Source: Schistocephalus solidus (taxonomy: Eukaryota; Platyhelminthes; Cestoda; Diphyllobothriidea; Diphyllobothriidae). Taken from it: 64,000 nt of DNA. The translations under genes and the position numbers were made by a program. The stretch lies in contig WEDG01000461.1 of assembly GCA_017591395.1 (NCBI GenBank), forward strand, positions 134,501 to 198,500, in the 5' to 3' direction. Each line of letters begins with the position of its first letter. The first letter of the stretch is position 1. The notes beneath the pieces were generated by a model. That model worked only from the letters and a program-made list of their open reading frames with translations. It ran no database searches and was not told the origin of the DNA. Shown here piece after piece: positions 1-64,000 of the stretch.

Positions 1-1889
1 CAGACACAAGTATATTTATCCTTGAACACCTCAAAATGGAAAGTATTACTGGGCTCTCTATGATTGAACCAACGTGCACTTGAGACTATGAAAAGCGATT
101 AAAAATTATCCCAGTTATCCTACTTATAGTGCACACTTCAAACATACAGTTATTATGATATCTCATGAAACGGTAACCGAAAATCCAAACTATGTTTCCA
201 GTAAGAAAAAAATACCTAATTAATGTTGTAATATTAAGTAACCTGCAGCGTAATATTTAGATATTTCAGTTACATTAGAATGCCAGTTTATGACTGAGTT
301 TTTTGTTTGGCCACCGACAAAGCGTTACTCCTTATTCCGTAGGACTCTATCTTGATTTTCAATACCCATTTAAATTTAGACATATAAATTGGGAAAAATA
401 CATAAAAATATCCATTGTAGTACAACTTTAGTAGCAAATAATGTCTTAGATTTTGAACAGTGCGTAATGATGAGATGATGAAAGGGCCATCTATAAATAA
501 TCATATCCATTCACTTATGAAAACTGCTCGGAAATAATACGAAATGGTTCACCCCATCTGAAAAATCCTATGAGCCCTACGTGATCTCTGCCTGTCAGGA
601 ACAAGAAAATGTAGGACTTTTTCAATGGAAATATAACCTAGTAGTTTGGAAGCCCCGAATGCAGGTGCAATAACAGATCAGGTGAAAATCATTTGAGACC
701 AAAAGTTTTTCAAAACCGCAAAATACACTTTCGTCAAGCATCCAAATTTAAGTAGATTTTACTTACTACCCTATGAGAACAATAAAGGATATTTAAATGC
801 ATGAATTTTATAACATAGAACTTAATGTATAAGGGCGTTAAAAGCAAAGTGAAAACTTCCTACTACTTAAGTTTTCAGCTCATACAGAAGTTAGACTTTG
901 CACTAGGTTATAAAACTGTTTCAAAAACCGGCATAATAACGATAATGAAATACTATAGGATTATGTCGCACGATAATTATTATTATAACCTTACTTAGGT
1001 ACTATTTTCTACTCAAAATAAATTTCAGAATTTCGGGTAACATCTCATGAGATAACAGAACTACTGTAGTTGATTTTAAAATTTACGACATTTGCACTAG
1101 TTTCGAACTCTCCATTTTTTGGTATAAGAAAGTAGATTTCACTTCATTTAGACTAAGAAACTGCCAAGTCAAACAAATTTGTAACCCAGTAGTGTATCTC
1201 ACTTATGGAAAAATTTTAAGAGTTCTACACAACAACATGATGAGATTGAATAGAAGTAATTTCGTAATCTCACTGAAGCCCGAAAGCTAGACAAACGTTC
1301 ACTGCTACAGTTAAACTAAACTTAACATATGCTGTCTCCACGTACCAGGCCTAAAAGAGTAACTAGCACGGTGTAAAATTTCTAAGATTTGTCCGAAACT
1401 ACCGAATAGGTACCTCAAATTTATCAGGTTTCTCCTTATGAGAGTTTAACGTACTTGCATTTCATATCAAGCACAAAAGCGCAGACGAGCGGGGAAGAAA
1501 GGAGAGGTTTTATTTCCTTTTAAAATCTTTAATAAGAGTTAGCGCAAAAAATGTGAACAAACGTATGCAGTCAGAGCGCACGAAAATAACAAAATGTAGG
1601 TCTTGATGGTCAGCAAAGGCAAATCAAACTAAGTTGACATCTAAATAGTGTAGCATCAGACGCTAAACTAATAATAAGATCTTCAAGTACAAAGAAAATA
1701 TAATTAAGTGGCAAGGATTGAGAGTTAAGATTTTGATAGTAAGCTGAGTGGTGTCTCCTAACAACGAGGTCCAATAAAACTGTAAAATAACCAGCAAGGG
1801 TTTAATGAAACCCTGGCAATTAACAAAATTAGATATTCTCGGGGCCAGGGGAAGCGAAACTTTTCAAGATATAAAACTAGCGTATTTAC
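1..1889. other. unassigned AT-rich sequence
   Basis: No reading frame with a recognisable product, no tRNA-like boxes and no clear repeat were seen. The composition and frequent stops in all frames suggest intergenic or intronic DNA. Confidence 0.5.
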
Positions 1890-1970
1890 AAAAACGCGCA
1901 TGGATGAACCGATTTCTTCCCAGCTGCGCCATACACCGTCACAAAATCGGCAAACACGTGTCTGGTCTTC
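1890..1970 (+). ncRNA. decayed hammerhead ribozyme copy (1.9 kb)
   Basis: A diverged plus-strand relative of the ribozyme in the 5.5-8.1 kb array. The order of parts is kept: TGGATGA at 1901-1907 in place of CUGANGA, stem II ACCGA at 1908-1912 against TCGG at 1947-1950, then CAAA instead of GAAA, the palindromic CACGTG (stem III) at 1955-1960, TC, and a TGG start of stem I. The first two core bases and the G of GAAA are altered, so self-cleavage is unlikely. Sequence after the ribozyme resembles that after the 17.4-kb copy, so both seem to be remains of one longer element. Confidence 0.55.
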
Positions 1971-1989
1971 TAGTGTGGTAATTCAATCA

Positions 1990-2235
1990 ACATGCGTGCA
2001 TTGTTGAGTGATTGTTGGCAGCTTGTAAATCTGACCAAGTTATTTCGCTGAATTTGACGAATTTTAGCTTTAAATATTACTATGCACTTTTATATCTAGC
2101 CTGAAAACCTTTGTATGGAAATTTAGTCCAACCTTATAGGCTACTATGTAAAGTAATTTAAAAAAACATTTCAAAGAGCAGAAACCACCAAAAACACGTA
2201 TAGTTCCTTGCTAACGGCAGAGGTACTGGTGAAAT
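1990..2235 (+). repeat. left arm of foldback repeat
   Basis: Read forward, this segment matches the reverse complement of about 2604-2795 with scattered differences. Shared landmarks are TATCTAGCCTGAAAA, CAAAGAGCA(G/A)AAACCACC and GCAGAGGTACT. The arm lies just downstream of the 1.9-kb ribozyme relic and its first part also resembles sequence after the 17.4-kb ribozyme relic. It therefore belongs to the same element family. Confidence 0.65.
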
Positions 2236-2545
2236 GCTCGGAAATACGTATTTCGTTGATGAAATGCCATTGCCTTGGGCAAATGCGAGAGATTCGGCTC
2301 ATAATTGGGTCACCCAATGCTCCTCATGTATTTTCTGGTATGTAAACTCCGGTTTTATTTTGCGTTGTTTAATTTCCAATGCCCAATTTCACAATTTCAC
2401 CAACTTTCAAACTGACTGTGAAAAAGTTTTTTTGAAGGTCTTTCTCCAAGTTCGCGAAAACTTTTCTGGGAATTTAGTCAAGGCAAAATTTAACTGGCGT
2501 TTGTATACAAGATAATGCACGGGGCACACTAGGGACGCACTGACT
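2236..2545. other. spacer of the foldback repeat
   Basis: Sequence between the two inverted arms. It holds a 93-codon plus-strand reading frame (2234-2515) with no recognisable motif, rich in Phe, Cys and Asn and starting at the edge of the left arm. I do not regard it as a gene. Confidence 0.35.
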
Positions 2546-2603
2546 AGCCGAACCCCTCACAGTGGCGAAAGATCGACGAAACACGTGGCTGGGCACTCAT
2601 CTA
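2546..2603 (+). ncRNA. decayed hammerhead ribozyme copy (2.55 kb)
   Basis: The core begins at 2540 with CTGACTA where CUGANGA is expected, so the essential G8 is T. Stem II is GCCGA at 2547-2551 against TCGAC at 2573-2577, with one mismatch. GAAA is intact at 2578-2581 and the CACGTG stem III at 2582-2587. The cleavage dinucleotide UC has become GC, followed by TGGGC. Two essential positions are mutated, so this copy should be inactive. It lies in the spacer side of the foldback repeat, in the same direction as the 1.9-kb copy. Confidence 0.6.
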
Positions 2604-2795
2604 GTACCTCTGATGTCAGTTTGGTAACTACTCATGTTTGTGGTGGTTTTTGCTCTTTGAGGATTTTTAATTTCGTCACATAGAACCCTATAAGCTTGAA
2701 GACAATATTTCCAAATCGAGTTTTTCAGGCTAGATCTAGAAGTCCATAGTAATATCTAAGTTAAAATCTGCGAGTGAAATAACCGTTCAGTGTAT
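2604..2795 (-). repeat. right arm of foldback repeat
   Basis: Its reverse complement matches 1990-2235, including the TATCTAGCCTGAAAA-like stretch (here AGATCTAGCCTGAAAA) and CAAAGAGCAAAAACCACC. Together the arms form an imperfect inverted repeat about 800 bp across. Confidence 0.65.
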
Positions 2796-4954
2796 TGGAA
2801 TGCAAATAGACGAGAGCATTGGAGATATGTTTTGCAGGTACACGTCTCGATACTCTTGACCGGCCTCAAAACCCAGTATTTACTATAATTTTCTGTTAAA
2901 AGATATTTTCAGCTACTGCGTATCCTTTTTCAAAATCCATAATTCAACTAAGTCAAAGGACCTTACGTTTAATAGAATATAAACCTTGGCAGAGAGCTAT
3001 GCCAGAAGTTAATTAGTTGGGCTAAAAATCTTTTCACAATCCCACTAAGAGGAAAAGCCTTGACTGAATTTTGCTGCGTTCTGAAGTCACTGTCAAAAGT
3101 GAAATCAGACAAAATATTTTTTGCAGATATTAGAGAAAAAACAGACGAAGCCTTTTAGTTTCAATCGAATTGCTGATTTCAATTGTCTGTAGGGAAGTTG
3201 CTTTGGCTAGCCAGGCATTAGTTTCAGCAGAAGGTGCTGCTGCGTCCTGAAAGTCCACTTTTATGAAATATTGACTTGTGTCTTAGCATGCTTGTGGCAA
3301 CATCACCCCAGGCGTGGACTGTAACTTACAAACGCCCTAAGGAAATTAATTCCCCTCAAGGAATAGAATTACGTGTCCTCGTGGCAAGGTCAGCATTTGG
3401 ATCAGCCAAAGGTAAATAGGCGAGTAAAATGTGCTCAAAACCGGAAAATGTGTTGCTGAACTCAGGCAGCTAAAATTGCAAGTACAATATAATGTTTGAT
3501 CAATCCGTCCTTCAGAAAGATCTCTTGCCTCTGAAGAAGTGCATATTGAATTTGACACAATTAAAAAGTTAAACTCCAAGTGCAAGAGGGAAAAGGTTAT
3601 TTTTTCCTTTCTAGGTTGGAAACTACATCTAAAAGGACAGTTCTATTTACTGTAGTAAGTGAAAATTAAGTGTTTTTTTACCAGTATCGGAGATTTACCA
3701 ATTACACAGTCAAGTTGCTCGCGTTTGTCTCCTCCCAAGTCAATAGTGCCAGAGACTGGCATCTGTTATCGGTACTGGTGAAGAAGGTTGAGTGGACTTT
3801 GAATATTTTGAATTGCCTCTGGAAATATCTAAAATGTATCGAAGAAGGCTTTCTTCGGGGTCGCATTGTGCCTCTATCGAATGCTTATTTATGGAAGTGC
3901 CAAGTTTATGATAGATTTTAACAGTATTTCGTCAGGCTACGATATTCAAGAGCGATTTTCTTGTGATTTCTCGATGTAATGCTGGAGTAGTGACTAATGT
4001 GGAGGATGATATTAGTGCATAGAAAATGTATCGTCTTCTAATATTTTAATCTGGAAAGACTCTACCAAGGGGCGGATGGGTATATAGCAGAATTTCTCTT
4101 TCGTTAAACATATCCTTGGTCACCAAGGTGCGACGTCGCTCATGACCAAGGACCCGAAAACCAATGTTACCACGAAATGTTCGGATAAAGACTCATTTTT
4201 ATCGTGGCGGATATTCAGCCTATTCTGACCCGGAAAACAGGGAACGGTCTCCCAGTTAAATAGCAAAAATTGCACTAACTTTGCAATACAGCGAAGAAAC
4301 AACAAAGTGCAGTGTGATGCTGTGATCAAATTTCGTTTTCGACCGCAGGATGGTGAATCTTAAATTTCACTAAATATACTCACTACTATGTAAAACAGCG
4401 AAGATTAAGGGCTATAGAAATAAAGACATTCAAGCGGTAGCGTAATTAGGCGGTATTATAAAATCTTTCCAGCCCAAAAGACTTGACGAAAGCACACAAA
4501 AGAAAATAACAACGAAAGGAATGAATGAGAAATCCCAATAAAATTCATCCACAGAGATACCTACGGCTTAGGTTTCAGATCACGTGGCCATATCCAGCGT
4601 TAGCGGAAAGGAATGGGGACTATAAATGAGCCATAGAGGGCGATCAATACCATGACAGACCAGGAAAGGATCTGGTTTACAACAAAATAACCCGCAAACG
4701 GGCAAGTGACGGTGCCAATAAGATGCCCATCAACTCCCCGATGCAGACCTTTAAGCAGGCTGTGGGAAATATCCAACATCTGGAAAGGAGTGGACTTTAC
4801 CAAAAAGTGCAAGACTTCAGCTCATTTGACAAAGCCTTTTCTCTGAGACTTCGGAAACATATACCCGTCTTTGATGAAATAAATCTTTCTTTCAGTAATT
4901 TCATTTCCGAGCTATGATTTGAAATTTCTACTCGCATAACATTATAACCGAAAA
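2796..4954. other. unassigned sequence
   Basis: Short open frames at 3346-3585, 3670-3921, 4120-4329, 4600-4812 and 4723-4917 show no known motif, repeated structure or convincing splice context. Nothing here can be supported as a gene. Confidence 0.4.
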
Positions 4955-5114
4955 AACAAGCCCATGGCTCAAAGGATAGGGCATTGGTTTCCTAACCAAC
5001 AGGTCGTGGCTTTGATCCTCGGTCGGTGCACCACCTGGAGTTGGGTATGGTTGGCTGGTAATGGCTAATGAGCCAGAAATGGCCATTCTGGTCACCCTTG
5101 TCTTTGTTGGTTCC
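4955..5114 (+). repeat. tRNA-derived SINE, copy 1
   Basis: The head is tRNA-like: an A-box-like TGGCTCAAAGGATAGGGC, an anticodon arm TTGG..CCAA around TTTCCTAA, and a B-box-like GCTTTGATCCT. The body has landmarks TGGGTATGGTTGGCTGGTAA, GAAATGGCCATTCT and CCTTGTCTTTGTTGG. Minus-strand relatives lie at 19724-19891, 20031-20198, 14473-14580 and, as a fragment, 58074-58110. The polymerase III boxes suggest a SINE mobilised in trans. A retroelement end follows directly at 5150. Confidence 0.75.
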
Positions 5115-5149
5115 ACCTATTTGGATGGGAGGATACCCACATCGTTGGC

Positions 5150-5353
5150 GCCTGCCCAACAAGAAGAGGCCGCGAATTCCTGGAGGCAATGCACTCAGAC
5201 GAGGCATGCATTAACAGGCATATCGATTTAGATGCCAATTACAAAATTTCTCAAGGTCAAGTGGAGGCGAAAACAGCCACTATCGATCAGATAACTTCAA
5301 ACTCCGGATGTCTATTGGCTCAAACTTTAGCCAACCATAGAATCTTGTGCTAG
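5150..5353 (+). pseudogene. GIY-YIG end of a Penelope-like retroelement
   Basis: An open frame without its own start runs 67 codons to TAG at 5351. Early in it are GREFLEAMHSDEACINRHIDL, which resembles the C-terminal part of GIY-YIG endonuclease domains of Penelope-like elements (usual pattern RE..EAWHS...SINRHIDLP..Y). The Trp of EAWH is Met here. Only the 3' end of the element is present, as expected for 5'-truncated retroelement copies. It directly follows SINE copy 1. The assignment rests on remembered family pattern and was not searched. Confidence 0.5.
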
Positions 5354-5505
5354 GCATTATTTAAGGTTAACTGTTTTCTGTACATCTCCCATTTGTCTGA
5401 CGACGAACTGGGGCACCAGATTCGAAAATTTACACAATAAAGTTATTTTGTTCCCAAAGAACTCAACTTTATTTAATTAAATTTCTTGGGATGCCGATAT
5501 TTCAG
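5354..5505. other. unassigned spacer before the array
   Basis: Short AT-rich spacer between the retroelement relic and the TA microsatellite; no feature seen. Confidence 0.4.
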
Positions 5506-5526
5506 TACATATATATATATATATAT
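5506..5526. repeat. (TA)n microsatellite
   Basis: About ten AT dinucleotides directly abut the first unit of the 354-bp array. Confidence 0.9.
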
Positions 5527-5564
5527 GACAAAGACGTTATACCGTACTTCCGACATAGATACTA

Positions 5565-5653
5565 GCTAAAAGCCCAGACACGTGTTTCGCCGATGTTTCT
5601 GCTGCTGTGTGACACAGCAACGAGGGGTTCGGCTCCTCAGTGGGTCCCCCAGC
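5565..5653 (-). ncRNA. hammerhead ribozyme, array unit 1
   Basis: On the minus strand: stem I strand GCU..ACCCA, core CUGAGGA (5634-5640), stem II GCCGA (5629-5633) with UCGGC (5589-5593), core GAAA (5585-5588), stem III CAC/GUG (5579-5584), UC, then UGGG..AGC closing stem I. The predicted cut lies between 5577 and 5576. Stem II continues into an inner hairpin UGCUGUG-UCA-CACAGCA. Every invariant core base is present (N7 is G). The minimal three-pair palindromic stem III is the type I form known from schistosomes and Penelope-like elements, thought to work as a dimer. Confidence 0.8.
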
Positions 5654-5918
5654 GTTCTCTATGCGGTTTCTGGTATATGGACTCCAGAGAATAATCGGGT
5701 AAATAATTTCTGAAATTATTAAGTGCAGGACATGGAGTCAGGTGATTCGGACATGACTTTTTAAGGTCAGACCCGAAATTTAAATGAACATTTGGGTCGA
5801 AGACAATCAACCACTGTGGAATAACCACGTAATGCCCATTCTACAAACAAGTAGTACTACAAGTAGTATGAATCTTATATGACAAAGACGTTATACCGTA
5901 CTTCCGACATAGATACTA

Positions 5919-6008
5919 GCTAAAAGCCCAGACACGTGTTTCGCCGATGTTTTCTGCTGCTGTGTGACACAGCAACGAGGGGTTCGGCTCCTCAGTGGGT
6001 CCCCCAGC
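5919..6008 (-). ncRNA. hammerhead ribozyme, array unit 2
   Basis: Core, stems and cleavage site as in unit 1, with one extra U in the stem II loop. The predicted cut at 5931/5930 is 354 nt from the cut in unit 1. Confidence 0.78.
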
Positions 6009-6272
6009 GTTCTCTATGCGGTTTCTGGTATATGGACTCCAGAGAATAATCGGGTAAATAATTTCTGAAATTATTAAGTGCAGGACATGGAGTCAGGTGA
6101 TTCGGACATGACTTTTAAGGTCAGACCCGAAATTTCAATGAACATTTGGGTCGAAGACAATCAACCACTGTGGAATAACCACGTAATGCCCATTCTACAA
6201 ACAAGTAGTACTACAAGTAGTATGAATCTTATATGACAAAGACGTTATACCGTACTTCCGACATAGATACTA

Positions 6273-6360
6273 GCTAAAAGCCCAGACACGTGTTTCGCCG
6301 ATGTTTCTGCTGCTGTGTGACACAGCAACGAGGGGTTCGGCTCCTCAGTGGGTCCCCAGC
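6273..6360 (-). ncRNA. hammerhead ribozyme, array unit 3
   Basis: Intact core. One G fewer in the G-run of stem I, a place without pairing constraint. Predicted cut at 6285/6284. Confidence 0.78.
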
Positions 6361-6626
6361 GTTCTCTATGCGGTTTCTGGTATATGGACTCCAGAGAATA
6401 ATCGGGTAAATAATTTCTGAAATTATTAAGTGCAGGACATGGAGTCAGGTGATTCGGACATGACTTTTTAAGGTCACACCCGAAATTTCAAATGAACATT
6501 TGGGTCGAAGACAATCAACCACTGTGGAATAACCACGTAATGCCCATTCTACAAACAAGTAGTACTACAAGTAGTATGAATCTTATATGACAAAGACGTT
6601 ATACCGTACTTCCGACATAGATACTA

Positions 6627-6716
6627 TCTAAAAAGCCCAGACACGTGTTTCGCCGATGTTTCTGCTGCTGTGTGACACAGCAACGAGGGGTTCGGCTCCT
6701 CAGTGGGTCCCCCAGC
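6627..6716 (-). ncRNA. hammerhead ribozyme, array unit 4
   Basis: Intact core. The outer part of stem I reads AGAU instead of AGCU, which weakens the outer three-pair helix. Predicted cut at 6640/6639. Confidence 0.75.
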
Positions 6717-6981
6717 GTTCTCTATGCGGTTTCTGGTATATGGACTCCAGAGAATAATCGGGTAAATAATTTCTGAAATTATTAAGTGCAGGACATGGAG
6801 TCAGGTGATTCCGACATGACTTTTTAAGGTCAGACCCGAAATTTCAATGAACATTTGGGTCGAAGACAATCAACCACTGTGGAATAACCACGTAATGCCC
6901 ATTCTACAAACAAGTAGTACTACAAGTAGTATGAATCTTATATGACAAAGACGTTATACCGTACTTCCGACATAGATACTA

Positions 6982-7070
6982 GCTAAAAGCCCAGACACGT
7001 GTTTCGCCGATGTTTCTGCTGCTGTGTGACACAGCAACGAGGGGTTCGGCTCCTCAGTGGGTCCCCCAGC
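6982..7070 (-). ncRNA. hammerhead ribozyme, array unit 5
   Basis: Intact core and stems as in unit 1. Predicted cut at 6994/6993. Confidence 0.78.
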
Positions 7071-7337
7071 GTTCTCTATGCGGTTTCTGGTATATGGACT
7101 CCAGAGAATAATCGGGTAAATAATTTCTGAAATTTATTAAGTGCAGGACATGGAGTCAGGTGATTCGGACATGACTTTTTTAGGGTCAGACCCGAAATTT
7201 CAATGAACATTTGGGTCGAAGACAATCAACCACTGTGGAATAACCACGTAATGCCCATTCTACAAACAAGTAGTACTACAAGTAGTATGAATCTTATATG
7301 ACAAAGACGTTATACCGTACTTCCGACATAGATACTA

Positions 7338-7425
7338 GCTAAAAGCCCAGACACGTGTTTCGCCGATGTTTCTGCTGCTGTGTGACACAGCAACGAGGGG
7401 TTCGGCTCCTCAGTGGGTCCCCAGC
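7338..7425 (-). ncRNA. hammerhead ribozyme, array unit 6
   Basis: Intact core, with one G fewer in the stem I G-run as in unit 3. Predicted cut at 7350/7349. Confidence 0.78.
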
Positions 7426-7690
7426 GTTCTCTATGCGGTTTCTGGTATATGGACTCCAGAGAATAATCGGGTAAATAATTTCTGAAATTATTAAGTGCAG
7501 GACATGGAGTCAGGTGATTCGGACATGACTTTTTAAGGTCAGACCCGAAATTTAAATGAACATTTGGGTCGAAGACAATCAACCACTGTGGAATAACCAC
7601 GTAATGCCCATTCTACAAACAAGTAGTACTACAAGTAGTATGAATCTTATATGACAAAGACGTTATACCGTACTTCCGACATAGATACTA

Positions 7691-7779
7691 GCTAAAAGCC
7701 CAGACACGTGTTTCGCCGATGTTTCTGCTGCTGTGTGACACAGCAACGAGGGGTTCGGCTCCTCAGTGGGTCCCCCAGC
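7691..7779 (-). ncRNA. hammerhead ribozyme, array unit 7
   Basis: Intact core and stems as in unit 1. Predicted cut at 7703/7702. This is the last complete ribozyme of the array. Confidence 0.78.
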
Positions 7780-8093
7780 GTTCTCTATGCGGTTTCTGGT
7801 ATATGGACTCCAGAGAATAATCGGATAAATAATTTCTGAAATTATTAAGTGCAGGACATGGAGTCAGGTGATTCGGACATGACTTTTTAAGGTCAGACCC
7901 GAAATTTCAATGAACATTTGGGTCGAAGACAATCAACCACTGTGGAATAACCACGTAATGCCCATTCTACAAACAAGTAGTACTACAAGTAGTATGAATC
8001 TTATATGACAAAGACGTTATACCGTACTTCCGACAAGTAGTACTACAAGTAGTATGAATCTTATATGACAAAGACGTTATACCGTACTTCCGA

Positions 8094-8644
8094 CATGGCA
8101 GTTCGACCGTCGATTTCGACGAGGTCCACCGTATGCTCCACACCAGGTGGTGCAGGGACGGTGACTTGCGCGTGAATTAGTTTTAAGTGATAGTAGCCTT
8201 GCGCTGCAGCTACTGCATTCTCTCCTCCTCCCCACCTGAGTCCGGTGTCAAGACAGAGTCAAGAAGACCGGAGATGGGAGAGGGCGCAGGTGGCTGGCGC
8301 GGCCTAAGCCGCCCCTGGGCGTGCCACCACACCTGGCTCGGATCCCACGGAGTGGGAGTGCCATAAAGGCCACATTAAGAAGGAGCCATTGCAACCTGAC
8401 TCTCAGTCCGCCAGTCAGCCACTCCACACAAAACACACATTGGGCTGACCACGCGGTCCGAGTTATCCCGTCAGTTGGCAACCTTCCAAGCCACGGCTTT
8501 TAGCGCACCGTGATAGTTTCAAGCGCGTCAGATTGTTTATAGTGAGGAAAATACGCTGAGCTCTCGACCTCACTCTCTCCCACACCCCCACAATCAGACC
8601 ACTGTCCGAGCCAGTCAGTTGCCTGATGTGGGAAGTCAGTTGCC
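8094..8644. repeat. GC-rich dispersed repeat R1, fullest copy
   Basis: The sequence is clearly more GC-rich than its surroundings. Parts recur at 20475-20640 (shared ACCTG, GGTTTTAAGA/GGTGTCAAGA, TAGGCGTGCCAC), 22345-22540 (shared TTTCAACGAGGTCC, GGCAGGGACGGTGACTTGC), 61840-62275 (shared GGACAGAGTCAAGAAGACC, AAGGAGCCATTGCA) and 62330-62455. Short frames on both strands are broken and differ between copies. It begins exactly where the ribozyme array breaks off and ends where a partial ribozyme unit resumes. The class of element is not known to me. Confidence 0.7.
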
Positions 8645-8741
8645 TGCTGTGTGACGCAGCAACGAGGGGTTCGGCTCCTCAGTGGGTCCCCCAGCGTTCT
8701 CTATGCGGTTTCTGGTATATGGACTCCAGAGAATAATCGGG
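8645..8741 (-). ncRNA. truncated hammerhead ribozyme unit
   Basis: This matches array-unit sequence from the inner stem II hairpin through CUGAGGA, stem I and on to the ATAATCGGG end. It lacks the part holding GAAA, stem III and the cleavage site. It therefore cannot cut itself. It is the far side of the array after the R1 segment. Confidence 0.75.
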
Positions 8742-9052
8742 ATCATAATCATTGCCTCGAATCGGAATGCGTCAGTGCTTCATCTTTTAGTATTCGACGC
8801 CACCTCCATATGTTAAGAGGATTTATTAGTTATTTTGACTGTAGCAATTACGGCAGGACATGGAAAGAGGCACTGCCCGTACTACAGGGAAATAAGGGTA
8901 TGAAGTCCGCAATTGTGATATAGTAGGCTAACTGCCCAAGCAGGATTTCCTAACCAATAAATCTAGAATCCACCAGAGAGCTACCAGGATTACATACCTT
9001 GAAAGGTGGGCGGGTAACTTTAGCCAAATGTATTAAATGCATGGATCCCGGT
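8742..9052. other. unassigned sequence
   Basis: A 90-codon plus-strand frame (8651-8923) starts inside the truncated ribozyme unit and shows no motif; no gene is supported. Confidence 0.4.
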
Positions 9053-9139
9053 GGGGCCTAATAGCTCAGGTGGCTAGAGCATTAGCTGTGCTTATGCTTT
9101 CCCATTGATAGAGTGGATTCCAATCCCACCGAGGCCACC
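9053..9139 (+). tRNA. tRNA-like sequence, likely pseudogene or SINE head
   Basis: Acceptor strands GGGGCCT (9053-9059) and AGGCCAC (9132-9138) pair with one mismatch. The A box is TAGCTCAGGTGGCTAGAGCA with a good D arm. The B box GATTCCAATCC sits in a T arm TGG..CCA. The anticodon region does not form a clean five-pair stem and the stretch before the T arm is long. No unambiguous anticodon can be read. It is probably a tRNA-derived relic, not a working gene. Confidence 0.45.
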
Positions 9140-12100
9140 GAGTATTTTTACAAATGGGATCAAATGAATTCTTAAAATCTTCAAAAATCCCCGTACTAAT
9201 TAAGGTTTAACGCTAGGTGGTGGCTTAGTTTTAAGATCAGAGATACAGTTAAGGTCACCCAAATTTGTAAACTTTGCATAATTTCTCATAAGGTTCCCTG
9301 TATTACGGGGGTAGGGCAGATATTAATATTCCCTATTGATATTAATATTCTCTATTGGTGGGGGTTATGCAAGTAATCCCAACCATTTCAACGTCCAAAG
9401 CAGACGTTTCCATGAATAAACGAACTCTTACTTTTTAAAAGCTTTCTGGGAATCTTATAAGATGCTGGTCATGCTCAAACGAGGAGATGAGAAGATGCAC
9501 TTTTGTGGGTCTAAATAGTCACCACAGACCAAGTGGCAGTTTAGATCCTCTCGGAAAGACTAGTAAAATCTAGTTCATGCCAGTCTTAAAGACACTAATG
9601 GTAGCCTTTAAAGCATCAACTGAAGAGCACAGGATCCAACAACAGCCGAGGATAGCCAGACTTATCAGTCGATCCTCTGTGCTCAAAATAACTTCGTGTA
9701 GACTACGCGAATCCAGTTGTCAGAAGTTAGCCAGTTCACTGATCGCTGCCGTTTTAGTGGTTGCCCTCCAAGACCATCTGCCTTACAGGACGGCATAAAT
9801 TGCCAAAATCCCTCAGACCCTGCAATGCGTGACTAACCGATCTACCAGAATTTGGATAATCCATCTGGACTCATACGGGCAGTGTCCATGTTTTGTCCCA
9901 AGTTTGACTATATTCTTTAATTTGTCCCCATGCAATCTTAGGAAGCCGGTTAAAAGTACAACGCATATCCGCAGCGAATGATAACACAACCCCTTAGACA
10001 TACGGCAAAGGTTAATAGCCTGCGCAATCTCCGCGCGTGCTTAAAATAACCACAAAGGGAGCTTATCAAAGGTAAGGTGGGGAAGGAGGGAGAGTGTGAG
10101 GGGAGAGGGAGAGGAATTGTGTGTTCAGGCAAAGATGATCAGTCAGGGCGAATGGCAGGAGCGGGGGATCCAAGTTCAGGCAGATTTAAAAGTGGGAGGA
10201 CTGGAGGTATGAATGGTGCATGATTTGGACATACTTCTGGGAAGACATCCTTTCTCGGCAAAGTCAGTTGCCCTGTTGGAGTGGCCAGCTTTTTCAAGCC
10301 CCCCCACACACACCCCTCACAATAGCATAATGACAAAGGCTCCCTTTTTACTAGGTAAATGTTTGTGCAAGGCCTGTTGTAAGTTGCACTATAACAAACG
10401 ACGCAAAAGCTCGGGCATGCAAAGGACTGATTAAAACGTACGCGAAATCCTCCGGGGTTCTTTTATTAAGACAACAGTAAAAACAGAGGGAGCATTAAAA
10501 GGAAAGCTGCTGACGTTAGGGGAAACATAGCTACGGGACAGGTGTCTTCCTAATCAGTGATACCAAGGGATCGAGGGGTGTAAACGTTATCTTAGATATA
10601 GCTAAGTTTCCACAGCACAATTTCTACGATTTAACATGATTTATTTTCGATCGAATGTACTGGATATTTTTCTTTCACAAATTAGGGCTTGCGAATGCAC
10701 TCAGGAGCCCGGGATCGAAGATTACATCAGAAAGTCCTCGGGAAGTAATACCAGTGCACATCTCAGAAGCCATAGGCGCGACTTAAATTTTCCAGCTTGC
10801 CTAAAACGTTGCCTTTCAATAAGATAGCAGTCAAATTTAAGAAAGAGACGTAATTTTCAACTTCTGGAGAGTCATTTATAATTGTTTATCCCGGAAAACA
10901 TATAAAGCTACCTTTCTATCTGTATGCTTACTCAAAAATACTTTGCAATACTTTTTCTGCATTAGCAAATTGGGCACTGTCCTAATCAAAAGCAACCAAA
11001 ACTAGATAAACTAACTAGTGAAATGTCGTTATGGCAAATGAAGTGGATAAATCAGCGTATACTTGTTTTAATTTATGCTTTCTGAATAAATTCGAGGCAC
11101 ACAATGCCTTCTTCTAAAGAGCAATTCATTTTTAATCCGTTTTTTTAAGGAAAAAGGGCAGGATATGGGCAAAGTAAGTTCCTGCGCTATTTAATAGCAG
11201 AGAAAAGCCTATGATTGTGCATTGTGCCATAAATAAACATAAATATATCCAAGAAAAATTTCATAAGTAATCGCTTCTGGACTCAGAAAATGTGATTTTA
11301 ATTCAATAAAAACCAGGTAAATGCAAACGCAAGGAATTGCCATGTTTCTCAAACAAAGAAAAAAAATTTATCTTTAAAAAGTACAATTTGCAAATCTCTG
11401 ACGTTGTTGGCACAACACGCTCTAAGGAACCTGTTGAACTTTTTTATAATGTCATAACTAGCGTTGGGACCGCATTTTCTGTCCTTCCTGTTTTCTGCAT
11501 ATACATATGCATATATCTAGAACTTGCGACCCGGCTTTCATTTTTCTGTATCATGCCATGCCATTACCATGTTGGGCATTGATTTCGAGAATCTATGGGA
11601 ATTGGCAGCCGAAGGACTGCTGCACGATTCGTTAGCTAATATTTTCAATAGTAGCTAAGGCCGATTCGAAAATTCTGAAAAATAGGACAGGACCTAGAAT
11701 TAAGTAATGGGGGACAAAAACGGTCTAAAAGCGCATATAACAACAATGTTGTTTCTTGTTAACTGTATTATATTCCTTCTGCGCATAACTAGAAAAATGA
11801 TAGAAGAATTCGGCGTTCAGCAGCAAACTGCAGCGAAAATTAACTTTTTATTAGAAAAACGACTCGAGAGAGTTTTTATTGCTGGCTCAGGGTCGTTCAT
11901 TCTGGTAAAACTTTAAAGTTTAGGATGAAATATTGTTTTTAGATACCGTAGTCGGCCCAAGCGATGTGGTGCGCGAAGAACTTCCCATGAGAACGCAAGT
12001 GTGTCAACTTTTAAAAACTGCCGGAGCCTGATGGTTTGGATGGTCATAAAACCCAGAGGGCGACGGATATGACGGTCAACAACAGGTACCCTTAATATCA

Positions 12101-14472
12101 ATGTCTTCATCGACATTCTAAAGGCTTGCTTTGGTTACAGTGGAATTCACCGACGTTGAATAAACACTAATTTTGCGGAATAAAACCCCTATTTGCCCGC
12201 AAAAGGAGGTATGATTTCGATTAAGCTTACGACTCTAATATAATTTTTAGGTCACAGCCAGCCTTTTTGCTTGCCGAAGCCGATGCGTTTTTATTTCTCC
12301 CAACAGTTGTGACCTCAATGTCTTTGCGTTAATCAAAAGAATCTGACACAAGTCAAGATAAAAACCTTTCAATGCAGCAAACAAAACTGGATTTTGTGGT
12401 TACTAAGAATGTAGACTAAATCACCAAAGTCAAGGTAATAGTCTTTATGTCCTCTCAAATTACAACAATTATTATACTTTCCACCTCTGCTGCCAGTTCT
12501 ATTAGGTCTTCAGTAGTTAACCAACTATAAATTCGTTTTTAATTTGATGTTTCCGATAAAATGAATTCTCTCCTAACTAATAAATCATACTTCCTATACC
12601 AAATTATGCTTTCATTTGAATGGCGGTATTTTCTTTTAAGTCAATTTAACCTTCATGGATGTGGGATGGGCGTCTTTTGTGCGAAGTTAATGAATTTTGA
12701 ATTTGAGAGAAATGTATGGCATATAAAAACAATTTGGATCAAGTGATCTCGTCCTAATAATTCCCTAGTCCTTTAATCTACGTGCTCCTGTTTACAGTAT
12801 TTTGCCTTTTTTCTTTCCCTATCGCACTTTAAAGGGGTGGTTTTTATTGAATAGACAGTGTTCCGAACTATGCCCTTAGAGTTTCCCAGTTTATTTTCTG
12901 AAAACTTGCACCCACCCCCATTGTACCAACTACCTGTGTTTTCACATTGCCCTTTTAACAGATTTCGTCCATTGGCCTAGTCAACACTCCTGTCCAAATG
13001 CGTTTATATATAAAATGGGTGTGCAGCTCATGAAACATCAATTGAAGTTATGAGGTGTTACCTTGTCTAGAAAAGTCTACTAAGACAGGATAGTTAATCA
13101 TTAGATTAAATATTGTATTATAATATTGCATTTAAAACTGCATAATCTCAAGCGTTTTCAATCCCACCGGAAAGCTGGCTGTCAAATGTGCTTCATTTCT
13201 ACAGCCTGCGCAAGTCACACTGATTAAAATGGCAACTAAATTTGCATATTTTTCAATTCCTTTTCGATAAACTTGTAAAGCAAAAGCATGCACAAAATAT
13301 TCTTTCTTGTACCCATTTTGCAGAAGATAAAATCTGTAAAATTTGTTTTATTCGACAAAATGGTATCTGCCAGTTTATATTTTTTTTATCCTAACCTACG
13401 GGGCATTTGCGTTAAAAATGCACCGAAAACAAGCCACTGAATATTAAATTTAAGAAAAACTCAAAATTTCCTATGCTATTAATATAATGTGGGTTTCATG
13501 ATATTTTGCAAATCAAAAGAGTGAAATGGAACTTAATTAAATAACTCACGATCCTAAACGTGACATAGTTCGAAACTTATTTAAAACGTCAAGTCATTTT
13601 CTGTTGTGGAAAATTTAAAAATAATGCAAAGTATAAGAAAAAGAGGACAACAAATTATTTTTTGTGCACGCCTTTAAAACTAATCGAAGGATTCATAGTA
13701 GTTAGTGTGGTTAGCTTTTGTCAAGTGTGACTAGTTTATCCTGCGGATAGAAAATCGATCACAGGGCCAGCATTCTAACTTGCCTTAAATGTCTGAAGGT
13801 TAATTAATTGAATAGTTAATGTTACAAACATACATAAAAATTCCTTTTTATTCAAAAAAACAATACTTCAAAACTTCTTTTAACATTTAACACGATGCAA
13901 AACATAATGTATGCACATTTGTGCATGAAATTTCACAGGCCCAAAGATAATCTGCATAATACATAAATAGCTTGTTGATATACTGCTATCGAGTCGTAAA
14001 TAAAATATATTATTCCTTTTACCACACGTAAATAACTATAGTTTTCAAAGAATTTGAGGTGAAATCTTGTAGGGAGAAACGGCTATATCTTAAGCTACCC
14101 TAAGTATCGATGAGGTAAACTTTACGCTGCTCAAGTTTTCTAGTAAATCTGTGCAACCACTGCCTGCTATAACTGTTTGTCCGTCTCTTTGCCACTGCTT
14201 AGATTGGGTCTATCTTGCTAAACCCACGTAATCTATAAAAATATCCACTTCAGCTTCATGTGGATTCCAACGCAGATTGCTGTCGTGTAATAACGGAAGA
14301 ATGTAAAATCAATTGTGTTCTATTTTCCAGGATAATTCAGACCTTATTCTAAAATTAACTGTAAAGTAAGGCTAAAAACAGGAATAAAAACAACAGTGCA
14401 TTTCAATGCACTGTCATTTAGCTGCGGATTGAATGCCCTAATGTTCATGAAAATGAACATCCTATTACAAAT
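9140..14472. other. long unassigned stretch
   Basis: Five kilobases with no convincing exon. Short frames at 9577-9798, 10139-10434, 10636-10827, 11337-11582, 11707-12116 and 12561-12746 have no recognisable domain. Purine-rich runs occur near 10080-10115 and a C-rich run near 10300. The rest is AT-rich and may be intronic or intergenic. Confidence 0.4.
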
Positions 14473-14580
14473 TGCCAACAAAGACAAAGGAAACTCTAAT
14501 GACCATTTCTGGCTCATAAGCCATCGTCGGTCATTCATACCCGCTCTAACTTACTGTGCCACGGGCTCGTTGTCTGCTGG
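14473..14580 (-). repeat. tRNA-derived SINE, copy 4 (decayed)
   Basis: Reverse complement of the SINE body: CCTTTGTCTTTG, GAAATGGTCATT, and the head end ACGAGCCCGTGGCACAG. The anticodon and B-box part is deleted, so the copy is old. Confidence 0.6.
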
Positions 14581-15754
14581 TTAAGGTAGTGGTAGATCAG
14601 TTTACAACATGGTATTTAAAAATATCACACACCCGTTAACCATGATCCTGGAGCAGTGTGGTTTATCCGTGTATGCTACAAAGAGGCGTTAAATGCTGTG
14701 ATCCAGTTTTGAGGTGACAGCACGATGATTGAGCAATTTGCTCAAAAATATTGGCTCTGTTTGAGCAGAAATGAATGAAAATGTCTACTCAGTAGGAACC
14801 TGTTAAATTTCACCCCAACCCTCATTCAATAACTCCAGCAGAATTTGAATGAATTTCCTTATAATTTATAAAAACCGTTAACGCAGATACATGCCAACAA
14901 ATGTCCGCGATCTTCAGTTTTGAAAATTAAGCCTGGAAGCACCAATCTGTCATTGGCTACTGAGCGAGTCCATAAATGGAGAAGGGCAGTCTATGCATTG
15001 GCACCACTCAGAGGCGCCAACAACACATAGGATGTCATCGCCATGCATACAGTCGTATGATAAAACTACCGTCGTGGTAAGTAACTAGTGTTAATTCACC
15101 CTGCTCCCCATACTTTTAACCTGTGCTAGCTATCGTGACTTAAGTATTGTCATCGTATGCCCTCTGCTACCAGCCCGCGCTTAGCGTTTTATATTTCCGT
15201 CAAATGTGTCTCTCGCTGTTGTATGAATAATCACTGACCGCGCGACCCTGAGAGGGGAAAAGGGGAGTTAAAGCCACATGGGATTGTTCAACTTCCATCG
15301 GCAAAAGAAGAAGATATTGAGCGATTGTACCGCCAAAGCATGGGCACTGAAAGACCATTTGCGGCCTATGAGCACTTATCAGTCAGAGCTGCGCCCAACA
15401 GTCGAGGCTTTTTATCACGCGACGCCCAGCCCCATGCACTACGGGAACAGTCAGTAGAAGGGGTGAGACGCGCGCAGGACGGTTCTCATTAGGTTACGGG
15501 AATTGTGAGCGTTGGAGCTGAAGTCCACAGCCAAGGAAGGCTGCCAGATGGAGAGTACATATATTAATGAAGGTACAGTGGATTTGACATTTCATGAAAT
15601 GTCAGCTGCACATCTGAAATGCGTCTTCGTTTCAGAAGGATTAACTAAGTGGGGTTGACATATTATAATTACCATGTAGTATGTCAGTCATTTCACGAAG
15701 GCAGCTTTTAAGGGATCATCTTTCCGGACTCCGGCAACTCTTCACTGTCGAAAA
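14581..15754. other. unassigned sequence with a GC-richer block and a palindrome
   Basis: About 15000-15480 is noticeably richer in GC than the flanks, suggesting an unidentified element. A perfect 20-bp palindrome (half-site TGACATTTCA) lies at 15585-15604. No coding region was recognised. Confidence 0.4.
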
Positions 15755-15975
15755 TATCCTCAGAAATTAATCGCTAACTTGGAGTAAATCAGTCTATTTG
15801 ACTGAAAGTTGATATGAATATAAGGGTCAAATTCTTTCAGTCACAGTGACATCCCTGCGTAATATTCATTTAACTGCACACAGGCAGCCGGTAGTATAAT
15901 AAGGGGTTACAGGCGGAACCAAAGCCATAGATAGATTGATTTACTCCAAGGTAGCGATTAATTTCGGAGGAAATT
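15755..15975. mobile_element. small inverted-repeat element (MITE-like)
   Basis: About 40 bp at each end are inverted repeats. The left end (15755-15795) includes AAATTAATCGCTAACTTGGA; the right end (15933-15974) is its reverse complement with about four changes. The 220-bp body has no reading frame. This is the layout of a non-autonomous DNA transposon. Parts of the body (CTGAAA, CACAGTG..AT.CC..CGTAATATTCA) recur at about 18940-19080. I could not define target-site duplications with certainty. Confidence 0.6.
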
Positions 15976-16030
15976 AAAAAAATAGCAATTTGTAAACTGG
16001 CGTATCTACAGGAAAGCGGTCAGGGGTAAT

Positions 16031-16108
16031 GCTGGGGGACCCACTGATGAACCGGACCCCCTATTGCTGTGTTAAGCAGCGGCAAAATACCGGTGAACCA
16101 CTAGGCTT
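16031..16108 (+). ncRNA. decayed hammerhead ribozyme copy (16.05 kb)
   Basis: It has the canonical CTGATGA core at 16044-16050 preceded by GGGGGACCCA (stem I). Stem II is ACCGG at 16051-16055 with CCGGT at 16090-16094, and an inner hairpin around TTGCTGTGTTAAGCAGC. The second core is GAAC instead of GAAA, and stem III and the cleavage site are changed to CACTAGG. The loss of GAAA and of the UC site makes cleavage unlikely. Of the dispersed copies it keeps the best first half. Confidence 0.6.
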
Positions 16109-17353
16109 ATAAAGTTAAATATATTTTTTTAAATAGCAAACATGCACAAAATTATTCTTCCTTATCTTCATTTGGTTGCAAATAACCCCACGTAAATAAC
16201 CATTTTTACAGGGTATTACTTTTGCTTTTACCGAAAATAATCTAATTCAAAACTCGGGATCCTGACCGAAGGGAAATATCTTGGAATTTGTCTGCATGAA
16301 AATTAGTATTTAAACCCATCATAGGTACTTTTACTGAATCCTAAATACATTTCGGCATTTCAGTTAACATTTAATGATGTAGCTTGTCTATCATAGGCTT
16401 TAACGCCGCTTCTGCCTCGCCTTCCAGTTTGATCCTTCGTTCGATGACAGGCTAGGACTGTCAGGTGGTTCGAGGGACAGGAGGGAGAGAGTGCTTTCGA
16501 CTTCCGAGAATCCAATCTCATGTTACAACCCTCTGTGATGGCGCGCTTGGCTCTGTCGGGATGCGTTGAGTTGTGAATAGTAAGCCTGTTACCTGACGGG
16601 ATGAGTCGGACTTTTAAAGGACCAAGAGTATGGTGAAATAGCCCCTACTTACTCTAAACTTAAGGCTACTCGGAGATGAGCCACATCTTAAGTTGCCTAG
16701 CACATGGCAGTAAGGACCAGGTACTGCTGTTGAGTGATGGGCTTTTGAAATTAAGTCACCATTTTTCTGCTTTCCATTTGCATGTGAATCTTCTTATATG
16801 GACGTTGTTTGTCCTATTTCACCCATTGTATACTTAATTTAAACCCTCTTTGTTTATTTGAACTACAATAATGAGGTCATCAGTGCACGACGTTGGCATC
16901 GTTTTGAAGAAAGTCCACTTTGATGTACATTATGAGATACATTCAAGGACGATTCTTCATGATTTCTGTAGTTGCAGTATTCGGCAAATCGTTTGTGGTC
17001 TTCCGGTGTATTGGGGTTTTATGTTCCCAATCTTATTCAAGGTAAAATGGAGGACATTTTTTGCTGAAAGTTCTGGAATTTTACTGTCAAAATAAAGCGT
17101 TTCAGACGCACTCACGTCTGTAACCAGTGGTCTTGACATTGATTTGTCATCAGAGCAAGATGGTTGTAGGAGGAGAGATTGCTCTCTCTGCAGTCTAAAC
17201 ATCTTCATGCTAATGATAAAGCCCTTTCCACAATTGCTTACAGCGCCGATGAAGTAACCCATGTGCAGGAAAGAGTTTTTGACAAAATTCGAAAATTTGG
17301 GCATTAAAAACTGGAATATATAACCAAAAATGTGCGAAGTGAGCGCTACAGAG
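16109..17353. other. unassigned sequence upstream of a ribozyme relic
   Basis: A 115-codon minus-strand frame (16957-17304) and a 74-codon plus-strand frame (16871-17095) overlap here; neither shows a known motif. The position just before the 17.4-kb ribozyme relic suggests this may be the body of the same decayed element. Confidence 0.35.
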
Positions 17354-17434
17354 GAGATGAGTCAAAACCTTCGCAGCTGTGTCATGCAGCGGAATAAAGT
17401 CGAAGAAACACATATCTGGGCTTTTAGCTAGCAG
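17354..17434 (+). ncRNA. decayed hammerhead ribozyme copy (17.4 kb)
   Basis: GAGATGA (17354-17360) stands where CUGAUGA is expected. The inner hairpin region CAGCTGTGTCATGCAGC is kept. GAAA is followed by CAC, ATA instead of GUG, then TC and TGGGCTTTTAGCTAG, which is identical to the stem I strand of the array units. Core and stem III changes make it inactive. The downstream sequence resembles that after the 1.9-kb copy. Confidence 0.55.
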
Positions 17435-17840
17435 TCATTCTAACATAATGGTGGGCCAAGCAACATACTACTGATTATCTGTTGACAGTTTGTGAATATT
17501 ACGCGGCTATTCTGCAGTAGCTGATTAATTCCAGCTGATATACTCATACACTTTTAGCTCGAGCCTGAAGAAGTTTTTGCCGAAGAAGAATGTACCCGGT
17601 ATTCGCATATTACTTTCTGAGGAAATAAAAAACTTGACAAATGCACAGATGCTGGCGTTTCTATCCTGGTCGCGTTGGTTGACACACACACCCGTGTGCC
17701 ACGGATCAATATGTATAGATCTTAGACGATCCTCTGTCGTAGTGATCAGATGCAGCGGCAACAAAGTCTACACGGGGATCCAAGTAACCAATTGTGGTTG
17801 GCTTGCAACCGATACAGCGTCTGTATGCTTCAGTCCTCAG
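17435..17840. other. unassigned sequence after a ribozyme relic
   Basis: The first hundred bases resemble the arm at 1990-2120 (ends in AGCTCGAGCCTGAAGAAG against ATCTAGCCTGAAAA). Overlapping short frames at 17525-17935 show no domain. Confidence 0.4.
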
Positions 17841-17905
17841 AAGTAGGCAGAAAGCTCAGTTGGCCGAATGCCAGCCTGCAAACACGTTCGACCTCATGTA
17901 AGTTC
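17841..17905 (+). tRNA. tRNA-Ala-like relic
   Basis: AAGCTCAGTTGGCCGAATGCC resembles a tRNA A box and D arm, CAGCCTGCAAAC resembles an anticodon arm with TGC in the loop, and ACGTTCGACCTCA resembles a B box. No acceptor stem can be paired and the anticodon stem 3' side is missing. At best a decayed tRNA or SINE head. Confidence 0.25.
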
Positions 17906-18939
17906 ATCTTAACACGCCGACATTTTCGTACCTAAGTGACCTTATGCCTAGCCTGACGCTTAAATACTTGATGATTTAGTGAGGTCTTGGACGTGGCGAT
18001 TTCTTCCGGACCTCAAAAAGTACACCCCATACGTCAAAGCCCCACTCAGCTAGGAATTAACGGAGAAAATGAGCTACTATGAAAAAGGAAGAATTCCCTC
18101 AGCCTCCCGGTACTTCCACAAACCTCTCGAGTGGTACGCTACGCTTATATCAAGACAAATGCGCTATGTAGGATCGTGATACTGCCTATGGCGCAACGCT
18201 CCGTAGCTCCAAAACGGAAGTAGGTTGGTTTAAACCATGCAAAATCACATCCAATGCAAGAAGTGTAAATTAGGGTTTCATCCAACAAGACAGCTTTCAA
18301 ATGAAGTGTAGAACCCTCAGTTCAATGAAGTTCGAATAATTTAACTAACAGGATCAAGAAGACAACAAAAGTTCACTTTTCCGGTACGCTGCGTGATAAC
18401 CTATAAGTGTGGCGTAAAATAAAACTTGACGTTATTTGTTTCTCGGAGCCGGTAGATATTTGCATCCACAGCTGGTAAATCAACCGAGTTGTCTCCAGGG
18501 GAGTAAACGTGGCGACCACTGAAAGTGAATGGGAGCATGACGTTCTTTTGTGCGACTGCACTCTTCCTGCAGCATCTGTCAGCTAAAGCCACAGTTTAAA
18601 TTTTAAGTGATAGTAAACTAATTCAGCAGTCGTAGCTATCTATATGCACAACGTTGCCTTCAGATAAACCTTAGTTCAATGGGAAAGTCAAAGTGTGGAC
18701 CCAGCTGCCATCCAACCAAGAGCAGCCTTCCACGGGGGACAGCTACAAAAATCCACGTCGGACAGACGCCTCAAATCTCGGAATGTTGATGTTGAGCTCA
18801 TCTTTTATCCTGAAAATCAGCACAGAGAGGAATGAATGGGACACGGTAGAAGCGGTCCTAACCCTTCACTAAATGAGTTAAAAGCGCTCTGATTGTCTTG
18901 CGACACGAAGTGTCATCCTCTGACCAAGTTTAGGATTTG
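17906..18939. other. unassigned sequence
   Basis: Minus-strand frames of about 60 codons at 18373-18592 overlap each other and show no domain. Nothing else recognised. Confidence 0.35.
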
Positions 18940-19084
18940 AATATTTGACCTCAAATTGATTTTCAATTTCATCAGAAAGTAATCTTTAAGTTGGAGTGAA
19001 TCAGTTTGAACTAAGGTCTATAGGTGCAGACTGAAATTCAACCTGACTATCAGCCACAGTGGGATTACCACGTAATATTCAAAA
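18940..19084. repeat. relative of the 15.8-kb inverted-repeat element
   Basis: It shares, in order, TTTCATCAGAAAGTAATCTTTAAGTTGGAGTGAATC-like sequence, CTGAAATTCAA and CAGCCACAGTGGGATTACCACGTAATATTCA with 15755-15870. Only the left half is recognisable. Confidence 0.5.
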
Positions 19085-19200
19085 CACAATTTGGTGAGCA
19101 TACGTTAGCTTTCGATGAATTCTCATCAGGCCTTTACACTTTTATCCCTGTGTCATTAAGTCAAATATGCGGGTAATAAGAACAAATTGTACGATTGTCA

Positions 19201-19229
19201 GGGTGGGGGGGGAGGGGGAAAAAACAAAA
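19201..19229. repeat. G-run followed by A-run
   Basis: A GGTGGGGGGGGAGGGGGAAAAAAC tract; low-complexity sequence. Confidence 0.7.
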
Positions 19230-19284
19230 TTGCGGTCCGTTTTCTGATCATAGTCAGAGGAATGGTGGCCACCGGAAGAGGTAA

Positions 19285-19623
19285 TTAGATGCGGGCGGAT
19301 AAATTAGTGGCTTTCGGCCACGGTAATTGCGGTGCCTGTATAAAGTTCTTTTGAGCACACAGGACCGGTTTGCGTAGCCTGATAGCAGCTGCTTCTGCCG
19401 TAGCCAACAGATGCTGTCCAAGGAATTTTGAATATATTGAGGGGACCTTGTAAATTACCCGGAAGGCCTCTTTGGCATTTACATGATGGCCTGTGTCTAC
19501 CACATGCGCGAGGATAGACCTGTTTATGTTCTTATTTGATGAAAGCCACCAATTTAGCCGTGCGCATCTGTCCCTGCATTGTACAGTTCCAAGGGGTTTT
19601 ATGCATGGTAAGTAGGTGCTCAC
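19285..19623 (-). pseudogene. GIY-YIG end of a retroelement
   Basis: The open minus-strand frame of 112 codons has, from about residue 17, RDRCARLNWWL, ILAHVVDTGHHV, EAFRVIYKVPS, LLATAEAAAIRLRKPVLC and QKNFIQAPQLPWP. This order resembles the end of retroelement polyproteins with a GIY-YIG nuclease: TGH, then AEA.AI....P.LC.QK.FV...LPW. The N-terminal 15 residues are encoded by repeat R2 and are not part of the domain. The GIY-YIG motifs themselves are not visible, so the copy is 5'-truncated. Family assignment is from memory of the pattern. Confidence 0.5.
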
Positions 19624-19723
19624 CGATCAGTTACAGGACTCACTCGTCCCGTTGTGCCGTGTGGCTCCCGTTCAAATACCGCCAGCAGCCGCAGGGTGGC
19701 AAATTATATAAGCAGAATTACAT

Positions 19724-19891
19724 GACCGACAAAGACAAGGGAGACTTTTATGGCGATTTCTAGTTTATTAGCCATCATCAGCCAGCCATACCCAAACCCA
19801 GGCGCTGCGGCGCACGAGGCTCGAACTCGCGACTTGTTGGGCACAAGTCTAACGCTCTACCCACTGCGCCACGAGCTCGTTGTCTTGCCGG
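19724..19891 (-). repeat. tRNA-derived SINE, copy 2
   Basis: On the minus strand the head reads GAGCTCGTGGCGCAGTGGGT with A box TGGCGCAGTGGGTAGAGCG and B box GAGTTCGAGCC. The body is GGGTATGGCTGGCTGATGAT and CCTTGTCTTTGTCGGTC. This is one of the two best preserved heads in the window. Confidence 0.8.
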
Positions 19892-20030
19892 TTTGATCGG
19901 GAATATTACCTATGGTAAGTAGGCGCTCATCGATCAGTTACAGGACTCACTCGTCCCGTTGTGCCTTGGGGATAACTCTCAAGCCCCGCCAGCAGCCGTA
20001 AGACAGCTTAGGATATAGGCAGAATAACAT

Positions 20031-20198
20031 GACCGACGAAGACAAGGGAGACTAGAATGGCCATTTCTGGCTTATTAGCCGTCATCAGCCAGCCATACCC
20101 AACCCAAGGCGCTGCGGCACCCGAGGCTCGAACCCACGACCTGTCGGTTAAAAGTCAAACGCTCTACGCACAACGCCACGAGCTCGTTGTCTTGCCGG
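20031..20198 (-). repeat. tRNA-derived SINE, copy 3
   Basis: Like copy 2, with A box GTGGCGTTGTGCGTAGAGCG, B box GGGTTCGAGCC and body GGGTATGGCTGGCTGATGAC, GAAATGGCCATTCTAG. It is the second SINE of the tandem block. Confidence 0.8.
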
Positions 20199-20474
20199 TT
20201 TTGATCGGGAATATTAACTATGTTAAGTAGTCGCTCACCGATCGGTGGCGGGATTCACTCGTCCCATTTTATTACCAAGAAAGTTTGATAAATGCCATTC
20301 CTGACTTAGGACAAGGCGCATAGGTTCTCTTCAGGAAGTTTCAAAGGCAAGCGAAAGTATTACATTGCTCGTTTGAAGGTGATGACGATCAATGCACGGA
20401 TTCTCTTTGGTCTAAGTGAGTGGACTCAGCTAGAAATATTTACGTTTTTTTGGTATTAAGCCTGCTAAATTTTG

Positions 20475-20640
20475 TGTGGATTAGATTACACTGATAGTGG
20501 ACTTGCGCAGCATCTCCCAAACTCTCTCCTTCCTCACCCACCTGGGGCCGGTTTTAAGAATAGTAAAGACCTGAGGTGGGATCTGATGCAGGTGACCAGC
20601 TTAGCGTGAGTCTGCATCTAGGCGTGCCACTATACACCCT
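20475..20640. repeat. R1 fragment
   Basis: It shares CACCCACCTG(G/A)G.CCGGT and TAGGCGTGCCACTA with R1 at 8215-8340, at moderate identity. Confidence 0.5.
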
Positions 20641-21531
20641 ATAGGTAACAATCTTTATTGACGTGCACCCCCAATAACATCTGTCGTGTCCTGGTCTTGC
20701 CTCACCTGTCCTCCAACGCATCACCGCGTGGCCCATTTCAGGAGCATCTTCTGATTAAGTAACGAGAATAATTATAAACTGACTAACATACGTACATGCC
20801 GAGTCCGAGCCGAAGTAGAGACACAAGCGTTCCCTATTGTTTATCTACATTGACTGCGGGAAAATACCTGCCCATGCTTCCGATACGACTCGGCTACGCT
20901 GTACACTGCCAGCGAAATGCGACAGTGAAGGTCCTGTGCAATTGCGAAAGGGCAAGAATCCCAAGGGAAGTAGTTCTGTTTTCAAGCTTAGACCAGTTTT
21001 CATATTAGGATCATGTTGCAGCATCAACTCCCACATAATGTAGACCTAAGTGAAGTAGGAGATGCATTCACCACCGCAAGATGAACTTGGCCATCACTGC
21101 TGCAGGGAATATTTGCATCAAATACTGTCTTTGTTCCCCTTCTGGCTTACCTGCTTAAGCCTCCAACGTTGGCAGACATATTGAAAAAAGAACGTCCAGA
21201 CAACCACATCTGGTATGGTCTCATGTAATGCGACACATAATTCGGACTTGAGGCCAAATAACCAGCAAAGAATAGCTTCCTTCTTCCTCTACGAGGAATG
21301 ACTTAAAGTTATCGGTACGTCTCACCAGCAAACACTACCGTTTGGGACAACCGTTAAATGTTGTTTCGAACAGAACAAATTCCTTCTTCTGGTGTCTTTT
21401 ATCTCCATCCGCTAACCAAGACTTCATCAGATGATGATGGTGAGTAAAAAATATTCCAAAATCAGGAATGCTTAAATGTTACCTTCACCGTCAAGGAGAT
21501 CAGGGTAAAAGAAGATGAAGAAACGATCGCT
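20641..21531. other. unassigned, GC-richer sequence
   Basis: Overlapping short frames on both strands at 20796-21043; none has a known motif. Likely an unidentified repeat remnant. Confidence 0.35.
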
Positions 21532-21745
21532 GGGATATAACGTTTATTGGCCTGATGATTCTGATTCCCTCTGATTCTAATTCTGATGATTCTGATTCCC
21601 TCTGATTCTGATTCTGATGATTCTGATTCTCTCTGATTCTGATTACCTATCGAACCTGGGATATAACGTTTATTGTTCTGATGATTCTGATTCTGATTCT
21701 GATGATTCTGATTCTGATTCTGATGATTCTGATTCTCTCTCAAAC
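21532..21745. repeat. GATTCT microsatellite with internal duplication
   Basis: Hexamer GATTCT with GATGATTCT and CTCTGATTCT variants. A GGGATATAACGTTTATTG stretch occurs at 21532 and again at 21658, so the block is two copies of a 126-bp unit. Translations give Asp-Ser (plus) or Asn-Gln/His (minus) runs, which are by-products of the repeat. Confidence 0.85.
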
Positions 21746-22344
21746 TTATCGTCCGAGACAGTTGCAGAAACTGGAACTCTCCTTTTCGCTGCTATCAGCG
21801 AGTAATATTGAATCAATGATATAAGAGGTTTTATAGTTGGGACTAAAGGAAGAAAAGCAAAGCGCCAAGCTAATCTTAACCCTATACAATGTTTTCATTA
21901 GGGCAATCATTAGTTGTCAGGTTAGTAGGCTTGAACAGTAGTTTACTGCTCCGACACGTGTGCAGCTTGTGAGACCCGGTGGCTTTACGTCACGTAGACC
22001 ACTATGCGTGAGGTCATTCCTAGCTGACCTGACCCAATTTCTACGGACATTCGATGGGAGCAAAAATGAGAGAGTCTCTGCGCGAGCCTCCAATGCCAGA
22101 GCAGAACTGATGTGTTTTGAAACTAATGTTGCGTCCTAATAGTGGAAGCCCGGAAAGTTGCCATTTCACCCGAAAATCTGGTCCTCCTACGGCCAAAGAA
22201 ATATAGTGTCTTACCCCACTAACCCGGCAATGAATGCTAACATAAACAAGCGCAATGATTAGAGTAAAGGTCAGCTTTGCATGTAATATAGTTGCAAGAT
22301 GTAGTATGGCTTCCCTCAGTTGGGTCGCAAATTGCGATCTTGTC
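21746..22344. other. unassigned sequence
   Basis: Minus-strand frame of 106 codons (22041-22361) without recognised motif; no gene supported. Confidence 0.35.
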
Positions 22345-22540
22345 AAAAAATGATAGGCCATCCGTTGATTTCAACGAGGTCCCCGGTGTGCTCCAAAGCA
22401 GAGTGGCAGGGACGGTGACTTGCACATGCATTACTTTAGAGCGATAGTCGACATGCGTTGCTTCTACCGCACTCTTTTTATCCGCCAGGGCCCGTTGAGG
22501 AGAACGGGCACAGGATCCTGGCACGGCATGGAACCACGCT
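22345..22540. repeat. R1 fragment
   Basis: Matches the left part of R1 (8105-8230): TTTCAACGAGGTCCCCGGTG, GTGGCAGGGACGGTGACTTGC, GATAGTCGAC..TGC.TCTACCGCA. Confidence 0.65.
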
Positions 22541-24664
22541 TAAGCGTGCCGTTTAACCTCTGACCAGCGCACAAGAAAACCTTCACAGAAAATGTTCCTT
22601 ACCAGCAAGAAAAATTACTTCTCAGCTAAATGTGCTAGTATTGTCCGGATTTGGTGCATTTCGACATTGATCTCAGCCTCTCCTTCTACCCATGACCTGT
22701 TGCAACGGAAAAATGAAATCCAGTGTCCGGAGACGGGCGTGTGTACACGTTTTCATGTGTGACACGCGGCCTCGTTTCTTTACGTTCAACAACTAGAACT
22801 AATCTAGCGTGTTGCTGCGGAGTTCCATCGAAAGAACTGCCTGCATTTCAGTCCGGATTAATGTCACAATAACCCATCAGCAGAGAGCCTTTCAAACCAC
22901 TACTGTTAGGTCAGTAGGGAATTCAGAGCGCAACTGGGTTGTTTCAAGTTCAGGTGATCGGTGCAGACTACCAGCTGCGTCAGTTCCCTTTTGTTGTTCC
23001 GTTTCCAGCACTATTAACCAAATATTATGACAGACGAGGCAACGGCAGACCGGATGCTAACAATTTCTTTCATACGCATGTGATTTAGAGGAATGGGAAA
23101 TGGTTTTCATGCCGTTTTCGTCAGAGATGGTCAGTTTGTGTTTGTTATTTCAATTCATCGCACACATCCAGACGCTTCTCCCTCTGGTCATCGGAAGGCA
23201 GTCGTGAAAAAAACTTTGTCACGAAGCGTTTTCTGTGGAAATCTTCAGTGAAAATTCTTTGATATGGTTTACGGGAGATTTCATTTTTCCCTAAATTCTT
23301 CGACGGTGTCATGGTACACTTTTGTGACATTTGCGTCTGTAGTATTGGGTGCTCACTGCTGGTCATAGATTTTAGCTACCATAGACGAAATTTGTTCCCT
23401 CGCGATTGTTTTGTCTATGAACGGAGCGTAATCCAAATTCGAGTGTTTCACCAAACAGAACTTGTCGCAATTAAATTTCTTTCTCTGCGTAAATCTAATG
23501 AAGCACGGGGCACACAAGGCGGTTATTTATTAAGAACTTAGATGATCTACCAATTTAAAAAATTCAAATTTAAAATCTCTGAACTTTGATGACGCAGTAT
23601 TAAAGTCTTCTGGCTATCCTTTGTATAGGCTTCCCGAATTTTTTTGCCATTTGCGAATGCGCCACCAATTCAGTCACCTGAAGTTATTACTGTCTCGGTA
23701 ATCACCACTCGTCTGACAATTATCAGAAGATTAACCCTCTTTCCTCCCCCTGCATGAAAACCGCAGGAAGTGTTTTCTATTGGCCCACAAATTTGATTTA
23801 GTTATGCTATGTAAACTTTTGAGAAGATTTTACTACAGAGGCTTGATTTAAGCCAGTAAAATCCCACTGCAATAGGCGAAAACTTATGGATTGTTCAAAT
23901 TATTGTGAATCAGATAGAGGACTGCATCAAACAGTCGAATACTTACGATAGTGGATGCTAGTCAGCTGTCCTGTTAATGCAAAAACCCCAAGCTAATATT
24001 GTCTCTCATTAATTGTCCACTGGATGTCACACCTGCTATTGTAAGTGGTTAAAGTTGCGATGATTGAGTCCGTTTGAGAAGTCGGAAATTTAAGTTGCAT
24101 CTTTGCGTAGAAGCTATTTGGACATAAAAAATTGCTGTAAAAATTGTGACCGCTGAATTTGGTGAATCAGATAGGCAAGGGAGAAGTTGCTGCAGTTCAT
24201 AGCAGACCGCAGTATTCCGCAATATACATGTAAGGAAACAATATCTTGAAAAAAGTAGGGCCATAAATGTTTACTATGAAATCTCTGTAGCAATTTTAAA
24301 TAAAATTGATTTTTTGCATATAAAAATTCATAAAACGATAACTCTCAGTGTAATTGTTGAATGCTGACGTAGGAATAATAGCAATAGGAAGGAAAACCAA
24401 ATGCTATCTCAGATGCCGTTAAATTTTCCAAATACGCTGGGAAATTCTAACGTGAGCCCACCCTTGAGGCCAGCATAAGTGTAGAGCTCACATTGACTTA
24501 ATGCCCATAAATAGATCCTTAGAATGCGTCCCAAAGGTATAAGTGAATAATCCAATAAGGTTACATTTTTTCGATATACCCTTTGATTTTAGTCCTTGCG
24601 CAAGTGTCACACTTCCTGCATCTGGCAAGAAATCCCGCAAATTGATTGGCCAATTATTATAACT
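22541..24664. other. unassigned sequence
   Basis: Short frames at 22809-23030, 23145-23366, 23311-23541 and 24049-24264 carry no recognisable domain; no repeat was matched within the window. Confidence 0.35.
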
Positions 24665-26285
24665 AAGCTAACGACGAAGTGTTGCATCGAACAGGACGAC
24701 CGAGTCCCCACTAAACGAGCGCATATGGCCCTCTTTTGTTTCTTTATACTTGCAATAATATTGCCTACACTTCCTGATCCTTATCATAATTTTAAACATA
24801 GTAGAAACAAGTATAGCGCGCTTTTGCGGACACGCGGTGTTTGTTAGTAGTGCATCTTCTGAGACAAGGAGGACGTCAATTGCGGAAAGTCTATTGCTTG
24901 TGAGAAGTAAGCTTCGTGTTATTATTGTAGGGCACTCAGAGGATTTCTGGTCGATGTATTCTTGTGGAACAGATTCTTTTAATCTCTTGATTACGCGAAG
25001 CTGTTCACTTATGAGGGATTCGCTTCAGATCTGCATATAAAAGTGAAAAGTGGGCCCTAAAAGGGCACAATCCGACCTTTCGTGCTATCCAAGAATTTTT
25101 CTATGCTACTGAAAACCACGGATCAAAACGTTGTATTATAAAAATATAAGAACCGGAAAGAGTTTCAATAAATGCCTTCAGAGAACGGAAAATTTGGTTT
25201 TACGTTCAAGAATATCAGGTATAGGCAATAATGGGAAATTGTATTATTTCCAGGAAAACAAGGACAGATGCAGTTAAAGAAATTAAGTTTTGGAAACTTG
25301 TGACAGCATGTACCAAAAAATTAGAAATAAACTTTGTGAATGTATTTTTTTTACCTCATCGATAATTACGACTTGAAACACGCATATATATACATATGAA
25401 AAACAGCGATATGCGACCACTTTTCTGTGTCACGGCGCAGGTGAAAAGGGTACAAACAAGTACTTACTATATTGAATAATGAATGAATACGGAAACATGA
25501 AACGAATAGCGCAGAAGATGGAAATTTCTTCACAAATTTTAAGTATATATTCAGCCTTCGTTTATGCATTTGAAATCGTAAATGCGGGCTTAAAAGTACG
25601 AAAATATAGCAAAAACGCACAATAGGCAAACATAGGTGAGATCTTTTATTTCAGCACATATTGAAGTTATTATTTTCCATGGGGTCGAGAAACAGGTCAA
25701 ACGTCCCCCTTTTTCCTTGACTTCATGTTCGAAATATTTAATATAAGTGTTTGTGTAAAGAGGTAACTTATTAAAAGAGTTTTCCAAATGGATCTTAGGT
25801 ATACTTATTATCGAATTACGTTGTGGGCATTTATTTTTGCGGCAAACAGTTTTCATGTTTGTGTTAGTCCACAAATATGACCCAAATGGTTATCTGCATT
25901 AGAGAGTGGCTCAAAACTCACACTTCCAGTAAAGGCCTTTAAGAAATATCTTAATTTGAAAGTTTTGAATACCACATACAAAAGAATCTATATTTCTGGG
26001 CAATGAACAGAAAACACAGGAAACTCGTGAACATAACTGTTTTAAGGATGAGCTGAAACTCATCGTTACCAAACACCTGAACTATTTATCAAGAAAATTC
26101 ACAAAAAGATTGACCTCTTAATATGCACAAAATAGCACGTTTCAGGTTTCACCTGAAAATTCTATTTAAATTTATTAGTCACTGAAAAGCCTGTCACAAT
26201 ATTTGTTTTAAAATATTTTATTCCTGTGACGTTTCTGTCCACGCAATCAAGCAAAAGTTTCTTTGCCTTAGTCAAACACATCAAC
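24665..26285. repeat. long repeat D, copy A
   Basis: Nearly identical to 53613-55233 over about 1.6 kb. Landmarks include CATATGGCCCTCTTT, GACAGCATGTACCAAAAAAT and CCTAAAAGGGCACAAT. Relative to the 53-kb copy it lacks 23 bp (AAAAAGGTATAATAACACAGACG-type sequence) after CATGTT near 25727. The right end slips into a CACATCAAA microsatellite (26275-26310). No terminal inverted repeats or intact protein were seen. The many stops and lack of motifs argue against coding. It could be a dispersed transposon of unknown class or a segmental duplication. Confidence 0.8.
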
Positions 26286-26653
26286 ACATCAAACACATCA
26301 AACACGTTAAGTGCCCTTCATATGACCAAGAATGCGTTCAAACGAAAGAACTGTCCAGTGAAACGCCTAGATATTACCTTTAATGCACTCCAAAATTCGG
26401 GAAAAATTTTAAAACTGAATTATTTGGAAACGGACTGGGGTTTTTTGCATCAGTCAGCCCTACATGCTAAGAAGAATGCGAAAAATTGTCTGGGCGAGTG
26501 AGGCTGGTAGAAGAGATATTAACCTGAGTCTGCATTTTGCGGGGTATGTTACAAATGAAGTTCACTAAATGACATAGCAGTGTTTATCGGTGTCCCACAA
26601 ATAAAACCTACAACAACCACAGCCTTGCTCGAATATAACAATATTTTATTGAA
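26286..26653. other. spacer between two D copies
   Basis: Begins with the CACATCAAA microsatellite; the rest is unassigned. Confidence 0.4.
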
Positions 26654-27099
26654 TGTACAGTAGCTTGCCTAATTCATGGATAGTCGGGATCACAATTTGA
26701 GGAGGAAGTATGGCACAGACTTTATGGTGTTAATTTTGATTTCTGAACTGAATTGATGCGCAGAAAGCTGTTCAATTATTGAGAGTTTCACTTAAAATTT
26801 GCATATATAAGCGAAAAATAGGGCCGAATATGGTCCAATCCGACCTATTTTGCTATCCAAAATTTTTTCTATGCAACTGAAAACTATGGATTAAAAATTT
26901 GCTTCTGCACTTCGTACTATAAAAGAACAGTCATAAAGGCCGGAAAGAGTTTGAATAAATGCCTTTCAAGAACGATAAACTTTGGTTTTGCTTTCAAGAA
27001 AATCTGGTACATGCAAACATGAAAAATTGCAGTTTTTCCAGGAAAACAAGGGCAGATTCTGCTTAGACAATCGAGTTTTTCAAATTTATGACGTTGCCA

Positions 27100-27690
27100 T
27101 ACATTGACGGTGTTTCGGAGGCGGTCTCCCGTGTCCTAAGCCCGATGGGGATCGCCATCGCCCACCGGCCGGAGTCAACCATTTGACATCTGGTTATGAG
27201 GCCTAAGGCCCCCTGCCCCGAGGTGAAACAACAAATGTCATCTACCGGGTTCAATGCAATTCCTACGCAGTCAACTACATTGGAAAAGACCGGAAAACGG
27301 CTACAAACCCGAGTCGGAGAACACATGAGGGCAGTAAGAAAAAATAGACCCATTGTCTTTGATGGTGGAGCACTGCGCAGACTCTGGACACACGTTCGCC
27401 TTCCAGAATGCAAAAATTCTGTGTCAGGGAAGTGACCGCATGGCAAGGGAAACAATCGAGGCCTGACACACGGGAAATACCTCCATCAATCGTTGTGTGA
27501 CGCTTCCTACGGCCTACCAAGCCCTCCGGATGCAGCTCAATGATCAAAAGAGCCAACGTGAACATGGGCCTTACCTGCACCCGAAACATCTGCTAGTTCA
27601 TGGTGGACATGCACGCAATTGCAACACAACCCAGACCCGACGAAGGAAAAGTTATCGCCTCGGCCAGCTAAACCACTTATCCGGCAGGTG
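27100..27690 (+). pseudogene. Penelope-like element RT end plus GIY-YIG nuclease, broken
   Basis: Pieces in all three plus frames join into one recognisable order. First DGVSEAVSRVLSPMGIAIAH (27100-27160) and a VMRPKAP linker. Then VIYRVQCNSYAVNYIGK (27230-27290), the GIY-YIG motif region, then TGKRLQTRVGEHMRAVRKN. Last come ADSGHTFAFQNAKIL, RMARETIEA with the following Trp codon now TGA, HTGNTSINRCVTLP and YQALRMQLND. At least three frameshifts and several stops make it a dead copy. The Penelope-type nuclease normally follows the reverse transcriptase and nicks target DNA. It sits inside long repeat D copy B, so it inserted after that copy formed. Confidence 0.7.
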
Positions 27691-28369
27691 CGAATACACA
27701 TGGAGTTGCGATCGCAACTAAGATTAACAGCCTGGGGAGGCAGCTTCGGTCGATGGGGGTACTGATGACTACTGCCAACGTGCGAACGCTGGTCCCCGAC
27801 TAGATTGAGAACAAGCCATCACCCTTCGTCCCCCTGTCCACCACGGACCAGGTGTACAGGCAAAGGATGGTCGCCAAGTGTGCAACAATGCCCTCTTTAT
27901 CAAGTAGCCAGATGACTGAGGATATCCACTCCCAACCCGGCCCCTCCTCCACGCAAATTCGAAAACCTTAGTAATCTCGTATTATCCGTAATGTTACCAC
28001 CTATAAATACTGTGAGGCGCGGTACAATACTTACCCCCGACGATAAAATCTTGTTTGATTTTGAAACGTCAAGACAATATAACCATGGTTCCCATGCTCG
28101 CCTCTTCTTCTCATTTATTTCCGGGAACGCGCATCTTCACTTCTATCAGCAATATAGCAAACCTCACTGCACAAGGCATATGGCGCACTGATGATCGGTA
28201 ACAACCGTAAAACAGCCTGTTGCAGCTTTAGCAACATACGTGTTCATTATATGTGGCATGTGTCTTATGACACAACGTTCGTTAATCGCCAGTGGCTAGC
28301 TGACGGGCGGGTGGACAGAATGGGATCGAGTGCAATCCTAACCACATCAGTGAGTGTCATGCACTTGTT

Positions 28370-28388
28370 TGACATATATATATATATA
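28370..28388. repeat. (TA)n microsatellite
   Basis: Short TATATA run at the right border of the block inserted in repeat D copy B. Confidence 0.7.
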
Positions 28389-29560
28389 GACAGAAATAGG
28401 TAAGGTTTTGCATTTTTTTGCAAACATTGTATCCATAATTTTCTGTGAAGTCGAGAAACGGGTCAAACTTCCATCTTTTTTCTTTGACATGCTCTTGGAA
28501 AAATATTAAATACACAGACATTTGTCAACGAAATATATAATTAAAGTGTTTTGTAAAGAGGTAATATATTATAAGAGTTTCTGAAGTCAATCTTAGGCAT
28601 ACTAATCATCAAATTACGTTGTGGGCGTTAATTCTTTCGGCAACGAGTTTCATGTTTTACGTTAGTCCACAACTATGACCCAATCGGTCACATACATTAG
28701 AGAGAATGTCTCAAAACTCACATTTTCAATAAAAGCTTTTAAGAAATATCAAATTTAGAACGTTTTGTTCAGAACATAAAACAGAGTCTACATTTATGGT
28801 CAATGAACAGAAAACACAGGAAATCGTGAAGTATTCACATCTATTTTAAAGGAGGATCTGAAACTCATAGTAACCCAAAACCTGAACTACTTATCAAGAA
28901 ATTTTACAAAAGGAGAGACCTCTTAATATGCATAAAATAACAAGTTTCTGATTTCAGCTGAAAATTCTATTCATATTTATAAGTCACTGAAAAGCCTGTT
29001 AAAATTTTAGTGTTAAATTTATTTATTCCCGTGACGTCCCTATCGGCACAGCCAAGCAAAAATATGTTTGTCTTAGTCAAACATATCTTAGAGAATATAC
29101 AAAGGGAGAAAAAAACTACCAATTCTCGTTAAACCATGTTGGAATATATACTCGAATTCTAAGTTGTTTGATAACGACCATATCTTCCATTGCCCTTAAT
29201 TTAGAAGACTAGCTACGTGAAATATATACTAATGGACCATGCTGAAACGTTATTCTAATTATCTTGCATAATTCACGCGTGTTTTTATATGGACAGGATT
29301 CCTGTACATTAAAAACTCCAAGTTAATTAACTAACCCAAATTTTTCCGTTTTCAGATATTGCCGCTTTTCTTAAAAATTCGTATTTCTAAACAACGTTAT
29401 ATTAACTTTAGAACGACAATATGCCTTCTTTTTAAGAACGTTCGCTTCTTTAAGACTGTAAAACATTGGCGCACGAAGTGTGGGCTGATGTCACATAACG
29501 GGCCTTTTCTAATGAAATCCATGAGATTTGATGTGACAGGTACTGTATTTCTGTAAGATA

Positions 29561-32500
29561 TCGCTTTGCAACAAGCTATGACATATTCAAAGCATGTTGT
29601 AACACGTTTTCTATGACCTAGTTTTTGCTTATATGTAATTAAGAAATGGTCTAGGCACAAGATTAGCAGATTTCGCAAATTCTTGGTATTTGTAAGGGTA
29701 CCAGCTTATGCAGCCTATGTCGTGGTTTGGGTTAAGGGCGTAGACGTACGAATGTTTTTCTGTCCAGAATCGGGAAGAAGTTTTAAAATACTACCACCAA
29801 AATAAGGATATTCATTATTTACTCTGCAAGCCCACAAACATGCCTGTCGTTTTCCAGGTAGCTGACTATCTAAGCACCCAAAATGTTTTTTAATGAAGAT
29901 AAATGCGACTAAAGTCATGCCGGAAGAAGCAGGACGAAGAGCCTCAAATTCTGCGGTAACACTAAATAGGATAGTTAAAACTCGGTATTATTATTCGACT
30001 TGAAGAAAATAAGTGGACCATAAATACCCTGCAGATATGGTAAGCTGTCTACTCAGCCGTTTGTAAAACGGCAAAAAAATACATTTCAAAGTAAAATAGA
30101 AGTTTGGTGACAAAAGGAGCTTCTCAAAATGTACAATGCTTATGTTATTGGAATTTATCTGATGCGGAGATCAGTCTGAATTATATTACATTTTTAAAAG
30201 GTCAAGTTTTGTTATTCCGCACCCGTAAGATTACGCCCGGTATTTTAAATGTGTTTAAATCTCCCGGCAAGGTCTTTCCAAGGTTAATACGAGCCAGCTG
30301 TTTAGTTTGTCGGCTAGTCTGCTCTTACGATATGAACGAGCGTAATTTTATTCGTCTATAGTTTAAGCAAATGCCGTTGTCGTTCAAGTTACATAAATGT
30401 TTGGAGCGAAATTTAAAAAGTATTTGCAAAATTTTAAATTAAATTTAAGATACCACAAATTTTTTCTTGCACACGGTCACTGAACAGTGATCCAGAGATT
30501 GCCCAGACTAGGATCGACCTGATATCACAGACCCTTCTTAAGGAAATAGGAATCGCAATTTCATAGAGAAAAGTTAATTAAACCAGTATTATGCTACGTA
30601 TAATAGCTATGAATGTTTTGTTTACTTTTTTGAACACTCCAAACAAAAGTTTGAAAGGTTGCCTGCGTCAAAAGTGGATTGTTTCGGAAGTAGTTGCTTC
30701 GAGATGCTTCACTTCACCCAGATAATGTAGGTTTTCTAAACAGCATTTAACAGCAGTGTTGTTTTAGTCATGACTAAATTTCAAAGCGTATAAAATTTCT
30801 CCAGAGAAAAGCACGCATAACTGTTCAAGGCTAAATGTGCAAAGCCGTAGTTTGTGTTCGTATCGATAAAGATAATTAGTTAAAGTAGGAGACCGAATGT
30901 GATCTTTAAGCATAAGTACGTACAGGTTAAATGCGAATTGATCTCATAATATATTAATTTCTTCCCGGAAGACTTCCTTGATGCAACTTGTTACCAGTCC
31001 TTGCTCAAGTCAGATAGCATTGAATAAATCCGAGGAAGGGTTAATTGACAGGTAGATTGCATCTATTCCGTCCAATCAAGCAATTTATTGGCCTAAACGA
31101 TGGCACGTAGGGTTAGGAATGCACTGTCATGCCTAAAGTAGAAAAACGACCAAACGGTGCAAAGCAATATAAATTAATTACCATGCGGTTTATATTCTCT
31201 AACGTAAGGAATTCAAAAATTCTTTTGTGACCATTGCCCTCTCTGGGGTTAATTTATCAAGCACATAAAGGAGACCTACAAGGATTTAATGAAACTTGCA
31301 TCGCACAAGGTGTTTACGGACATCATTCCACGTCCAATTTAATTAATTTTGTATGTATGCTGCTTACGTTTTGTGCAATACACACAATGTTTTGCAAATG
31401 ATTGGTTTTTATCGAGCAATCTCCTCAATTTAGGTCCCATTCCCAACTTAAATTTCCGTAGAGTTTTATGAATGAAGAGTAAAGTTTACGCATAATGGTC
31501 ATAGCTATCGTTGATCTTAGGATATAGTTAAATAAAATTTTCAGAGGTCACTTCTCCTACCCTTGCCATATATTTTACCAAAAATAAATAAAGATTTTTT
31601 TCTTGTACTCCTCTAAGAGCAGAATAAATCTCTTTCAAAATGTTATCCTGGAAGGAAGGGCATCCTGTGGTTTAAAAAAACATTTAAAATTGCCTAATTA
31701 TTCTGAACTTTTCCGGTCGTTACACTTACATTCAAGTTTTCCAAAATACATCCTGTATGCATTTGGTCTAAGCTACCAGGAAGAAGTCACATAATGCTCA
31801 TAACCTTTCGCAATGCATGTGAATCCTGTAATTTACTTTATATGCAACATTTATAAACTGACAGAAACGACGTATTATGAATGAATATTTCACGAATATA
31901 AAAGTCTCATAAAAAGCAATTCGTTAAACGACGGGAGGCGTTTTTTTTAAATATAAAATTTGATGAAAAATTACTTTCTTACAAAAAGAAATCTTGAGTA
32001 TTTTTTCTATAAAATATATTTGATTTAACACTGGCCATTAAAACTACTTGCAAAAAGTGCATAATATATCAGTAGCAAGTTTCAACAGAGTATGAGTTTT
32101 GCAGGTGGTGAACGAAATATGTACCGATTATGCTGCAAGATAATCAAAATATGAACCATGCTTAAGTAATGTTCCAATCAAAAACATAAAACAGATTTTA
32201 TGTTAAAATTTAATGATATAGGAAATCTAAAATATGTCAAAACGTTTAATACTTCCATAGAAAAGTATAAAAGAGATTAGAAAGTGTAAAGGTGCGAGCA
32301 AATAGTGTTGAGCGAAGATTTTTTTACAGTCTGCAGGTTGCCTACGCTCATGGGCAGTATTCCTCAGGACTGGTTTTAAACATAGAATTAAAACACGCGT
32401 TCGCAGTAATCAACTGTGATCGTCTCCGAGGACTGTATTCGCTTAAAACACTTTCTTACTGTCAAATGTGTATATGTGGGGGCGGAAACACACAGCAACT

Positions 32501-32914
32501 AACCCACTGCCTGAAATGTTGAATTTTAAAGTAAACACTAAAATAAGAGTAGTGTTCGCTTACTTGACTTTCTTAAGTGGTCACCAATGCCTACTTTACT
32601 CGAGGGTGCTTCTCTTAAGGATAAAAGATGGCGTTAGTAGACTTTGCTGGTAAAATATAAACAAATCTTGCTACGAGCTTTCATAATCTGACGGATGTGT
32701 ACGATGATAAAAATAAATTTAAAGCCAAAAAAACGTGGACGCTACTGGCTGATATTTAGGGCCAATTAAATTGCACAACTAGCACGTGGCATTCGACATG
32801 GAAATCGTGCGCACTCAAAGTTGTTTTTCATGATCGCTGATACTCGACCCCGTAACCCAATTGCTAGGTATAGTTAATAATAGAATCATTTGAAATTTCG
32901 ACAATGTTACCTAC
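29561..32914. other. unassigned AT-rich stretch
   Basis: Short frames at 29715-29918, 30104-30361, 31603-31794 and 32292-32653 have no known domain or matching splice context. Confidence 0.4.
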
Positions 32915-33135
32915 AGTGGGTATGCGTATGAGTCCCAAAGATTGACACAGGAAATTCTAACTAAGGAATGCATCTGATGGCATTTCGAAAGGAGATGCGA
33001 TAGCTGGAAGGACGTTTCGGATTCTCCCTCGATGACCTCAACAGAGACAGTCGCAGATAAAAACAGTGGAGGCAGAAGGTGCGCAGTATGTTTAGTACGT
33101 AATAACCACGCGATCACATGCGGTCTATAATTAAG
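32915..33135 (+). pseudogene. possible BEL/Pao-type gag zinc-knuckle relic
   Basis: A plus-strand frame with one internal stop ends in GGRRCAVCLVRNNHAITCGL. CX2CX5HX3C resembles the first zinc knuckle of BEL/Pao retrotransposon gag proteins. A second, more damaged pattern (HVLVGNDRHLIIC) follows in another frame near 33200. The preceding part is Ser/Thr-rich. No protease or reverse transcriptase was found in the next kilobase. The evidence is short and the call tentative. Confidence 0.25.
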
Positions 33136-34230
33136 AGCATTTGAGATCACCACTGGGGACCGTAACTGATGTGATGAAAGCTTGGCCGTCCACGTGCTAG
33201 TCGGTAATGACCGTCATTTAATCATCTGTCTTGGATTTTAGTGTGATAATGACTCGGAAATTTGACTTGCTGTCACTGGAAATTGAGGTCAATCACACCC
33301 TTTCCATGGGACTGATTACCTTGCCCAAGAAAAGTCTCAGCATAGAATGTGGGAACGGCAGGTCATAACGCTTTTTGCTGGACTGCGAGCCTGAAAACAT
33401 TGACGCAAACAGCTTGCCTTTTGCTTTTACGTGCAATATGATGGCATGACAACGCCGGTCTGTTAATAGATCATTCCTCTCTTATCGGCCACTGACTCGG
33501 ATTAGAGGTTCGGGTGAAAAGTTAAACTTATGAACAATATACTTCTTGTTTGAACGATCGCAGCTTCCTCATTGTCTGAAATCATCTCCCCTTTCATAGC
33601 ATGTCGGAACTTATGAGGCTGTTTTGCTGATCAGCCGGGCTTTTGAAATGGATCCGAAATTTCGTACTGTTCCTTATTCACAGGAAAAATCTTTGAAGTT
33701 GTACATAAATTGCCTAACTTACTCGTTTTATGCCGATTTTTTCTCCTCTTTGCCTGCGATAGGAGTATAGAGTTTTTATCACACCAAGTTGACAAAAGTC
33801 AAATCTGACGACAATTTTGCACCGACTTCATCGACAGATGCCCATGGGTCCGAAATTTGCAATTTAATAAGAACAAATCACCTTCCAAGCTATTGTTTTC
33901 TCGTGCCCATTTGCATCCAAGGTAACTGAAGGACGATTTTCGTGACAAAATTGGAATGATGCCTTGAAAATGAGACGTAGTTCCTTCTCTTGTTAAAAAG
34001 TTTATTTGCTTTAAAGTAATTTTACTGGAGTGGAGAAAAGTAATGCGTTTGATTAAGCACTTAGATGCTTGCCTATTCTTTCAAAACAGACATATCCTAC
34101 CTTGGAAAAATCACCTTGTCGGGAAATTGCGTACATTTCCCGAACTTGTAAATAAGGTCAGTTCAATCCGCAGATGTAATGAGTGCAAGACTGAGCTAAG
34201 AAATCTCATAGGAAGATTATTACGGGTGAC
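33136..34230. other. unassigned sequence
   Basis: Possibly the remains of the same retroelement as 32915-33135, but no motif was found. Confidence 0.3.
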
Positions 34231-34325
34231 GTGGATGCTAACCGATCGGTTAAGGGACTCAATTATCCCGTTTTGCCTTGAGATTCAGCCCCGAGCCTCG
34301 CCAACAGCTGCACCGTGGCATAGTA
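34231..34325. repeat. R2 single copy
   Basis: GATGCTAACCGATCGGTTAAGGGACTCA, ATCCCGTTTTGCCTTG and AGCCTCGCCAACAGC match the R2 parts of the 19.6-20.3 kb block. Confidence 0.65.
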
Positions 34326-37300
34326 TTATTTTTCTTCGATTTTTATCGTAAGAACTGAGGTTCATTTTCTGTTCTGTTGACTTAGCATCTTTTAACAAGC
34401 TTTGTCAGTGATGCCATCCCATGGATGAGATACTCTGCCAGAATGTCAATTGAGTAGGTTCGTTCTCAGCACGGTAACCATAAAACTGTGGCGTCATGGG
34501 TCAGAGTGAACGTTCTACTCAGGGGATGTGGTAATATATCTAAAAACTTCAATTTATATAGTTTCAATGTTCACATTCAAAGCATTGGCACGGTTTCTGG
34601 AATAGGAGGTTTTTCAAGGGGAATTTAGAGGAGGGTGGCTAATGTCCTGGTGTGAGTTCTAAGCCACATCGGCAAAGTCAACTGGAAGAGGCGTTCCCCT
34701 CTTTGACTTGGTTAAAGGACAGAACGAGCCGTTTTGTGAGTAGCTGTGTGGACCACTGTAAAGCACTTCACGCCAAGCATAACTAAAAATGAAGTAACTA
34801 AACCTTTTAAAAGGAAGAAACCTTACAATGGGCTCTCATTTCTCATAATGGAGAGACCGCTGAAAATGATCTGGCCTTAAAAGCTGTAATTGAATACAAA
34901 AACGTGAAAGCCATAAATTATATCTAAATTTATTCTCAACGTTCCTTATCTATAAACCCACCGGGATTAAAAAGCAACCGTATTTCGCCAACTATCTGTA
35001 CTTTACCGAACAAATGGGAAGGCAACCCCTTGCAGTTTAGGTAGAGTCTGGCTCATTCTGCCTACAGGGAGTTGAATTATAGTTTTATCTTTTGCAGAAA
35101 TACGGAACCAGAAAGAGATATAGGCTTTCTTCTCAAAGTATCATTTCAAGCATCTTAGCGAGAACTGCTTCTATTGTCATGGGAGCAAAAAAACATAATA
35201 TATGGGAAGAGAGTAAGTGGGTTTGCATATAAGCAGTACAACTATTATGGCGATATGTGTAGTCTCTTTTTGGGCATTTGTATGTCTTTACAGGTAAGGG
35301 AACTTGCCAGAGGTGGCGATAAGAGACGTCAAAATGCCAATGCATGACAAGCAATATGATTTAGACTACGGTGCATAGAGCGGAAACATTTCACTGCAAG
35401 TAATTCAGTGCTAAGTTGTTTTAAAAAATGCAGAAAAATCAGGTAGCGTAGGAATGGCTCTGTCGAGTATGTTTTCCTCTAGAAAACGCTGTTCGCGTAC
35501 CATATTTGAATTGAACGCTTTGCCCCATGACCCGAGCAGTTTATTTTGGAAGACAAAGTAATTGAGAGTGAATCCATGTTCACAGGAATTTTCACTTTGC
35601 TTGGTCTTACTATATAAGAAAGTCCTTCGAGGAGAAGTGCAAATTGTTTTCGCACAAAGTTATCTTTTGGACACGAGGAAGTCTTAAACCAAATAGAAAT
35701 TTGCGATTTTCCAAGAAACAAATCTGAGGATCTTAGCCACATAGAACCGAACAGATTATACACAGCTGTCGAAGGAAATTTAATCACAGAGTAAATAGCG
35801 CTATGGGTCTGCGGAGGTTGCTAAAATTTAATATACACTGTCGTCTGCCTGTCCTATCTTATAAGATGGAGAAGCCCAATAATTATATACAGTTTCAGTG
35901 CTGGAACAATGTTGCTAAAATATAAATGTAAGAAGATGAGTTGCGTAACACAGGCAAGAGGAAGATAACTTGATCGCTGTAACGAAAATTAAATTCACAC
36001 TACGCTCGAGCGCCTTATCAGGGAATGAGCTAATTACAGGATACATTTTCTATACAACTTCATACCTATGAAAAGTAGCGGGTTGTATATTTTCCGTCAA
36101 TTAATGTAACTGGTGTGATGATTACTAGATGAATCGCACCCAATTCGTGAAATGGCTCAATTTCATCAGCAAAACTGATCATCAGCAAGATAATCACTTG
36201 AAAATTCTACTCACTGGCCTTGGAGCTAGAAGTCTTGTTAATTCACCCCTTCACAGCTTAAATAAGCACTCCGCCAAGGCAAAAACTTAGTAAAAAATAT
36301 AGCGAGCAGATGGTAGTTCTCCTTCTTATCGACTGTGGCTCAGGGAATCATGCCTTAAACAATTATCTGCTGTTGCGAGTTTCATCCCTAATGAAAGATT
36401 TGCTTCGGTGAACTTAAAACAGTCACCGGTTCCTCTGAAATGAACACCAAATTTGGATTTATGTTCATCGATTAACTGCTGCTACCTGTTCGGGCACCCG
36501 CGTCCAGTATAATCTTTCACTTACTCAGATGAATATGTTTTGCTCCTAGCTGCACCAGATTCGAAAAACACCTGGTTATGTTTTCCGTCATGGAGGTGGA
36601 CCCTTAGGCCTTATTATTTGAGGCCTGATATTTATTTTGGGCGGTCAAGCAATCAGCGCAAAAATAACAACTATCTGCGAGGAGTTAAAGAGCTGATAGG
36701 TGTGCAATTTCATGCAAGATGCATTCTATAAAACCTTTACTGCGAATTCTCCAGCAACCATTATAGGTTGTAAGCTCTGATGGGTATAAATGTGACAGGC
36801 AACATTTTATTTGGGCTGTATTATTAAAAATAGTTCAAAAGTTTGAGCGGAAATCAGCAGTAGCTTTGTTTAAAGACCATTTAATATGAATGACTGTCCG
36901 AGACTATATCTACGTGTTCTTATTTTTGGAGGACACTTATGTTAATAAGATTTATTTACCAAAACCGCAGTGGCCAATCTGAAAATGTTTTTCAATACTC
37001 GTAAATCAGATAGGACAATATGCAAATTGCACGCTATTTTTAGTACTAAAAAGAATTCCCAAAAATTCTGATTTGTTTACAGTCTAGGTAGTTGCTCAAA
37101 AAGCAATAACTACGACTTTAAACGACCTTTAAGTTCCAGTGCTATACATCCATTCCGTAAATGACATAAAGACGTCCATTGTGAAGCATTCGGTTAAACT
37201 TTCACTAGTTTGCCACGCTGCTTTTGTTGCAGTATAGTTTCTGCTAAAAGATGATCTCTTAATGAACAGAAGCAGCTATATCCGTTTAACTAATAGGATC

Positions 37301-40300
37301 TATTCACAAGCCCACTCTGCAAACAATTTTTATTTGTAGAATGACACATAGCTGTGTGTATTGATGAAACAACTGATTGCATTTTAAAGAGAAAGACTAG
37401 GTTCACAATTATCAGTATTTCTGACTGAAGTGCGTATGAAAACGGGATTTTCAATTTTTCCCACAAATTTATTTCAGAAAAATGAAGAACGTGAGTGTAT
37501 GTGAAATGCACTAGTTTTTTAAAAAAATATAAATGGTTAGAAAAGGTTTTCTATTCAAAGCAGGCCATTGCTGTGGACATGAATTTTACTAGACTATTAA
37601 AGTTAATGTCCGAATGTGTCTACAAATCTGGGCTATGACAAGTTTACTTTTAAAGATTGCTTTCAAAAAATGCCAGAACCTCAGTACCTTTGTGGATGAA
37701 AACGATTTCTGACGGAACGGAAACGGCCTGCTCATAATGGCACCTGCCAACTGTATTTCATATTTTTAGTCTAACTGAACTCACGAACTTTTCTCTGGGG
37801 AAACTTATTGTTCTGTGATAATCTTATTCCGCAGATTGTCTTGTTATCGTACTTAATCGCATCTTGAGCAATGAAAACAAATAAGTGTGGTTAGAGCCAC
37901 ATAACACCGTTTGACGGACAAAATCAACCATCAAACATTTGACTGGTTTTAATATTCTTCATTGAACTAACTTTTAAAGAGTGCATTTTTTGAGCAATAT
38001 CCAAAGAAAGGGAGTTTACATAGTACTGTGATTATGGTTTTTAATTTACTCAGTTGATTGTAGGAACATTAAAAATTGTGTTAAGGCATTTGACACGAAT
38101 TCTCATGCGTTAGGAATTTCCAAATTATTTGCTCCTTTTTGGTGCCAACCAATTTTAAATTGCTTTCAGTATTACCGCGGTGGGATTTACCTGAAGAATG
38201 TTCCTCATCATTTGAGTATATTTTTCGATGCATATGGAATGGTTTACGAAAGAAAAGGAGTATTATTCGTAACTTTGCACATATTTCATAAGCTGTTTCA
38301 CTCACTGTAAGTAGGTTAATCATATATATTTGTCTTCATGAGTGCAAAAACCAAACTTATTTCAAGCAGGCTATGTAAACTTCCCAATGTACTGTATCCT
38401 TACTTGCACATGAGAGAAAATATTTCCAATATAGTTGTGGGCTCATTGTGTTGACAGTTTACCCGCAAATTTCGCTCAATTACTCAAATAAAGGCACTAA
38501 ATAGAGGCTATTACACGAAAAAAGCATTAAGGAGTTTTTTACTAGAAAATAAGGAAATAAGTGAAAAAAACCTTGTTTTACAGTGTATTAAATCAGTAAC
38601 ATTTCGCATTTTCCACTTAATTAACGGTAAAATGTATGAATGCAGTAAACGTAAACTTCCTCTTGAGATGCGTACAACCATGTAATCTGATTGATGGAAA
38701 AACCCTATGAGCTAAGTTTAACGTTAAGGCCAAACAGAATTTACCTGTTTTATATTCTAAGCATGCAACGGGTTTATACAGCAGACGGTTAAGTGTGAAA
38801 TTAAGTCGCGACGAAAGTCGTGAAATTTCGGCAAATAATGAGGGTGACCCGCGTTTTTCTTTGATAATTTACGGATAAATGTCCAGTAAGAACAGTATTT
38901 ATTCTTATATTTAACAATATTAATTTCAATAATCTACAGGTGGACGAATAAAACAATAGTATTCAAATGCTTTCGGTATGATAACATGCATTTTAAGTTT
39001 ATATAGGCTGCCAAATGATATTCACAGACAAAAAAGGATGATTGAGTGCATATCCATAAAGTGTAGGGCAAGGGGCATCTGTTTCAATTGCAGAAACGTT
39101 CTCAGAATATGTATTTTTTGTATAATCGGCTACTTCAGCATCATTTTCCATTTGAAACCCTAACTAAACAGAAAAGTTGACTAAAAGTGGAAATTATGCC
39201 ACAACTTCTGACGTTTGTGATGGCTCTCCACTTTCAAAACAAACAGACTCCTTTTAAGCTGAGGAAAGGAAAATTAATTAGTTAGCATCAACCAGTTCCG
39301 TTAAATATGACAAGCTAGAGTAATTAAAATTTGCATGAGTAAATAAAACGTCCACAATGCTGCAGTTTTTCATCCTGATGGAAACCATTTTCACAAATCA
39401 ACGAACCCAAAAACTGCAGTCCATCCTGTACTGCCTCACGGAGTGGTGGCGTGCACACCGGTATCAAAATTGGAGATCAACGCCAACATTCTCCTCCTCA
39501 TCTTTCCTATAGACCAGTTAAAGACGACTCGTAAGAAAGTTGATTACTCACGCAATACCCTTTTCGTGAATAATAAGGCTTAAACCAAGGTTCGTATGGC
39601 CTGACTGAAAGTTGACCAAAAATACTAGAGTAATAAATTGGGTGTGGTGGTAATAGCGTTTTTATTGAAAATTCCATAACGTCTTGAACAGAGCCATCCA
39701 CCAAAGAAAATTAAATCTAACCACATTAACACAAGTTTGCGGTTATTGCGTATTAGTATCAGTATATTGCGTAGTCGCAAGTAGTGTTTTCAAATCAAAC
39801 TGACTAGCTAGGAAAACAGAAGTATAAATGACCGCATGAACACTGTCATACAATTTTTATGGAATCTTCGACCTAAAGGAAACACAAATCCGGAAAAGTA
39901 CATAAGTTTGAAGGAACTGCCTACCATAGGAGTCAGACTGCAAGGTTTCTATCTCAGTTAATTTGCAACTCCTGTACAGTTCGAAATTGCATCTGGAATG
40001 CAAAGTAGTCAATGAGGATTTCAGTGTCAACATAATCACCAATGATTTAGTCCCAAACATGGCTCGTTTAATGGAAAAATAAGTAGCCTCATTTATGCAT
40101 CATTGACTAATGTGGGAGATGATAATATGCTAAATTGCAATAAAGACAGAATTTTGCAGCAGAATGCTGTATTATAAGTGAGATGCCATCCCGCGGCGGA
40201 TGGAGGGTAAATTACGGCAATGCCGATGAAATAATTAATTACTAAATATTCCATAGCCCAAAAGTAGCTTTCCATCTGAAAAAAGGAGCCATGGGAAAAT

Positions 40301-43300
40301 AAATTTACCTCCTTATGCTTCATATTCATGCTTGAACTGCTCTTCAGGGACATCCACAGATACGAATAATTCAGACGCAAACCGCAGCTTAGTTGACAAG
40401 ATCCTGCCACATATTTGCGTTCGGTGAAGCTGAAATGCTCGTGGGAGGCGACAATCGTGTGAGCAGCGATATGTTTGATTCATGGCTCACGGGCCCCCAG
40501 TCTATTACCAAGTAAATTGAAATGCTAAACCTTTAGTCACAGACATAATTTGGCCAAAGTGACAAGCCATGCTGAGAGTACGCAGGCGAACATGTTTGTC
40601 AACTTCAGAGCCGGGGAGGCAGACGAAATGGGGGACGAAAATTTCAGCCAGTAACGACTCGAATGCGAGTCATCAAAAAAGCTCACAAAAGAGGGCAAAT
40701 ATCTTTCATAGAAGAAGAGCCATAATATTCCGATGTCTGCATTAGCAAAAAGACTGCATCCTATAAATCTTGCAATTGCTTATTTATTACTTATCCGTAT
40801 CAGATGATGTTCCTAATGATGGTTTTGAGCATCACATCAAAACGCCAGGCGAATAAAGAGCTTGTGTCCGCGATCATGTCTACTTATTCATAATCACTTC
40901 TAGGATTCGCGGCTTCACTTATAGCGACAGCATTCTATCCGTATGCGTATCCAATTTATCTGTTTCCATAAGCTTGAAGGCATACTTACTGACCTGACAA
41001 CAAGACAAGCAAAACGATTTGAAAAAGAGTGTTATAGCATGCATTGGTGAATCAGCACTTTGGCACCCATATTTAAAACTTTTGAGCAGGTTTTTTGTAT
41101 AATTTCAGAGCCAGTGGATCCAAATGTTTTCATTTGACTTGAAATCTTCTTGATTGCTTTGTGTGACCAGTAGCTTGCAATCAACGAGTGCAAATGTGGG
41201 CTGCGCAGTATGTGAAGTTTCCTGGTAAAATGCAAGGTATGCTAAAGGTCAATTTGCCTGCTCTTTTTTGCTCACTATGAACACTAAATACTGATTAATT
41301 TTAAGTAGTCTTTGCACCTTCCATTGAGATATCAGGGGTGATGGCTTCTTGTATTCCAACTGTCGAAGTGTTCAGTAAATCAAGCTGGGGAGACTTTAAG
41401 GTATTCGCGCGTGCAGTTTACTAAGTTATGATTTTACTGGTTATCGTCTTATTTATTTTGGTATATTTAAAACACACCGTAATGACAAGTGCTTCAGTAA
41501 GTTTTCATGGGATGGTTTTGCTTTTAGCCTGCATGTAATGAAGATAAAAGTTTCAGTAAGTACGTAATATGTGACCCAACTCAGGAAACAAGGGGTAGGT
41601 CAACGTGTTATATTTAACCGTACCAAATGTCAGCCTTAACCTAAATCTATCTCTTGAGCTTTTTATGGTTAGCATTTGCTGCATCCGTTTTAATTTGATG
41701 ATGAAAGATTGCACAGAGTGAGCCTCAATCCTACTCCCGTCCAGGGTTCGAATAAACGTAGGAATGACAGCGCATATAATGGTCGGTGTTATGGTAACCT
41801 ACCGGATCTCGCAACCTGCACACTTCTCGGGGCAACAAACTGCTGTGTGACCCCAACGAAAACTATCTAGGATTAGGTTTGGGTAAGGTGGGGGCTCTCA
41901 TTTTCTTCCTTTAGCCCACCCATAACTATCCTCTATTACCAGCAATCCCGTATTACTCACTGACCTGTCCTTTATTCCCTGAGTTGAGGCAAATATTCAG
42001 TTTTTGTCCAAAATTTGTTTTTTTAAATGCTGTTCTGGTGAAATGCAGATCAATGTCTTCTTATAACTTTATTCATATCGAAAACCACCGAGGAACAGAT
42101 ATAACAGCCGTGCAATGTGTTGTTCCCCAAAACTCTTGTTGCATGTGCTTAACATAAGATTTACCAAGATAACCTGTTTTATAATGAAAGAAACACTAAA
42201 AAGCAATTGACCGGCCGATATGTTGTACCAATAAGTAAGGCCTGCTCTCAAAAATTCATCTTCATGGCAGATACATCTACGAGGGGGTACCCGAAAATTG
42301 GGAATTATTTTCTGTAGGCAAGTGGGTTGGTAGCGCTGCCCCGCCCAATAAGTACGTAAACTAGGCACTTTTTTGCCCAGTTGGCCAAGGAAATTTCATA
42401 AGAAACCATCGTCGCAGAGAGAGGTAATGCTTTATTAACCCTGTCCCCCAAAGCTCTCAGCGAGTTTTTGACGACAACCATGAAGGAGCAAAACGCAAAT
42501 ATCTTCCTTCTTGCTTATATCCATAGGAAAGCTTATGCGAAGGAAGGTAAAGACCAGGCAAGAATTTCGAAGTAGTTTGCTCAGTTCAAAAATTGTCAAT
42601 TGTCACTTGAGGACTAATCCCGTTCAGAAATAAAATTTTAAGTACATAATTGTTTGCTTCTTCGAAAGTAGAGGAGTGGTTCACCTTGAGGTTTTTCCGA
42701 ATATAAATACAAAGAACTACCAGTATGGTCTACAAATACTTAATCACTAGCGTTAGATAGTGAGAAAAAACTATATGAAACGTGGTGATCAGAAGACTGG
42801 CTAATTCACCATCAAAACCCGCCTACCAAACTGGCATTTAAAATTAACAATGGTTTCTCCTTCCCCTTAATCGTCCGACCTAGCCTTGTGCAACTTATTA
42901 TTCTTTCCAAGAATAAAGAAATATCTAAAGAGAAGACATTTTGGGACATAGAAGAGCTAAATAAAAAAAGCTGGAGACACTTACCAACACTGGCTCAGAG
43001 GGATTCAAAAAAGGATTCGAGCAGATGTAAACCAATGAAGTTAACTACACATCATCTAATTAACATTATTTTAAGGGAAATGAATTTTTCGACTTAAGCT
43101 TCAATAAACAAATTATGCAAATAATCCTTGGTTATTTCGATATCTCTCTAGTCAGTTCAGGATACTAGTCGTGAATTTGAAGATTTCAGACTGGCAGGGT
43201 AACTCAGTCCTCGTGTACTTAGTTGAGAGTAACTGGAAGGCTGAAAGTTAGCCTACATAGCCTTCAGCTTTGCGCCCGAGCCCAAATTCGGTTTTCTTAA

Positions 43301-44559
43301 CAAAATGGGTAGGCGAGGAGAGTGCGGTAAAAGCTGGGCAAGTCTGCCTTACCAAAAACAAATTCGCGCGCAAGTCTCCAGTTTGTGCGCTGACTTAATA
43401 GTTTACGGGATGGACACTGTCGCTTGCGACGGTCAAACCCACAAAGTTGGCACCAGAAATGTTACATGTTTTGCAAGAGACTTGGTCATGAAGTGTGTGT
43501 ATGAGGTCGCGCGGTACCTTCTTCCAGGTGGATACAAATGTCATTATATCAAAAGATGCCTCAACTTTATAAAGTGTGAAAGGAGGTTATACTCCAAGAT
43601 GAGAGCGGTCTTTGTACATTAGTCTTTAAAACTGAAAAACCAATATATTTTAGCCCTTTGATAAAGGCAATTGTATGTTTTTTTTGAATTCCTAGCATTG
43701 AGGGAAATGGCAAATGATAAGGTTGTTTGGTTATCAAGAATAAGATAAAAGACAAGATTGTCAAAGGTCCATAGAAACAATATTGTCTGAGTGTGTCCAC
43801 CCAAACATTGTTTTCGAAACACTGAAGTGCTTAAAAAAATGCGCCGTTTTCAAAGCCCGTTTGAATTCAAAGGCCTTGTAATTTTAGGTATACGATGGAC
43901 TCTTCTTTAAAATGCATCAAAATCCCGAAAGTTTGGTGGAAGATTCAAAATGAGATATGGTAAGATCGCATACAGCCCCGCATGCTAAGATCTAAATACT
44001 GTTTCTTGATCAATACTGAACCAAATTTAACAGAATGCAATTATTCTTTAGAGACTGCAATTGTCCCAGATTACGGTTGACCTCTACTTCAAAGTTTGTG
44101 AAATTTAAAGGTTATTTGACTGTAATGAGCAAACGTTTAAGACGGCAGAGCGCTTTCTAATATTTATCTCACTCACCTAAATTTAATTCTACATACTTTT
44201 CCAAACATATATTATTTTCAACCTATCAATACCATCTGCATCCTTTTTATGCATATTTTAGCGAATAAAAATTCCAAGTGATGTTGAAAAAGCAAGTGAA
44301 AAAGTGGTGTAAGCAAATTTACAAAATAAAAGATGTGATCTTTTCGCTGAAAAGTAGTGCAAGTGCAGGCTTCCCTTAAAAGGCTCTGAAACAGCTCATA
44401 AAAATCTTTAGATCGACATAAAATCAAATATCAGCTCAATTTATTCATACCTGAAATAATCAGGGTTTATGGATGCCATCCTGAAGAGATAACCAAGTAG
44501 ACAGTAATGTGCGATGCAAGAAGGATGCGGTAGTGCCAAAAGGAAGAATGCTCACTTAC
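34326..44559. other. long stretch without recognised exon; probably HCN intron or 3' flank
   Basis: Ten kilobases downstream of the last HCN exon found. I looked on the minus strand for a cyclic-nucleotide-binding exon (motifs PGD, KMYFI, SYFGE) and found none. Unrecognised frames: minus 35479-35787 (102 codons), minus 35133-35354, minus 40093-40410, minus 41032-41235, minus 42069-42368, plus 43305-43622 (105 codons, relatively GC-rich). None has a motif I can name. Confidence 0.4.
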
Positions 44560-44706
44560 CTCTCGAAGACACTCAGAAAGTTCATCCAAAATGACCATTT
44601 CGTTGAACATTTTGCCCTGGTATCGATGTTCATAGTAGTTGGCAATTTTCTGTCGCAAAACACGTGGGAGCTTGCGGAATGCCATGTACTCTTCAACTTG
44701 TTTGAA
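44560..44706 (-). CDS. HCN: HCN channel, C-linker exon
   Basis: This exon of 49 codons reads [20 protein letters not shown], then [16 protein letters not shown] and [11 protein letters not shown]. That is the A' to C' helical part of the HCN C-linker, which passes cyclic-nucleotide binding to the gate. [13 protein letters not shown] and YYEHRYQGK are hallmark family sequences. On the minus strand the acceptor is a T-rich tract ending TTTTTTAG before TTC, and the donor is GAGAG followed by GTAAGT. Both ends are phase 0. The 147-bp length equals, as I recall, the matching vertebrate HCN exon. The next exon should start the binding domain (E/D-V/I-x-N-Y/F-N) but was not found. Confidence 0.93.
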
Positions 44707-47700
44707 CTAAAAAAGTATACATCAGCATACAATATGTGCACTTCTTTTACTAAAACAACATAAATTCATTGCCTTACTGAAAGTTTGCAATTTATATCGT
44801 AAACTAACCCTCTTTGTCACGCAAATGTATTTCGTATTTCGTAAATACCCTTTAAACCGTGATAAATAGTTCAATAGCAAAATTAAAGTTGACCTCTTCA
44901 AGCGGACTGCAAATACTACTAACAAATAGCAGTAGTAAGCTAACCACTAAAATGCATTGATAGTATTAGAACATTCAATTCTGATTGAGCCTTTTCCGAC
45001 GTCATATTTTCTGCCAACTGCCATAAATTTTGAAAGATATGTTGCATATTAATGTTAATTTTTGTTGAAGGAAAAACTCCTTTTTAAAAATTTCTGGACG
45101 TGCAACTTATTGTGTGAATGTAAGACGTTGTCCATGATTTCAGAGTAAAAAACTGCCTTCTTGAATAGAACGATAGAATTTGGTTCTCAAACAGCTAACT
45201 TAAAACTGGATACTACTGAAAATAATAAAAAAATCAGAATAAGAGAGCAACAAGTGCTTGGCTTTTCAAGATGTTGGGAAATTTTCAGCTAAATATTAAA
45301 ATAATTATCTTTTCCTGAGATACAATGTACATGTATATAAACCACCACCCTAGAAACTACATTTACCTCATGGTATTTAAGCACATTATAATATTTTTCC
45401 TTAGTTGTGAATAGAAGTTCCAGTGTTAAAAGATTCTGGATTTTGCATTTTGCAACATGATCTAACCTTTAAAACTGTCCTTATTAATTGGTTATGCCAT
45501 GGTTTAGGGAAAATTTGGTTAGCTGCAGAACGCTGTGATGCATTCGTTCTGATGACAGAAAGTATATGCAATGAAGGTTCTTACTAAACTTCTCTTGGAA
45601 CCATATGCAATTCAATTTTACTTGAGGGTTCGATTCGGGTTTATATGAAGCCACGACTTAAAAGTCGCACGATAAATTGTCCAAATTAAAAATGAAATGA
45701 CTATCTGCCTAACAGGATTGAGTGCAAGTATGTTACCTTCTACGGAATCACATCAATTGTACAAACATTAAAAGTCGCATTTACTAGCCTGTTCTATTCA
45801 ATTATTACACCAGCAGTTTGCCAACTGATCAGTTTTCGAAAGAATTGACTTTTCTACTAGAAGGATGCAATGAGTTTGGTTAGAATTTGCATGCCTTCTG
45901 CATCTCCAGCGAACACGCAAATTCAGGCGCCACCACATTGGCAGGAGGCTATATACGCATTTTATTTGGCAACCTACGAAAAAAATGCTTGCGACGCTAT
46001 CCGCCACAGGATGTTGGACAGATGGCAATGGTTTCTGCTACTTTGATTAACACTGTACTGCAGTCGTGCATCACGGTCTGATATTCTTCACGAAAGATGC
46101 TGCGAGTGCGCTTTAGTAGTTCAAACATCTGGAATTCAAATTTCTACGCAACGCACATTTAGTGTCGCGAAATGCGAATTTCGCCTGTGCCTCCATAAAA
46201 TCCTAGTAATTAAACTCTCCCAGTAAAGTTTAACTGAAATGGTTTCAAGCTTAGAAAGGATCAGTTAAGGGCAGTTGAAATAATCAATAACATGTCGAAT
46301 TATTCCAAAATATTGAAGTCACTCAAAAGGGCACACTTTTGGATTAGCTTATTTCTGGTGGCCTGTATACTTCAGAAAAAAGAATGCATAATAAAATAAA
46401 ATTCATTTTCTCCAGTGGCGTTCAAGGAGATTGCAAATGTAACTTCAAAACACTGTTTAAATTATTTGCTCATATAGTCAATGGAAAAAAGAATAAGGTT
46501 GTCCTCAAATTACATACTCGTACAAAGTAACCTTTGGGTTTTGAAAAGTCTCAATCGTTCCTTTTATTAAGACCATAAAACATCCTTACGAACAGACTCA
46601 CATCGGTACGTTTAGCAATACTGCTTTTGAAGTATACACTACAATCTCTAGCCTTTGAAGCATTTCATGAGATCTGTATTACGTCTTTTCATAAGCATAG
46701 CAACCTTTATATGGTTCCTTTCCCAGATAGAAAACAGCGTAGAGTTTTTAAATCCGAAGCGTACATGCAGCTTTGGAGTGGAATCAAAAGTATTCGGAAG
46801 TTACAAACAGTTTAGGACCTAAACATACAATTTTTATTTATAAAATTTGTAGAGGACTTTATTTTCTACAAACACAATAAAAAATATATATCTTCGTTGC
46901 TTATTTTCTATAAAATATATTGAGTTCATAAAGTCATAAACCATGACTGGGGGACACTTCCTATTATTTAAGTGGTTACTGTTTACTGACACTTGTTTAT
47001 ATAGGCAGCGAGAAAAGTCCATCTCTCGTCAACAGCATGACGCACATGAAATATTTTGAGATCAATCGGCACTTTAATCAATATTACAGGCTCGCCTTAG
47101 TAACTGTCGCTAGTGGAAACCAGTTAGAAGTTCATGAGATAACCCATAAAATGTAGCTTGATATTTCCACCCGAAATAAAACGCAACTGCTAAAAATGGA
47201 GTAGAAATTAAACTTATGATATCCTGAATTTAAACGACAAATGGTGAAAAATCACAACCCGTTTCATGTATCCAAAGGATGCCACAAGTAACATAAAAGC
47301 CATTTTTTAGTTGAACCCTGAAAAATATATAGGTCAACCGTGTCAAACTCGGCTTTCTTAGCTATATTTTAAGAATTTAACCTCATTTCCTTGGGTGATA
47401 GATAAAACAAGCTTTAAATTATCATTAACATAAGCATTGTCAGAGGTGTAGGCTTCATATAATGAATGAAGGTTCATATTGGCAAAATAAATATGATTTG
47501 GACCAGGCAAAATTAGAATGAAATTGTGGAATTTGTGCACAGAAAGCCCGCAAGAATTGAAGGTAGCAAACGAACGTGTCTATTAAGCTGTAGCATTAAC
47601 ATACCCCTACGTTGGTTTTGATACAAAAGGAAAGGCTTTATTGGCGACGTCTGAAAATGCTTGAGTTAACCAGCCAGTGATAAAAACGGGTGCAATTTAT

Positions 47701-50700
47701 TGTGTCCTTTTCCTGGCGGGTGTTAGCGATAATTGTTTTGTTAATGGTATACATTTACGACGTGGTCGGCGGCTGGGAGTTCAAAGCGACGTTTAATCGT
47801 TTGCAAATATTGTGGTCTGTTCAGTCCTGTAAATGACATTGATTTGATGACACAATAGTTTGAGCAATCCTGCGACAAAAAAACAGGTAAAAGTACCCGC
47901 TAGTTATTACCATGCCCAGTAGATACCTCAATTAGACCATATTTTGAACTTTCGATGTGACTTGCGATAAGTACCACAGTTATCGGAGCGTGAGGTATAA
48001 GTGAAAAATTCTACCTTGCTTTTTGCAGAGTGAATAAGAATCATGACACGGAGATCCACAGCAGAGGGATATTCACCGAAACAAGAAGGTTTGTGCAAAG
48101 AATGAAGTAAAATAATAACCCTATTGTGCCTAGCCATTATGAAACTGTCAAATACTAAAACTGAAAGCGATGTAATAAGCAATGATACAGATAAATTTGC
48201 AGAGACTTCCTTGTTCCTTCAGTATGCGCTAGCAGAACAAATAGCAATAATAAATTTTGAGGCCACGATAAAACGACCGAAGAAAAGCGGGGTGTTTTGT
48301 CTGCAGATGTTTAATCGCGAATCCTCCCTTCGAGCTTAGACCTACCAACAACAATAATTCAATGCCTGAACTTACCTAAACCCGTCGCTATAGGGGAGTT
48401 TAATTTGTATTTCTTATTCATTTGTGGAGAGTAGCGCCTCTTACCCTGAAATTAGAGCAACATACTATGTTCTCAGACTTTATCATCCTTACTCAAGGAC
48501 TATGTACATTAAATATGCCATCTCAATAAATGTTTAAAACTTCGATTCAAAGAGCTTGCCTAAGTAGTCTTGTTATATTAAAAATATCATTCAGCATAAT
48601 CCTAGGGTTGTTCAATCGCTGTAAAAAATTAAAATGACTAAATACATACGTAAGCTTCTTCAAGACCGTTATAAATTAAAATACATTTAATAAAAACAAT
48701 GAACAAATATATTGCTTCTTTTAATCATTTGATAGAAATTCACTTAATCTTTAACTATAATTGAAGAAAGTGTTCCTCTAACTTTTAAATTTTTATGCCC
48801 GAATAATCCTCAAATTAAGTACAAATACAGGTTCTTGCGTTCAAAATATTTGGAATTTAGGGATTTTAAGTTTTCCACTGAGATTTAGGAATGTATCATT
48901 TAAGTCGAACGCTTTTTTTCATTTCTATGTTTTCCTGGAAATAAGAGGGCTTGCGGTTGCAATACCTTTGCGATTCGCATAAGTAAGCCTCTATTACTCC
49001 AAAATTCATGATTTATTTTTCTTAATTTTTAAAGCAAGACAATGTTTAACAATTTTGGTGTAAAATTTGTTTTTGCAAAGAATCAGATTTCAGATTCTTC
49101 AAGTGACCTGAAAATGTGCAAGTTTTTTAACACAATGAAACATTCTGAAATGGGTTTTTACAGACAATTCATCAAAATAAGTCTACATAAATTCTGCTTT
49201 TTCCAAGAATTCTGCATAAATGAGTTTCTGAAATAAACACAATAGCATAGTCATTTTGCTAAAAGTGCATTTTTTACTAAAATGTAACTTATAAAGTAAA
49301 TATTTGTCTGTACGAAACTAAAACATACTTTTTCGATTGCACAATAAATTTAAGAAAATATGAAAACATTCCATCTGTGAGATAAAGTGTCACTGATTGA
49401 TTTGAAGCTGAAGATTTCGAGCTAAATGCGTGGAACTATAGGCTTCGAGGATGAAAGTTTTTGAAGAATAAAACACGTGCCTTATGAGTTAACCCTAGTC
49501 GGTTGTGACATCAACTAGTCAGTATCCAGTATAATCACTGCTTAACCGATGGAAGCTTAAACGTATACATTTAGAACATGCTGTCCGTTGGAGAGTTACA
49601 TCACAGGTAATTAAAATGTTGGTATTGCAAAATCTATACTCTTAGAAGCATTTGTTCAAAACTCACCAAGGCAGCCAATTTATTAAAACATAAGTCAAGA
49701 AAACTATTGAAATCCATCAACGTGCCTATGCACATTATTTTCTCCGGTTAGATTAATGATACTATTCAGAGGCTAAAGCATTAGGTGAGGCTAATACTAA
49801 GATAAACAGGTTCAAATTGACCGACAAGGATTAAAAATATATAACTAAATTACGATGACTTCGATATAGTAGTTCATTTATGAAAAAAACTTGTAGCCTA
49901 TTGAACGCCATCAATGAAGAATATACGAAATTTTCCCAGAAAGTGCATCCACTGCAGGGAAGCAAATTAAACGGTATCTTCAAAAAGAGCAGCTCAAAAT
50001 GAATATTCACAATTTTTAAATTTCTTCGTAAACCAAAAATCGCTTAGCAGAGGATGATGACTGATAAAATAAATACCGTAATGCGGTACTCAAACTATTA
50101 GTTAATTGTGGTAGGTCCACATTTCCTACTAGTCTACTTAGTAATTTATTTTCCCTTATAATATTAAACATTTCATTTCATCATTTTGCCAAATTGTATG
50201 TACGCTTAGGTTAATTAGCATTTCATCCTAACTGACTGAGTACAAAGAAGACGAATTAGTTGCCACACATTTTTTTCTCTGCAACATAATGTGGGAATGG
50301 AAAAGATTATGTGTACCTAATAATATGGCAAACATCGCTTTAATGCAAAGGAATATATCATCTTTTTAATCAACTCAGAAACGAATGCTCTTGCAGTTAG
50401 TTACTCATTTTATTATCAAACTTTATGAGTTCAATTCACCAGTTAAAATGATACCTGAGCTGAAATCCATCAGCTTTAATCAGGATAACCACGTAATCTG
50501 TGAAAAATGCTAAAATACCGAATCTGAAAAAAATTTACAACTAGAGTATACATAAGAAATTACAAGGAAAATGCAGGGAAACTCGCTGATGGGTCGAACC
50601 TACCGCGAAAGTGTCGTAAAGTGCAGAATATTTGAAAAACATTCATCTGAATTTTCAAATCGTACCTCATGTTTAGTGAGGATAACCATGCAGTGTATAT

Positions 50701-52463
50701 ATCTATATAAACGTACATCCGGGGCAAAAGTGTCATCATTTTGTATTTTTCTGCGTTTATATACTTTTAGTACGCAGGCTAAAATAGATAGTTTTCGTTT
50801 TATTCTTTAGGTAGAGCGTAAATTTCTTGCTGTCAAAATTTGGCCGTACCCTAATCCAGTGTGCGGAGGACACGTTCCTTGAGCCTGGGCGAAACGTATG
50901 AGCTGGGATTCACCTTCCATCGTCAAACAAAGATAACATGCGAAATTACACGCTAGTGAGATTCAGTAACCTAAGATCCTCGATACGGAATCCAACTATT
51001 TTGTTTTTAAAGACCTGCATTATTTGCCATTACCTGCGGTGGATACGCAGAACCCCTGATAATGGAATACGCTTCTGAAACCTTCGTATTAACAGCTTAA
51101 GTGCATTTTAAGAATGCCTAACTTTTTTTTTATGTAAATGAGGGAAATCTTTTTTGTTTTGATTTGTTTTAAACTTGATTAGAGTTCGGAAATGCGATTA
51201 TAGAATAATTTATCAGAAAGTCCTAATATAAGGTAGTCCGCAGGTTTCGATGGACAATTCTGTCCATATAAGGTAGTCATATAATGTAGTCAGCAGGTTT
51301 TGATGGAAAATTCTGTCTCTGTTCTGCTGCAATCGTCTTTTGAAAACGCTTTTCATTTTAAAGGTAAATTTGCGGTAGGTGGCCTTAAGCATGAAACATT
51401 ACTCACAATACATACATACATACAATTTATTTGATATTGTACGATTATTTATAATAAGGCGTGTGCTGAATATAATTTAGGCAGCTCACATTTCTGCTTA
51501 CTGGCGAAAAATTAAATTAAATAAACGAACCAAACTCTTATGTATGAATATTTGAAATTCTTCTTTGTTGCCTCAGTACATCGCTCAAACGAAATCACAG
51601 AAGACTGTCAATTCCTGAGAAAATTTTGTCAACAGCTGAAATTTCATGCTCTACAAATTCTACCCATTTGCACGTTAAAAAACGCCGTTCAGGCTATGCT
51701 ACGAAGGTAATGGTTGTGATACTAATTGAATCAAACATTAACAGCTTTATATGGACTCGTGATTATATGGATTTCCAAACCGACGGAGAAATATTTTTTA
51801 CGATGAAGCCTAAGAGAATACTTAATTTAAAAGGAAAGGAAAAAAAGAAGAAGTATTTCATTCTATGCGTTTTTGAAACATTTTAATTTCCACTGGGAGT
51901 CAAGTTTCAACGCAAATATCAATCCAATTTAAATATATATTTTATACGGATGAGACTTTTGCAAGTGACCCAAAAGACCTGCATTTAATAACCGATATCT
52001 TGCCATGTCTGAACTGTCTAAAGCTTATGCTCCACTATAATAAATCCTGCAACACAAAAAAGTAAGTCCGCTCTGCTCGAAATAGTTTTTCAGAAGTATT
52101 TTGCATGTTACACGCCTCCTATAGAACGAAACCTGATTTACCTTATTTTATTTCCCCAAACCTGTTACCTATAATTTAATGCATATTCTCAAACTGCGAC
52201 TTTATTGAATACTTTACTTGGCAAAAGCAATTTTTTCGGCTCCAAAAAGCATTAAAACATCAATAAAAAGTGTCAGTTCATCCACAGATTTTTAAATACC
52301 CAAATCAAATATTGTGTGAGCATTTACCGATTGCGAGGCCAATATTGTCACAAATGTGATAAGCAAACTTAAAATTATACAATCTTGTAGAGATTGATAA
52401 GAATTGGTTAGGTTTAAGCAGGTCTGTCATGCAGATAGATTCAGTGAAGCGTACAAAGCGTAC
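44707..52463 (-). other. HCN intron (7757 bp)
   Basis: Bounded by a GTACGC donor after the pore exon and a TTTTTTAG acceptor before the C-linker exon. The content is AT-rich with no recognised element; a short CATA microsatellite lies near 51411-51424. Frames such as plus 45887-46081 and plus 51626-51886 show no motif. Confidence 0.75.
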
Positions 52464-52682
52464 CTTTTCACGATACATCTTTTTGGAGCAGTCGAACGAT
52501 TGAATGAGAGCGGCAGCATGACCAACGAAGAGAGCATAACAAGTGGATCCAGTCATCATGCTGATGATAGTTATCCAGGCTTCGCTTGCACTGGTTGGTG
52601 GGAACCGACCATATCCTATTGAGAGCATGTGAGACATCGCCTTAAAGAGGGCCCATGTGTACTGCTCAAACCACCCGGCGTT
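52464..52682 (-). CDS. HCN: HCN channel, pore helix, selectivity filter and S6 exon
   Basis: This exon of 73 codons begins NAGWFEQYTWALFKAMSHML, continues with the filter SIGYGRFPP, and then S6 with MMTGSTCYALFVGHAAALIQS, ending CSKKMYREK. GYG is the potassium-type filter that in HCN channels also passes sodium and carries the Ih current. ALFKAMSHML and GHA.ALIQS are specific to HCN and separate it from EAG and CNG channels. The acceptor is TTTTTCTTACAG before AAC; the donor is AAAAG followed by GTACGC; both ends are phase 0. The length of 219 bp equals, as I recall, the matching vertebrate exon. Odd points: Ser replaces the Cys usually before IGYG, and the turret reads NAGW, so the N-x-S/T glycosylation site of vertebrate HCN is absent. 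Confidence 0.96.
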
Positions 52683-55600
52683 CTGTAAGAAAAACATGCA
52701 ATTTTTACAATCAAAATTTTGATGACCAGTTTCCAGACCACACAAACCACAAGGCACGAGATATGCATGACCCCATTAGTTTCCGATAAACAATAATATT
52801 TTACCCTTGACGTAAAAACAGTATGAACTCTAAAAGCAAAAATTTGTTTAAGCAAAGCAGCCTCTGCAGGAAAATGTAAATTTTTGCTAAGTAGTCTCGA
52901 GCTTAACCAAAAATATTTGGTCATTTTAATCTCGGATAAAGTTTTTGTGGTACCGTTTCTGCTAATGCGTATTTAGGCAGCTGATTAAACAAATTTACAA
53001 AATTTTAAGCAGTATTTTTAATATTTATTTTAGCTTTTCTTGTGTATGGTGAACATTTTGGTAATGCGTATTTAGGGAATCGAACGGATACATAATTAAC
53101 TTGCAGTGAAGAGTTCAATATTTGTGTAGCTATTGTTAGTGTTATCCTGTTATATAGCCTAAAATAAACCAACACAACGATCCTGGTTCATTTTATGAAC
53201 AAGAGGTAGTCGTTTTGTGCGCAAAAACATTTATAAATACTTTTCCGAGGAATAATCTACTTCCATTTTTCCACTACTGTATCTTGAAATTATAAACATG
53301 TGAATGATTGACAGTGAGCTACGCTGCAAAAACCTCTTAAAATAAAACTTATACGAGATTATTCTTCAGTATATGTTGATCCAATTCTTCAATGGCCTCC
53401 GTAGAACACCTACTGCTTCTTTGCCTTTAGGCGCCTTGTCTAGCATAAACCACCGTCCCTATCATAAAAACGCCTAGCCAATTTACAGTAGATTTCCTAA
53501 CTCATGAAAGTTTTAGGATCAAAATTCAAGGTGGTAGTATCGCACACACTTTATTGTGATCGTCGGAATGAATCGAGATGGAGAAATATGCTTACTAATA
53601 AGGACAAAGAGTTGCACCGAACAGGATGACGGAGTCCCCACTAAGCGAGCGCATATGGCCCTCTTTCGTTTGTTTATACTTGCAATAATATTGCCTACAC
53701 TTCCTGAACCAAATCATCGATTCAAACATAGTAGAAACAAGAAAAGTGCGTTTTTGCGGACATGTGGTGTTTGACAGTAGTGCATCTTCTGAGACTAGGA
53801 GGACGTCCATTGCGGAATGTCTATTGCAAGAGAAAAGTAAGCTTTGAGATTATTGTAGTGCACACAGAAGATTTCTGGTCGATGTATTCTTGTGGAACAG
53901 ATTCTTTTAATCTCTTGATTACGCGAAGCTGTTCACTTATGAGGGATTCGCTTCAGATCTGCATATAAAAGTGAAAAGTGGGCCCTAAAAGGGCACAATT
54001 CGTCCTTTCTTGCTATCCAAGAATTTTTCTATGCTACTGAAAACAACGGATCAAAACGTTGTATTATAAAAAAATATACGAACCGGAAAGAGTTTCAATA
54101 TATGCCTTCAGAGAACGGAAAATTTGGTTTTGCGTTCAAGAATATCAGGTATAGGCAAATATGGGAAATTGTATTGTTTCCAGGAAAAAAAAGACAGATG
54201 CAGTTTAAGAAATTAAGTTTTGGAAACTTGTGACAGCATGTACCAAAAAATGATAAATAAACTTTGTGAATGTATTTTTTTACCTCATCGATAATTAGGA
54301 CTTGAAACACGCATATATTTATGAAAAACAGCGATATGCGACCACTTTTCTGTGTCACGGCGCAGGTGAAAAGGGTACAAACAAGTTCTTACTATATTGA
54401 ATAATGAATGAATACGGAAACATGAAACGAATAGCGCAAAAGATGGAAATTTCTTCACAACATTTTAAGTATATATTCGGCCTTCGTTTATGCATTTGAA
54501 ATCGTAAATGCGGGCCTAAAAGTACGAAAATATAGCAAAAACGCACAATAGGCAAACATAGGTGAGATCTTTTATTTCAGCACATATTGAAGTTATTATT
54601 TTCCATGGAGTCGAGAAACAGGTCAAACGTCCCCCTTTTTCCTTGACTTCATGTTGGAAAAAGGTATAATAACACAGACGTTCGAAATATTAAATATAAG
54701 TGTTTGTGTAAAGAGGTAACTTATTAAAGGAGTTTTCCAAATGGATCTTAGGTAAACTTATTATCGACTTACGTTGTAGGCATTTATTCTTGCGGCAAAC
54801 AGTTTTCATGTTTGTGTTAGTCCACAACTATGACCCAAATGGTTATCTGCATTTGAGAGTGGCTCAAAACTCACACTTCCAGTAAAGGCCTTTAAGAAAT
54901 ATCTTATTTTGAAAGTTTTGAAAAGCACATAAAAAAGAATCTATATTTATGGGCAATGAACAGAAAACACAGGAAATCGTGAACATAACTGTTTTAAGGA
55001 TGAGCTGAAACTCATCGTTACCAAACACCTGAACTATTTATCAAGAAAATTCACAAAAGATTGACCTCTTAATATGCACAAAATAGCACGTTTCAGATTT
55101 CACCTGAAAATTCTATTTAAATTTATTAGTCACTGAAAAGCCTGTCACAATATTAGTTTTAAAATATTTTATTCCTGTGACGTTCCTGTCCACGCAATCA
55201 AGCAAAAGTCTCTTTGCCTTAGTCAAACACATATTAGAGAATACAGAAACGGAAAAGAAACGGCCGATTCTCGTGAAACCATGTTGGAATATTTGCTTGA
55301 AATGTAAGCTGTTTGGTAACGACCATCACATTCATTGCCATTTCATTGCTATTTCTTAACAACGTTTTAATAACTTTTAAACCACAATATACCTGCTTTT
55401 TAAGAACGTTTGCTTCTTTACTGCTGTAAAACTTTGCGGCACGACGTGTGGGCTGATGTCCAATAACGGGCCTTTTCTAATGAAATCCATACGATTTAAT
55501 GAGATTGGACAGGTACTGTATGTAAACGTAAAGAAATTCAGGAGCTCTGATTAAGAATGTTTTGATAAAAAAATCTGTGCAACGCTTTAGTTCCACATTC

Positions 55601-56768
55601 AACAAATAATATTTAAAAATCCCAAAGTATTTATCAATGCCTAAATAGCTTCTTGAAATTTGTGCAGAATTTGCTTTCTTTAAAAATACACAATAAATTA
55701 TCGTAGAAACCATTCACGTTTAAGACCGGAAAATGTAAACTTAGGCAAAATTATAAATCTTTTATCAGGCTCTCGCCATGTGGCACCTTGATCTATAAAA
55801 CACGACGTAAACCCTCTTGCTTTAGAAAACCCTCGGTTGATTAACGCAAAGCTGAAAAATTTATTGGGTTTCATATTCCCGTTTTTAATCACAAAAGTAA
55901 ACACCCTGGTGTCATACTCTATACTGACAATTATTTTTGTAAGGAAATTAACCATCAGGGTTATCCAAGTGGACAGTCAAAATTAGTTTTGCGTGTGCTA
56001 TTTTATTAAATGAGGTTTTTCCTACAAAACACTTTACGAATTTCCACTTGTTTTTTTTAAACACATTTAATCTCGCATTTTATGATATCCCCGCCTTTAT
56101 TACGCATATTGCTCCTCGAGACTAATGAAATAAACTTTTATACATTTTTCTGTTATTTCCTTTGACTGAATGTCATTCATTAGTCAGTAGTTATTCTGAT
56201 CAATGCAGTTGTGTCAATTTTCTCTAGATAAAACGTACCCTTGAATCCAACTGTAGTTCATGAATTGCGTAACATCTTACATATAATATGACGCCATTTC
56301 TAAAAGTTTGAGCGTGATATTCAATAACTTGTTCATGCTTTAAATGAGCAGATTTATCTCATGCACTAAAGACTGGCATCAAAGGTTCAATGAAACAAGC
56401 AGGAACCTTTGTGAATGAAATATTGCAGCAAAAAACATAGTTAAACGTAACTTTGAGTGTATTTAAACACCCAAGGTTGCGTAAATTGGCTGTGTGTAAA
56501 AATACAAAACAAATTAAGGTGCACATATGATGTTTGCGTAGAGATCAACCAGTCATCGAAAGATCGGTTTCACAACCTGGTTGCAGTGTGGTCCTTCACC
56601 TGTCGAAACAACATTCTAACACGCAGCTACTACTAACAAACAGTTAAAATGATTTTTCGCTGCAAAAACTGTGAAATTTGTTTAAAATCATTTTCAACTG
56701 TTTGCAAAGTACATGTTTATCAAAACATATAAAAGACACTCAACCAGATTGAAGTATCTGAAAATTAC
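52683..56768 (-). other. HCN intron (4086 bp)
   Basis: Bounded by an AAGG-GTAATT donor and a CTTACAG acceptor. It holds long repeat D copy C and otherwise AT-rich sequence without features. Confidence 0.75.
53486..55520. repeat. long repeat D, copy C (in HCN intron)
   Basis: The most complete of the three copies. It matches copy A (24665-26285) almost base for base over 53613-55233, and copy B (26654-29560) more loosely at both ends. The left end starts at TACAGTAGATTTCCTAA and the right end stops after GGACAGGTACTGTATG. Orientation is the same as A and B. No domain or terminal inverted repeat was seen. Confidence 0.8.
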
Positions 56769-56918
56769 CCTTAATTTGCATTTCATAACCCAACTGTCCG
56801 TGGGGTATTCATTCAGCATGGGAATGAGGAACTGGAGGCAGGCGTTCCAGTGGCCAAGTAGGAGCATGAGAAGAACCAGATTAACGATTCCAATAAACTT
56901 GTTTGCGACGTTGATAAA
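56769..56918 (-). CDS. HCN: HCN channel, S5 exon
   Basis: This exon of 50 codons reads FINVANKFIGIVNLVLLMLL, then LGHWNACLQFLIPMLNEYPT and DSWVMKCKLR. It is helix S5 and the outer turret. GHW..CLQFL.PML is a strong HCN signature. Joined to the pore exon, the distance from the turret Trp to the next Trp (ten residues between) is the same as in human HCN. The acceptor is TTTTCGCCCTAG before TTT, and the in-frame TAG inside it rules out an upstream extension. The donor is AAGG followed by GTAATT. The exon is 150 bp against the 162 bp I recall for vertebrates; the 5' boundary is shifted by four codons. The preceding S1-S4 exons were not found. Confidence 0.92.
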
Positions 56919-57550
56919 CTAGGGCGAAAAGAAAGCATTTTCAATACGTGAGAGTAAAAGCCTTCAGCAAAATTTACGAACTCCTCCGTGCTCTATAAAA
57001 ATCCCCAAGCATAATAAATAAAATGAAGGATAGTAAAGAGAAGCAATGCAGAACATTAATGAAGCCGAAAGCCCTCGAAGTATGTTAAGTTATCTTTTAT
57101 CTTTCAAGTTAAAAGTGATAGTTTGAAAATTGCTCATGTGTGCCACATAACATGAAGGTGAATTTTAAAGGTACTTGCGGTGCCAATACACAGCCTTCCA
57201 TTTGCATATTCTCCACCTAGCGAAAGTATGCAAAGACTGTTTGCATACAAGTGCGCACGGTGGCCTATATTTCCGTGTTTTAAAAGTCTGGCAGGAGAAT
57301 TGAGAGTCAAATAGGTAGTACAAATTCATTTTTAATGCAAGATTTTGCGCTCGATTTCAACAACCTGGGACACGCTAACAAAATAAATTTAAGTGATGAT
57401 AATACCAATTTTCAACGCTAGGGAAATGAATTGTTTTGCAAAATTTGGCAAAGTTAAGGGATCTAATTTCTTAAAGAAACTATACATAAATGGAATGAGT
57501 GATACTTTTCTTCCCATGAAATTTGTATGAGAATTTTTCTTCGTGAGCAG
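56919..57550. other. unassigned, upstream of the S5 exon
   Basis: Expected to be HCN intron. I searched on the minus strand for the Arg-rich S4 segment and the QWEE motif up to the window end without success. Confidence 0.5.
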
Positions 57551-57674
57551 GGACAGTGTGATAGACGCAGAGAAGAAAATGGCAAAATACCCCGAGGTCA
57601 CATACTTTCGGGGAGTTGACGTCCGGGATGTTTTGTACCCACGGAGATTACAAAACAAAATCCGTAATTTCTAA
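57551..57674 (+). other. candidate exon of unknown gene
   Basis: A block richer in GC than its flanks follows a good acceptor (TTTTTCTTCGTGAGCAG at 57534-57550). The open plus frame reads DSVIDAEKKMAKYPEVTYFR, then GVDVRDVLYP, and stops at 57672. It looks protein-like but I do not recognise it; VTYFRGVDVRDVL has a faint likeness to a Sec62 segment that I would not rely on. The opposite strand also has an 89-codon frame here (57389-57658), so even the strand is uncertain. Confidence 0.2.
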
Positions 57675-58073
57675 CTATTTTATGCAAAATCTACATAAAA
57701 ACAAAAAGCAACCAGATTTAAATTTGACTAAGAAGATTCAATATTCAATTTAAGTTAATTTTAACTAGAAAATTAGATAGCGCACAAAATGAAAAAGCAA
57801 TGTTTACAGTTTCTATTGAAGATAGAAAAACAGTTGAAATTAAAATGCAGATCGTTACACGACTTCTAAGCAATCATCACCTTAGATACATATGTCCGAA
57901 ATGATCAGAGCAGGATACATTATGTATTTTAAGTATGCTCTTGACAAAGTGTAGCGTAAAAGGTATTTTTTTGGCTAAAACGTGGACAGGACAGAAGTTA
58001 TCTTCCGACTGGCTCAGGGTTTACCGGCATATTCACAGATGGAAGATTTAAAAACAGACGGATGAACATTATT
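57675..58073. other. unassigned AT-rich sequence
   Basis: No feature seen. Confidence 0.4.
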
Positions 58074-58110
58074 GGCCAAGAAAAAGAGACTCCAATGGCC
58101 ATTTCTAGAA
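58074..58110 (-). repeat. SINE fragment, copy 5
   Basis: AGACTCCAATGGCCATTTCT matches the 3' part of the SINE body read on the minus strand; only about 40 bp remain. Confidence 0.5.
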
Positions 58111-58555
58111 ACTGCCTTCACGGTACTTAGTTGTGAGCTTTTAAATAGCTATCACCTTCTGGTATCAAAAGAAAACGGAACGAAAACGTTTACTATGGGT
58201 GTGGCGCTCAACTAGGAAATCGGGAGACATAAAGTCTGCAATATGGAACTGATGGTAATAAGGATTTTATAAGGATGATGAAAAACTCAGGCAGAGTTTT
58301 TTACGCAATAAAATTTAATTTACGCCCTAGGCTTGTTTAATTGCATCAATAAAGTTTATACAGCAAACGCGAAATTTAAAAAAATACTTATATTCGTGAA
58401 TGTTTAATAGGCCGAAAAATGAAAACCGAAGGAAAACTGATACCAGGCTGTGAGGGTTAATCTTATCATCAATTTATTAGAAACATATTGGTCGGGACTG
58501 AAGATATAATTGAGATTGAAAACCTAACTACCTAAAGCCTGACGCTTAGATGCTG
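58111..58555. other. unassigned sequence
   Basis: No feature seen. Confidence 0.4.
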
Positions 58556-58760
58556 GCTAAGATGCAAACCTTAACATCTAACCCTTATCCCGGTCCCAAC
58601 CATCCTGCTTCAAACCCTTACCCAAAACCTGACCTTAACCCTGAAATCTAACACCAACCCTATCCTCTCACCCCTTAATGATTAATCCGAACCTCGAACC
58701 CTTATCTCTATCTCTAACACAACCTTGTAACCCAAAATGTTTACTCTAAACCAGAAGCCC
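58556..58760. repeat. degenerate telomere-like tract
   Basis: Repeated variants of (T)AACCCTTA, ACCTTAACC, CTAACCCTTATCCC and CCTATCCTC over about 200 bp. They resemble decayed copies of the CCCTAA telomere repeat used by flatworms and many animals. C-rich strand on plus. Confidence 0.6.
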
Positions 58761-58966
58761 CTGATTGTAAGTTTAAGGCAAACGAGAATCAAGAAGAAAG
58801 AAAAATGGTATGTAAGTGAATGAAAAATGCATATGGTATGGAGGTAGCTCAGGATGGAAAAACGCGACCAGTCATCTAAGATGGCATTGCATCCGGGAAA
58901 AAACGACTTACTACAGGCCGTGTTGCGTAAAAATTCCAGAGGATCCGAGTCCTAAATATAGCCTTA
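58761..58966. other. spacer between telomere-like tracts
   Basis: Non-repetitive; a 58850-58930 block is GC-richer, with nothing recognisable. Confidence 0.35.
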
Positions 58967-59045
58967 AAACTAGCCTTTAACATAACTCAAACCCTTAAAT
59001 GTCCTCTTAGCCTTAACCCTCCAAACCCTACCAATAAGCCCACCA
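58967..59045. repeat. second degenerate telomere-like tract
   Basis: CTCAAACCCTTAAATG, CTTAGCCTTAACCCTCC and AAACCCTACC repeat the same motif in the same orientation as the tract at 58556-58760. Confidence 0.5.
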
Positions 59046-61839
59046 CCTTCACAAGAATGTAGGACAAGGAATACTTTAATACCTACATTGACAGAGACAG
59101 ACGCCATTTTGACGTTTGGCGCAATGCTAGAACTGAAAACGGGTATGTTTGAAGGTTCGGGAAGCCATTCGCACACCAAGGGAGTAAAGGAAACTAACCA
59201 TCTAGCAATCAATCCCATACAACCAATTTAATTATGTCTTCAGATTAGTGGAACCAGGAAACTCAGGTCAATTTGAACTATTGACAATAGCTTGAAGCGG
59301 AGATTCCGAAAATGGAAGCTCCATAACTTTAGAAAACCAATTTGTCTAAGTGAATCTTTGAGCAGGAATCACTTCCCTGAAACATTTGCACCTGCTCTTA
59401 AATGTTTTATGGAAATTAGGGTTTGGTTCAGGCGATATTAAATGACAATCGTAAGTTTTTTAAGGTTGACATGCGATCAGTTTGCGTGCTTGACAGTGCC
59501 AGAAGATCTGCTCTGTTAACCACCAAGTTGATCATTAAATATTCAAAAGACAGCTCTGAACGTGAGAGTGAGAGTTAATTTTTTAAAGAATGTGCATCTC
59601 CTTGCAACCATTAATATTTAAAACAGCTTTTTGGGAATTTTTATGTGCAACTGACGAAGGAGAGCACTAGATTTCCTAACTGCCTGTCTTTTGGAGACAC
59701 GTCTGGAAGTCAGTTTATTTATGCTGTAGCATCTAATCAAATTTCTCATGCTTGCTTATATTTAATTCCCAAAAACCACTGACAGTCTTCATATTTATGT
59801 TCATGGATGAAAACTATACGTAGTGATAATGTATTAAAATTTGGACGGTAAAACCTCTTCACGTAATGACCACAAAACAGTTTAATAGGGTTTTCTGGTA
59901 CAGAAAAAGAAAAAAGTATATTTATTAGTTTACTTTTTGATCGGAACTTTCGTATACATATGACAAACCTTATTCAGCACAAGAAAAACATTTAGTACAG
60001 CATAGTTGCTTGGAAACAAGAGTGGAATAAACGTGTCAATTAAGAATGCAGTCGCTGTTAGTGACGAGTAAACAACTTTCGGAGTAATTTCATGAAAACC
60101 CAAGATATAAAAATCAATAGGAAACTTAAAACGTAAACCCTAATATACAGCCTCAGGAAGTACAGCTGAAATTAAACAATCACATGGGATATGATCTAAC
60201 TCATGAAATTTCCTGATCAAACTATGAGTATTTATATCAACATACAGTTGCTCTTTAAATAAGTATTTCCTGAATAGCTTTGTGGCTCAGAATGTCTTCT
60301 AATAAAAGTCAGAGCACTTAAAATCTGTTTTATTGAAAATAAGCAGGCCAGATTTGGACGAAGTCAGACACTTTTGGACATGCAAGTGATTTGCCATACT
60401 ACTTAATATCAAATATCAACCTAAGTTTATTTTATCTGTTATGCTATAAATGGACATTAATCTGATCTTACGTCAAGGAATATCACGTGAGTGCAAGAAA
60501 AGAAAACCCGCCTCGGTTTCAGAAACGACTAGCGAATGCAGCTTTAAATTTATGCTATCAAATTTATGAGGCTTTGCCAAAAACCTCGGGCAATAAATTG
60601 TCTACTAACCACATCGAGAACGGTCAGTATAAAAAATATATCTTGAAAACACCTAATATTATGTCTCTTATATATGTCACGCCGTGCGATTGCAATGTTA
60701 ATTTACGCCTAAGAAATTGGTTCCAAAAAGCAGCCACGTGAGTCGTTAACTGATATTTGTAATATCAGAAATGCCACACTATTAAGAATTGTCAACAGTA
60801 AATCAGAACCTAGAATTAAGGAAGCTGGATTAAAAAGGTCCTCTAAGAAAACCGTATGACGATTTTATTCGTCGTAAACTTAACAAATACTATTTACTAG
60901 AACCTTAAGACTATTCACAGGGAACACTTGGGCAATGTTTTCTGTGCGCATAATTAGCAAAAGAATGAAGGAATTTGGCTTCCCTCAGCGAACCTATATG
61001 AAAACGCCTTTTGGAGGTAGGAAACGGATTAAAGAACTTTTTCTTGGTATAGGAGTATATTTTTAGGGAATTCCATTATTGTAAAAAGTTTACTTTTGTA
61101 ATTATGTTTTATTTGTGAATAAGCGTCCGGAATTTTTTACGCTGATCATAAATGGCAGATGCATCCTCCAGAAGACACTGTTTTGACAGCCATTTTCATT
61201 AACTGTCGACGCCCGATGGTGAGGACGGCCATCATAATAGGAGGGCGACCGATCTAGTCATATAAAACGTGCATAACATTATCGCAGGAAGGAAATATGA
61301 TCCCAATGTAGCTTACAGCTCTAATCTTATTGTTTAGAGCAAAGCCAGTGACTTTGCTTGCGGGTTGGGAATCATCATCATTCCTGCTAATAGCTAGAAA
61401 AGCTCTTCGCATTAATTACTGCTCAATGCTGGAGAAATGGGTTTTTATGCAAAACAATTCAAAAGATAAGTATATTATCAAAAATGTGACACTTTTTATT
61501 TTAACTTTAATCACAGGAGTTATTCACGCAAAAAGACAATCAAAAAGGGTTCCAGTAAGTTATTTTCTTAAATATTTTCATTATGTGCTCGTTATGTTAC
61601 AATTTGTTTGTCTGCTGTCAGTTATATTAAACCTAAATAATTGATCTGCAAAAATTAGTTTTTGTTTTATACGTTTTGATAAACGAAACCTGTTTATAGG
61701 GAACAACTCAAAATTTCCAACCAGATCTATTATTTATTTTTGAAGCCTACGGTGGGGTATAACATGGAGCAGGAACGTTTATTTGCCTTTTGGCTTATAG
61801 TGAGAGTATCCATGCACTGCATCCAACTCACTCTCTGTT
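59046..61839. other. unassigned AT-rich stretch
   Basis: Frames at plus 60487-60741 and plus 61330-61644 show no domain; the latter is hydrophobic at its end (VLVMLQFVCLLSVILNL) but has no supporting context. Confidence 0.35.
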
Positions 61840-62275
61840 TCACTCTTTTCACCTGCGCCTGATGTCAGGACAGAGTCAAGAAGACCAGAGATGGAAGAGG
61901 GCACAGGTCCAAGCCCTGCGTTTAAAAACAAACAGGAACACAACAACGAAGGGAGGGGCAGCTGGGATCCCAGCTGAGAGCAAGTTCAATAAAGGCCTCA
62001 CTTAGAAGGAGCCATTGCAGCCTGATTCTCAATCCGTCAGTCAGCCATTCCGAACAAACGCACACACAGGGCTGACCGCCCAGTCCCTGCTATCTCTTTA
62101 GATGTTAGCCTCCCAAGTTATGGCTTAAAACGCACCGTAAGTGCTTCAAGCATGTCAAATTGTTCGTAGAGAATGTGTGGTGAAACCGTTGACCTCACTA
62201 TCTCCCCCACTCCCAGCATCAGGGTACCGTCCGACGTAGTCAGTTGTCTGATATAAGAGTGGGCGGAGTGGTTGA
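61840..62275. repeat. R1, second long copy
   Basis: It shares with R1 at 8220-8640, in order: GGACAGAGTCAAGAAGACC, AGAGGGC.CAGGT, TTAGAAGGAGCCATTGCA, GTCAGTCAGCCA, GGGCTGACC, AACGCACCGT and ACCTCACT.TCTCCC. An insertion of about 60 bp of different sequence follows the CAGGT part. Confidence 0.7.
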
Positions 62276-62329
62276 CAGGGCCGGCGAACCCGTTTTCGCA
62301 CACCACAGCACGACCTGGCCTCCTTAACA

Positions 62330-62455
62330 CTCACAATAGGATTCATAAAACCAGGGGGTAAGAAGGAGCCATCACCGTCCGACTCCCAGTCAACTGGTCA
62401 TTCACGCAACACACAACATGCAATGGACTGATGACGTGGTCCATTATATAGCGTC
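62330..62455. repeat. R1 fragment
   Basis: A second copy of the R1 middle part (AAGAAGGAGCCATCACCGTC, CGACTCCCAGTC, GACTGATGACGTGGTCCA) lies directly after the longer one. Confidence 0.55.
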
Positions 62456-64000
62456 AGGTATTGTGGGAAACAAACACTCACCCAAACTCCGCATAGATTT
62501 AGGTAACACTGTTTCAAATTTATTCTACCTTCCTGTAGACAAGCATACCTGTCAACAATCATTCCACTTGTTAGTCCTTTTCAACTATGGCGTGACAGCT
62601 AGTTACTTATTTATACGCCCGTTCAGCTATTCAGAGATTTTTTACCCTGCAAAGACGCAAGGTTTTGTGTGTATGCGCCTATTTCTGTATAAAAATGGAA
62701 ATGTGTTTTCCCTCTGATGCAGGTAATGTCTTTCTTCTATTTTAGCAGTGTTAAGCCATCAGCCGTTAAAAGACTAACCACCCATTATAACCGGGATCTG
62801 ACTTACCCCTCCTGGTTTGCATGGGACAGCAACTGTTTCTGCGTGAGGACGCAAACCATTGTAATTCGCGAAGATGTCTCATTAGTTGAAGTGTGCTTTT
62901 TGTGTGTTCGGTTCATACTTTGCCCACTTCAGGAATCAATCAAGCTGCCTGTTTTTATTTCGCATTCGACTCCTTAATTAATGCTCTCAGATTTAGCTGA
63001 ATTTCGTTTTCAGCCCTGTAATAACAGGTTTGCCAACGTTGGCGTTTAAAGGGGAGACGTGGAGCCAGGCATTGACATAATTCATTGCCTGATGCTCTCC
63101 TTAAAGTGCCATCCTTTTAAGATAGAATAAATATGTGCTGGACTTTGGTTTATTTTAAATTATAAAAGGTAAAACGTTAGACAAGAAAAATAGCAGTTTC
63201 ATCCTTCTACAAAATGCTATGCCCATTCATCGGCACATTGGATTTCGAAGGAAAATATAAAACAAACGTCATTTTTTTCACAAGTCAGATAAGGAAAGAT
63301 GCTGTTTATGGTATTTAAGCCTGTCTCTGAATTGCATTAACAGTCAGGTTTCGGATTTGTCCAACGTTTCGTTTCCGGTTGACTAAGTTGTCGTCAGTTT
63401 ATCAGGAATTTTCCACCTAGTTTCCTGTTTACTATCTGGGAAGGCATTACCACAAACCTTATTTTTTGGGTCAAAGCACGCTTTCGAGGGACAGAACAGC
63501 AGGCTTACATATTTCTGATCTCAGTTGTTACATAGCATGTTTTGAAGGATCGTAGATTAACAAGAGCTATGCGTTTGGTTCTGCAGAGCAGCATGCAGGA
63601 TTAAAAAGGGATACGTTTGAACATACCTAGGATATATTAGGCACTTTCCCTGTCATCTTCTATAATAAAACTTCAAAAGTGATGGCATATTTCAATCACA
63701 ATAACTATGTGTGATATATACGAGGTGGACGTCGATCAATTGCAACATATTCATGATATGAAAATCCCTTGGATAAAATAGGACCTGCGTCTAGGATATT
63801 TACATTTTTAAGTTATTTTGACAGGTCACGTTTACCACTAGGACTAGAGTTGAAAAGGATGGCTTTCATATTGAGTTTTACTTTAGTTTTCCTATCCCTG
63901 TTGTTTTTTGCTAGGTAAAAAGTAAATGATATGGACAGGTGATGATCATAAATTATTCAGAAACGATTACTCTACAGAGCCCGTTTGAGTTGCTTTAGAA
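62456..64000. other. unassigned sequence to window end
   Basis: Two consecutive open frames (62418-62717 and 62717-62977) begin inside R1 and show no motif. Nothing else recognised. Confidence 0.35.

Follow-up and report, generated by a model that had tools for sequence, protein, structure and literature searches.

A tandem hammerhead array in the tapeworm Schistocephalus solidus, a probable retrozyme spread through RNA at TA microsatellites

A tandem array of seven units, each with a type I hammerhead, belongs to a high-copy family in the genome of the tapeworm Schistocephalus solidus. The RNA of this family has probably been reverse-transcribed into TA microsatellites, with an enzyme that probably came from a Penelope-like element. 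The array lies in a 64,000-nt stretch of contig WEDG01000461.1 (the window) and is likely a metazoan non-LTR retrozyme mobilised by one Penelope-type family, here called family 2. The fullest version of this reading, towards which the balance tips only slightly, is a tapeworm retrozyme that owes its mobility to a Penelope-like element able to open TA repeats, with two fixed cDNA starts, extension of both DNA ends, head-to-head insertions and a double hammerhead formed between neighbouring units.

The 354-bp unit and its hammerhead

The array occupies positions 5522..8096, with the minus strand as its RNA sense. Tandem Repeats Finder gives a period of 354 bp, 7.1 copies and 98% matches at 5522-8035, with a remainder that reaches 8096, and makes a second call at 7973-8095 (period 60, 2 copies). 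Seven full units (5527-8006) are followed at the right end by unit positions 1-29, then 321-354 and then 1-30, which reads as one unit with an internal deletion plus a remainder of 30 nt, reaching 8096. An earlier note on this DNA had described seven near-identical 354-bp units at 5527-8093; the units are as it described them, and its limits differ from those found here by at most 5 bases. Its statement that the unit encodes no conserved protein holds for frames of at least 110 aa, the search threshold, as no such stop-to-stop frame overlaps the array. Pfam searches gave no meaningful match in the six frames of 14.0-21.5 kb, read through stops, or in two of the six of 1-5.1 kb. GC content is 0.429 at 6001-8000, i.e. 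below 50%. ARAGORN found no tRNA in the 64-kb window.

Each of the 7 full units carries a complete type I hammerhead. A strict scan of the window (CUGANGA, stem II of at least 4 bp, GAAA, UH and stem I of at least 4 bp) yielded 7 matches on the minus strand and 0 on the plus strand, bearing out the earlier placement of a minus-strand hammerhead in every unit, and all 7 minus-strand matches of a looser scan fall inside the seven units. A chance origin of the motif is ruled out by the strict scan of dinucleotide-shuffled units, which matched 0 of 20,000. The seven cores, all on the minus strand, lie at 5573..5644 (from the CCCA of stem I to UGGG, the predicted cut falling between + positions 5576 and 5577), 5927..5999, 6281..6352, 6636..6707, 6990..7061, 7346..7417 and 7699..7770, with predicted cuts after + positions 5576, 5930, 6284, 6639, 6993, 7349 and 7702, respectively. 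Their spacing of 354, 354, 355, 354, 356 and 353 nt matches the 353-356 nt given before.

The Rfam scan proposed in the earlier note succeeded only in part: Hammerhead_1 (RF00163) aligns with 7/7 units on the minus strand (E near 0.04 when 4.5 kb is searched), but at 22.7-22.8 bits against a gathering cut-off of 34, and across the whole window every Rfam family stays below its gathering score. An E-value search of the full window lists 6 of the 7 units, at E 0.56-0.58. In the alignment, 37 nt of the unit fall in stem II, compared with 6 in the model. Because the score lies below the gathering cut-off, the hammerhead is assigned here by its anatomy and by covariation rather than by Rfam's rule. 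An RF00163 search of the genome returned no match, and the same search was equally silent in 14 control genomes, so it is uninformative; viral contigs searched with one hammerhead pattern gave 0 matches.

Covariation can be followed in diverged single copies elsewhere in the window, whose hammerhead regions lie at 1844..2057, 2451..2699 and 17274..17524 on the plus strand, together with a minus-strand copy at 2165..2394, in which stem III reads AUACGUAU in place of ACACGUGU, and a plus-strand copy at 15951..16197, in which stem II is ACCGG/CCGGU in place of GCCGA/UCGGC. The helices are kept in diverged copies through paired changes: 10 of 28 pairs are altered on both sides, compared with 2-4 in slid controls, and 14 of 500 shuffles reach 10. 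Sparing of the 12 core positions was not seen in inserted units, where 36 of 3,540 were mutated, as at random positions (P 0.52); substitutions in these units amount to 1.6% in the hammerhead region vs 0.9% elsewhere, an excess to which alignment effects perhaps contribute.

Stem III of the unit hammerhead is palindromic (ACACGUGU) and has almost no loop, while stem II is extended by an inner hairpin. In a single copy, a forced 2-bp stem III gives -18.7 kcal/mol, against -19.5 kcal/mol without stem III, and single-molecule minimum-energy folds form stems I and II with some core bases paired. Two copies folded without constraint yield a double hammerhead at -62.7 kcal/mol, compared with -25.6 for one copy, joined by a predicted 8-bp ACACGUGU duplex. 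The palindromic, nearly loopless stem III suggests, in line with the modelled fold, that the ribozyme may act as a dimer between two copies. As a circle, the unit is predicted to be 60% paired (z -2.4; 3 of 200 shuffles are as low), with part of the core paired at minimum energy.

Copies and insertion ends across the genome

The genome-wide count called for in the earlier note gives 4,455 hammerhead pattern matches in 604 Mb (reversed control 0), and the top 40 among 1,313 candidates yielded 163 matches. At 354 bp and in many genomic places, the unit falls among the short tandem units (about 150-450 bp) of metazoan non-LTR retrozymes. The 21 loci compared hold 19 RNA-sense 3′ ends, 15 of which fall at unit phase 54 (9) or 234/235 (6), the other 4 lying at phases 58, 154, 227 and 22, and none (0/19) at the ribozyme cut site. 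At least 4 TA/AT repeats are present within 20 nt of 15 of the 19 ends, and 4 have no clear TA repeat. RNA-sense 5′ ends, by contrast, are scattered, with 21 countable ends over 17 phases. In the window, the array stops on its RNA-sense 3′ side at phase 54, where it meets a TA repeat (5510..5525), the putative target and cDNA start site.

Exact junctions of the unit with TA microsatellites at two unit positions number 872 and 376 genome-wide, with 7 and 0 in the reversed controls. Head-to-head insertion pairs, whose 3′ ends face outward, are frequent: among junction pairs at most 5 kb apart, 16 are outward, 2 inward and 4 in the same orientation, and one inverted pair, in locus L044, points inward. 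As far as sequence can tell, the recurrent 3′ ends in TA repeats, the scattered 5′ ends and the outward pairs are what target-primed reverse transcription leaves behind, and they suggest that the array family spreads through RNA. The pattern matches that described for the Anolis element PAc, with an internal start, an AT-rich target and both strands cut and extended (PMC11167929). The retrozyme layout proposed in the earlier note is supported by the sequence, by the paired changes in diverged copies and by this genome-wide insertion footprint; the palindromic stem III, insertion ends fixed in position within TA repeats and a Penelope-type tail adjoining the array go beyond what it contained.

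Candidate machinery, template form and alternatives

The adjoining tail is the 3′ tail of a family-2 Penelope-type element (5373..5493, plus strand; 77% to the tail in L022) that runs into a TA repeat, so that tail and array meet tail-to-tail, on opposite strands, across one TA repeat. A relic of the C-terminal end of the family-2 ORF lies at 5171..5248 on the plus strand (REFLEAMHSDEACINRHIDLDANYKI; compare REFLEAMHSDESCINRHIELDATYRHL in L050). Family-2 tails end in TA repeats (300 forward matches vs 9 reversed), and pairs of family-2 elements are head-to-head in 4 cases, tail-to-tail in 0 and in the same orientation in 9. Pairwise comparison relates the family to another, family 1, over reverse transcriptase (RT) and endonuclease. 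RVT_1 exceeds the Pfam cut-off in the L049 copy of family 1; in the family-2 copy in L050, the GIY-YIG match reaches 15.3 bits, below the Pfam cut-off of 22.6, and Pfam found no match in the RT piece, which makes this family slightly less certain as the source of the enzyme. No recognition sequence common to family 2 and the unit was seen. A CUGACGA...GAAA motif in family-2 tails is a conceivable minimal hammerhead, but by eye the two sides of its stem II match badly and it goes unseen by Rfam; no conclusion here depends on it.

Ordinary satellite DNA, grown by unequal crossing-over or slippage and bearing a fossil hammerhead of no present importance, is an improbable explanation. Tandem, near-identical units, long arrays that in several loci include runs of 28 units, core bases that are not spared in inserted copies and, at the right end, a unit with an internal deletion all speak for it. 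Yet recombination alone would leave arbitrary end phases instead of 15/19 3′ ends at 54 or 234/235, nor does it produce, at one locus after another, 3′ ends that keep to the same phases, TA targets, 5′ ends that scatter and inverted pairs that face outward. Because the array ends carry the footprint of target-primed reverse transcription, satellite expansion is insufficient alone, and the recurrent ends rule it out as the sole cause; an array may still have expanded locally after insertion. We give just as little credence to the idea that the unit is no independent element but simply untranslated or pseudo-LTR sequence belonging to a Penelope-like element. Tandem type I hammerheads are reported from such elements (PMC7761336), and family-2 sequence does adjoin the array, but the two lie on opposite strands across the TA repeat, and the RT and GIY-YIG ORFs sit in elements separate from the unit array, which itself, at the 110-aa threshold, has no ORF of the kind expected of a Penelope-like element. 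Moreover, the hammerhead profile had no match at E 10 in L049 (family 1) or L050 (family 2, a stretch over the junction of tandem copies), this being one copy per family read at that length, with L049 5′-truncated; Rfam likewise found no hammerhead at E up to 5 in L050 or in L049 beyond its first-look part.

More weight, though still on the doubtful side, can be given to mobilisation of the units by family 1 or a LINE rather than by family 2. Family 1 is abundant (150/150 scored candidates match, out of 12,079 first-look candidates) and forms head-to-head pairs (8 vs 0), and a LINE-like RT sequence, recognised by eye only, adjoins one array fragment, in L015. However, TA runs of at least 8 occur in 0 of 20 family-1 loci (about 3.3 kb each), family-1 3′ ends sitting in other sequence, whereas family-2 tails, like the array, end in TA repeats. 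A far stronger contender, falling only a little short of even chances, is the same mobile element with TA-primed insertion, but one whose template is linear, uncut multi-unit RNA, with circles, if any, as a side product. At phase 20, on its RNA-sense 5′ side, the array continues into a leader (8097..8633, minus strand), which recurs, with an identical outer limit and the same joint, at L015 (99%) and L028 (96%); upstream of it in the window, a minus-strand unit fragment (8644..8749, phases 222-327, 96%) holds half a hammerhead only. Despite the common leader, the 3′ site is at phase 54 in the window and at 235 in L028. The fusion of leader and units at three loci therefore argues against a circular template there, and points to linear read-through RNA as the better fit; arrays also continue across cut sites, and PAc RNA with a dead hammerhead is reported still to insert in vitro (PMC11167929). 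On the other side, the three leader loci form one line of evidence because of their common ancestry, the other 18 of 21 loci show no such leader and are silent on circle versus linear, and circles are described as the major form in other animal retrozymes (PMC7229834).

Returning to a retrozyme moved by family 2, we infer cleavage, dimers, circles, the enzyme and the form of the template from what can be read directly, namely the motif, the paired changes, the copy number, the recurrent 3′ ends in TA repeats, the head-to-head pairs and the TA-ended Penelope-type family. Minus-strand RNA would be read through the units, at some loci from the upstream leader. The hammerheads of two copies would then pair via the palindromic stem III (ACACGUGU), and their cleavage would release monomers of 354 nt. 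A host ligase may turn these into circles, as shown for other animal retrozymes. A Penelope-type RT with a GIY-YIG endonuclease would open a TA repeat, and the TA-ended DNA would prime cDNA at an internal RNA site, unit phase 54 or 235. Copying would pass several units, across cut sites, with variable 5′ stops, and often both DNA ends would be extended and the two cDNAs joined head to head.

Relation to known systems and significance

Metazoan non-LTR retrozymes, as described by Cervera and de la Pena (2020; PMC7229834), share with this array tandem type I hammerhead units, each a few hundred bp long, poor in GC and devoid of a long ORF, as well as very many copies and the presence of Penelope-like elements in the genome. 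They differ in that stem III here is palindromic and nearly loopless, stem II has an inner hairpin and insertion ends recur in a TA-directed manner; most invertebrate retrozymes are reported there to cut well as single motifs. Closer in this respect are the newt satellite 2 and axolotl retrozymes, with units of 330-350 bp, a weak palindromic helix III and ribozymes that work better as dimers (PMC7229834), although the host here is an invertebrate, stem II is longer and the likeness drawn is one of anatomy. The minimal hammerheads of Penelope-like elements and Terminons also have a short stem III, a tandem arrangement and a proposed dimeric cutting (PMC7761336), in contrast to the short unit without a long ORF and the long stems I and II seen here.

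Anolis PAc likewise combines a hammerhead in the element with a cDNA start inside the RNA (PMC11167929), but codes for RT and endonuclease itself, whereas the 354-bp unit has no long ORF and would need a helper. The schistosome Sm-alpha and W elements, likened here by description only, are flatworm repeats with type I hammerheads, some of them shown to be active; the text consulted on them describes no insertion rule like the present one (PMC8490949). Plant LTR retrozymes, too, are non-autonomous hammerhead units thought to move via RNA circles, but have type III hammerheads in LTRs, sizes of 600-1000 nt and Gypsy-type machinery (PMC4918200; PMC7229834).

In the Discussion of a 2020 paper, Penelope-like elements are named only as strong candidates for moving animal retrozymes (PMC7229834). 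Here, one genome offers more than 1,000 insertion ends obeying a rule (a pair of internal starts, TA repeats and, often, extension of both target ends), and a TA-ended Penelope-type family beside the array makes the question of the retrozyme enzyme assayable. The array further adds, from an invertebrate, a hammerhead that may act as a dimer and whose stem II is extended; its template, moreover, seems to have been linear rather than circular RNA. If true, this reading would amount to a genomic footprint that names the machinery behind the mobility of an animal retrozyme.

The array and its predicted fold

By its anatomy at the DNA level, the array is a metazoan non-LTR retrozyme, differing from other such elements in its palindromic stem III, extended stem II and TA-directed ends. 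PMC7229834 names platyhelminths, in general terms, among the hosts of such repeats; PMC10886601 mentions retrozymes and cestodes and concerns other elements. Among the matches listed in a literature search of mainly open-access main texts, none dealt with tapeworm retrozymes, and only these same two papers coupled retrozymes with target priming.

The near-identical 354-bp units described in the earlier note are borne out (7.1 copies, 98%, 5522-8035), as is its claim of a complete minus-strand hammerhead in each, here read as CCCA-CUGAGGA-GCCGA...UCGGC-GAAA-CACGUG-UC^UGGG, with predicted cuts 353-356 nt apart. At the right end, seven full units give way to one with an internal deletion and then to 30 nt of remainder, reaching 8096; here, 7973-8095 holds a 60-bp exact duplication, with ACA common to both sides of the join by eye, which we read as a deletion or template jump within the unit. 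A strict structural scan of the whole window returned seven motifs on the minus strand and none on the plus strand, and none in 20,000 shuffled units. The check with Rfam Hammerhead_1 held in part: the model aligned to all seven units, but scored them at 22.7-22.8 bits against a cut-off of 34. In this alignment, stem II holds 37 nt, versus 6 in the model.

Whether the unit is linear or circular, its minimum-energy fold includes stem II with a hairpin in the extension, together with a long stem I; a few bases of the core are paired there as well, and the core is open in the centroid folds. The circular fold reaches -95.5 kcal/mol (60% paired, z -2.4; 3 of 200 shuffles equally low). Stem III is poor within one molecule, offering either 2 bp that close an ACGU loop or 4 bp without a loop; forcing the 2-bp stem in one copy gives -18.7 kcal/mol versus -19.5 when it is absent, and the fold that is best for a single molecule (-25.6 kcal/mol) is not a hammerhead. 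The unconstrained fold of two copies is a double hammerhead containing an 8-bp ACACGUGU duplex (-62.7 kcal/mol), a predicted form resembling the newt and axolotl ribozymes, which are more active as dimers according to PMC7229834.

Insertion ends and the template RNA

The earlier note had suggested counting the unit genome-wide; across 603.7 Mb in 8,019 contigs, the hammerhead pattern gave 4,455 matches (2,256 + 2,199) and its reversed control none. Array bases of 20 further stretches, their contigs picked from among the matches listed, were mapped to unit phase, phase 0 being the first base 3' of the cut. The tally excludes ends at most 30 nt from a contig or stretch end (those of L011 and L018 among these), as well as three relics in L014 and L026 that are short and old. 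Among the 19 RNA-sense 3' ends in the window and these stretches, nine lie at phase 54, five at 235 and one at 234, the others falling singly at 58, 154, 227 and 22. At 15 of the 19, the next 20 nt hold four or more TA or AT repeats; the exceptions are both ends in L019, with TATA only, and those at phases 227 and 22, with none. The 21 countable 5' ends spread over 17 phases (phase 20 three times, 74 and 250 twice each), four of them within 249-251. Genome-wide, the exact junction TTTGYCA(TA)n occurs 872 times (465 + 407) versus 7 for the reversed pattern, and TTATTTACCCGAT(AT)n 376 times (183 + 193) versus 0. Inverted pairs with outward 3' ends occupy 6 of 21 loci (L010, L019, L021, L022, L024, L025); one inward pair, in L044, was found by another route. 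For 148 junctions among the matches listed (the first 100 for one junction, and those for the second to contig C606), neighbours no more than 5 kb apart point outward in 16 pairs, inward in 2 and the same way in 4. Target-primed reverse transcription would be expected to leave such a footprint, in which starts recur, 5' ends scatter and extension proceeds from either side of a TA target. These features match PAc, a Penelope-like element of Anolis, which starts internally, at AT-rich DNA, and cuts and extends both strands, as PMC11167929 describes.

As to the form of the template, a 537-nt leader 5' of the array (8097-8633, minus strand) is common to the window, L015 (99%) and L028 (96%). Its outer limit and the phase at which it meets the units (phase 20) are identical in all three, and these loci share ancestry. 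Despite the common leader, the 3' site is phase 54 in the window and 235 in L028, that of L015 being cut by the contig end. This combination fits a linear leader-plus-units transcript copied from either start, and would not arise from a circle; the remaining loci are compatible with either a circle or a linear multimer. The leader is also related to repeats at 61799-62252 (69%) and 22362-22475 (78%) of the window and in L026 (81-85%).

Penelope-type neighbours

Of two Penelope-type families in this genome, the leading candidate source of the enzyme that would insert the units is family 2, which shows no recognition sequence in common with them. It numbers 10,560 candidates (150 of 150 scored match; longest frames 817 aa) and is arranged as tandem monomers of ~2.56 kb. 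In L050, its ORF is split across three frames, the pieces matching family 1 at 31-34% over reverse transcriptase and endonuclease; Pfam returned GIY-YIG alone, below cut-off (15.3 vs 22.6 bits). In the window, a family-2 tail enters the TA repeat at 5510-5525, tail-to-tail with the array across this one repeat, as also in L022; in L010 it runs into a separate TA repeat nearby. The tail-to-TA pattern matched 300 times forward versus 9 reversed, and 967 versus 2 on the reverse strand, a count inflated by nested matches. In contigs C74, C93, C191 and C350 it lies, by eye, 0.35-0.37 kb downstream of a family-2 endonuclease match. Among the 150 scored copies, endonuclease neighbours no more than 6 kb apart were 4 head-to-head, 0 tail-to-tail and 9 in the same direction.

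Family-2 tails (window ~5396-5440; L050, L022, L025, L010) carry a conserved CUGANGA...GAAA-like motif that stands ahead of an AAUAAA-like signal and may be a minimal hammerhead; Rfam found no hammerhead at this motif in L050.

Family 1 is represented in the window by an endonuclease relic (19285-19626, minus strand) with 69% identity along 80 residues to a Schistocephalus solidus GIY-YIG protein. This protein in turn finds matches of up to 94% in the genome, so the host is probably a diphyllobothriid tapeworm. A first look gave 12,079 candidates, and all 150 that were scored match. The L049 copy is truncated at its 5' end and lies beside an inverted neighbour, one frame of the copy bearing Pfam RVT_1 above cut-off (E 7e-11) plus the endonuclease. 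TA runs of at least eight occurred in none of 20 family-1 loci (~3.3 kb each), and its ends fall elsewhere; of its 150 scored copies, neighbours up to 6 kb apart were 8 head-to-head, 0 tail-to-tail and 1 in the same direction.

Other repeats and diverged copies

A second tandem family (~307-308 bp) lies at 19605-20265 (2.1 copies) and at L023:5516-9999 (14.6 copies), where a retrozyme array with its TA repeat lies alongside; a single unit in L023 has a tRNA match below threshold (24 vs 29 bits). So does window 9055-9137 in Rfam (26.2 vs 29 bits), which, with a stretch at ~4955-5111 recurring at 14475-14542, 19725-19881 and 20032-20150, looks by eye like tRNA-derived SINEs. TGATTC-type tandem repeats occupy 21552-21736 in two blocks (periods 31 and 21). 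An exon-like frame at 52305-52775 (minus strand; Pfam Ion_trans_2, E 9e-05) resembles an HCN-type channel.

Five diverged single copies from the window, two beside other arrays and one array unit were aligned; weaker relics (window 50529-50606 and 17610-17763; others in L040 and L046) stayed outside. Both sides changed in 10 of 28 pairs (slid controls 2-4; 14 of 500 shuffles reached 10), and 70.3% of cells are paired (slid 28-40%; shuffled mean 68.0%, with 34 of 500 reaching 70.3%). Deriving the structure from the array row biases the comparison with slid versions in its favour. Three forms of stem II occur, GCCGA/UCGGC, ACCGG/CCGGU and GCCGG/CCGGC, and two of stem III, ACACGUGU and AUACGUAU. 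Intact-looking hammerheads of diverged sequence at G000:C21:40139-40200 and G000:C26:425647-425709, one with a different inner hairpin and one with stem II GCCGG/CCGGC, are further subfamilies.

Over the 295 full units that the 21 loci supplied, substitutions reach 1.6% in the hammerhead region versus 0.9% in the remainder, part of which may be due to alignment effects, and the 12 core positions change like random ones (36 of 3,540, P 0.52). The ribozyme is therefore not spared in inserted copies, as one would expect if these are dead transposon copies; selection on it, if any, would act on active masters.
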